Shown here one piece after another: positions 1 to 37,626 of a stretch of DNA of 37,626 nucleotides. Every line of letters starts with the position of its first letter. The first letter of the stretch is position 1. The notes under the pieces are model-generated. The model saw only the letters and a list, made by a program, of their open reading frames with translations. It did not search any database and had not been told where the DNA came from. Source of the stretch: an uncultured beta proteobacterium (GTDB lineage Bacteria > Pseudomonadota > Gammaproteobacteria > Burkholderiales > Rhodocyclaceae); contig CAJBYR010000055.1 in NCBI GenBank assembly GCA_903959855.1, forward strand, positions 1-37,626, written 5' to 3'. The position numbers and the translations under genes are program-made.

Positions 1-1
1 C

Positions 2-1099
2 ACCACGGCCGCCGGCCGCAGCGATTTTTCGCGCAAGTTCGCCGAAAACCACGCCAACCAGAAGAAGCCCGGCAACATCAAGCGCGGCATCGGCATGGCC
101 TCGATGCTGCACGTCGGCGGCGGCGCCAAGATCTACCCCTCTGACGGCTGCGGCACCATCCTCAAGATGGATGACTTCGCCAACGTGACCCTGATCACCG
201 GCGCCTCGGAAATCGGCCAGGGCTCCGAGACCGTGCTCTCGCAACTGGTCTGCGAGGAGCTCGGCCTGCCGATTTCCGCCATCACGGTCGTGAACAACGA
301 CACCGCGATCACGCCCTGGGACGTCGGCGTGCACGCCAGTCGCACCACCTTCATCGCCGGCAACTCCGCCATCGGCGCGGCGAAGAAGGCCAAATCAAAG
401 ATTCTCGCCGTAGCGGCAAAGAAGTTCGACTGCACGGAAGCCGAGCTCGATCTGCGCGGTGGCTTCGTGATCCGCGCCGACAGCGGCGAGGCCCTGGTGG
501 AACTTTCCAAACTGCTGCGCAACCTGCACTTCCAGGACAAGGCCGAACTGGTGATGACCACCTTCTATTACGAGCCGCCCAGCGTGCACCAGGACAAGGG
601 CTTCAAGGGCGACGTCTCCGCCGCCTATGCCTGGGGCAACCAGGTGGTCGAGGTCGAAGTCGACACCGACACCGGCTTCATCAAGCTGCTCAAGGTCACC
701 GGTGCCCACGACGTCGGCCGCGTGCTCAACCGGCTCGGAATCGAGGGGCAGATCGAGGGCGGCATCGTCATGGGCCAGGGCTACGCCTTCACCGAGGACC
801 TGAAGATCGAAGACGGCAAGATGAAGAACCCCAACTTCCGCGACTACAAGCTGGTCACCGCGCCGGAAATTCCCGAGATGGACATCGCCTTCATCGAATC
901 GATGGACGGCGAAGGCCCGCAAGGCGCCAAAGGCGTCGGCGAAGCGCCGGCCATCTGCATGGCGGCCGCGGCCGCCAACGCCATTGCCAATGCCACCGGC
1001 GTGCGCCTGTTCGAACTGCCCTTCACCCCGGAAAAGGTCTACCGCGCCCTGCACGGCCAGACACCGAAACGGTATTGGAAACCTTGGAAAGCCGAATAG
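2..1099 (+). CDS. xanthine dehydrogenase/4-hydroxybenzoyl-CoA reductase-family molybdopterin-binding large subunit, C-terminal part (5' end outside window)
   Basis: Reading frame is open from base 2 through the listed ORF; motifs [45 protein letters not shown] typical of the family. Confidence 0.88.
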
Positions 1100-1100
1100 C

Positions 1101-2294
1101 GTGAAGCGCCGCACGATACTGTCAATGGAGCAGGCATTGAGCCTGCCTTACGCGACCTTGCGCTTCGCCCAGCTCGGCTGGCGCGTGATCCGCATCGAAT
1201 CGACGCCCACCGGCGACGGCCTGCCGGGCGATCCGAACCGCTATATCGGCGGCCGCGTCGCCGACGACGACCGGCGCAGCTATTTCATCGCGCCCAACGT
1301 CGGCAAGGAAGCCATCGCGCTCAATCTCAAGGATCCGCAAGGCCAGGAGATCCTGCGCCGACTGATCGTCGATCTCGACGTCGACGTCTTCTGCTGCAAC
1401 ACCGTGCCCAAGCGCTACAAGCAACTCGGCATCGACTACGAAAGCCTCGCCGCGGTGAAGCCCGACCTGATCTGGGCCGGGATCTCTGCCATGGGCCCGG
1501 AATACCCCGACGCTCCCGGCTACGACCCGGTGATCCAGGCCATGGCCGGCTACATGGAACTCACCGGCCCGGCCGACGGCCCGCCGACCTTGTCCGGCGT
1601 GCCGCTGATCGACCTCAAGGCCGGCGACGAGGTTTACGCCGGCGTCATGATGGCGCTGCTGGAGCGCGCCGAGACCGGCAAGGGCAGCCGCATCGATGTC
1701 TCGATGCTGCAGGCGGCGGCCTCCTGGCTGATCACCACCCTGCCCCTGCTCGACTTCAATTGCGATTCGTCGGAGATCACACGCTGCGGCAACGAGCACC
1801 GCAAGTTCATCCCGACCAACGTCTACCCGACCGCAGACGGATTCATCTACATGGCCATCGGCAGCGACGTGCAGTGGCGGCGCCTGACCGAGATTCCCTG
1901 GTTCGCCCCCGTCGCCAACGCCGTACGCGCCACCAACGAGGGACGGGTGAAAGAGCGCGAGGCCATCCATCGCGACATGGCGGCGGTGACCCGCCGCATC
2001 GCCACCGCCGACATTGCTGCCGAGTTCCGCAAGGCGACAATCCCGCATGCGGCGATCAACGACATCCCCGCGGTGCGCGACATGGAAGCCGTCGCCCGCA
2101 GCCTGACCCGCACCCGCACCCCCGACGGCCGCGAGGTGCGCATGCAACCGATGGCGGTCGACCTGCCCGGGGCAAGCAAGGAACTGGGCTTCCCCGCCAA
2201 GTACGGCGAGCACACCCAGACGGTACTGGGCGAAGCAGGATTTTCCGCAGTCGACTGCACACGGCTCAGGGAATTGGGCATCATTGCCGGATAG
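1101..2294 (+). CDS. family III CoA-transferase (CaiB/BaiF-like)
   Basis: [40 protein letters not shown] (catalytic Asp context); GTG at 1101 or ATG at 1125 more plausible than the ORF-track start. Confidence 0.88.
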
Positions 2295-2343
2295 CGCAAA
2301 ACCAACAACCACGCAAGCACACATCCATCAAGGAGGAGACAAC

Positions 2344-3495
2344 ATGAAAGCAACCCGAACCCTATTCACCCTGGCCGGCATCGCCCTCGCTGCAAGCTTG
2401 CCCGTCCACGCCCAGGTCAAGATCGGCGTCATCACCTCATCGACGGGGGGGACAGCATTTGTCGGCATTCCGCAGAAGAATTCCGTGACACTGCTGCCGA
2501 AGAAGGCCGGCAACCTCGACATTGAATACATCGTAGTCGATGATGCCAGTGACTCCACGCAAAGCGTTCAGCAGACCAAGAAGCTGCTCTCCGAATTCAA
2601 GATCGACGCCCTGATCGGCCCCTCGGGTTCGCCCAACGCCATGGGCGTGCTGGGCTTCATGGCGGAGGCGCAGACGCCTATGCTGGCCCCGGTCGGATCT
2701 CCGGCCGTGGTGCTGCCGATGGATGACAGGAAGCGCTGGGTGTTCAAGACCCACCCCAACGACGATGTGATCGGTGCCGGCCTGCTCGCGGCAATGACTA
2801 AACGTGGCGTAAAGACGCTGGGGTTCATCGGCTACAACGATCCATACGGCGAAAGCTGGTACAAGGCTTTCATTCCCATGGCTGAAAAGGCCGGCATCAA
2901 GATAGTTGCCAACGAACGCTACAGCCGCCAAGACACCAGCGTTACCGGCCAGGTTGCCAAGCTGATCTCTACCAAACCCGAGGCCGTGCTGATTGCAGGT
3001 GTCGCTGCCGGCGCTGCGCTGCCCCACACCCAACTGACCGACGCCGGCTATAAGGGCATGGTGTTCCATACCCACGGTTCGGCAACCAGCGCCTTCCTGC
3101 AGATCGGCGGCAAGAAGGTCGAAGGCGCGCTGATGGTAGGCCCGGCCTTGCTGGTGATCGACGAAATGAGCGACGCCGACCCGGTGAAGAAGGTAGCCAT
3201 GGAATACGTCGGCCCCTACGAAAAGCAGTTTGGCTCGCGCCCACCAGTGTACGGTGCCGGCATCTACGACGCCGGCCTGCTGCTGTCGCGCGCAATCCCC
3301 GAGGCCGCAAAAAAAGGCAAGCCCGGCACGCAAGAATTCCGTAGCGGGCTGCGCGACGCTATCGAAGCTACCAAGAACATAACCATGTCGCAGGGGATTG
3401 TCACCATGACCGCCCAGGACCATTCCGGCTACGACTCTCGTGGAAGCGTTCTGATTACCGTCAAGGACGGTAAGTTTGCGCTGGTCAGGGACTAA
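2344..3495 (+). CDS. branched-chain amino acid-type ABC transporter substrate-binding protein
   Basis: Signal peptide MKATRTLFTLAGIALAASLPVHAQ, mature QVKIGVITSSTGG; AAGGAGGAG ribosome-binding site just upstream. Confidence 0.9.
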   Translation: MKATRTLFTLAGIALAASLPVHAQVKIGVITSSTGGTAFVGIPQKNSVTLLPKKAGNLDIEYIVVDDASDSTQSVQQTKKLLSEFKIDALIGPSGSPNAMGVLGFMAEAQTPMLAPVGSPAVVLPMDDRKRWVFKTHPNDDVIGAGLLAAMTKRGVKTLGFIGYNDPYGESWYKAFIPMAEKAGIKIVANERYSRQDTSVTGQVAKLISTKPEAVLIAGVAAGAALPHTQLTDAGYKGMVFHTHGSATSAFLQIGGKKVEGALMVGPALLVIDEMSDADPVKKVAMEYVGPYEKQFGSRPPVYGAGIYDAGLLLSRAIPEAAKKGKPGTQEFRSGLRDAIEATKNITMSQGIVTMTAQDHSGYDSRGSVLITVKDGKFALVRD

Positions 3496-3543
3496 GCCAT
3501 ACGGGGCGGCGCCACTGCCGCCTCTACCATCGCCGTCCGAATC

Positions 3544-4596
3544 ATGAGCAGGAAGAACCAGCCGCCGTGGACTCCGTCGCCGGAGTATGCGGCGCTGTTG
3601 CCTGAAATCTCCGGATGCAATTTCAACGGCTGGGGTGAAACCGAACCGCGCCGGCCACGCCAGATCTTCTGGCTGCGCAAAACCGACGGGCACCCCTTCG
3701 GCCGGCTGCTCGATGCCGTCAAGCAGCGCTTCTCCAGCGTCCAGGCCTACAACGATGTATACGCCTATGCCGACCGTGGGCCCGGCAAGCTGCCGGAGCC
3801 GGCGCCAAAACGCCGTGCGGCCAGCGCCGACTCCTGGACCCGCGAGGTCAAGGACTTCGTCCTCAATCACCCCGGCGCGCGGCCGGCCGGCTATCCCGGC
3901 GCCGGCAGCGAGGCCGAACTGGTCGGCGTCACCGCAATCCGTCCGGAATGGGTTTACGAGGGTTTCGAAAGTGGGCTGCCCAACCTGATCATGGTCGGCA
4001 ACGTCATGGACCACGCCCGCCTCTCGCGGGTACCCTCCAGCGCCGACGACCCGGAAGGCCAGCTCGAGGTCTGCGACCAGTACAACCGCGGCGCCCGCGT
4101 CGTGAATTGGCTCGCGCACTGGATCCGCAGCCAGGGCTACCAGGCCAAGCCGCATGCCGGCCCCTGGGTCGGTTCGCTCAATCTCCTGCCGGCGGCCATC
4201 GCCTGCGGCTTCGGCGAACTCGGCAAGCACGGCTCGCTGATCAATCGCGAGTACGGGTCGAGCTTCCGCCTGGCGGCCGTCGAGACCGACCTGCCGCTGA
4301 TTGCCGATGCGCCGGACAGCTTCGGCGCCGACGACTTCTGCAGCGGCTGCCAGGTCTGCGCCAACGACTGCCCGCCCGACGCCATCAGCCGCGAAAAACT
4401 GATGGTGCGCGGTAGCGTCAAATGGGCGGTGGATTTCGACCGCTGCATCCCCTACTTCAACGAAACCTTCGGCTGCGGCATCTGCATCGCCGTCTGCCCC
4501 TGGAGCACGCCCGGCCGCGCGCCGAAACTGGCCGAACGCTTCAGCCGCCGCGCCGGCGAACGCGCCGCTTCACGTGCCAGCGAGGCGACGGCATGA
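3544..4596 (+). CDS. reductive dehalogenase/QueG-like 4Fe-4S protein, no TAT signal
   Basis: GELGKHGSLINREYGSSFRLAAVETDLPL, CSGCQVCANDCP and FGCGICIAVCPWS cluster motifs. Confidence 0.75.
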   Translation: MSRKNQPPWTPSPEYAALLPEISGCNFNGWGETEPRRPRQIFWLRKTDGHPFGRLLDAVKQRFSSVQAYNDVYAYADRGPGKLPEPAPKRRAASADSWTREVKDFVLNHPGARPAGYPGAGSEAELVGVTAIRPEWVYEGFESGLPNLIMVGNVMDHARLSRVPSSADDPEGQLEVCDQYNRGARVVNWLAHWIRSQGYQAKPHAGPWVGSLNLLPAAIACGFGELGKHGSLINREYGSSFRLAAVETDLPLIADAPDSFGADDFCSGCQVCANDCPPDAISREKLMVRGSVKWAVDFDRCIPYFNETFGCGICIAVCPWSTPGRAPKLAERFSRRAGERAASRASEATA

Positions 4597-4750
4597 CGCT
4601 CTCGCACCGCATCTCGACCCGCCATCGCACCTGGTGGTGCACCACCACCCACAGCTCCCGAACGCCGCTCGCCTCCACACCCCGCTGAAAGCCACGATCG
4701 CGCATGCGATGCAGTCGCCCCCAGGGCGCAGCAGCACGGAGGAGCAGCAG

Positions 4751-7700
4751 ATGAGCATTGCCAACGTAAGTCTTGACGACAAGTACCGGCTGCAGCACGG
4801 CCGCGTGTTCCTCACCGGCATGCAGGCCCTGGCGCGCCTGCCCATGCTGCAACACGAATTCGACCGCCGTGCCGGGCTGCACACCGCCGGCTATGTCTCT
4901 GGCTATCGCGGATCGCCCCTGGGCGGCCTGGATACCGCGCTGCATGCCGCAGAGCCGTATCTGCAGCAATACGACATCAGCTTCCATCCCGGGCTGAATG
5001 AGGACATCGCCGCCACCGCGGTCTGGGGCACGCAGCAATTGCACCTGTTCCCGAAGCCCAGGTTCGACGGCATCTTTTCCATGTGGTATGGCAAAGGGCC
5101 CGGGGTCGATCGCAGCGGCGATGTCTTCCGCCACGCCAACCATGCCGGCACGTCCAAACACGGCGGCGTCCTGCTGATCGCCGGCGATGACCCGTCCGCA
5201 CGTTCCTCGGCCGTGGCGCACCAGAGCGAACATATCTTTTCGGCCTGCGGCATCCCGGTGCTGGCACCATCCAACCTGCAGGAATACCTCGACTACGGCC
5301 TGCACGGCTGGGCCATGTCGCGCTACTCGGGGTGCTGGGTGGCGATGAAGCTGACCTCGGATACCGCCGAAAGCTCGGCCACCGTGGACATCGCCCCGGA
5401 GCGCATGGAATTTGTCATCCCCACCGACTTTGAGCTTCCGCCCGACGGCGTGCACCTGCGCTGGCCCGATCCGCAGCTGGCGCAGGAGCATCGCCTGCAG
5501 CAGTACAAGGTCTATGCCGCCATCGCCTACGCCCGCGCCAACCGCCTCAATCACCTCGTCTTCGACAGCCCGCGCCCGCGCCTGGGCATCATTGCCTGCG
5601 GCAAGGCCTACGTCGACGTGCGCCAGGCCCTCGATGACTTGTGCATCGACGAGCGCTACGCCGCAGAGATCGGTCTGCGCCTGTTCAAGGTGGGTATGCC
5701 CTGGCCGCTGGAAGCCGACTCGGTGCGGCATTTCGCCGAGGGCCTGGAAGAGATTCTGGTGGTCGAGGAGAAGCGCCAGATCATCGAATACCAGCTCAAG
5801 GAAATGCTCTACAACTGGCGCGATGATGTCCGGCCGCGCGTCGTCGGCAAGTACGACGAAACCGGCGAGTGGCCGGTGCCAGAGCATCGTTGGCTGCTGC
5901 CGCCCACCGCAGAGCTGACGCCGACCATCGTCGCCCGCGCCATTGCCGCGCGCATCGGCCGCTTCCACAGCTCGGCGCGCATCAGCGACTGCATTGCCCG
6001 GCTCGATGCAAAGGTGCAATCGCTGTCCAGGCCGCGCATCGCCGTGATGCGCACGCCGTACTTCTGCCCCGGATGCCCGCACAACCAGTCCACCAAGGTG
6101 CCCGAGGGCAGTTGCGCACTGGGCGGCGTCGGCTGCCACCTGATGGCGGTGATGATGGGTCGCAACACCATCACCATCTCGCACATGGGCGGCGAAGGTG
6201 CCGCCTGGCTGGGTCTGGCGGGCCACAGCGGCACGCAGCACGTATTTGCCAACATGGGCGACGGCACCTATTTCCACAGCGGACTGCTGGCGATCCGCGC
6301 CGCCGTCGCCGCTGGCGTGAACATCACTTACAAACTGCTGTTCAACGATGCTGTGGCCATGACCGGCGGCCAGCCCATCGATGGCACCCTCACCGTGCCG
6401 CAACTGACGCGCCAGCTCGCCGCCGAAGATGTGAAACGCATCATCGTGATGTCGGACGAACCGGAAAAATACAAGACGGTTTCCGACTTCGCGCCGGGCG
6501 TCGAGATCCGCCATCGTGATGCGCTTGAGGCTACCCAGCGCGAACTGCGCGAAACCGCCGGCGTCACCGCCCTGATCTACGACCAGACCTGCGCCGCCGA
6601 GAAGCGCCGCCGGCGCAAGCGCGGCGCCTTGGGCGACCCCGACCTGCGCATCTTTATCAACCAGGCGGTGTGCGAGGGTTGCGGCGATTGCGGCATCAAG
6701 TCGAACTGCCTTGCGGTGGTACCGGTGGAAACCGAGTTCGGCCGCAAACGCATGATTGACCAGCACGCCTGCAACAAGGACTACTCCTGCCTCACCGGTT
6801 TCTGTCCCAGCATCGTCACGGTGCATGGCGGCAAGGTCAGGCGCGGGCGGGCATTGCAAAACGACGCCGCGGATTTCGCCGACCTTCCCGAACCGCCTAC
6901 CGTTGCCCTGCCCGATCCCTATGGCATTCTGATTGCGGGCGTCGGCGGTACCGGGGTGGTCACCATCGGTGCCCTGCTCGGCATGGCCGCCCACCTCGAA
7001 GGCAAGGGCGTCACCGTGCTCGACATGACCGGCCTGGCGCAAAAGGGCGGCGCGGTAATGTCACACGTGCGTCTGGCTAACCGCCAGAGCCAGCTGCATT
7101 CGGCACGCATCGCCGCCGGCGAGGCAAAACTGCTGCTGGGCTGCGACATCGTTGTCACGGTCAGCGAGGAAGTCCTGTCCAAGGCCGCCACGGGCTGCAC
7201 CCACGCGGTGGTCAATACCGGGCGCACCATCACCGGAGAATTCATCCGCAATCCGGACCAGCCCTTCCCCGACGGGGCAATGGAACAATCGGTGGCGGAT
7301 GCCGTCGGCACCGGGGCCGCCACTTTCCTCGATGCCGGCCGCCTGGCGACGAAATTGATGGGCCACGCGATGGCGACCAACATTTTCATGCTCGGCTTCG
7401 CCTTCCAGCGCGGCCTGGTACCGCTGTCTTCCGCAGCCATCCTGCGCGCCATCGTACTCAATGGCACGGCGGTTGACGACAACACCCGCACCTTCCACTG
7501 GGGGCGACGCGCCGCACTCGATCCGCAAGGCATCGACGCCATGATCGCCGACGACGAACCCGCCGATCCCGCGCAACGTATTTCAGAAAACCTCGACGAA
7601 ATCATCGAACGCCGCCGCGCCTTTCTTGTCGGGTATCAGGATGAAGCCTATGCGCGCCGCTATGTTGAACTCGTTGCGCAGGTGCGGCAGCGGGAGTTGA

Positions 7701-8245
7701 AAGTCGGCGCTGACGGTACGGCGCTCAGCGAAGCCGTCGCCCGCAATTACTTCAAGCTGCTGGCCTGCAAGGATGAATACGAAGTGGCGCGGCTGTTTGC
7801 CAGCCCCGCATTCGGCCATCAACTGGCCGCCAGTTTTGACGGCGAATACCGGCTCAATTTCTACATCACCCTGCCCTGGAACCGGGGCGTCAAGCCCGGT
7901 GACGAGCCGAAAAAGATCCGCTTCGGCCCCTGGCTGTTGCCGGCAATGAAGCTGATGGCCGGCTTGAAGTTTCTGCGTGGCACGGCCTTCAATCCCTTCG
8001 GCCGGATGCCCGAGCGGGTAAAGGAGCGCGAGCTGATTTCCGAATACGAAGCCACGGTCGGGCGCATCCTCGAACGTCTCGACCCCAGCAATCGCGACGC
8101 GGCCGTGGCGCTGGCGCGCGTGCCGGAAACGATACGCGGCTTCGGGCCGGTGAAGGAGCGCTCAATGGAGGCGGCGACGGCGAAGCGCGGGGAGTTTATG
8201 GCGGCGTTTGAGAGGATGGATACTCCAGCACCACTGGCCGGCTAG
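4751..8245 (+). CDS. indolepyruvate ferredoxin oxidoreductase family, fused alpha/beta-type protein
   Basis: Full-length fusion: TPP-binding region (GDGTYFHSGLLAIRAAVAAGVNITYKLLFNDAVAMTGGQP), ferredoxin-like CEGCGDCGIKSNC, C-terminal gamma-type domain GVGGTGVVTIGALLGMAAH; GGAGGAG RBS before ATG 4751. Confidence 0.92.
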   Translation: MSIANVSLDDKYRLQHGRVFLTGMQALARLPMLQHEFDRRAGLHTAGYVSGYRGSPLGGLDTALHAAEPYLQQYDISFHPGLNEDIAATAVWGTQQLHLFPKPRFDGIFSMWYGKGPGVDRSGDVFRHANHAGTSKHGGVLLIAGDDPSARSSAVAHQSEHIFSACGIPVLAPSNLQEYLDYGLHGWAMSRYSGCWVAMKLTSDTAESSATVDIAPERMEFVIPTDFELPPDGVHLRWPDPQLAQEHRLQQYKVYAAIAYARANRLNHLVFDSPRPRLGIIACGKAYVDVRQALDDLCIDERYAAEIGLRLFKVGMPWPLEADSVRHFAEGLEEILVVEEKRQIIEYQLKEMLYNWRDDVRPRVVGKYDETGEWPVPEHRWLLPPTAELTPTIVARAIAARIGRFHSSARISDCIARLDAKVQSLSRPRIAVMRTPYFCPGCPHNQSTKVPEGSCALGGVGCHLMAVMMGRNTITISHMGGEGAAWLGLAGHSGTQHVFANMGDGTYFHSGLLAIRAAVAAGVNITYKLLFNDAVAMTGGQPIDGTLTVPQLTRQLAAEDVKRIIVMSDEPEKYKTVSDFAPGVEIRHRDALEATQRELRETAGVTALIYDQTCAAEKRRRRKRGALGDPDLRIFINQAVCEGCGDCGIKSNCLAVVPVETEFGRKRMIDQHACNKDYSCLTGFCPSIVTVHGGKVRRGRALQNDAADFADLPEPPTVALPDPYGILIAGVGGTGVVTIGALLGMAAHLEGKGVTVLDMTGLAQKGGAVMSHVRLANRQSQLHSARIAAGEAKLLLGCDIVVTVSEEVLSKAATGCTHAVVNTGRTITGEFIRNPDQPFPDGAMEQSVADAVGTGAATFLDAGRLATKLMGHAMATNIFMLGFAFQRGLVPLSSAAILRAIVLNGTAVDDNTRTFHWGRRAALDPQGIDAMIADDEPADPAQRISENLDEIIERRRAFLVGYQDEAYARRYVELVAQVRQRELKVGADGTALSEAVARNYFKLLACKDEYEVARLFASPAFGHQLAASFDGEYRLNFYITLPWNRGVKPGDEPKKIRFGPWLLPAMKLMAGLKFLRGTAFNPFGRMPERVKERELISEYEATVGRILERLDPSNRDAAVALARVPETIRGFGPVKERSMEAATAKRGEFMAAFERMDTPAPLAG

Positions 8246-8431
8246 CAATGGCGAGTGGCGCGGTGGCAGGCTTCGGGCAAACCGTGGGGCCGCTTCCGCG
8301 ACGGAACTCTTCTCGCCAATTGGGAACCTGGGTGGCAAACTCTCTGCGTAACACCATGACTCAGGGAAAGGGGGGTGGTATAGCCCGTCCGTCGACCATC
8401 TGCAGTTGTGAATTGATGGGATGGCTTTGTT

Positions 8432-8698
8432 TCACTCATAGTGGGTCCACATGCGCAAGACGCGAACCGTTTTCTCTTTGGTAAAAACCTCGTAGACCAT
8501 GCGGTGCTGAATATTGATGCGACGAGAGTACGCGCCGGCAAGATCACCGACCAACTTTTCGAAAGGTGGTGGATTTTGAAACGGGTCACTGGCGAGAACC
8601 GCCAGCATTTCTTGGGCCTTTGGCTTAAGCCCACTTGCAGCAAGCTTTTTCGCATCCTTCATTGCTTGCTTGGCAAAAACAATTTCCCAACTCACCAC
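8432..8698 (-). CDS. yoeB: Txe/YoeB-family toxin
   Basis: WEIVFAKQAMKDAKKLAASGLKPKAQEML...PPFEKLVGDLAGAYSRRINIQHRMVYEV...VRVLRMWTHYE is characteristic of YoeB. Confidence 0.9.
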   Translation of the reverse strand: MVSWEIVFAKQAMKDAKKLAASGLKPKAQEMLAVLASDPFQNPPPFEKLVGDLAGAYSRRINIQHRMVYEVFTKEKTVRVLRMWTHYE

Positions 8699-8934
8699 TT
8701 AAGCGCCTTCGAGCTTTTTGCGAGAGGCTCGGCCATCCCGGCTTTGATGGACTCGCGCATGCCCGGTACCGCCAATAGGTACAGAGTTTCTTGAATTGCG
8801 CTCCAATCTTCCGCCGAGATCAGAACGGCACTATTGCGCTTGCCGGAAATAATGATTGGCTGATGCGACTCTACTGTTTGGTCAATAAGCCGGTATAGGT
8901 TTGCGCGAGCTTCACTAGCGGTAAGCGTGTTCAT
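8692..8934 (-). CDS. yefM: Phd/YefM-family antitoxin
   Basis: MNTLTASEARANLYRLIDQTVESHQPIIISGKRNSAVLISAEDWSAIQETLYLL; 7-nt overlap with downstream toxin gene. Confidence 0.9.
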   Translation of the reverse strand: MNTLTASEARANLYRLIDQTVESHQPIIISGKRNSAVLISAEDWSAIQETLYLLAVPGMRESIKAGMAEPLAKSSKALKW

Positions 8935-8962
8935 TTCGCACTCCTGCAAAAAGGATTTTATG

Positions 8963-8978
8963 GTACGCTAATGCGTAC
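8963..8978. promoter_or_regulatory. candidate YefM-YoeB autoregulatory operator
   Basis: GTACGC-TAAT-GCGTAC inverted repeat ending 29 bp upstream of the antitoxin start; two GTAC cores 12 bp apart. Confidence 0.55.
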
Positions 8979-9069
8979 GTCTGTCAACCTAGCGCGAAGC
9001 CGGCTACGTCGAGCGGAACGGCTTACCGTTGGCTGACCTGCCCCGAGGCAAGCCACCTGGCACCGCAGT

Positions 9070-9897
9070 TCAAACGATACGATCCTCCGGCCGCGTGATC
9101 TTGCGCATCGGCTCATAGCGCTCGCTCTGGGTGCATAGAGGGTACTGCGCAATTCCGCCATACCATGCCGGATCAGTGATGCCTTCGAATACCTCGCGCA
9201 GGCGCTGTCCCCAGGTACGATGGATCATCTGGAAATAGGGGTTCTGATCGTCGATGCAGGCGATCTGCTCGCTGCGGAGTTCGCCTTCACGGTACACCAG
9301 CAGATCCAGTGGCAGGCCCACGCTCAAGTTCGATTGCAGCGTCGAATCCATTGAAACCAGGGCACACTTGGCGGCTTCGTCGAGCGAGGTATAGGGCGTC
9401 AGCACCCGGTCGAGTATCGGCTTACCGTACTTGCTCTCGCCGGCCTGGAAGAAGCAGGTCTCGCGCGTGGCTTCGATAAAGTTTCCCTCGGAGTACACGA
9501 GGAACAATCGCATCACCTCGCCCTTGATCTGACCGCCGAAAATCATGGAAGCGTTGAAGTCGATACCGGAAGCCCGCAATGACGGGCCATCCTGCTCGTG
9601 CACCCGGCGCACGGCCGCACCCAGCACGCGTGCCGCGTCAAACATGCTCTCCGCGTTCCAGATCGTCAGCGGCGGCTGATCAAACCCGCGGTCGATCTTC
9701 TCCAGCTGAAGAATCTCCCGCACCGACTGGCTGATGCTCAAATTGCCTGCCGACAGCAACACCATGAAGCGATCGTCCGGCTTTTCATAGACGATCATTT
9801 TGCGAAAGGTGCTGATCTGGTCGATGCCGGCATTGGTGCGGGAATCGGAGAGGAACACGAGTCCGGCATTGAGGCGGATGCCAATACAGTAGGTCAT
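9070..9897 (-). CDS. Anbu (ancestral beta subunit) proteasome-type protease
   Basis: MTYCIGIRLNAGLVFLSDSRTNAGIDQISTFRKM with Thr directly after Met. Confidence 0.88.
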   Translation of the reverse strand: MTYCIGIRLNAGLVFLSDSRTNAGIDQISTFRKMIVYEKPDDRFMVLLSAGNLSISQSVREILQLEKIDRGFDQPPLTIWNAESMFDAARVLGAAVRRVHEQDGPSLRASGIDFNASMIFGGQIKGEVMRLFLVYSEGNFIEATRETCFFQAGESKYGKPILDRVLTPYTSLDEAAKCALVSMDSTLQSNLSVGLPLDLLVYREGELRSEQIACIDDQNPYFQMIHRTWGQRLREVFEGITDPAWYGGIAQYPLCTQSERYEPMRKITRPEDRIV

Positions 9898-10082
9898 GGG
9901 TGCTATTTCTGTTCTGTGGGGCGTTGAGAGTGGGACAACATCCCTGTCACTGGAGATTCATGACCAAAAGCCACGCCTCCTATCGGGATTTCCTGCGCCG
10001 CTTTATACCACCTAACAAGCGGCGATGGCCGTTCGTCCCACTGATACGAGACATGTCCGCGCCGCCGCCAGCGTACCCAGCC

Positions 10083-10748
10083 TCACGCGCCGACCATGTC
10101 CTGCCAATAAAGAGTCCTGTTGCCCCCGCCGCGTTGTTGGCCAAACTTCGCGATAGCCTTCGCCAGCGTCGCCACCGGGATCGACCGGTATTTCGTGGCC
10201 TTCCCCATCAGGAATTTGTCGGCCAGGGGAAGCAGCGGAAACACCATGGATTCCGCCCAGCGGCGATCGACCCGTTCTGCCACGATCATGCTGGGGCGAT
10301 AAATGCTCAGGTCGGCAAACCCGAGTGCCCTTAACTCATCCTCCGTCCGGCCTTTGAGGCGGGCATAGAACACGGACGATCCGGCATCGGCATTGGCGGC
10401 GGAAAGGTAGGCAAAGCGTTTTGCGCCGGCGGCGAGCCCGGCCCTGGCAAACTCGATCACATAGTCATGATCTATCCGGGTCATCGCCGCTTGCGAGCCG
10501 GCGATCCTGATCGTGGTGCCGAAGGTGCAGTAACAGTCGTCAACCCGCAGCCCTTCGAAGCCCGCAGCCAGATTATCGAAATCGATCACGCGATCATCCA
10601 GCTTGCGGTGCTTGATGCCAAGCGGTTTGCGGCTCAGGGCAACAACTTTGCCGTAGCCCGGATCGTCCAGCAGCAGCGGCAGGAGCTCTTGCCCCGTGGC
10701 TCCGCTGGCCCCGAGCAGAACAGCAACTCTTGGTTGGCGCTCGGTCAT
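10083..10748 (-). CDS. NAD(P)-binding Rossmann/short-chain oxidoreductase (HTATIP2-like)
   Basis: LLGASGATGQELLPLLL, KRFAYLSAANADAGSSVFYARLKGRTEDELRALGFADLSIYRPSMI. Confidence 0.85.
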   Translation of the reverse strand: MTERQPRVAVLLGASGATGQELLPLLLDDPGYGKVVALSRKPLGIKHRKLDDRVIDFDNLAAGFEGLRVDDCYCTFGTTIRIAGSQAAMTRIDHDYVIEFARAGLAAGAKRFAYLSAANADAGSSVFYARLKGRTEDELRALGFADLSIYRPSMIVAERVDRRWAESMVFPLLPLADKFLMGKATKYRSIPVATLAKAIAKFGQQRGGGNRTLYWQDMVGA

Positions 10749-10755
10749 TGCGGGC

Positions 10756-11262
10756 TCACGGCTTGCCCAGGTAATCGCCTTTTCCGATCTCGATGCCGTT
10801 GTGCCGCAGGATGTTGTACGCGGTCACCAGATGGAAATAGAAATTGGGAATGGCGTAGCCGATCAGGTAGGGCATGCCTTTGAATGACAGATCCTTGCCG
10901 CCGGCCTTGAGCGCAATGTCCCTGTCTTCCGAGCCATTGAGCTGCGCTGCGGAAAACGATTCGACGAACGCGATCGTTTTTGCCAGGCGCGCGCGGAGTT
11001 CTTCGAAGCTCTGCTCGGTATCCTCGAAGCGCGGGACGTCGACGCCGGCCAACCGGGCGACCGCGCCTTTGGCATGGTCGGTGGCAATCTGAACCTGCTT
11101 GACGAAGGGCAGCATGTCGGGAAACAGCCTGGCCGACATCAACACCGCCGGATCGATTCTCTTCGCCACGGCATGGGCCTGCGCCTTGTCCAGAATGGCG
11201 TCCAGGTTGCGCAGCATGCCGGCAAAGCGTGGCGCACAGGCGTCGTACATTGAAATAGTCAC
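10756..11262 (-). CDS. DUF1993 family protein
   Basis: MTISMYDACAPRFAGMLRNLDAILDKAQAHA...YLIGYAIPNFYFHLVTAYNILRHNGIEIGKGDYLG. Confidence 0.85.
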   Translation of the reverse strand: MTISMYDACAPRFAGMLRNLDAILDKAQAHAVAKRIDPAVLMSARLFPDMLPFVKQVQIATDHAKGAVARLAGVDVPRFEDTEQSFEELRARLAKTIAFVESFSAAQLNGSEDRDIALKAGGKDLSFKGMPYLIGYAIPNFYFHLVTAYNILRHNGIEIGKGDYLGKP

Positions 11263-11455
11263 GGTGGTAGCTCCTTCGGATTCCGGTTTTCAGCACCGTC
11301 CCGGGCGGAATTCGCCGGGGACGTCGGCACCAGCGCTTGAGGGCTGGTGAAGCCGTGATCTTACGCCCGGCAAGTGGCTTTCCGCCGGTCGCAGCCGACG
11401 CCGGCACGCGGCTTCCCGCATAATTGCTCCTTCCGTCTCGCATTCCGGCAAGCAC

Positions 11456-12631
11456 TTGATCCCTTCCCCCTTCTGGGCCAGCGCATTCCGCCCTTTCTAC
11501 CTGTTGGGCAGCCTGTACGCGCCATTGCTGGCGACGCTCTGGCTGGGCGCGTATCTGGGCCTCTGGCAGTTGCCCGGGGCGCTGCCCCTGAAACTGCTCC
11601 ACGCCCACGAATTCATCTTCGGCTTTGCCGCCGCCATCATCCTCGGCATCGTCATCACCGCACTGCCCAGTTGGGCGCGTACCGAAGAAATCGAGGGCGG
11701 CCGCCTCAAACTGCTGGTTGCACTCTGGTTGCTCGGGCGCATCGCATTCTGGACTTCTGCCTTGCTGCCCGCACCGCTGCCGGCGATACTGGATTGCCTG
11801 CTGTATGCCGCCGCGATTGCCATGCTGGCGCCGCAACTGATAGCGGCGAAGAATCGGCTTTACCTGCTGTTGCTGCCCGTCCTTGGCGGTCTGTTCATCG
11901 CCAACCTGCTCTATTACCACGGCGCCGCCGGCGGCAACGCCGATCTGGCCGGGCGCGCCTTGCGCGGCGCGATTTACTCGATCGTGGTGCTCTACGTGCT
12001 CAAGGGCGGCGTGCTGGCGCCGATTTTCACCGGCAACACGCTGCGCGAAACCGGGCGCGGCGACCAGGCGCCCTTCGTCATGGCCCTCGAAGCCACGGCA
12101 CTGGGCGCGCTGCTGGCCCTGGCCGCCTGTGATCTCGGCGGCGCACCGCGCTTCTGGACCGGTAGTGCGGCGCTGGCCTGTGCCCTGCTCTACGGCTGGC
12201 GTTCGCTGCGCTGGCAGGGTTGGCGTGTTGCCGATATGCCGCTGCTGCTGACCATGCATCTGGGCTTCGCCTGGCTGGTGCTGGCCTACCTGCTCAAAGC
12301 CATTGCAGATCTGACCGGATCGCTACCCGAAGCGGCCTGGCTGCACGCCTTCACTGTCGGCAGCCTGGGGCTGATGATGCTCGGCCTGATGACCCGCGTC
12401 AGCCTGCGCCACACCGGCCGCGCACTGAAGGTGCCGCCGGCCATGCTCGCCGCGTATGTCGCCATGTTTCTCGCCGCCACGCTGCGCCTCGCCGCCAGCC
12501 TGACCGGCTACGGCGTCGCCCTGATCGGGCTGTCGACCTTGCTCTGGGCCGGCGCCTTTGCCCTTTACCTGCTGCAATTCGCCCGCATCCTCGTCGCGCC
12601 CAGCCTGCCACGGACTACCATCGAACCATGA
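11456..12631 (+). CDS. nnrS: NnrS family membrane protein
   Basis: ASAFRPFYLLGSLYAPL...HAHEFIFGFAAAIILGIVITALPSWA; many hydrophobic segments. Confidence 0.88.
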   Translation: MIPSPFWASAFRPFYLLGSLYAPLLATLWLGAYLGLWQLPGALPLKLLHAHEFIFGFAAAIILGIVITALPSWARTEEIEGGRLKLLVALWLLGRIAFWTSALLPAPLPAILDCLLYAAAIAMLAPQLIAAKNRLYLLLLPVLGGLFIANLLYYHGAAGGNADLAGRALRGAIYSIVVLYVLKGGVLAPIFTGNTLRETGRGDQAPFVMALEATALGALLALAACDLGGAPRFWTGSAALACALLYGWRSLRWQGWRVADMPLLLTMHLGFAWLVLAYLLKAIADLTGSLPEAAWLHAFTVGSLGLMMLGLMTRVSLRHTGRALKVPPAMLAAYVAMFLAATLRLAASLTGYGVALIGLSTLLWAGAFALYLLQFARILVAPSLPRTTIEP

Positions 12632-14127
12632 ACGTCGCCCACCTTCTTGTACGCTCGGCGCGCCTGTATGCCGACCAGCCGGCGCTGGCGCTGGGCGTGA
12701 ACAACGTCGCCGGCTACGCAGAGCTTGGCGATCGCGTGGCCCGCCTTGCCGCCGGGCTGGCGGCACGCCTGGCCCCCGGCGATCGCGTCGGGCTGGTGAT
12801 GAAAAACTGCCCGCAGTATGTCGAACTGATGTTCGCCTGCTGGCATGCCGGGCTGGTGGCGGTGCCGATCAATGCCAAACTGCATCCCCGCGAACTGGAG
12901 TACATCCTCGACCACAGCGGCGCACGCTTGTGCTTCGCGACACCGGACTTGTATCCGGCCGTCAGCGGACTCGCCGTACCGGGGCTGGAAGGCGCCATCG
13001 AGATCGGCTCCGCGCACTGGGAGGAAATCGGCCGGACCGAACCCATGCCGGTCACCGGGCGCTGTGGCGACGATCCGGCCTGGCTGTTCTACACCAGCGG
13101 CACCACGGGGCGGCCCAAGGGGGTGACGCTGACCCACCGCAACCTGATGGCCGCGATACTGAATTATTTCGCCGATGTCGATACCATTACCCCCGGCGAC
13201 GCCATCATCCATGCTGCGCCGATGTCGCACGGCTCCGGCTTCTACATGCTGCCGCATGTCGCGCAGGGCGGTCTCAACGTCACGCCGGAATCGGGCGGTT
13301 TCGAGCCCGCCGAAATCTATGCGCTGCTGCAGGCGCATCGCGGCGTGACGCTGTTTGCGGCGCCGACCATGGTCAAGCGCCTGGTCGACCATCCACCGGC
13401 CGACAGCACCCACCTCAAGACCATCGTCTATGGCGGCGGCCCGATGTACGTCGCCGACTGCAAGGCGGCGCTGGCCCGCTTCGGCAACAAGCTGGTGCAG
13501 ATCTACGGCCAGGGCGAATCGCCGATGACCATCACCTGCCTGCATCGCAATGCGCATCTCGACATCGCGCATCCGCGCCATGAGGAGCGACTGGCCTCGG
13601 TCGGCCCCGCCTTCACCGGGGTCGAGGTCCGCATCGCGGATGCCGCGGACAACCCGCTGTTGCCCGGCGAGATCGGCGAAGTGCTGGTGCGCGGCGACAC
13701 CGTCATGGCCGGCTACTGGAACAACCCGGCGGCCAGCGCCGAAACCCTGCGCAACGGCTGGCTGCATACCGGCGATGTCGGCTGCCTGGACGCCGACGGC
13801 TTCCTCACGCTCAAGGATCGCAGCAAGGATGTGATCATTTCCGGCGGCTCGAACATCTACCCGCGCGAGGTCGAGGAAGTATTGCTGCGCCACCCGGCGG
13901 TGAGCGAAGTTTCGGTGATCGGCCAGTCAGATGCCGAATGGGGCGAGATCGTGATCGCCTTCATCGTTCCGCGCGGCCCGGCACCGGATACGGCCGAACT
14001 CGATGCGCTGTGCCTGGACAACATCGCCCGCTTCAAACGGCCGAAACGCTACCTGATGGTCGATGCGCTACCGAAGAACAGCACCGGCAAGGTGCTCAAG
14101 ACCGTGCTGCGCGAACAGTTGTCCTGA
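12628..14127 (+). CDS. AMP-dependent synthetase/acyl-CoA ligase
   Basis: LFYTSGTTGRPKGVTLTHRN, GWLHTGDVG, PKNSTGKVLK; ATGA overlap with nnrS. Confidence 0.9.
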   Translation: MNVAHLLVRSARLYADQPALALGVNNVAGYAELGDRVARLAAGLAARLAPGDRVGLVMKNCPQYVELMFACWHAGLVAVPINAKLHPRELEYILDHSGARLCFATPDLYPAVSGLAVPGLEGAIEIGSAHWEEIGRTEPMPVTGRCGDDPAWLFYTSGTTGRPKGVTLTHRNLMAAILNYFADVDTITPGDAIIHAAPMSHGSGFYMLPHVAQGGLNVTPESGGFEPAEIYALLQAHRGVTLFAAPTMVKRLVDHPPADSTHLKTIVYGGGPMYVADCKAALARFGNKLVQIYGQGESPMTITCLHRNAHLDIAHPRHEERLASVGPAFTGVEVRIADAADNPLLPGEIGEVLVRGDTVMAGYWNNPAASAETLRNGWLHTGDVGCLDADGFLTLKDRSKDVIISGGSNIYPREVEEVLLRHPAVSEVSVIGQSDAEWGEIVIAFIVPRGPAPDTAELDALCLDNIARFKRPKRYLMVDALPKNSTGKVLKTVLREQLS

Positions 14128-14259
14128 ACCCGCTTCCAGGAACGCCTCTCGACGCGCATCATGGCGAAGACATCCACTGCTCCGTCGATTGTCTTGTAGT
14201 GGCTACGTAAGCTTACCGAGCCTGGCCCTGCTGCAACGATCCTTGTGAGAATCCGGCAG

Positions 14260-15849
14260 CTAGAAATTTGCCTGCTCGCCGTATTGACCGGCGGCTCTGT
14301 CCGCCGCGTATTCTTGTCTCAGCCTGGTCTTGAGAACCTTCCCCAGCGCGCTTCTTGGCAGCTCCGGAACTACTTCAAGCAAGCGTGGAATCTTGTACCC
14401 GCCTATGTGCTGGCGGCAATGGGTCACCAACTCCTCGATTGTGACCTGTACTCCGGGGCGACATACGACAACAGCGAGCAGAGCCTCCCCATATCGCTCA
14501 TCCGAAACTCCGATTACGGCGACCTCTGATACCTTTGGATGCAGTGCAAGTATTGCCTCGACTTCGACGGAGTAAACGTTCTCCCCTCCCGTGATGATCA
14601 TGTCCTTGCACCGATCGAGTATCGTGAGATACCCGTTTGCATCGAGCCGGCCCACGTCGCCGGTGCGAAACCATCCATCGACGAATGCCTGGGCGGTTTC
14701 GTCCGGCGCATTCAGATACCCCGGGGAGATATTCGGCCCGCGGGCCCGAATTTCACCGGAAGCGCCTGATGGAACATCGCGCCCATGCTGATCGGTAATC
14801 CGCAACTCAACGCCGGGAAGCGCCTGCCCGGCACTTCTGAGCCGCTCACAGGGATCGCCCACCAATGAACTGACATGATCCTTCATGGTCAGGACCGTCA
14901 GCAGCGGAGAGGTTTCCGTCAATCCATAACCCTGCGTCAGATCAACCCCGGGGAAGCGTTCAAGCAACTGCCGGATCGCGGGTGTGGGCATTGGCGACGA
15001 TCCATAGATCAGCTGTCGCAAGCTGGAACAGTCATGATCGCGAGCGCCCTCGGCAGCAAGGATCGCCATGACCATGGTCGGCGCCAGCATGGTCCTTGTA
15101 ACGCGACATTGTTCCACCGCGCGCATGAATTCATCCGGCGAAAACTGAGGAAGAAACGCATGCGACCCGCCCTGCAGGGTAACTCCGGTTCCCAGCAGGT
15201 CAGCCGAATGAAACATCGGGGCGACATGCAAAAAGATCTCGTCGGCGGAAAAGTGGAAACGCGAGGAGACCTGGAGCGCATTGCTGATGATGTTGCGATG
15301 CGTAAGCGGCACCCCTTTACTTTTTCCAGTGGTTCCGCCGGAGTAGAGGACAAGAGCCACATCGCTTTCATCCGGATCAATCGCATCCACCGGCTGCGCC
15401 GAGGCAAGAAGAGCCTGACAGGACTGCCCGGATGTCCCGGGAGTCTCGTCCAGGCTGAGTACCCGGCCCGCCCATCGAATCAGCGGCTCCGAGTTGAAGT
15501 GGGCCATGAAAGGCGACTCGACGCCAACCAGACTGCAATTGGCGTGTTCCAGAATGAAGGCGATTTCCGGCGCCGCCAGGCGAAAATTGATCGGCACCGG
15601 TATCGCGCCGATCCAGTATCCGGCGTGCATCAACTCGAAACAACGCGGACTATTGCGGGTCACCAGGCCAAAGGTCGAGCCGCGCGTGACGCCGAGTTCG
15701 AGAAGCATTGCGGCAGTACGCGCGATCCGGTCAATGAGTTCGGCCCAGGTCATGCGGCGGCCGTCATTGAAAATGGCGCTGCGATCTCCAGCTTGGGAGA
15801 GATTCCTTTTAAGGGCGCTTACCAAGGTCAGCATTTGCTTCCTCTCCAT
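14260..15849 (-). CDS. AMP-dependent synthetase/acyl-CoA ligase
   Basis: LVLYSGGTTGKSKGVPLTHRN, GWFRTGDVGRLDANGYLTILDR, LPRSALGKVLKTRLRQEY; start MERKQMLTL (15849) or MLTL (15834). Confidence 0.88.
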   Translation of the reverse strand: MERKQMLTLVSALKRNLSQAGDRSAIFNDGRRMTWAELIDRIARTAAMLLELGVTRGSTFGLVTRNSPRCFELMHAGYWIGAIPVPINFRLAAPEIAFILEHANCSLVGVESPFMAHFNSEPLIRWAGRVLSLDETPGTSGQSCQALLASAQPVDAIDPDESDVALVLYSGGTTGKSKGVPLTHRNIISNALQVSSRFHFSADEIFLHVAPMFHSADLLGTGVTLQGGSHAFLPQFSPDEFMRAVEQCRVTRTMLAPTMVMAILAAEGARDHDCSSLRQLIYGSSPMPTPAIRQLLERFPGVDLTQGYGLTETSPLLTVLTMKDHVSSLVGDPCERLRSAGQALPGVELRITDQHGRDVPSGASGEIRARGPNISPGYLNAPDETAQAFVDGWFRTGDVGRLDANGYLTILDRCKDMIITGGENVYSVEVEAILALHPKVSEVAVIGVSDERYGEALLAVVVCRPGVQVTIEELVTHCRQHIGGYKIPRLLEVVPELPRSALGKVLKTRLRQEYAADRAAGQYGEQANF

Positions 15850-16837
15850 CTTTCTGCGGCCTGGACCTGGCCCGAATACTCCATTTTTCCGCCAGACTTG
15901 ATGCCCGCCCCGGTTTGCTCCAAGGGCAGACGGCCAGGCAGATTGCGCAACCAAACGTCTCATTGAAGTATGGGATGCACTTTTCGAAATCGACCCACCA
16001 CTTCTCGACACCGCGCACCAATCCTTTTTCGTTATGGATCGCCCCGGGCGGGCAGGCGTCGGTGCAAACCTGACATCTGGTACAAAAGTCATCGGCACCA
16101 AAGTGATCAGGTTCGCTGGCTACAAGCGGCATATCGGTTTCCACCGCAGCCAAGCGAAACGACGACCCGTGAACGCGGTTGATCAGCGATCCATGCTTGC
16201 CCAGCTCCCCGAATCCCGCTGCAATGGCAGCTGGAACCAGCGAAAGTCCATGAACCCATGGACCCGCATGCATGCGCGCGCGAAACCCCCGCTCCAATAG
16301 CCAGTCGGCCGTTCGTGCGACAACGCGCGCTCCCCGGTTGTATTGGTTCGCCACCTCGACCTGGGCTATCGGATTCTCGAACGTCGAAGGCTGTTGCGAC
16401 AGCATTCCATAATCCATGGACAAGGAAAACACAATCACGAAGGGGAGGTCTGCCTCATGCCCTTCGTAGAACCACGCGCTGTCACTGCTGGCGATGCCGA
16501 CCTGGTCTGCTTCGTTGGCGAGAGCGAATTCCCGGACCAGCCGTGTCCATTCTGCGGCCGGCTTCTCCGCCTTGATCGGGGCGGGAGCGCTTCGCGGCTT
16601 TGGTCCGCGATCTGCCTTGGCAAAGACTTCGTACAGCGCAGGTACGCTGTTGTATCTAGCGACAACCGCGTCTTGAAGCCGGCCAAACGGGTGACCGGCA
16701 GTTTTTCTTAGCCAGAAGATCTGGCGCGCCTTTCGAACAACTGGCTCGCCAACGCCATTGAATTCGCTTCCGGAAATTTCCGGCAATAACGCGAAATGAT
16801 CAGTCGGCGGCAACCAGTACGCATTTTTTCGGGCCAT
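15809..16837 (-). CDS. reductive dehalogenase/QueG-like 4Fe-4S protein (paralogue of 3544-4596)
   Basis: MARKNAYWLPPTDHFALLPEISGSEFNGVGEP...RKARQIFWLRKTAGHPFGRL; CTRCQVCTDACPPGAI; FGCAICLAVCPWSKPG; start set by alignment to the paralogue. Confidence 0.75.
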   Translation of the reverse strand: MARKNAYWLPPTDHFALLPEISGSEFNGVGEPVVRKARQIFWLRKTAGHPFGRLQDAVVARYNSVPALYEVFAKADRGPKPRSAPAPIKAEKPAAEWTRLVREFALANEADQVGIASSDSAWFYEGHEADLPFVIVFSLSMDYGMLSQQPSTFENPIAQVEVANQYNRGARVVARTADWLLERGFRARMHAGPWVHGLSLVPAAIAAGFGELGKHGSLINRVHGSSFRLAAVETDMPLVASEPDHFGADDFCTRCQVCTDACPPGAIHNEKGLVRGVEKWWVDFEKCIPYFNETFGCAICLAVCPWSKPGRASSLAEKWSIRARSRPQKDGEEANADLGKRP

Positions 16838-17106
16838 AGCTTGGTTCCAGGCAGTAAGGCGATAGCCGGCATTCGTGCAGAGCGGGACGGTTCCCGGCGT
16901 GGACACGACACCTGACCTTGATGTCAATTTAATGATCGGCGCTGTTGTTTGCAATACACGCTGTCCGCTCTTGGGGGGACATCGCGACGGTCATTTTCGA
17001 TTCCCGTCATTGCACTGCACAACGGTTGCCTTCATGCTGTGCGGTGAGTCGTTGGATAATGTTGTCCAGCGTAGCCGACGGGTGATTTGTCAATCGGGGT
17101 GATTTT

Positions 17107-17904
17107 ATGGTGAAAGAATGGGCCATCCGGCCTTCTGGAAGGAATCGCCTCGCGGACTCGCACATTGCGTTGGTGGCAATCGAGTCCGTCGAAAGAACAG
17201 GTTTTGCGGAATCCATGCTGGGAGCGATAAATACATGCGCCGCATTTGAACACTGCACTGTGTTTCGCTTCAAAAAAGACACTACGCACCGCATCAGCTG
17301 CTCGATTCTCGACGCCGCCAGCCGTCACCACACGTCAGTCGCAAGGCATACCTCGGAACTCTTCATAGATCGCTTCGCTCAGTTTGACTGGAACACACGG
17401 TATCTCGGACTGGAACATCCGGATGTTGTCCAAGCGAGCTATTTCTCAACCGGCGACCTTGCCCATCATGAATATCGCTCGTGTTGTTACGATCGTAACG
17501 GACTAGTCGATCGCTTGTCATTTGCAGCCATGGACGGGCTCGATTCGGTTGTCACATTCAACCTGTATCGCAGCATTCGACAGGGAAACATCAGCTCACA
17601 CGAGTGTTCAGCCCTGATAGGCACGGCGCCGATCATTGCCCGCGCCGCCCTGAGGCACGCCAACCGCGCACAGTCTGCAAACGGAAAGCGTGGCATTGAT
17701 CTCATGGACCGACTTCGCGATGTTCATACATTGACGCGCAGGGAGCATCAGTTGTGCGCGCTGCTACTCGATGGATTGACCATACGCGATGCTGCGGAGC
17801 AGATGGGAATAAAGCTCAGCACAGCGACTACGTTGAAAAAGCGGGCATTCGCACGGCTGCACCTGCAGACGAAAGATGATCTGCTTCGTCGCGTAGTCGG
17901 TTAA
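17107..17904 (+). CDS. LuxR-family transcriptional regulator
   Basis: C-terminal HTH LTRREHQLCALLLDGLTIRDAAEQMGIKLSTATTLKKRAFARLHLQTKDDLLR. Confidence 0.82.
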   Translation: MVKEWAIRPSGRNRLADSHIALVAIESVERTGFAESMLGAINTCAAFEHCTVFRFKKDTTHRISCSILDAASRHHTSVARHTSELFIDRFAQFDWNTRYLGLEHPDVVQASYFSTGDLAHHEYRSCCYDRNGLVDRLSFAAMDGLDSVVTFNLYRSIRQGNISSHECSALIGTAPIIARAALRHANRAQSANGKRGIDLMDRLRDVHTLTRREHQLCALLLDGLTIRDAAEQMGIKLSTATTLKKRAFARLHLQTKDDLLRRVVG

Positions 17905-17933
17905 AAAGAAAACGGCCGGGTTTGACCCGGCCG
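17903..17933 (-). terminator. intrinsic terminator of the minus-strand SBP gene, possibly also serving luxR
   Basis: CGGCCGGG-TTTGA-CCCGGCCG perfect 8-bp stem; read on the minus strand it is followed by TTTTCTTTTT; lies between convergent genes. Confidence 0.8.
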
Positions 17934-17959
17934 CAATCGTGCAATCGTTCCCGCGCCGC

Positions 17960-19099
17960 TTACTGCACCAGCTTCCAGGTGCCATTCTCGACGCGCACCA
18001 TGACACGGGCACGGGCATCGAGGCCGGCATGGTCGGTCGGGCTGTAGTTGTATACGCCCGTCGTCGCCACCAGATTCTTGGTCGCTTCGATCTCGTCGCG
18101 CAAGGCCTTGCGGAACTCGGGCGTGCCCGGCTTGGCCTTTTTCAGCGCGCGGGTCGCCGCGCCGTCGAGCACCATCCAGGCATCCCATGCCAGCGCCGCA
18201 AACAGGGAGCGCGAGCCCTTGCCGTGGGCCGTCTCGTACTTCTGCAGGAACTCAAGGGCGACCTTCTTTGACGGGTGGCTATCCGGAAGCTGTTCGGCGA
18301 CCAGATTGGGCCCGACCGGCAGCAATGCACCTTCCACCAGTTTGCCGCCGACGCGCAGGAAATCACCGTTGGCCACGCCATGTGTCTGGTAGATCTTGCC
18401 CTTGTAGCCACGCTCCACCAGCGTAGCTTGCGGCAACACGCCAGGGGTGCCGGCAGCGCCGATGAGAATGGCTTCCGGCGCCGCCGAAACCAGCTTGAGG
18501 ACCTGTGCGGTGACACTGGTATCGGAACGGCCGTAGACCTCCTTGCCCACGATCTTGATATTGGCCGCCTGGGTCAGCTTCGAGAACTCGGCGTACCAAC
18601 CCTCGCCGTAGGCATCCGAGAACCCGAGATAGGCGACTGTCTTGATCCCCGTCTTGACCATGTGCTCGACAATGCCACCGGCAACCAGCGAGTCGTTCTG
18701 CGGAATCTTGAACACCCAGGCGCGCTTTTCATCAACGGGCTCGACAATGCGGGCGGATGCCGCCAACGCGATCAGGGGCGTGCGCTTTTCGAATACCACA
18801 TCGATCATCGCCAGTGTGCTGGGCGTAATCGATGAGCCGATAACGACATCGACCATATTCTCGTTGATCAGCTTGTGGGTGTTCTTCACGGCGGCGGATG
18901 GGTCCGTCGCATCATCTAGGATAAAGAACTCCACCGGGGTGCCGGCAATCGATTTCGGAAGAAGCGCGAAAACGTTCTTCTCCGGAATGCCCAGCGACGC
19001 CGCCGGGCCCGTCGCCGCCAGCGTTACCCCCACCTTGATTTGTGCCGCGACCGACGTGGCCACCAGCGCCGTTGCCAAAACTGCGAGCAGCTTCTTCAT
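17960..19099 (-). CDS. branched-chain amino acid-type ABC transporter substrate-binding protein (paralogue of 2344-3495)
   Basis: Signal peptide MKKLLAVLATALVATSVAAQ, IKVGVTLAATGPAASLGIPEKN; AAAGGAGGAG RBS. Confidence 0.9.
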   Translation of the reverse strand: MKKLLAVLATALVATSVAAQIKVGVTLAATGPAASLGIPEKNVFALLPKSIAGTPVEFFILDDATDPSAAVKNTHKLINENMVDVVIGSSITPSTLAMIDVVFEKRTPLIALAASARIVEPVDEKRAWVFKIPQNDSLVAGGIVEHMVKTGIKTVAYLGFSDAYGEGWYAEFSKLTQAANIKIVGKEVYGRSDTSVTAQVLKLVSAAPEAILIGAAGTPGVLPQATLVERGYKGKIYQTHGVANGDFLRVGGKLVEGALLPVGPNLVAEQLPDSHPSKKVALEFLQKYETAHGKGSRSLFAALAWDAWMVLDGAATRALKKAKPGTPEFRKALRDEIEATKNLVATTGVYNYSPTDHAGLDARARVMVRVENGTWKLVQ

Positions 19100-19260
19100 C
19101 CTCTCCTCCTTTGATTGTCTTGTAATGGTATTGCCGCAACGTATCGGTTGCGGCAATCCGTCGTCTGTGCCACCGGTGCCCCGAATGCAAGCGCGACAAG
19201 CAGGACGATACAACATTCCCGGCCCGCCAAGGGCGCAGATTCATAGTAGTGGTTGCGAGG

Positions 19261-19276
19261 TTATGTGTAAATTGAA
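19261..19276 (-). promoter_or_regulatory. candidate regulator box upstream of SBP gene (TTCAATTTACACATAA on minus strand)
   Basis: 15/16 identical to 20270-20285, same orientation relative to its downstream gene. Confidence 0.5.
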
Positions 19277-19328
19277 GCCCGGAAATAAACATTATTAGGC
19301 TGATTCATACCACTCCACGAGCCCGACC

Positions 19329-20252
19329 TCACTCGGGATAGCTCTCGAAGATCCCCTTGACCAGGTGCCTCAGCCAACTGTTGGCTTCATCGTGGTGAAA
19401 GCGTGGATGCCAGTGCTGCCTCAGCGCAAAACGCGGCAACTGCAGCGGCGTGTCGACAATCCGGATCGCCTTGTATTCCGAAAAAATGCGCCCCAATTCA
19501 CGCGGCACGGTGGCGATCAGGTCCATATTCTGGGCAATCAACAGCGGCACGGCAAGGAAGTGCGGCGTAGTGAGGAAGATGCGCCGCGCCCTGCCGTACT
19601 CGTCGATCACGCCATCGTAGTATTGATCGGCCTTTTCCGCGAGCGAAACGACGATGTGCTGCATCTCGAAAAACATGTCCTCGGTGAGCGTGGGCCCGAT
19701 ACGCAGATTGCGTCGATTGACGATGGTCACGAAGGGGTGGGTAAACAGTTGCTGCTGAAACAGACCCGGCGGAATGGCGTGCAGCGACCCGATTGCCAGA
19801 TCGACGTTTCCGGATTCAAGCGCCGCGAATATCTGTTTCGGCGGCAACTGCAGGGTCCGGATGCTGCAACCGGGCGCCTGCTCGCGCAGGGCATCAATCA
19901 GCGGCGGCAAAAACACCAGTTCGCCCATGTCGGTCATGCACAGACTGAAAACACGCTTTGCTTTTGCAGCATCGAAGCGCGTATTCACCAGCAGGTCACT
20001 GCGGATGGTTCCCATCACCGAGAGCACCGATGGGGCCAACGCTGATGCTCGCGGCGTCGGCTTCATTCCTTCGCCGGTCTTGACGAACAGCGGGTCGTCG
20101 AAAAAGCTGCGCAAGCGCTTCAAGGCATGGCTCATGGCGCTTTGCGACATTCCCAGTTCATCCGCCGCGCGCGACACGCTTTGCTCGCGTATCAAGGCAT
20201 CGAACACGGCAACAAGATTGAGATCCAGATCAGCTTTATGCAGAATTTTCAT
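19329..20252 (-). CDS. LysR-family transcriptional regulator
   Basis: DLDLNLVAVFDALIREQSVSRAADELGMSQSAMSHALKRLRSFFDDPLFVKTGEGMKPT. Confidence 0.92.
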   Translation of the reverse strand: MKILHKADLDLNLVAVFDALIREQSVSRAADELGMSQSAMSHALKRLRSFFDDPLFVKTGEGMKPTPRASALAPSVLSVMGTIRSDLLVNTRFDAAKAKRVFSLCMTDMGELVFLPPLIDALREQAPGCSIRTLQLPPKQIFAALESGNVDLAIGSLHAIPPGLFQQQLFTHPFVTIVNRRNLRIGPTLTEDMFFEMQHIVVSLAEKADQYYDGVIDEYGRARRIFLTTPHFLAVPLLIAQNMDLIATVPRELGRIFSEYKAIRIVDTPLQLPRFALRQHWHPRFHHDEANSWLRHLVKGIFESYPE

Positions 20253-20269
20253 AATGCCTATGCGGTTTG

Positions 20270-20285
20270 TTCGATTTACACATAA
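20270..20285 (+). promoter_or_regulatory. candidate regulator box upstream of Rieske operon (TTCGATTTACACATAA)
   Basis: 15/16 identical to the minus-strand sequence at 19276-19261; in the lysR/Rieske divergent intergenic region. Confidence 0.5.
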
Positions 20286-20355
20286 TACGTGAACTTCTAG
20301 TATTCACGGAACGTCCCGCAAAGCGGACGCGCCGGAGATTACGGAGGAGCTGATC

Positions 20356-21393
20356 ATGTTCATCAAGAACTGCTGGTATGTGGCCGCCTGGGACACCGAG
20401 GTCCCGGCCGACGGATTCCTGACGCGGACCATCACCGGTGTGCCGGTCGTACTTTGGCGTGACTCCACCGGCAAAATAGTTGCTTTCGAGGACCGCTGCT
20501 GCCACCGTGGCGCGCCCTTGTCGAAAGGTCGCCGCGAAGGCGATTGCCTGCGCTGCATGTACCATGGCCTGAAGTTCGACCGCAGCGGCACCTGCGTTGA
20601 AATCCCCTCGCAAAAGACTATCCCGCCGCAAGCCAGGGTGCGCAGCTTCCCTGTCGTCGAAACCCATCGCTGGGTCTGGATCTGGATGGGCGACGCCGCA
20701 GCGGCCGACACGGCCCTGGTTCCGGATACCCACTGGCTCAACGATCCCGCCTGGCGCAGCAACGACGGCTACATTCACTACGATGTCGGCTACCTTCTGA
20801 TCGCCGACAACCTGCTCGATTTTTCGCACTTGCCTTACGTCCATCCGACGACGCTCGGCGGCAGCGAAGACTATGCCAAGGTGGTACCGAAGGTGGAACG
20901 CACAGCGCGCGGGGTCAAGGTCACCCGCTGGACAATCGATACCGAAGCGCCGGGTTTCATCCAGAAAGTGCGCCCGTTCGCCGGCCGCGTCGACCGCTGG
21001 AACATCTACGACTTCGTCATGCCTGGGGTACTGCTGATGGATTCCGGGATGGCGCTCACCGGTACCGGCGCACCGGACGGAAATCGCATCGACGCCGCCG
21101 AATTCCGCGGCTGCCAGGCGCTGACACCGGAAACCGAAAACTCCACCCACTACTTCTTCGCCCATCCACACAACTTCCTGATCGACCGCCCGGATGTCAC
21201 GACATCAATCCATCAGAGCGTAGTCACCGCGTTCGCCGAAGATCGCGAAATGATCATGGCCCAGCAAACATCGCTGTCGCAGGACGGCGGATTCAAGATG
21301 GTCAATCTCGGCATCGATTCGGCGCTCACGCAGTTCCGCTGGATGGTAAGCCGCCAGATCGAGGAAGAAAGCAAGCATGCCGCAGCCGCCTGA
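20356..21393 (+). CDS. Rieske non-heme iron oxygenase, vanillate O-demethylase oxygenase (VanA)-like
   Basis: CCHRGAPLSKGRREGDCLRCMYHG Rieske motif; NCWYVAAWDTEV start; D..HLPYVHPTTLG. Confidence 0.9.
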   Translation: MFIKNCWYVAAWDTEVPADGFLTRTITGVPVVLWRDSTGKIVAFEDRCCHRGAPLSKGRREGDCLRCMYHGLKFDRSGTCVEIPSQKTIPPQARVRSFPVVETHRWVWIWMGDAAAADTALVPDTHWLNDPAWRSNDGYIHYDVGYLLIADNLLDFSHLPYVHPTTLGGSEDYAKVVPKVERTARGVKVTRWTIDTEAPGFIQKVRPFAGRVDRWNIYDFVMPGVLLMDSGMALTGTGAPDGNRIDAAEFRGCQALTPETENSTHYFFAHPHNFLIDRPDVTTSIHQSVVTAFAEDREMIMAQQTSLSQDGGFKMVNLGIDSALTQFRWMVSRQIEEESKHAAAA

Positions 21394-22339
21394 CACCCTC
21401 AACCTGAGGGTTGCCGCGCGCCGGGCCATTGCCGATGAGGTCGTCGAGTTGGAGTTGCGGTCGATCGACAACGCGCAACTGCCTGGCTTTGAACCCGGCG
21501 CGCACATCGACGTCCATCTCGCGAACGGCATGGTGCGCCAGTATTCACTCGCCAACTATCAGCCTGCCCCCGACAGCTACACTATCGCCGTCGGCCTCGC
21601 AGTCGCCTCGCGCGGCGGATCGAAACACATCCACGAGTCAATTGCGGTTGGCGACCTTCTGCCGGTCAGCTTGCCGCGCAACAGTTTCCCACTCGATCCG
21701 GCTGCGGCAGGCTATGTCTTCATCGCTGGCGGCATCGGCATCACGCCCATCATGAGCATGGTCCGCTGGTGCGAAATGTCGCGCACGCCCTGGCGCCTGC
21801 TTTACAGTGCCAGAAGCCGGCAACGCGCTGCCTACGCCGAGCAACTGGCCGCGCTCGGCGGCGAGCGCGTCCATCTGCATTTCGATGACATTACCGGCAG
21901 CTTTGCCGACCTCGACAACTACCTCGCCAAATTGCGCGCCGAAGACCAGGTCTATTGCTGCGGTCCCGAACCATTGATGCAGGCCGTCGGCCGGGCTGCG
22001 GCACACCATCCGGCCAGTCATGTTCGCTTCGAGCACTTCAGCGTTGTACCCACCGATGCGCCGTCACTGAATCACGCCTTCACGGTGCGTTTGACGCAGA
22101 GCGCACGCGACCTTCCGGTTCCAGCCGACATCAGCATCCTTGATGCCCTAGATCTGGCCGGCATCGCACATCCCTTCGGCTGCCGGGAGGGGCTATGCCG
22201 AAGCTGCGAAGCCGAGGTCTGCGGTGGCATTCCCGACCATCGCGATTTCGTGCTATCGGACGAAGAACGCGCAGCCAACCGCAGCATCATGGTTTGCGTA
22301 TCACGGTCGAAGTCCGACTGCCTGGAACTGAAACTCTAG
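21377..22339 (+). CDS. PDR/VanB-type ferredoxin-flavin oxidoreductase
   Basis: RQYSLANYQPAPDSYTIAVGL, AGGIGITPIMSM, C-terminal 2Fe-2S CREGLCRSCEAEV; 17-nt overlap with oxygenase gene. Confidence 0.9.
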   Translation: MPQPPDTLNLRVAARRAIADEVVELELRSIDNAQLPGFEPGAHIDVHLANGMVRQYSLANYQPAPDSYTIAVGLAVASRGGSKHIHESIAVGDLLPVSLPRNSFPLDPAAAGYVFIAGGIGITPIMSMVRWCEMSRTPWRLLYSARSRQRAAYAEQLAALGGERVHLHFDDITGSFADLDNYLAKLRAEDQVYCCGPEPLMQAVGRAAAHHPASHVRFEHFSVVPTDAPSLNHAFTVRLTQSARDLPVPADISILDALDLAGIAHPFGCREGLCRSCEAEVCGGIPDHRDFVLSDEERAANRSIMVCVSRSKSDCLELKL

Positions 22340-22348
22340 GGTCTAGCC

Positions 22349-23764
22349 GTGTTGGCCCTCCGCTACTGGTCGGTGCGCCACGCCCGGGGACTGGCCCGCG
22401 CTTACGACTTTCTGGCATCACTTGCACCGTGGCTTGCCCCACTGGCCAGAATCATCGGAATAGCCAGGGTGGAAGCCGCGTTGCGCCCCGTCGAGCGCCT
22501 CGCAAAAACGACCTTGTTCGATTGCCGCATGTGCGGCCAGTGCGTGCTTTCAGCGACCGGAATGGCCTGCCCGATGAATTGCGCCAAGGAAATGCGCAAT
22601 GGCCCCTGTGGCGGCGTAAGGCCGGACGGCAGTTGCGAAGTCCACCCCTCTCTGCGCTGTACCTGGACTGAAGCCGTCGCCGGCGCCAACAGGATCGCCG
22701 CCGATCGCGGAGCCCGCCCGACACCATTGCTGCCGGCGATCGACCAGCGCCGACATGGCGCCTCGACTTGGATTCAGGTACTTCAGGGCCGCCCCGACCC
22801 GGCGTTCCAGCCAGCCGTCGGCGAGCGAGTGACGCGCGCAACCGGGCAAGGAGGGCTTGAGCAAGCCTGCAACTCCGGTCGTCTGGTCGTCACTGTTGAA
22901 GTTGCACCACCGGATTCGGCGCGTCCCGAACCCCTGCTGCGGCGAGCCCGGCTGTTTGAAGGCCTGGTCGACGCCATCAATATTACCGACGGCGCCGGCG
23001 GCAACTGCCACATGTCCAGCGTCGCCGCCTCGGCCATTCTGGCCGAACATGGCCACACGCCGGTCTATCAGATCGCCTGCCGTGATCGCAATCGGATTGC
23101 CATCCAGGGGGACATCCTTGGTGCCGCTGCGCTCGGCGTCAGGAACATACTGTGCCTGACCGGTGACGATGTCAGCCAGGGTGACCATCCCGAGGCCAAG
23201 CCCGTGTTCGACCTGGATGCGGTTTCGCTGCTCCACATCACCCGTGGCATGTGTGATCGAGGGGAGTTTGCCTCCGGTCGCAAGTTGCAGGAGGCCCCCG
23301 ACCTGTTCATCGGCGCAACGACGAATCCCTTTGTGCCGCCGTTTTCCGATCGCATCGCGAATCTGGAAAACAAGGTGCTGGCCGGAGCGCGCTTCATCCA
23401 GACGCAGTTCTGCTTCGACCTCAAGCGCTTTGAAGCCTTCATGCACCAAGTGCGACAGCGCGGACTCGACCGCCGCGCCCATATCATCGTCGGTGTCGGA
23501 ACCCTGAATTCGGCAAGGGCCTTGCGCTGGATGGCCGAGAACGTTCCTGGCGTATATATCCCGCCGGAGGTGCTGGCCAGAGTCGAATCCGCATCCGACC
23601 AGGCGCGCGAGGCACGCCTGGTATGCGGCGAAATAATGCGAGCCGTCACCAGGATCCCCGGGGTCGCCGGCATTCACCTCATGGGCCACCGCAACGAGGA
23701 GGTACTCGCCGAAATCATTGACGAGCACGACTTGCGTCGGCAGCCGCGTTTGTATACCGTCTGA
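22349..23764 (+). CDS. methylenetetrahydrofolate reductase with MetV-type cysteine-rich N-terminal domain (MetV-MetF fusion)
   Basis: CRMCGQCVLSATGMACPMNCAKEMRNGPCGGVRPDGSCEV followed by MTHFR-like barrel (DAINITDGAGG, ARFIQTQFCFDLKRFEAFM); GTG start. Confidence 0.85.
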   Translation: MLALRYWSVRHARGLARAYDFLASLAPWLAPLARIIGIARVEAALRPVERLAKTTLFDCRMCGQCVLSATGMACPMNCAKEMRNGPCGGVRPDGSCEVHPSLRCTWTEAVAGANRIAADRGARPTPLLPAIDQRRHGASTWIQVLQGRPDPAFQPAVGERVTRATGQGGLEQACNSGRLVVTVEVAPPDSARPEPLLRRARLFEGLVDAINITDGAGGNCHMSSVAASAILAEHGHTPVYQIACRDRNRIAIQGDILGAAALGVRNILCLTGDDVSQGDHPEAKPVFDLDAVSLLHITRGMCDRGEFASGRKLQEAPDLFIGATTNPFVPPFSDRIANLENKVLAGARFIQTQFCFDLKRFEAFMHQVRQRGLDRRAHIIVGVGTLNSARALRWMAENVPGVYIPPEVLARVESASDQAREARLVCGEIMRAVTRIPGVAGIHLMGHRNEEVLAEIIDEHDLRRQPRLYTV

Positions 23765-23785
23765 CTATCACAACAAGGGAGGAAC

Positions 23786-24451
23786 ATGATGAGCGACATG
23801 ACCGACAAAGAGCGGCAGTTGGTGGAGTGGCTGTCCGACATGAACGAGGACGATGCCCTGGACCTGGCCAAGAAGATGCTGCTGGAAGAAGGCGTCTCGC
23901 CGCTGCGCGTTCTGGAACTCTGCCGCAACGCCATGGACATCGTCGGCAAGCGCTTCGAGGAAGGCGAGTATTTCCTCCCTGAACTGGTGCTGGCCGGTGA
24001 GATGCTGGAAACCATCGGCGCCATCGCCAAGCCCCTGATCACGCATGCGCCCGGCGAGGAGCCAAAGAAGCTCGGCAAGGTGCTGATCGGCACGGTCCAT
24101 GGCGACCTGCACGACATCGGCAAGAACATCGTCAGCTTCATGCTCGACATCAACGGCTTCGACGTCAAGGATATCGGGATCGATGTGCCGGTGAAGACCT
24201 TCATCGAGGAGATCCGCGCCTACGAACCCGATGTGGTCGGGCTGTCGGGCTTCCTGACCCTGGCCTTCGACTCGATGAAGGAAACCATCGCGGCCTTCGA
24301 GAAGGAAGGGATGCGCCAGCAGTTCAAGGTGATGATCGGTGGCGGGCAGATCGACGAGACGGTGCGCGCCTATACCGGCGCCGATGCCTTCGGCATCAAC
24401 GCGGTGGAGGCGGTGAACCTGTGCCGCAGCTGGACGGAGAAGGCCGCATGA
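23786..24451 (+). CDS. methyltransferase cognate corrinoid protein (B12-binding)
   Basis: GTVHGDLHDIGKNIVSFMLDINGFDV (DxHxxG), VVGLSGFLTLAF, IGGGQI; GGGAGGAAC RBS. Confidence 0.93.
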   Translation: MMSDMTDKERQLVEWLSDMNEDDALDLAKKMLLEEGVSPLRVLELCRNAMDIVGKRFEEGEYFLPELVLAGEMLETIGAIAKPLITHAPGEEPKKLGKVLIGTVHGDLHDIGKNIVSFMLDINGFDVKDIGIDVPVKTFIEEIRAYEPDVVGLSGFLTLAFDSMKETIAAFEKEGMRQQFKVMIGGGQIDETVRAYTGADAFGINAVEAVNLCRSWTEKAA

Positions 24452-25713
24452 ATACCGCCACCCAACCCGCCACCGACGCCAAGGCCGCCTACGACGCACG
24501 CTGGAAGCGCATCCTCGATTGCGTCGCCCTGAAACAGGCGGATCGCATGCCGGTGATCATGTATGCCACGTACTGGCTGGCGCGCTACGGCGGCATCAGC
24601 AACAAGGAGCTGATGTACAACTATGAGAAGACGGCCGAGATATCCGAACGCGCCGTGCTTGAATTCGAACCCGATGCCTGTATTTCGCTGGTCGGCGCCA
24701 ATGCCCTGGGGCGGGTGTTCGAGGCCACCGATTACAAGCAACTGAAGTGGCCGGGACACGGTGTCGGTGACGACCAGCCCTACCAGTATCTCGACCGTGA
24801 GTACATGAAGGCCGACGAGCTCGGCGAACTGGTACGCGACCCCACCGCCTTCTACCTCAACAAGTATCTGCCGCGGATCTTCGGCGCCTTTGAAGGCTTC
24901 GAGCACTTTCCGGCACTTCCGGGCATGTTCTATTTCCGTGCCATCACCGGCCTGCGCCCCTTCGCCAATCCCGACTTGCGCAAGGCACTGCGACGCGTGC
25001 TCGATGCCGCTGACGAAGTCGAGATCTACATGAACCACGCCGGACAGTGGAACCGCCGCATTGCCTCGCTCGGCTTTCCACTGATCAATGGCAGTGCATC
25101 CGGTGCACCCTATGACGTGCTTGCAGACTATTTCCGCGGTGCGACAGGAATGATGAAGGACCTGTTCCGCCACAAAGAGCAGTTGCTCGAAGCCATCGAC
25201 ATGATGCGGCGCAATCTGGTGCGCATGACCATTGCCAATGCCAAGGCATCGGGCAACCCCATCGTCTTCATCCCCATCCACTGGGCGCCGGACGCCTTCA
25301 TGTCGCCCAAGCAGTTCGAGACCTTCTGGTGGCCGAGCTTCCGCCAGATGATGGTCGAACTGATCGAGGCCGATTTGATCCCCATGCCGCTATGGGAATC
25401 TGACTGCACCAAGCGCCTGGAGATCATCAAGGACGTGCCTGCCGGAAAATGCATTTACTGGTTCGAACGTACCGACATTGTCAAAGCCTACGAGGTTCTT
25501 GGCGACCGGGTGGCATTGCGCGGCAACCTCTCGCCCTCGATGATGACCACCGGCACACCGGCTGACGTCGATGCCGCGGTCAAGCGGCTGGTCGACGAAA
25601 TCTGGAACAAGGGTGGCAGCCTGATGCTGGATACAGCCTTTGGCATTCCCGACGAAACCCCGGTTGAAAACGTTCGCGCAATGTTCGATTCGGCGCGCAA
25701 GTACGCCGGCTGA
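24448..25713 (+). CDS. uroporphyrinogen decarboxylase-family (MtaA/CmuA-like) methyltransferase
   Basis: UroD-like fold motifs (RGNLSPSMMTTGTPADVDAAVKRLVDEIWNKGGSLMLDTAFGIPDETPVENVRAMFDSARKY); ATGA overlap with corrinoid protein gene. Confidence 0.85.
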   Translation: MNTATQPATDAKAAYDARWKRILDCVALKQADRMPVIMYATYWLARYGGISNKELMYNYEKTAEISERAVLEFEPDACISLVGANALGRVFEATDYKQLKWPGHGVGDDQPYQYLDREYMKADELGELVRDPTAFYLNKYLPRIFGAFEGFEHFPALPGMFYFRAITGLRPFANPDLRKALRRVLDAADEVEIYMNHAGQWNRRIASLGFPLINGSASGAPYDVLADYFRGATGMMKDLFRHKEQLLEAIDMMRRNLVRMTIANAKASGNPIVFIPIHWAPDAFMSPKQFETFWWPSFRQMMVELIEADLIPMPLWESDCTKRLEIIKDVPAGKCIYWFERTDIVKAYEVLGDRVALRGNLSPSMMTTGTPADVDAAVKRLVDEIWNKGGSLMLDTAFGIPDETPVENVRAMFDSARKYAG

Positions 25714-25718
25714 GCACC

Positions 25719-26399
25719 ATGCGCGCTTCTCGCGGCTTCGATGTCCTGCGCGAGGTGGCGGATGCACCGCCGCGCGTGCGCCGTTCGCCGGTCGGCGAGC
25801 GACAGCGACTGAAGGCGCTGGACCTGCTGCGTCGCGAACGGCTTGTCGAAACCGCTTACTGCTATTGCATTGTTCCGCTCGATGCCCCGCCTGCAGCGGT
25901 GCTTCATGCTGCTGGAGAAAGCCTCGAAGCCCCCTGGCTGCTTCCGGAATCGGGCGAACTGACCGCCATTGCCTGTGCCGTTTGCACCATCGGCACGGCC
26001 TACGAACACCGCGTAAGCCAACTCTTCGCGGAACGTCAGGCCTCGCTGGCAATGGCCCTCAACGACCTGGGTAACGAACTGCTGTTTGCGGTATCGCGCC
26101 GCGCGCAGGATCGAATTCAGGCAGACGTGAATCGACGCGGACTGTCGATGGCCGGCGAACTGCGTCCGGGCGACCCCGGGCTGGCAATCGAGGCGCAGGG
26201 CCCCGTATTGCGATTGGCCTGCGCTGACACCATCGGCATCACGCTGGGGCCGGGCGGGCTGATGAATCCCGTCAAGTCGTGCTCCATGGTGCTCGGCGTC
26301 GGCATCGGCCTGCCCGCCGTCAAATGGTCGCGCTGCGACCATTGCCCGACACGACACAAATGCCGGGTTGTCGAGCCAGCGGCAGGGGCTGCCGCGTAG
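25719..26399 (+). CDS. protein resembling the vitamin B12-dependent methionine synthase activation domain
   Basis: TAIACAVCTIGTAYEHRVSQLFAERQASLAMALNDLGNELLFAVSRRAQDRI...GPGGLMNPVKSCSMVLGVGIG; C-terminal CDHCPTRHKC. Confidence 0.65.
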   Translation: MRASRGFDVLREVADAPPRVRRSPVGERQRLKALDLLRRERLVETAYCYCIVPLDAPPAAVLHAAGESLEAPWLLPESGELTAIACAVCTIGTAYEHRVSQLFAERQASLAMALNDLGNELLFAVSRRAQDRIQADVNRRGLSMAGELRPGDPGLAIEAQGPVLRLACADTIGITLGPGGLMNPVKSCSMVLGVGIGLPAVKWSRCDHCPTRHKCRVVEPAAGAAA

Positions 26400-26405
26400 C
26401 CGCCC

Positions 26406-28268
26406 ATGAATGCGCCCACCACACGCACTCACCGCCTGCGCTTTCCCGAACTGGGTCGGGAGATCGACGCCAACAGCGACGAGACCATTTTTCATGCCGC
26501 ACGTCGCAACGGCCTGCGCATTGTCGGCGCCTGTGGCGGTCGGGGTACCTGCGGCACCTGTGTCGTACGCGTCACCGAAGGGCGTATCGACCATGTGCAT
26601 TCCGCACCGCCGGAACGGCTCGAAACCAACGTACCAACATCTGATACGGGCGCGCCGCATGGCCGGCGCAAGTGGCTGCGCGCCTGCCAGCTGCGTGTCC
26701 GCAGTGATTGTGTCGTCGAGGTCGCCCCTCGCTCGCTCGCCCCAGTTGTCCGCGCCGATATTGATATGGCCGATTCCGGCATCGATGATGCCCTCGATCC
26801 GGCCGTCAGCGTCTGCGATCTCAGCCTGCCAGCCGCCACGCTCGCCGACCCGCTGAGCGACGCGGATCGAGTTGCGCGGGCCTTGCGCCTGCCCGCGGTG
26901 GCGATCGATCTTGGCGCCGCCCGGGCCCTTCCCGGCGCCTTGCGCGACAGCGAGGAAAACGACACCTGGACGGTGCGCGTACATCTGCGCGGCAACGAGG
27001 TGATTCGCTTCTCCGCGCCGGGTAGCCGGACCCTTGGCCTGGCTGTCGATCTCGGTACCACCAATGTCGCCGCCTTCCTGCTTGATCTCGAAACCGGCCA
27101 GCGCATCGCCGGCCTCGGCATAGAGAACCCCCAGACCGCCTGGGGTGCCGACCTGATCAGCCGGATCAACCATGCCATTCGCAGCCCGCAGGCGCTGGGC
27201 GAGTTACGCACGGCAGCCGTCGCCGCGATCAATGGCCTGGCCCATGACCTTTGCCGCGACCTCGGCGCCGGCACACAGGACATTGTCGATGCCGCGATTT
27301 GCGGCAACACCGCAATGCATCATCTGCTGCTTGGCCTGCCTGTGCGCCAGCTTGGCCGCGCGCCCTTCGTTGCTGCAAGCCTAAAGGCCATGGACCTGAA
27401 GGCGCGTGATCTCGGCTTGGCTTTCTGTCCGGGCGCCGGAGTTCACCTGGCGCCGAGCGTCGGCGGCTTTGTTGGCGGCGACCACGTCACCGCCCTGCTC
27501 GCCACCGAGGAACGCTGGCGCACGGGTGGTACCAGCCTGGTGATGGATATCGGCACCAATACCGAAATCTCGCTGATACATCAGGGGCGCATCGTGTCGG
27601 CCTCCTGCCCCTCCGGCCCGGCCCTGGAAGGGGGCCACATTTCCTGCGGCATGCGCGCCGCCGACGGGGCCATCGAGCGGGTTGGCGTGAATGGCAGGCG
27701 CCTGTCGATACGCACCATCGGTGGTGAAGACGCCGTCGGCCTTTGCGGGTCCGGCGTGCTTGACACCCTTTCCGCCATGCGTCGCCTCGACATCCTCAGC
27801 GCACGCGGCCGTATCGCCGAAGGGTATGAGGATGTCGTCGACCACGAAGGTGTCAGAGCCGTCCGACTGGCCCCGGGAGTGCACTTTTCTCAGCACGATG
27901 TGCGCGCCGTACAACTGGCCAAAGCGGCGATCCGTGCCGGCACCGAAATGTTGCTGCGCGAGCAAGGCATCACCGAGCAACAAATCCAGCGCTTCATCGT
28001 CGCCGGGGCCTTTGGCGCCTATATCGATATTGCCAGCGGCATCGACATCGGGCTTTTTCCCGACCTGCCCGTTACACGTTTCGAACAGGTAGGTAATGCC
28101 GCCGGTCTTGGAGTACGGCGCCTGCTGACAAGTCTCGCGGCCCGCCGCCGCGCCACCGAAATCGCGGCTGCCTGCAAATACATCGAGCTATCGACGCGCA
28201 GCGACTTCCAGCAATGCTTCCTCCACCACATCGCCTTTCCAGACCCTATTCCGAGGAGACCCGCGTGA
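26406..28268 (+). CDS. RACE protein (reductive activator of corrinoid enzymes): 2Fe-2S ferredoxin domain plus DUF4445/ASKHA domain
   Basis: CGGRGTCGTCVVRV, LGLAVDLGTTNVAAFLLDLETG, VMDIGTNTEISLI, RFIVAGAFGAYIDI. Confidence 0.9.
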   Translation: MNAPTTRTHRLRFPELGREIDANSDETIFHAARRNGLRIVGACGGRGTCGTCVVRVTEGRIDHVHSAPPERLETNVPTSDTGAPHGRRKWLRACQLRVRSDCVVEVAPRSLAPVVRADIDMADSGIDDALDPAVSVCDLSLPAATLADPLSDADRVARALRLPAVAIDLGAARALPGALRDSEENDTWTVRVHLRGNEVIRFSAPGSRTLGLAVDLGTTNVAAFLLDLETGQRIAGLGIENPQTAWGADLISRINHAIRSPQALGELRTAAVAAINGLAHDLCRDLGAGTQDIVDAAICGNTAMHHLLLGLPVRQLGRAPFVAASLKAMDLKARDLGLAFCPGAGVHLAPSVGGFVGGDHVTALLATEERWRTGGTSLVMDIGTNTEISLIHQGRIVSASCPSGPALEGGHISCGMRAADGAIERVGVNGRRLSIRTIGGEDAVGLCGSGVLDTLSAMRRLDILSARGRIAEGYEDVVDHEGVRAVRLAPGVHFSQHDVRAVQLAKAAIRAGTEMLLREQGITEQQIQRFIVAGAFGAYIDIASGIDIGLFPDLPVTRFEQVGNAAGLGVRRLLTSLAARRRATEIAAACKYIELSTRSDFQQCFLHHIAFPDPIPRRPA

Positions 28269-29152
28269 CCGCATCCCCCGACTTCGCCATCCGCATCATC
28301 GGCGAACGTATCAATCCCGGCTTCAAGAGCACCCGCGGCCTGTTCGACAATGAAGACATACCAGGCATTCAGGCACTGGCGGTGAAACAGGCAGAGGCTG
28401 GCGCGAGCTTCCAGAACGTCAACATCGGCGCCCGCGCCATGACCGATCCCGAGTTCATGACGAAAATCATCACGGCGATTCAGGATGTCGTGAGTACGCC
28501 GCTTTCCTTCGACTTTCCGAGCAAGAAGGTGCAGGAGATCTGCCTCTCCGCCTACCGGCCGGAGCGGGCCGATGGTGCCCTGCCGATCGTCAATTCGATC
28601 ACCGAGCATCGCTGGGACCTCATGGAACTCTACGGCCGCTTCCGCTTCAAGGTCATCCTCATGGCATCGGAACGCATGGAAGACGGTATCGCCAGGGGCA
28701 ACAAAACGGCCGACCAGATCTACGGCACGGCACGCCGGGCCACGTTGCGCCTGCAGAACGACTACGGGATGCCGCTCGACGACATATTCATCGACATGTC
28801 GGTATCGGCCATCATCGCCGACACGGTGGGCCTCAATCGGGCGACCATCGATGCCATCAAACTGATCGGCGCCGACCCGGAGCTCAAGGGCGTGCACATG
28901 ATGGGCGGCCTCTCCAACATCGGCCAGCAATTGCCACCCAAGGCCGCCGACGGCTCCGACCTCAAGCACTGCCTGGAAAATGCCTTCCTCACCCTCAGCG
29001 TGCCACATGGCTTCGACACCGTGCTCGGTACGCCGTGGCGCGGCTACGCCCCGTTGCCCGAAGACCACTATGTGCTGAAGACGTATCGCAATTTCCTAGA
29101 GCAATCGGGCACAAATGCCCTGCGCGCCGTGCGCAAGTTCTACAAAGCCTGA
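28265..29152 (+). CDS. methyltetrahydrofolate:corrinoid methyltransferase-like (pterin-binding/DHPS fold, MeTr)
   Basis: IIGERINPGFKSTRGLF, FQNVNIGAR, LPIVNSITEHRWD, VHMMGGLSNIGQQLP; GTG start overlapping preceding stop. Confidence 0.85.
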   Translation: MTASPDFAIRIIGERINPGFKSTRGLFDNEDIPGIQALAVKQAEAGASFQNVNIGARAMTDPEFMTKIITAIQDVVSTPLSFDFPSKKVQEICLSAYRPERADGALPIVNSITEHRWDLMELYGRFRFKVILMASERMEDGIARGNKTADQIYGTARRATLRLQNDYGMPLDDIFIDMSVSAIIADTVGLNRATIDAIKLIGADPELKGVHMMGGLSNIGQQLPPKAADGSDLKHCLENAFLTLSVPHGFDTVLGTPWRGYAPLPEDHYVLKTYRNFLEQSGTNALRAVRKFYKA

Positions 29153-29155
29153 ACC

Positions 29156-30361
29156 ATGGCACCCCTGCAAGACATGGCAGTGGTGGTCGATGAGTGGTTC
29201 GACGGCGAACGCCGTCACCGCGAGGCCACGACATTTCTGATCCGCGAGGGTCGCATTGCCGAAATAGCCCCTGGCGATCGCTCCGCCAGCCTGGTGATCC
29301 CCGGCACACCCATTGAGCGCGGTGGCTTTCTGATGCCTGGCCTGGTGGATGCCCACGTGCACCTCTTTCTCGATGGCAAACCCACCGATACCGCCACCCG
29401 CTCGGCGCACCTGAAGCAATCTGTCGAGGATCTGACCGACGCAGCACGCGCCAGCGCACGCCAGTCAATGGCCTGTGGCATCACCCTGGTCCGCGATGCG
29501 GGCGACCGCTACGGCATCAACAACCGCATACGCGACGAAAGCCGCAGCGGTGCCGCCGGTCTTTGCCATGTGCGCTCGGGCGGATTGGGCGTGAAGCGCC
29601 CCAAGCGCTATGGCGCCTTCATGGCGCGAGACGTGACAGACGAAGCCGCGATCCGCGAGTCTGTGGCGGAACTGGCGAAATCGAGCGACGAAATCAAACT
29701 CATCCTCACCGGCATCATCGATTTCGACGCCGGCGCTGTCACGGATGAACCACAGTTCGAACTGGCGGACACCCGACTGGTGGTTGAAACAGCGCGGGCC
29801 CACGGACGGACGACCTTCGCCCATTGCAGCGGGATCAAGGGATTGCGGATTGCCGCGCAAGCCGGTGTTGGCTCCATTGAACATGGCTTCTTCATGGACC
29901 GCGAAACGCTGGCGGTCATGCGCGACAAGCAGATCGCCTGGACGCCGACATTCTGTCCGGTACATTTCCAGTGGGCGCATCCCGAGGCGGCCGGCTGGTC
30001 ACCCAACACCATCGGCAACCTGCGTCGCATCCTCGACTCACACGCCGAACATCTGCGTCTGGCCGACGAAATGGGGGCACCGCTCCTGCTCGGCACCGAC
30101 GCGGGCAGCATGGGCGTGGAACATGGCCATGCCCTGTTTGACGAAATCGATCGCTACCTTGAGGCCGGTATCGCATTGGAACGCGTCATCGCCGCTGCCA
30201 GTTCCGTTCCACGAAAGCACTTCGGACATTCCAATGCCCTGCTGACCCGGGGCAGCCCGTTTGATGCGGTGCTGCTGCCGGTATCCCCCTTCGGCGATCC
30301 ACAAGCCCTGCGCAAACCCAGCCGAGTCTGGAAGAGAGCGACCGTTCACGCGGCGACCTGA
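29156..30361 (+). CDS. amidohydrolase family protein
   Basis: GGFLMPGLVDAHVHLFLDG, HGRTTFAHCSGIKGLRIAAQAGVGSIEHGFFMD, PLLLGTDAGSMGVEHGHALFDEI. Confidence 0.9.
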   Translation: MAPLQDMAVVVDEWFDGERRHREATTFLIREGRIAEIAPGDRSASLVIPGTPIERGGFLMPGLVDAHVHLFLDGKPTDTATRSAHLKQSVEDLTDAARASARQSMACGITLVRDAGDRYGINNRIRDESRSGAAGLCHVRSGGLGVKRPKRYGAFMARDVTDEAAIRESVAELAKSSDEIKLILTGIIDFDAGAVTDEPQFELADTRLVVETARAHGRTTFAHCSGIKGLRIAAQAGVGSIEHGFFMDRETLAVMRDKQIAWTPTFCPVHFQWAHPEAAGWSPNTIGNLRRILDSHAEHLRLADEMGAPLLLGTDAGSMGVEHGHALFDEIDRYLEAGIALERVIAAASSVPRKHFGHSNALLTRGSPFDAVLLPVSPFGDPQALRKPSRVWKRATVHAAT

Positions 30362-30438
30362 TTGGCAGTTGCCGGCTCCCGGATCGGCACCGAGGCTGGT
30401 AACCTATCCGCATTGCTCTTGAGCGTGCGCGCACCGAC

Positions 30439-31440
30439 ATGACCCCCAGCCAGATCGTCAAGTTTCTCGACCAGCATGTGGTCGGCCAGGAAGAAGCCAA
30501 ACGCCAGTTGGCCGTCGCCGTCTATACCCACTACCGCAAGATCGCGCTGGCGGCGCCGGAAAAGCTCGATATCATCAAGAGCAACGTGCTGCTGATCGGC
30601 CCCACCGGCACCGGCAAGACGCTGTTGTGCGAAACCCTGTCGCGCGTCCTCGGCGTGCCCTTCGTCACCGCCAACGCCACCTCGCTGGCGCAAAGCGAAT
30701 ACGTCAATGACGAGATCGTCGCCATCCTCGAGCGCCTGATCGACAAGGCTGAGGGCGACGTCGGCCGTGCCCAGCGCGGCATCGTCTTCATCGACGAGAT
30801 CGACAAGCTCAAGGTAAACGAGACGCAGCAGATGCAACTGCGCGGCACCTCGGGCGAGGGCGTGCAGCATGCCCTGCTGAAGATCATGGAAGGCGCGCCG
30901 GTCAAGCTCAAGGAAACAGCCTACATCGACACCACCGAGATCCTCTTCATCTGCGGCGGCGCCTTTGTCGGCATCGAGAGCATTCTTGCGCGCACCCATT
31001 CCTTCGGCTTCATTTCGACCTCGGAGGACGACAACCAGAAGCTGCTCGACCGCCTCAACGCCCGCATCAAGCCCACCGACTTGTTCGAATACGGGCTGAT
31101 CCAGGAATTCGCCGGGCGCCTGCCCGTGGTGGCTTCGCTGCTGCCGCTGTCGCGCGAGATGATGGTGCGCATCATGACCGAGCCGAAGAACTCGATCTAC
31201 GAGCAATACCGCCAGATTCTCCGGGACTCGGGCGTCGATCTGCTGATCGAGCCGCTGGTGTTCGAGCAGATCGCCGATCTGGCGATGGAATACAAGGTCG
31301 GCGCGCGCAGCCTGCGCGGCATCTTCGAGGAAATGCTGACGCCGGTGATCTACCTGGTACCCGACCATCCCGAGGTGAAACAGGTGCGCATCACCTCGCT
31401 GTTCGAAAACCCCCGCTACATCGGCCAGAAATCGGCGTAA
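30439..31440 (+). CDS. ClpX-like AAA+ ATPase without the N-terminal zinc-binding domain
   Basis: Starts at LDQHVVGQEEAKRQLAVAVYTHYRK; Walker A GPTGTGKT, Walker B GIVFIDEIDK, SGEGVQHALLKIMEG, ILFICGGAF, EFAGRLPVVASLLPLS, GARSLRGI. Confidence 0.9.
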   Translation: MTPSQIVKFLDQHVVGQEEAKRQLAVAVYTHYRKIALAAPEKLDIIKSNVLLIGPTGTGKTLLCETLSRVLGVPFVTANATSLAQSEYVNDEIVAILERLIDKAEGDVGRAQRGIVFIDEIDKLKVNETQQMQLRGTSGEGVQHALLKIMEGAPVKLKETAYIDTTEILFICGGAFVGIESILARTHSFGFISTSEDDNQKLLDRLNARIKPTDLFEYGLIQEFAGRLPVVASLLPLSREMMVRIMTEPKNSIYEQYRQILRDSGVDLLIEPLVFEQIADLAMEYKVGARSLRGIFEEMLTPVIYLVPDHPEVKQVRITSLFENPRYIGQKSA

Positions 31441-31514
31441 TACCAGCGCCGGCTCTTGCCCCGGCGAAGGCAGCTCGGCCGATTGTGCGCGGCGCAGGTT
31501 TGTTGGATAATCGA

Positions 31515-31531
31515 TTGTATACCGCATACAA
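31515..31531. promoter_or_regulatory. candidate operator upstream of HAD-ECH gene
   Basis: TTGTAT-ACCGC-ATACAA perfect inverted repeat 10 bp before ATG 31542. Confidence 0.4.
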
Positions 31532-31541
31532 GGATGTCGAC

Positions 31542-33554
31542 ATGACCAGCCGCTTCGCCAATCCGCTACTCGCCACGCCCGCCCGCCCCCTGCCCCGCGC
31601 TGTTGCCATCATCGGCGCCGGTACCATCGGCCCGGATATCGGCTACTACCTGAAGAGCGCGATTCCCGGCCTCAAGCTCTACCTGGTCGACGTCAATCAG
31701 AAGGCTGTCGAATCCGCGCTGCTGCGCTTTGCCGAGTATTCGCGAAAAGCCGTGGCGCGCGCCAAGATGAGTGAGGCCGAAGCGAAGGACGTAGTCACCC
31801 ACCTCTACGGCACCATGGATTACGCCGACATTGCCGATGCCGACTGGGTGATCGAGGCCGCCACCGAGAACCTGCCGCTGAAGCGCAAGATCTTCGCCAT
31901 GATCGAAGCCGTGGTGCGGCCCGATGCGCTGATCACCTCGAACACCAGCTCGCTGCCGGCGGAACTGATTTTTTCCGAAATGCGGCACCCGGCCCGCGCC
32001 ACCGTGACGCACTTTTTTGCCCCCGCCTGGCGCAACCCGGCGGTCGAAGTCATCGAATGGAAGAAGTCCGACCCGGCCGTGGTTGACTACCTGCGCTGGG
32101 CCTTCTGCGTCACCGGCAAAGTGCCGCTGCTCACGGCCGACGTCGCCTGCTTCATGCTCGACCGCATTTTCGACAACTGGTGCAATGAGTCGGCCCTGCT
32201 GCTCGACCGCGCCACCGCCGCAGAGGTCGATAGCGTCGCCAGCGAGTTTGTCCACGCCGGCCCCTTCTTCGTGCTGAATCTCGCCAACGGCAACCCCATC
32301 ATCACCGAGACCAACACCCTGCAGGCCGAGATGGAGGGCGCGCATTACGATCCGGCGCCGATCTTCAAGTCGGTCGATACCTGGGTCACCGTGCCGCCCG
32401 GCAAAAAGGTCGCCGTCGCCCCGGCTACCGCGCAGGCGATCCGCCAGCGCCTGCTGGGGATACTCTTTTCGCAGAGCGTGGACATCGTCGACCGCAAGAT
32501 CGGCGATTCGGCCGACCTCGACCTCGGCTGCCGCCTGGCACTGGGCTTCAAACACGGCCCGCTCGACCTGATGCGCATGCTGGGCGAGCAGACCACCGGC
32601 CAGGCGCTGATACGCCTGCGCAGCGAGCGCGCCGGGATGCCCATGCCGACGCGGCCCTTCGATGCCTATCAGGGCTTCCTGCGCCACATCCTGGTCGACG
32701 ACCTCGGCGATGTGAAAGTCATCACCCTGCGCCGCCCCGAGGCGATGAACGCCCTGCACGACGAAATGAACGACGAGATCCTTTCGGTGATCCGCCGCTT
32801 CGAGAGCGACCCCAAGGTCACCGGTTTCGTCATCACCGGCTACGGCACCAAGGCCTTCTGTGCCGGTGGCGACATCGGCCGCTTCGTGGATATGCTGGGC
32901 GATGCCGACGCCTCGGCGCAGTACGCACGCGATTGCTCGCGCCTGCTGGTGCACCTCGACCAGATGAAGAAGCCGGTGGTCGCCGCACTCAACGGCATCG
33001 CCCTGGGCGGAGGCTTCGAGCTGGCCTCGCGTTGCCACAGCATCGTGGCGCTTAAGCGTGCCTGGATCCAGATGCCCGAGGTGACCCTGGGCATCACCCA
33101 CGGCATCGGCGCCATGGCCGTGCCCTACCGCCGCTGGCCGCATGCGGCGCCGACCTTCAACGCCATGCTGCGCACCGCAGAGCGACTGAAGGCCGCGCGT
33201 GCCCATGAACTGGGCATCATCGACGGCATCGCCGACGACGTCGACCACCTGGTGGCGATGGCCGTGGCGCGGGCGCGCGAACTCGCCGGCAAGATCAAAC
33301 CGATCGGCGACAATCCCGTGCAAGTCCGCATCGATCCGGTCGACGCACGTGCCGCCAGCGGCCAGGTGCTGAGCCGCGAGTGCATCGAACTGATGGAGCG
33401 CTCGATCCTCGAAGCGGCGGCAGCGGCGAGCTTTGCTGAGGCGCTGGAAGTCGGCTACCGTTCCTTCGGCCTCTCCGCCTGCCTCGACAGCGCGCGCGAG
33501 GGCATCACGGCCTTCAAGGAAAAGCGCACGCCGGACTTCAGCAAGACCAAATGA
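31542..33554 (+). CDS. bifunctional 3-hydroxyacyl-CoA dehydrogenase (N-terminal)/enoyl-CoA hydratase (C-terminal)
   Basis: AVAIIGAGTIGPDIGYYL, ITSNTSSLPA...HFFAPAWRNPAVEVI, then FCAGGDIGRFVDM and ALNGIALGGGFELASRCHSIVAL. Confidence 0.92.
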   Translation: MTSRFANPLLATPARPLPRAVAIIGAGTIGPDIGYYLKSAIPGLKLYLVDVNQKAVESALLRFAEYSRKAVARAKMSEAEAKDVVTHLYGTMDYADIADADWVIEAATENLPLKRKIFAMIEAVVRPDALITSNTSSLPAELIFSEMRHPARATVTHFFAPAWRNPAVEVIEWKKSDPAVVDYLRWAFCVTGKVPLLTADVACFMLDRIFDNWCNESALLLDRATAAEVDSVASEFVHAGPFFVLNLANGNPIITETNTLQAEMEGAHYDPAPIFKSVDTWVTVPPGKKVAVAPATAQAIRQRLLGILFSQSVDIVDRKIGDSADLDLGCRLALGFKHGPLDLMRMLGEQTTGQALIRLRSERAGMPMPTRPFDAYQGFLRHILVDDLGDVKVITLRRPEAMNALHDEMNDEILSVIRRFESDPKVTGFVITGYGTKAFCAGGDIGRFVDMLGDADASAQYARDCSRLLVHLDQMKKPVVAALNGIALGGGFELASRCHSIVALKRAWIQMPEVTLGITHGIGAMAVPYRRWPHAAPTFNAMLRTAERLKAARAHELGIIDGIADDVDHLVAMAVARARELAGKIKPIGDNPVQVRIDPVDARAASGQVLSRECIELMERSILEAAAAASFAEALEVGYRSFGLSACLDSAREGITAFKEKRTPDFSKTK

Positions 33555-33818
33555 AATAGGGCTATCCGGCAGCCATGATTGATATCCAGCTTACATTGCG
33601 CAACGCAGCACATTAGTAGAAAGTTGTTTGAGCGTGCTGGCATCATGGATGTAAGCGTCCAGCGGCCCCATCTATGCTGAGCGTGTAATGCTGTGCAATG
33701 TTGTTGCTGGCTTATCGCGGCGCCGGCATAAGCCGACGCAGGGGTAGGTTCATATTTATACTTGTATGTTCTACTGTCAAGCTGGATAATACAAGCATGA
33801 TTCACTGCCGATGACCCC

Positions 33819-34988
33819 ATGTACCCTCGCCTCGCCACTGATCGCCTGCATACCCTTGCCGCCCGGTTTCCCGCCGTGGTCATTCTCGGCGCACGCCAGG
33901 TGGGCAAGACCACGCTGGCCCGGCAGGCGTTTCCCGATCATGCCTATGTCGATCTCGAAGACCCGCGCACCGGCGAGTTGTTCGGCGACGACCCGCGGTT
34001 TCAACTGGACCAGCATAGCCTTGGCAGCGGATTGATCATCGACGAAGCCCAGGCGGTGCCGGCAGTCTTCGCCGCCTTGCGCGGGGCGATAGACGCCGAC
34101 CGGCAGGCGCGCGGGCGATTTGTGGTGCTGGGCTCGGCGCAGCCGACGCTGGTGCGCGGAGTGTCCGAATCGCTTGCCGGGCGCGTCGGGCTGCTCGAAC
34201 TCGACCCTCTCACTGCCAGCGAAACGAGGGCGACGCCTCCGCTTCGCTCGTGGCGCGAGCTATGGCTCTGTGGCGGCTTTCCGGATGCGCTGGCGGCCGG
34301 CGTCGATGGCTTCCGCGACTGGCACGAAGCCTATTTGCGCAGCTATGTCGAGCGCGACCTGCCTCAGCTTGGCATTGCCGCCGAGCCCATTTTGACGCGC
34401 CGGCTGCTGACCATGCTGGCGCACCAGCAGGGCGGCCTGCTCAACGTCAGCAACCTGGCGGCGGCGCTGGGGGTCGGCCACGCCAAGGTGGCCCGCCTGC
34501 TCGATGTGTTCGAGGCGACCTTTCTGTTGCGCCGGCTGCCGCCCTGGTTTCGCAATGTCGGTAAGCGGTTGGTCAAATCGCCCAAGACCTACCTGCGCGA
34601 CAGCGGGCTGGTGCACCATCTGCTGAATATCGGACGCATGGATGAACTCGACAGCCACCCGATCAGGGGCGCCAGCTGGGAAGGCTTTGTACTCGAAGAC
34701 CTGCTGCGCCGCGAGCGCCTGGCCCATCCGCAGACCCAGCCGCATTTCTGGCGCACCGCCGCCGGTGGCGAGATCGATCTGCTGCTCGATCACGGCAATC
34801 TGCGCCATGCCATCGAGATCAAGGCGGGGCGCGGTACGGCCCATCAGGCGCGCCACCTGGCGGCGATGATGCAGGATGTCGAAGCGCAGCAGGGCTGGAT
34901 CGTCGACCAGGGTGATGCGGCCGAAACCGCGATCAATCCCTCCGTGAGCGGAGTGGGTGTGGAAAAGGCGCTGGGCTTGCTGCCATGA
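33819..34988 (+). CDS. AAA-family ATP-binding protein with DUF4143 C-terminal domain
   Basis: VVILGARQVGKTTLARQAFP Walker A, LIIDEAQAVPAVF, GSAQPTLVRGVSESLAGRVGLLELDPLT, YLRSYVERDLPQL. Confidence 0.9.
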   Translation: MYPRLATDRLHTLAARFPAVVILGARQVGKTTLARQAFPDHAYVDLEDPRTGELFGDDPRFQLDQHSLGSGLIIDEAQAVPAVFAALRGAIDADRQARGRFVVLGSAQPTLVRGVSESLAGRVGLLELDPLTASETRATPPLRSWRELWLCGGFPDALAAGVDGFRDWHEAYLRSYVERDLPQLGIAAEPILTRRLLTMLAHQQGGLLNVSNLAAALGVGHAKVARLLDVFEATFLLRRLPPWFRNVGKRLVKSPKTYLRDSGLVHHLLNIGRMDELDSHPIRGASWEGFVLEDLLRRERLAHPQTQPHFWRTAAGGEIDLLLDHGNLRHAIEIKAGRGTAHQARHLAAMMQDVEAQQGWIVDQGDAAETAINPSVSGVGVEKALGLLP

Positions 34989-35333
34989 CTGGCCGCTCGC
35001 ACGGCGTCTGTTCCTGCAGGATCGCGGCCATCGGCCCGATCCTCTCCTGTCGTCACTGCGCCTTGCGCCCGTTTGAAAATTTTCGCCTGGCGAGAGTTCT
35101 CTCTTTGAATCCGTCGTCCGGATTCCAGAAAGGCAAACGGGGGGCAGGCCAGATTGAATGGCGGGTTTGGAGCAAGCCTTGTATTGAACGGCGGCTATGG
35201 AGCGATTTTCCGAACGACCGTTGATGACCGAACTGGGACATCAAGTTTCATCTTTAACGCCAGCCAGATGACATTGTGCATTGCACAGAGAATCGACAAT
35301 CACGAAATCCGGATAGCCTGAAACAGAAGTACC

Positions 35334-35354
35334 GGGCGCGGCGATGCCGCGCCC
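35334..35354 (-). terminator. hairpin/probable terminator downstream of the DUF1348 gene
   Basis: GGGCGCGGC-GAT-GCCGCGCCC perfect 9-bp stem, moderately T-rich on the minus-strand 3' side. Confidence 0.5.
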
Positions 35355-35363
35355 GCCGGCGAA

Positions 35364-35831
35364 TCAGAGCCCCAAGTCACTCAAGCCCGGATGGTCGTCG
35401 GGCCGGCGCCCGAGCGGCCAGTGGAACTTGCGCTCGGATTCCTTGATCGGCAGGTCGTTGATGCTGGCGAAGCGCCGCATCATGAAGCCCTGCTCGTTGA
35501 ACTCCCAGTTCTCGTTGCCGTAGGCGCGCATCCAGTTGCCGGAGTCGTCATGGCATTCGTAGGCGAAGCGCACTCCGATGCGGTTGCCGGCGCAGGCCCA
35601 TAGTTCCTTGATGAGGCGGTAGTCGAGTTCCTTGGCCCATTTGCGCTGCAGGAACAGCTTCACCTGCTCGCGGCCGACCGGGAACTCGGCACGGTTGCGC
35701 CAGCGCGTGTCTTCGGTATAGACCAGCACCACGCGATCGGGGTCGCGCGTGTTCCAGGCGTCCTCGGCCATGCGCACCTTCTGCGCCGCGGTTTCGGGGG
35801 TGAAGGGGGGAACTGGGGGCTTGGTCTCCAT
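35364..35831 (-). CDS. DUF1348 (NTF2/SnoaL-like) family protein
   Basis: [61 protein letters not shown]. Confidence 0.9.
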
Positions 35832-35880
35832 GCGGTGCTCCTCGTGTGTTTCAGGTTGGGGTCGGCGCAGGATATACAAG

Positions 35881-35898
35881 GTAGACAGATCTGTCTAC
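35881..35898. promoter_or_regulatory. perfect 18-bp palindrome, candidate TetR-family operator
   Basis: GTAGACAGATCTGTCTAC between divergent DUF1348 and tetR genes; on the minus strand TTGTAG-18 bp-TATATC resembles -35/-10 with the palindrome overlapping it. Confidence 0.75.
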
Positions 35899-35907
35899 AA
35901 TGGCCGC

Positions 35908-36477
35908 ATGACCGCCACCAATGCCCCTGCCGCCGCGCCGAACGCGCGCGAGCGCATCCTGCTCACCGCCCACGACCTGTTCTACCGCGACGGCATCCGC
36001 GCCACCGGCATCGACCGCGTGATCGCCGAATCGGGCGTGGCCAAGCTCAGCTTCTACCGCCACTACCCGAGCAAGAACGACCTGGTGCTGTCCTTCCTCG
36101 AGCATCGCCACGCGCGCTGGATGGCCTGGTTCGAAGACGCGCTGGCGCGCCACGGCAGCAGCCCGCAGGCGCTGGTGCCCGCGCTCAAGGAATGGTTCGC
36201 CAACGCAGGCTTTCGCGGCTGCGCCTTCATCAACAGCGTCGGCGAACTGGGCGGGTCCGTACCCGGGGTCAATGAAATCACGCGCCGGCACAAGGCCGAC
36301 ATGACCCGAGCCCTGGCGCGCCTGCTGCCGCCGTCCTCCCGGCGCCGACATCTGGCCACGGACCTCGCCATCGCCGTCGATGGCGCCATCATCCGCGCCC
36401 AGTTCGACGGCAATCCGAAAGCCGCGCTGGCCTCGCTGAGGCGAATCGTAGCGTCGCTGACTAGGCCTGCTGTTTGA
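35908..36477 (+). CDS. TetR/AcrR-family transcriptional regulator
   Basis: RERILLTAHDLFYRDGIRATGIDRVIAESGVAKLSFYRHYPSKNDLVLSFL. Confidence 0.92.
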   Translation: MTATNAPAAAPNARERILLTAHDLFYRDGIRATGIDRVIAESGVAKLSFYRHYPSKNDLVLSFLEHRHARWMAWFEDALARHGSSPQALVPALKEWFANAGFRGCAFINSVGELGGSVPGVNEITRRHKADMTRALARLLPPSSRRRHLATDLAIAVDGAIIRAQFDGNPKAALASLRRIVASLTRPAV

Positions 36478-37183
36478 CCCAGGCGACGTAGCGCGCCTTG
36501 GCCTCTTCGTTCGGCGGATAGAGGCCGGGCAAGGGCAGGCCGCGCGCCACCTCGGACATGATCCAGCCTTCGAAGCGCTCCTGCTCCAACGCCTCGGGAA
36601 TCACCTCGGCCAGCAGGCCCGCCGGAATCAACACCGCGCCATCGGCATCAGCCACCACAATGTCATTGGGAAACACCGCCACACCGCCACAAGCGATCGG
36701 CTCCTGCCAGCCGACGAAGGTCAGCCCCGCCACCGATGCCGGCGCCGCCGTGCCCTGGCACCAGACCGGCAGCTGCGAGCCCAGCACGCCCTCGATGTCG
36801 CGCACCACGCCGTCGGTCACCAGCGCCGTCACCTCGCGCTTCATCATGCGCGAGCAAAGGATGTCGCCGAAGATGCCGGCGTCGGTGACCCCCATCGCAT
36901 CGACCACCGCGATGCAGCCCGCCGGCATGGCCTCGATCGCCGCCCGGGTCGAGATCGGCGAGCCCCACGAGGCCGGCGTCGCCAGGTCTTCGCGCGCCGG
37001 CACGAAGCGCAGCGTAAAGGCGCGCCCCACCAGGCGCTGCGGATGGGCTTGCAGCGGCCGGGCACCCCGCAGCCAGACATTGCGCAAGCCTTTCTTCAGC
37101 AGCACCGTGGTCAGGGTGGCCGTGGTGACACCCGACAATTTGCGCCGGATTTCCTCGTCGAGCGGCAGCGGATCGATGCCCAT
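36461..37183 (-). CDS. RraA-like family protein (dimethylmenaquinone methyltransferase/HMG aldolase-like)
   Basis: VDAMGVTDAGIFGDILCSRMMKREVTALVTDGVVRDIEGV, PNDIVVADADGAVLIP. Confidence 0.87.
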   Translation of the reverse strand: MGIDPLPLDEEIRRKLSGVTTATLTTVLLKKGLRNVWLRGARPLQAHPQRLVGRAFTLRFVPAREDLATPASWGSPISTRAAIEAMPAGCIAVVDAMGVTDAGIFGDILCSRMMKREVTALVTDGVVRDIEGVLGSQLPVWCQGTAAPASVAGLTFVGWQEPIACGGVAVFPNDIVVADADGAVLIPAGLLAEVIPEALEQERFEGWIMSEVARGLPLPGLYPPNEEAKARYVAWVKQQA

Positions 37184-37215
37184 GGTCTTTGCTCCTTGTA
37201 AATTCGGTTACCGGC

Positions 37216-37626
37216 TCAGCCGGCATAGACCGCCGACAACGCCGCGATCATGAAGGCCGGATCCATTGCTCCGGCGCTCTCGCGGGCGCTGTGCATGGCC
37301 CACATCGGCGAGCCGACGTCGACGCTGGCGATGCCCAGCCGCGCCGCGACGATGGGACCGATGGTGCTGCCACAACCGAGGTTGCTGCGGTGGGAATACT
37401 GCTGGAAAGGCACTCCAGCGGTTTCACAGGCCGCCATGAAACGGGCCGCCGTCGAGGCCTCGGTGGCATAGCGCTGGTTGGCGTTGCTCTTGATTACCGG
37501 GCCGCCATTGACCCTGACCTTGTGGTCCGGCTCATAGGCCGCCGGGAAATTCGGGTTCCAGGCATGCGCCATGTCGGCGCTGACGAAGAAGCTCTGCGCC
37601 AGCGCACGCCGCCGGTCTTCCTCGTC
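37216..37626 (-). CDS. M18-family aminopeptidase, C-terminal part (5' end outside window)
   Basis: Open to the window edge; ADMAHAWNPNFPAAYEPDHKVRVNGGPVIKSNANQRYAT, HRSNLGCGSTIGPIVAARLGIASVDVGSPMWAMHSARE. Confidence 0.9.
   Translation of the reverse strand, partial: DEEDRRRALAQSFFVSADMAHAWNPNFPAAYEPDHKVRVNGGPVIKSNANQRYATEASTAARFMAACETAGVPFQQYSHRSNLGCGSTIGPIVAARLGIASVDVGSPMWAMHSARESAGAMDPAFMIAALSAVYAG

Follow-up and report, generated by a model that had tools for sequence, protein, structure and literature searches.

Corrinoid-dependent O-demethylation has been described in strict anaerobes (acetogens and methanogens), and Rieske-type O-demethylation in aerobes. In Sphingobium, a proteobacterium with lig genes, LigM and DesA are THF-dependent O-demethylases that pass the methyl group of vanillate or syringate to tetrahydrofolate (THF); both are single GcvT-like proteins without a corrinoid. 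In the chloromethane Cmu system, CmuA is a methyltransferase I (MT1) fused to a corrinoid domain. In the corrinoid O-demethylases of acetogens and methanogens, the methyl group ends on a reduced pterin (PMC8630106). Their MT1s MtoB, OdmB, VdmB and MtvB are close to CdmB (PMC13222342). In vanARB of Rhodopseudomonas palustris, a GntR gene lies between the oxygenase and reductase genes (PMC6974649), and the same arrangement is seen in relatives. The cobalamin-dependent estrogen methyltransferase system emtABCD methylates; EmtA is MtmB-like, its donor is SAM, and SAM-regeneration genes lie nearby (PMC7448270).

Here we analysed a window of 37,626 nucleotides, meaning the whole stretch of DNA under study. 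It holds one operon of nine genes (20356-30361, all on the + strand), whose host is probably a Sulfuritalea bacterium. Successive junctions are -17, +9, +21, -4 (ATGA), +5, +6, -4 (GTGA) and +3 nt, so that the nine same-strand genes with overlaps or short gaps described in the earlier note were recovered (overlaps of 17 nt, ATGA and GTGA; gaps of at most 21 nt). The gene identities it had named agreed with Pfam and NCBIfam matches, complemented by a fold match for the sixth protein. The features are as follows:

19329..20252, - strand: LysR regulator, divergent; the LysR-Rieske pair also occurs in other loci
20356..21393, + strand: Rieske non-heme iron oxygenase, VanA_C family (PF00355 and PF19112), putative oxidative demethylase arm
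21377..22339, + strand: VanB-type reductase, NAD-binding plus C-terminal 2Fe-2S, with a 17-nt overlap with the Rieske gene
22349..23764, + strand: MetV-MetF fusion (MetVF), methylene-THF reductase; PF12225 (41-116) and PF02219 (170-459)
23786..24451, + strand: corrinoid protein, methyl carrier; PF02607 and PF02310; DLHDIG
24448..25713, + strand: UroD-superfamily MT1, substrate:corrinoid; PF01208
25719..26399, + strand: MetH activation-domain-fold protein (AlphaFold2 model and Foldseek; no family match)
26406..28268, + strand: RACE, ATP-dependent reductive activator of corrinoid protein; PF14574, PF17651, PF17650 and Fer2
28265..29152, + strand: MeTr-type methyltransferase II (MT2), methyl-corrinoid:THF; PF00809; its GTG start overlaps the RACE stop
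29156..30361, + strand: amidohydrolase, final gene of the core; PF01979; HxH

Scanning the window for Rfam families and tRNA genes gave no matches, and a promoter and terminator scan returned counts close to the shuffled expectation, which speaks neither way. Every motif checked across the operon proteins is intact, including CxH...CxxH and D-x2-H-x4-H in the Rieske protein, C-x4-C-x2-C in the reductase, C-x5-C-x2-C in RACE and DxHxxG in the corrinoid protein (DLHDIG at residue 107).

The last seven genes (MetVF, corrinoid protein, UroD-type MT1, MetH-activation-fold protein, RACE, MeTr and amidohydrolase) form a conserved core that MetVF opens, its MetV part being DUF5981, and that the amidohydrolase closes at most loci whose contig extends that far. 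The best PDB match of the corrinoid protein is 4jgi (E 7.7e-48). That of MT1 is CdmB, 9rui (E 4e-31, residues 12-417, nearly full length). From PF01208 and this CdmB match, MT1 may belong to the OdmB/VdmB/MtvB/MtoB/CdmB group, CdmB being itself a haloalkane demethylase; since identity to CdmB is low, its haloalkane specificity is not transferable to MT1. It should be noted that the zinc motif of O-demethylase MT1s, which we take to be E-x14-E-x20-H, is absent in this exact spacing from all MT1s tested, a result that is not decisive. CdmB likewise shows no zinc (PMC13222342). An MeTr-type MT2 and a RACE activator share the cluster, and this is conserved across loci; MeTr matches NF005719, a methylTHF:corrinoid/FeS protein methyltransferase domain (5.6e-29), and RACE is RACo/AcsV-like, with 358 bits against the AcsV-like NF040756, under the cut-off. 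The sixth protein has no family match in Pfam or NCBIfam. Its AlphaFold2 model (pLDDT 89.6) matched the AdoMet/activation domain of methionine synthase in Foldseek (1j6r, E 8.3e-10, with MetH structures at ranks 1-19), indicating that the label 'B12-activation-like' given to it before is right. The protein is kept in 22 sequences with a conserved WSRCDxC...C tail, and from the model we infer that it may be an accessory of corrinoid reactivation.

The oxygenase and the reductase show the features of VanAB-type systems, namely a Rieske domain with VanA_C, intact metal motifs and a VanB-type partner. The best PDB matches of the Rieske protein are DdmC, dicamba O-demethylase (3gb4, 1.4e-50), and the Rieske protein 7qwt (1.2e-49). 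Compared with VanAB, however, it is only ~38% identical to vanillate-type VanA and has a corrinoid/THF module behind it; moreover, no GntR (VanR) regulator was found with the window pair, where a divergent LysR gene stands instead, 103 nt upstream. We therefore call the enzyme 'VanA-family' and not 'VanA', and its substrate may differ. The LysR gene belongs to the Rieske unit and is probably the regulator of the operon. The same divergent pair occurs in other Sulfuritalea loci and in Paraburkholderia hospita (LysR 55%, Rieske 67%), where the formaldehyde-oxidation equivalogs FrmA and FghA lie near this close relative of the window Rieske. The gene context of two unlinked relatives of the window Rieske (L117, L118) points to no clear substrate.

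The module resembles Mtv, Odm, Vdm and Mto in its UroD-type MT1, small corrinoid protein, MT2 and RACE-type activator. In contrast to these, it resides in Proteobacteria without CODH/ACS or FTHFS, and the operon adds a fused MetVF, the MetH-activation-fold protein, an amidohydrolase and an O2-dependent oxygenase. Neither CODH/ACS (CdhC) nor FTHFS had a match in the own genome, which is 99.5% complete, and Wood-Ljungdahl acetogenesis was thus rejected. CdmBCA, for chloromethane in Acetobacterium dehalogenans, shares the MT1/corrinoid protein/MT2 layout, and CdmB is the closest solved MT1 relative, but cdmBCA comprises three genes, in an acetogen host, and no Rieske or MetVF. The likeness to chloromethane cmu/metF systems proposed earlier proved loose, because the MtaA/CmuA cut-off is not reached (TIGR01463, 42.7 bits versus 235.4); as MT1 and the corrinoid protein are also separate genes, Cmu membership was rejected. 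As for LigM and DesA, the likeness would lie in a methyl group passed onto THF in a lig-bearing proteobacterium, although a GcvT-like protein is absent from the operon. With emtABCD, the locus shares a corrinoid protein, a nearby RACE-like activator and a denitrifying betaproteobacterial setting. The Emt alternative of the earlier note nevertheless fails, since the window MT1 is UroD-type, EmtA is MtmB-like with a SAM donor (PMC7448270), and the operon has no SAM-regeneration genes; Emt-type methylation was rejected.

In other genomes, the same gene order is complete in two further Sulfuritalea MAGs (L005, L006) and split across two contigs in a fourth genome (L004/L119). The seven-gene core recurs more widely, in Rhodocyclaceae, Burkholderiales, Alphaproteobacteria and one Terriglobia MAG, and within the family of G403, 4 of 399 genomes had MT1 at E <= 1e-60. 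A plasmid search with MT1 gave remote matches only, in Sporomusa and Acetoanaerobium. Most core-bearing genomes have no Rieske near the core, so that the linkage is a recurring option rather than a rule. Even so, among 34 MT1 loci on genome contigs, considering fetched flanks only, nine have a VanA_C Rieske within these flanks against an expected 0.13, a value that flatters the case against chance because catabolic genes cluster anyway. The VanA-type Rieske proteins adjoining the module come from four or five lineages, and 9 changes of label are required on the Rieske tree, of which at least 7 are forced. Together with the fact that the operon's VanA_C Rieske is the only one in its own 4.26-Mb genome, these data led us to reject chance adjacency, which the earlier note had named as the outcome that would undo its reading. 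The pairing is non-random and repeated and, judging from the Rieske tree, arose several times independently.

The neighbourhoods of the relatives narrow the substrate class. A vanA-GntR-vanB cluster directly precedes MetVF in five Rhodocyclaceae and Alphaproteobacteria relatives (L083, L084, L015, L034, L036). LigA/LigB and LigC, a protocatechuate 4,5-dioxygenase context, adjoin the Rhodocyclaceae loci L083 and L084; L083 also has a homologue of hydroxycinnamoyl-CoA hydratase/lyase, together with PobA. The Azospirillum locus L017 carries LigAB immediately ahead of MetVF and a VanA-VanB pair behind the amidohydrolase. The isolate Azospirillum sp. TSO22-1 has this ligAB-core-vanAB order, and an unlinked VanA of Azospirillum B510, 77% identical to that of L084, sits inside a hydroxycinnamoyl-CoA pathway cluster. 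Lig or ferulate genes were not identified within the window itself, and its genome has the lig cluster on another contig (C185: PobA, LigAB twice and LigK). BcrB, of benzoyl-CoA reductase, had no match above cut-off in this genome. Both findings weigh against the reading proposed below. The earlier statement that the substrate cannot be read from sequence thus holds for the exact substrate of the window, but not for its class; the most likely candidate is vanillate or a close methoxybenzoate.

We consider it probable that the operon encodes two parallel routes of O-methyl removal from one methoxylated aromatic acid, likely vanillate or a close methoxybenzoate. We infer the enzyme activities, the direction of methyl flow, the common substrate and the O2-dependent division of labour. 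Under oxic conditions, electrons from NAD(P)H would pass through the reductase to the Rieske oxygenase, which would hydroxylate the methyl group with O2 to give formaldehyde and the phenol. Under anoxic or microoxic conditions, MT1 would methylate the Co(I) centre of the corrinoid protein, and MeTr would pass the methyl group on to THF; MetVF would oxidize methyl-THF to methylene-THF, feeding the C1 pool without acetogenesis. RACE would restore cob(I) from cob(II) after accidental oxidation, probably helped by the MetH-activation-fold protein. The catechol-type product would be degraded further by the lig (protocatechuate 4,5-cleavage) pathway, whose genes the genome carries at another site. 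This scheme leaves the amidohydrolase without a role.

The two-route part of the earlier interpretation is supported by the independent VanA linkages, the vanARB/lig context and the formaldehyde-oxidation pair, whereas its proposal of oxygenation followed by methyl transfer is weakened. Such a sequence, in which the Rieske enzyme acts before the corrinoid system, either on a two-methyl substrate (syringate, veratrate) whose second methyl group is left to the corrinoid system or on one that has to be oxygenated beforehand, would be in line with the shared operon. LigAB-type enzymes can also open methoxylated gallate rings, which would allow for it. However, the core occurs without any VanA_C Rieske in 8 of 31 genomes, including the isolate Aromatoleum anaerobium LuFRes1, and the Rieske unit has relatives at sites that lack the core, so that the routes look parallel rather than sequential, and we regard a fixed sequence as unlikely. 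The two halves might instead serve different substrates, joined since both supply C1 units (formaldehyde, methyl-THF) to one pool under one regulator; the linked Rieske proteins are indeed diverse, from several lineages, and MT1 and Rieske subtypes show no one-to-one match. Yet the partners found are VanA_C-type, demethylase-like and repeatedly right before MetVF, both halves share a lig context in L017, L083 and L084, and the window Rieske type and close MT1 relatives coexist, though unlinked, in two genomes (L109, L110), leaving this explanation rather improbable.

Least of all do we expect the system to run as a methylation, with methyl-THF made by MetVF passing through MeTr and the corrinoid to the substrate via MT1, and the Rieske enzyme acting in later degradation. 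MetVF and MeTr are in principle reversible, the MetH-activation-fold protein might, from its model, bind AdoMet, and denitrifying Denitratisoma starts estrogen degradation by cobalamin-dependent methylation (PMC7448270). Nevertheless, EmtA is MtmB-like and not UroD-type, Emt relies on SAM and SAM-regeneration genes (PMC7448270), none of which were seen here, and relatives lie in vanARB/lig catabolic clusters, where methylation makes little sense.

Returning to the two parallel routes, we see a slim chance that both arms form one unit, in which the corrinoid system would also draw electrons for Co(I) reactivation from the VanB-type reductase, or from the Rieske protein itself. If true, a facultative bacterium could keep an O2-sensitive corrinoid demethylase working while conditions alternate between oxic and anoxic. 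The need of Rhodopseudomonas palustris for vanAB in anaerobic syringate use (PMC6974649) might be connected with this.

The operon unites the corrinoid and Rieske types of demethylation in Proteobacteria, a pairing not described in the open-access literature searched, which leaves out most subscription journals. Nor did we find, in open-access literature, assigned corrinoid genes for methoxyaromatic demethylation in facultative Proteobacteria, for which candidate genes are now named. The repeated independent pairing suggests that it allows these compounds to be used whether oxygen is present or not, which offers a testable view of how bacteria exploit lignin-derived compounds on both sides of the oxic-anoxic boundary. 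Moreover, the corrinoid route would retain the methyl group as methyl-THF and avoid toxic formaldehyde, which would be useful in lignin conversion.

The operon (20356-30361, + strand) comprises nine genes, for a Rieske oxygenase, a VanB-type reductase and a seven-gene corrinoid core: MetVF, corrinoid protein, UroD-type MT1 (the substrate:corrinoid methyltransferase), a MetH-activation-fold protein, RACE, MeTr and amidohydrolase. Successive spacings are -17, +9, +21, -4, +5, +6, -4 and +3 nt, and the first gene after the operon begins 77 nt downstream. Protein family searches confirmed the gene family calls of the earlier note, and the catalytic motifs were intact among all motifs examined. We consider it likely that the operon provides two parallel O-demethylation routes, an O2-dependent Rieske route and an O2-sensitive corrinoid route, for one methoxyaromatic acid. 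Two loci that match the window, L005 and L006, belong to Sulfuritalea, and apparently the same two MT1 genes fall in the host's own genus, which makes Sulfuritalea the most likely host genus. The host's genome (4.26 Mb, 99.5% complete) has 347 contigs, of which the window, searched as one piece of 37,626 bases, is C55. The gene lying 77 nt 3' of the amidohydrolase gene (30439-31440, +) encodes an AAA+ ATPase resembling ClpX without the N-terminal zinc domain, with an 85% identical counterpart at the same position in the Sulfuritalea locus L006.

MT1 matched 34 loci in the genome_contigs scan. The core kept its order and strand in most sufficiently long loci, from Rhodocyclaceae, other Betaproteobacteria, Alphaproteobacteria and one Terriglobia MAG, and the extra regions from a family-level MT1 search showed the same core order. 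In the Aromatoleum-type arrangement (L021, L076, L079, L080), MT1 is separate from the core and divergently oriented. MT1 stands without an adjoining core in L014, L020, L073 and L081, and L033 has two MT1 genes side by side. Both arrangements recall acetogens, with their several MT1s per genome. The module is patchy, MT1 being found in 2/398 genomes of the order sample, 21/398 of the family sample and 4/399 of the family of genome G403. A Burkholderiaceae MAG (L008:9088-21205) carries two near-complete corrinoid modules in tandem, with MT1s 78% and 64% identical to that of the window.

The 31 MT1-bearing genomes gave 37 matches to VanA_C, the C-terminal domain family of VanA-type Rieske oxygenases, with none in eight of them; the single VanA_C Rieske of the window's own genome is the one in the operon. 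That the Rieske pair might lie beside the corrinoid genes only at random, as the earlier note had allowed, is contradicted by VanA_C Rieske genes within the fetched flanks of 9 MT1 loci versus 0.13 expected from random placement, a baseline that is too low because catabolic genes cluster. Even if only four or five separate lineages are counted, the probability of chance linkage is still 1e-5 to 3e-7. In the Rieske tree (39 proteins) the label "linked" has to change 9 times, and well-supported branches force at least 7 of these changes; in the MT1 tree the label vanARB (vanA-GntR regulator-vanB) arises at least 2 times. One protein labelled "unlinked" in the Rieske tree, L107, comes from a fourth Sulfuritalea genome and is almost certainly linked, since LysR, Rieske and a partial reductase gene lie together on a short contig of that genome (L119).

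Lineages of linked Rieske oxygenases
Sulfuritalea: LysR-associated type
L015, L034, L036 (Alphaproteobacteria) and L083, L084 (Rhodocyclaceae): vanARB; grouped with them, L017 (Azospirillum): VanAB pair
L070, L085: third type
L008 and L014/L020: the remaining linked Rieske oxygenases

The order vanA, GntR-FCD regulator, vanB, MetVF and rest of the core occurs in L083, L084, L015, L034 and L036, with the same vanARB make-up as in R. palustris (PMC6974649). LigA/LigB and LigC (protocatechuate 4,5-cleavage) surround L083 and L084, the LigA equivalog cut-off being met in both; PobA (equivalog) lies near L083, and the wider region around it (L133) holds a hydroxycinnamoyl-CoA hydratase/lyase homologue. 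In Azospirillum TSO22-1 (L017), LigAB is directly 5' of MetVF and VanA-VanB is 3' of the amidohydrolase, while an unlinked VanA of Azospirillum B510, 77% identical to that of L084, adjoins p-hydroxycinnamoyl-CoA hydratase/lyase and synthetase genes. Judged from these surroundings, vanillate or a closely related compound is most likely the substrate of the module in such relatives, protocatechuate being formed from it. The evidence is one step weaker for the window, whose Rieske is only ~38% identical to the vanillate-type VanA of relatives. Among the closest outside relatives of the window Rieske, P. hospita has the same LysR (55%) and Rieske (67%); FrmA and FghA (equivalogs) lie nearby, where they would be expected if the enzyme demethylates with release of formaldehyde. 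The window's own genome also encodes PobA, two LigAB pairs and LigK on contig C185. Another of its contigs (L131, G000:C184) bears a cluster for a BCR/2-hydroxyacyl-CoA-dehydratase-like protein, a small amidohydrolase, an enoyl-CoA hydratase and an acyl-CoA synthetase. An amidohydrolase like this one adjoins the module of L084 and also occurs near the VanA-type Rieske of L122. At the window's start, the end of a molybdopterin-binding (xanthine-dehydrogenase-type) large subunit (95-1099, +) adjoins a class III CoA-transferase gene (1140-2294).

The catabolic surroundings favour demethylation, THF being the methyl acceptor. The methylation system proposed as an alternative in the earlier note, emtABCD, does not hold, because EmtA is MtmB-like and its methyl donor is SAM (PMC7448270). 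The likeness to chloromethane cmu systems fails as well, the window MT1 missing the CmuA family cut-off and differing in architecture. The closest solved relative of MT1 is CdmB, which itself acts on haloalkanes and whose kin are the O-demethylases MtoB, OdmB, VdmB and MtvB (PMC13222342); in function, the Mto and Mtv systems (PMC8630106) offer the nearest models. As to whether the two halves act in parallel or in sequence, the core is present in 8/31 MT1 genomes without a VanA_C Rieske, including the isolate A. anaerobium, and relatives of the Rieske units also occur without the core. Thus neither arm appears to require its partner, in keeping with two routes that run in parallel to a single product, one of two readings offered in the earlier note; oxygenation followed by methyl transfer fits less well.

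CdhC/ACS and FTHFS are absent from the 99.5% complete own genome, so that methyl-THF is presumably oxidised by MetVF; general C1 enzymes would then use or oxidise the resulting methylene-THF. Given that BcrB is below cut-off in this genome and above it in five relatives, the anoxic fate of the ring would differ between hosts.

The sixth operon protein had no Pfam or NCBIfam match. GEL...GDPG and WSRC..C.....C are invariant in an alignment of 22 relatives, and the first 19 Foldseek matches of its AlphaFold2 model (mean pLDDT 89.6) were all methionine-synthase activation domains or fragments of MetH, led by 1j6r (E 8.3e-10). The protein is thus predicted to have the methionine-synthase activation domain fold, and each module probably has two reactivation proteins, this one and RACE. 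The window also encodes a single-chain indolepyruvate-ferredoxin-oxidoreductase (IOR)-like protein (POR + DUF6537; 4751-8245, +). A 47% identical relative lies directly 5' of MetVF in L010, which suggests that the protein might supply low-potential electrons to RACE; there (L010:2759-9289), AMP-binding synthetase and IOR-like genes take the place of the Rieske pair and continue directly into MetVF without a change of strand. Two related 4Fe-4S proteins (3544-4596, +, and 15809-16954, -; 350 and 381 aa as called) are each encoded near a gene for a branched-chain-type ABC substrate-binding protein; they look reductive-dehalogenase-like by eye, with Fer4 domains only in Pfam.

Searches of the open-access literature for corrinoid-dependent O-demethylation among denitrifying or facultative Proteobacteria yielded no description of a Rieske oxygenase paired with a corrinoid module. 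The chemistry of each half is already known; specialists would be surprised to see an O2-dependent and an O2-sensitive demethylase share an operon, and to see this repeated in several lineages. With such a paired demethylase operon, anaerobic demethylation by facultative Proteobacteria would become directly testable.
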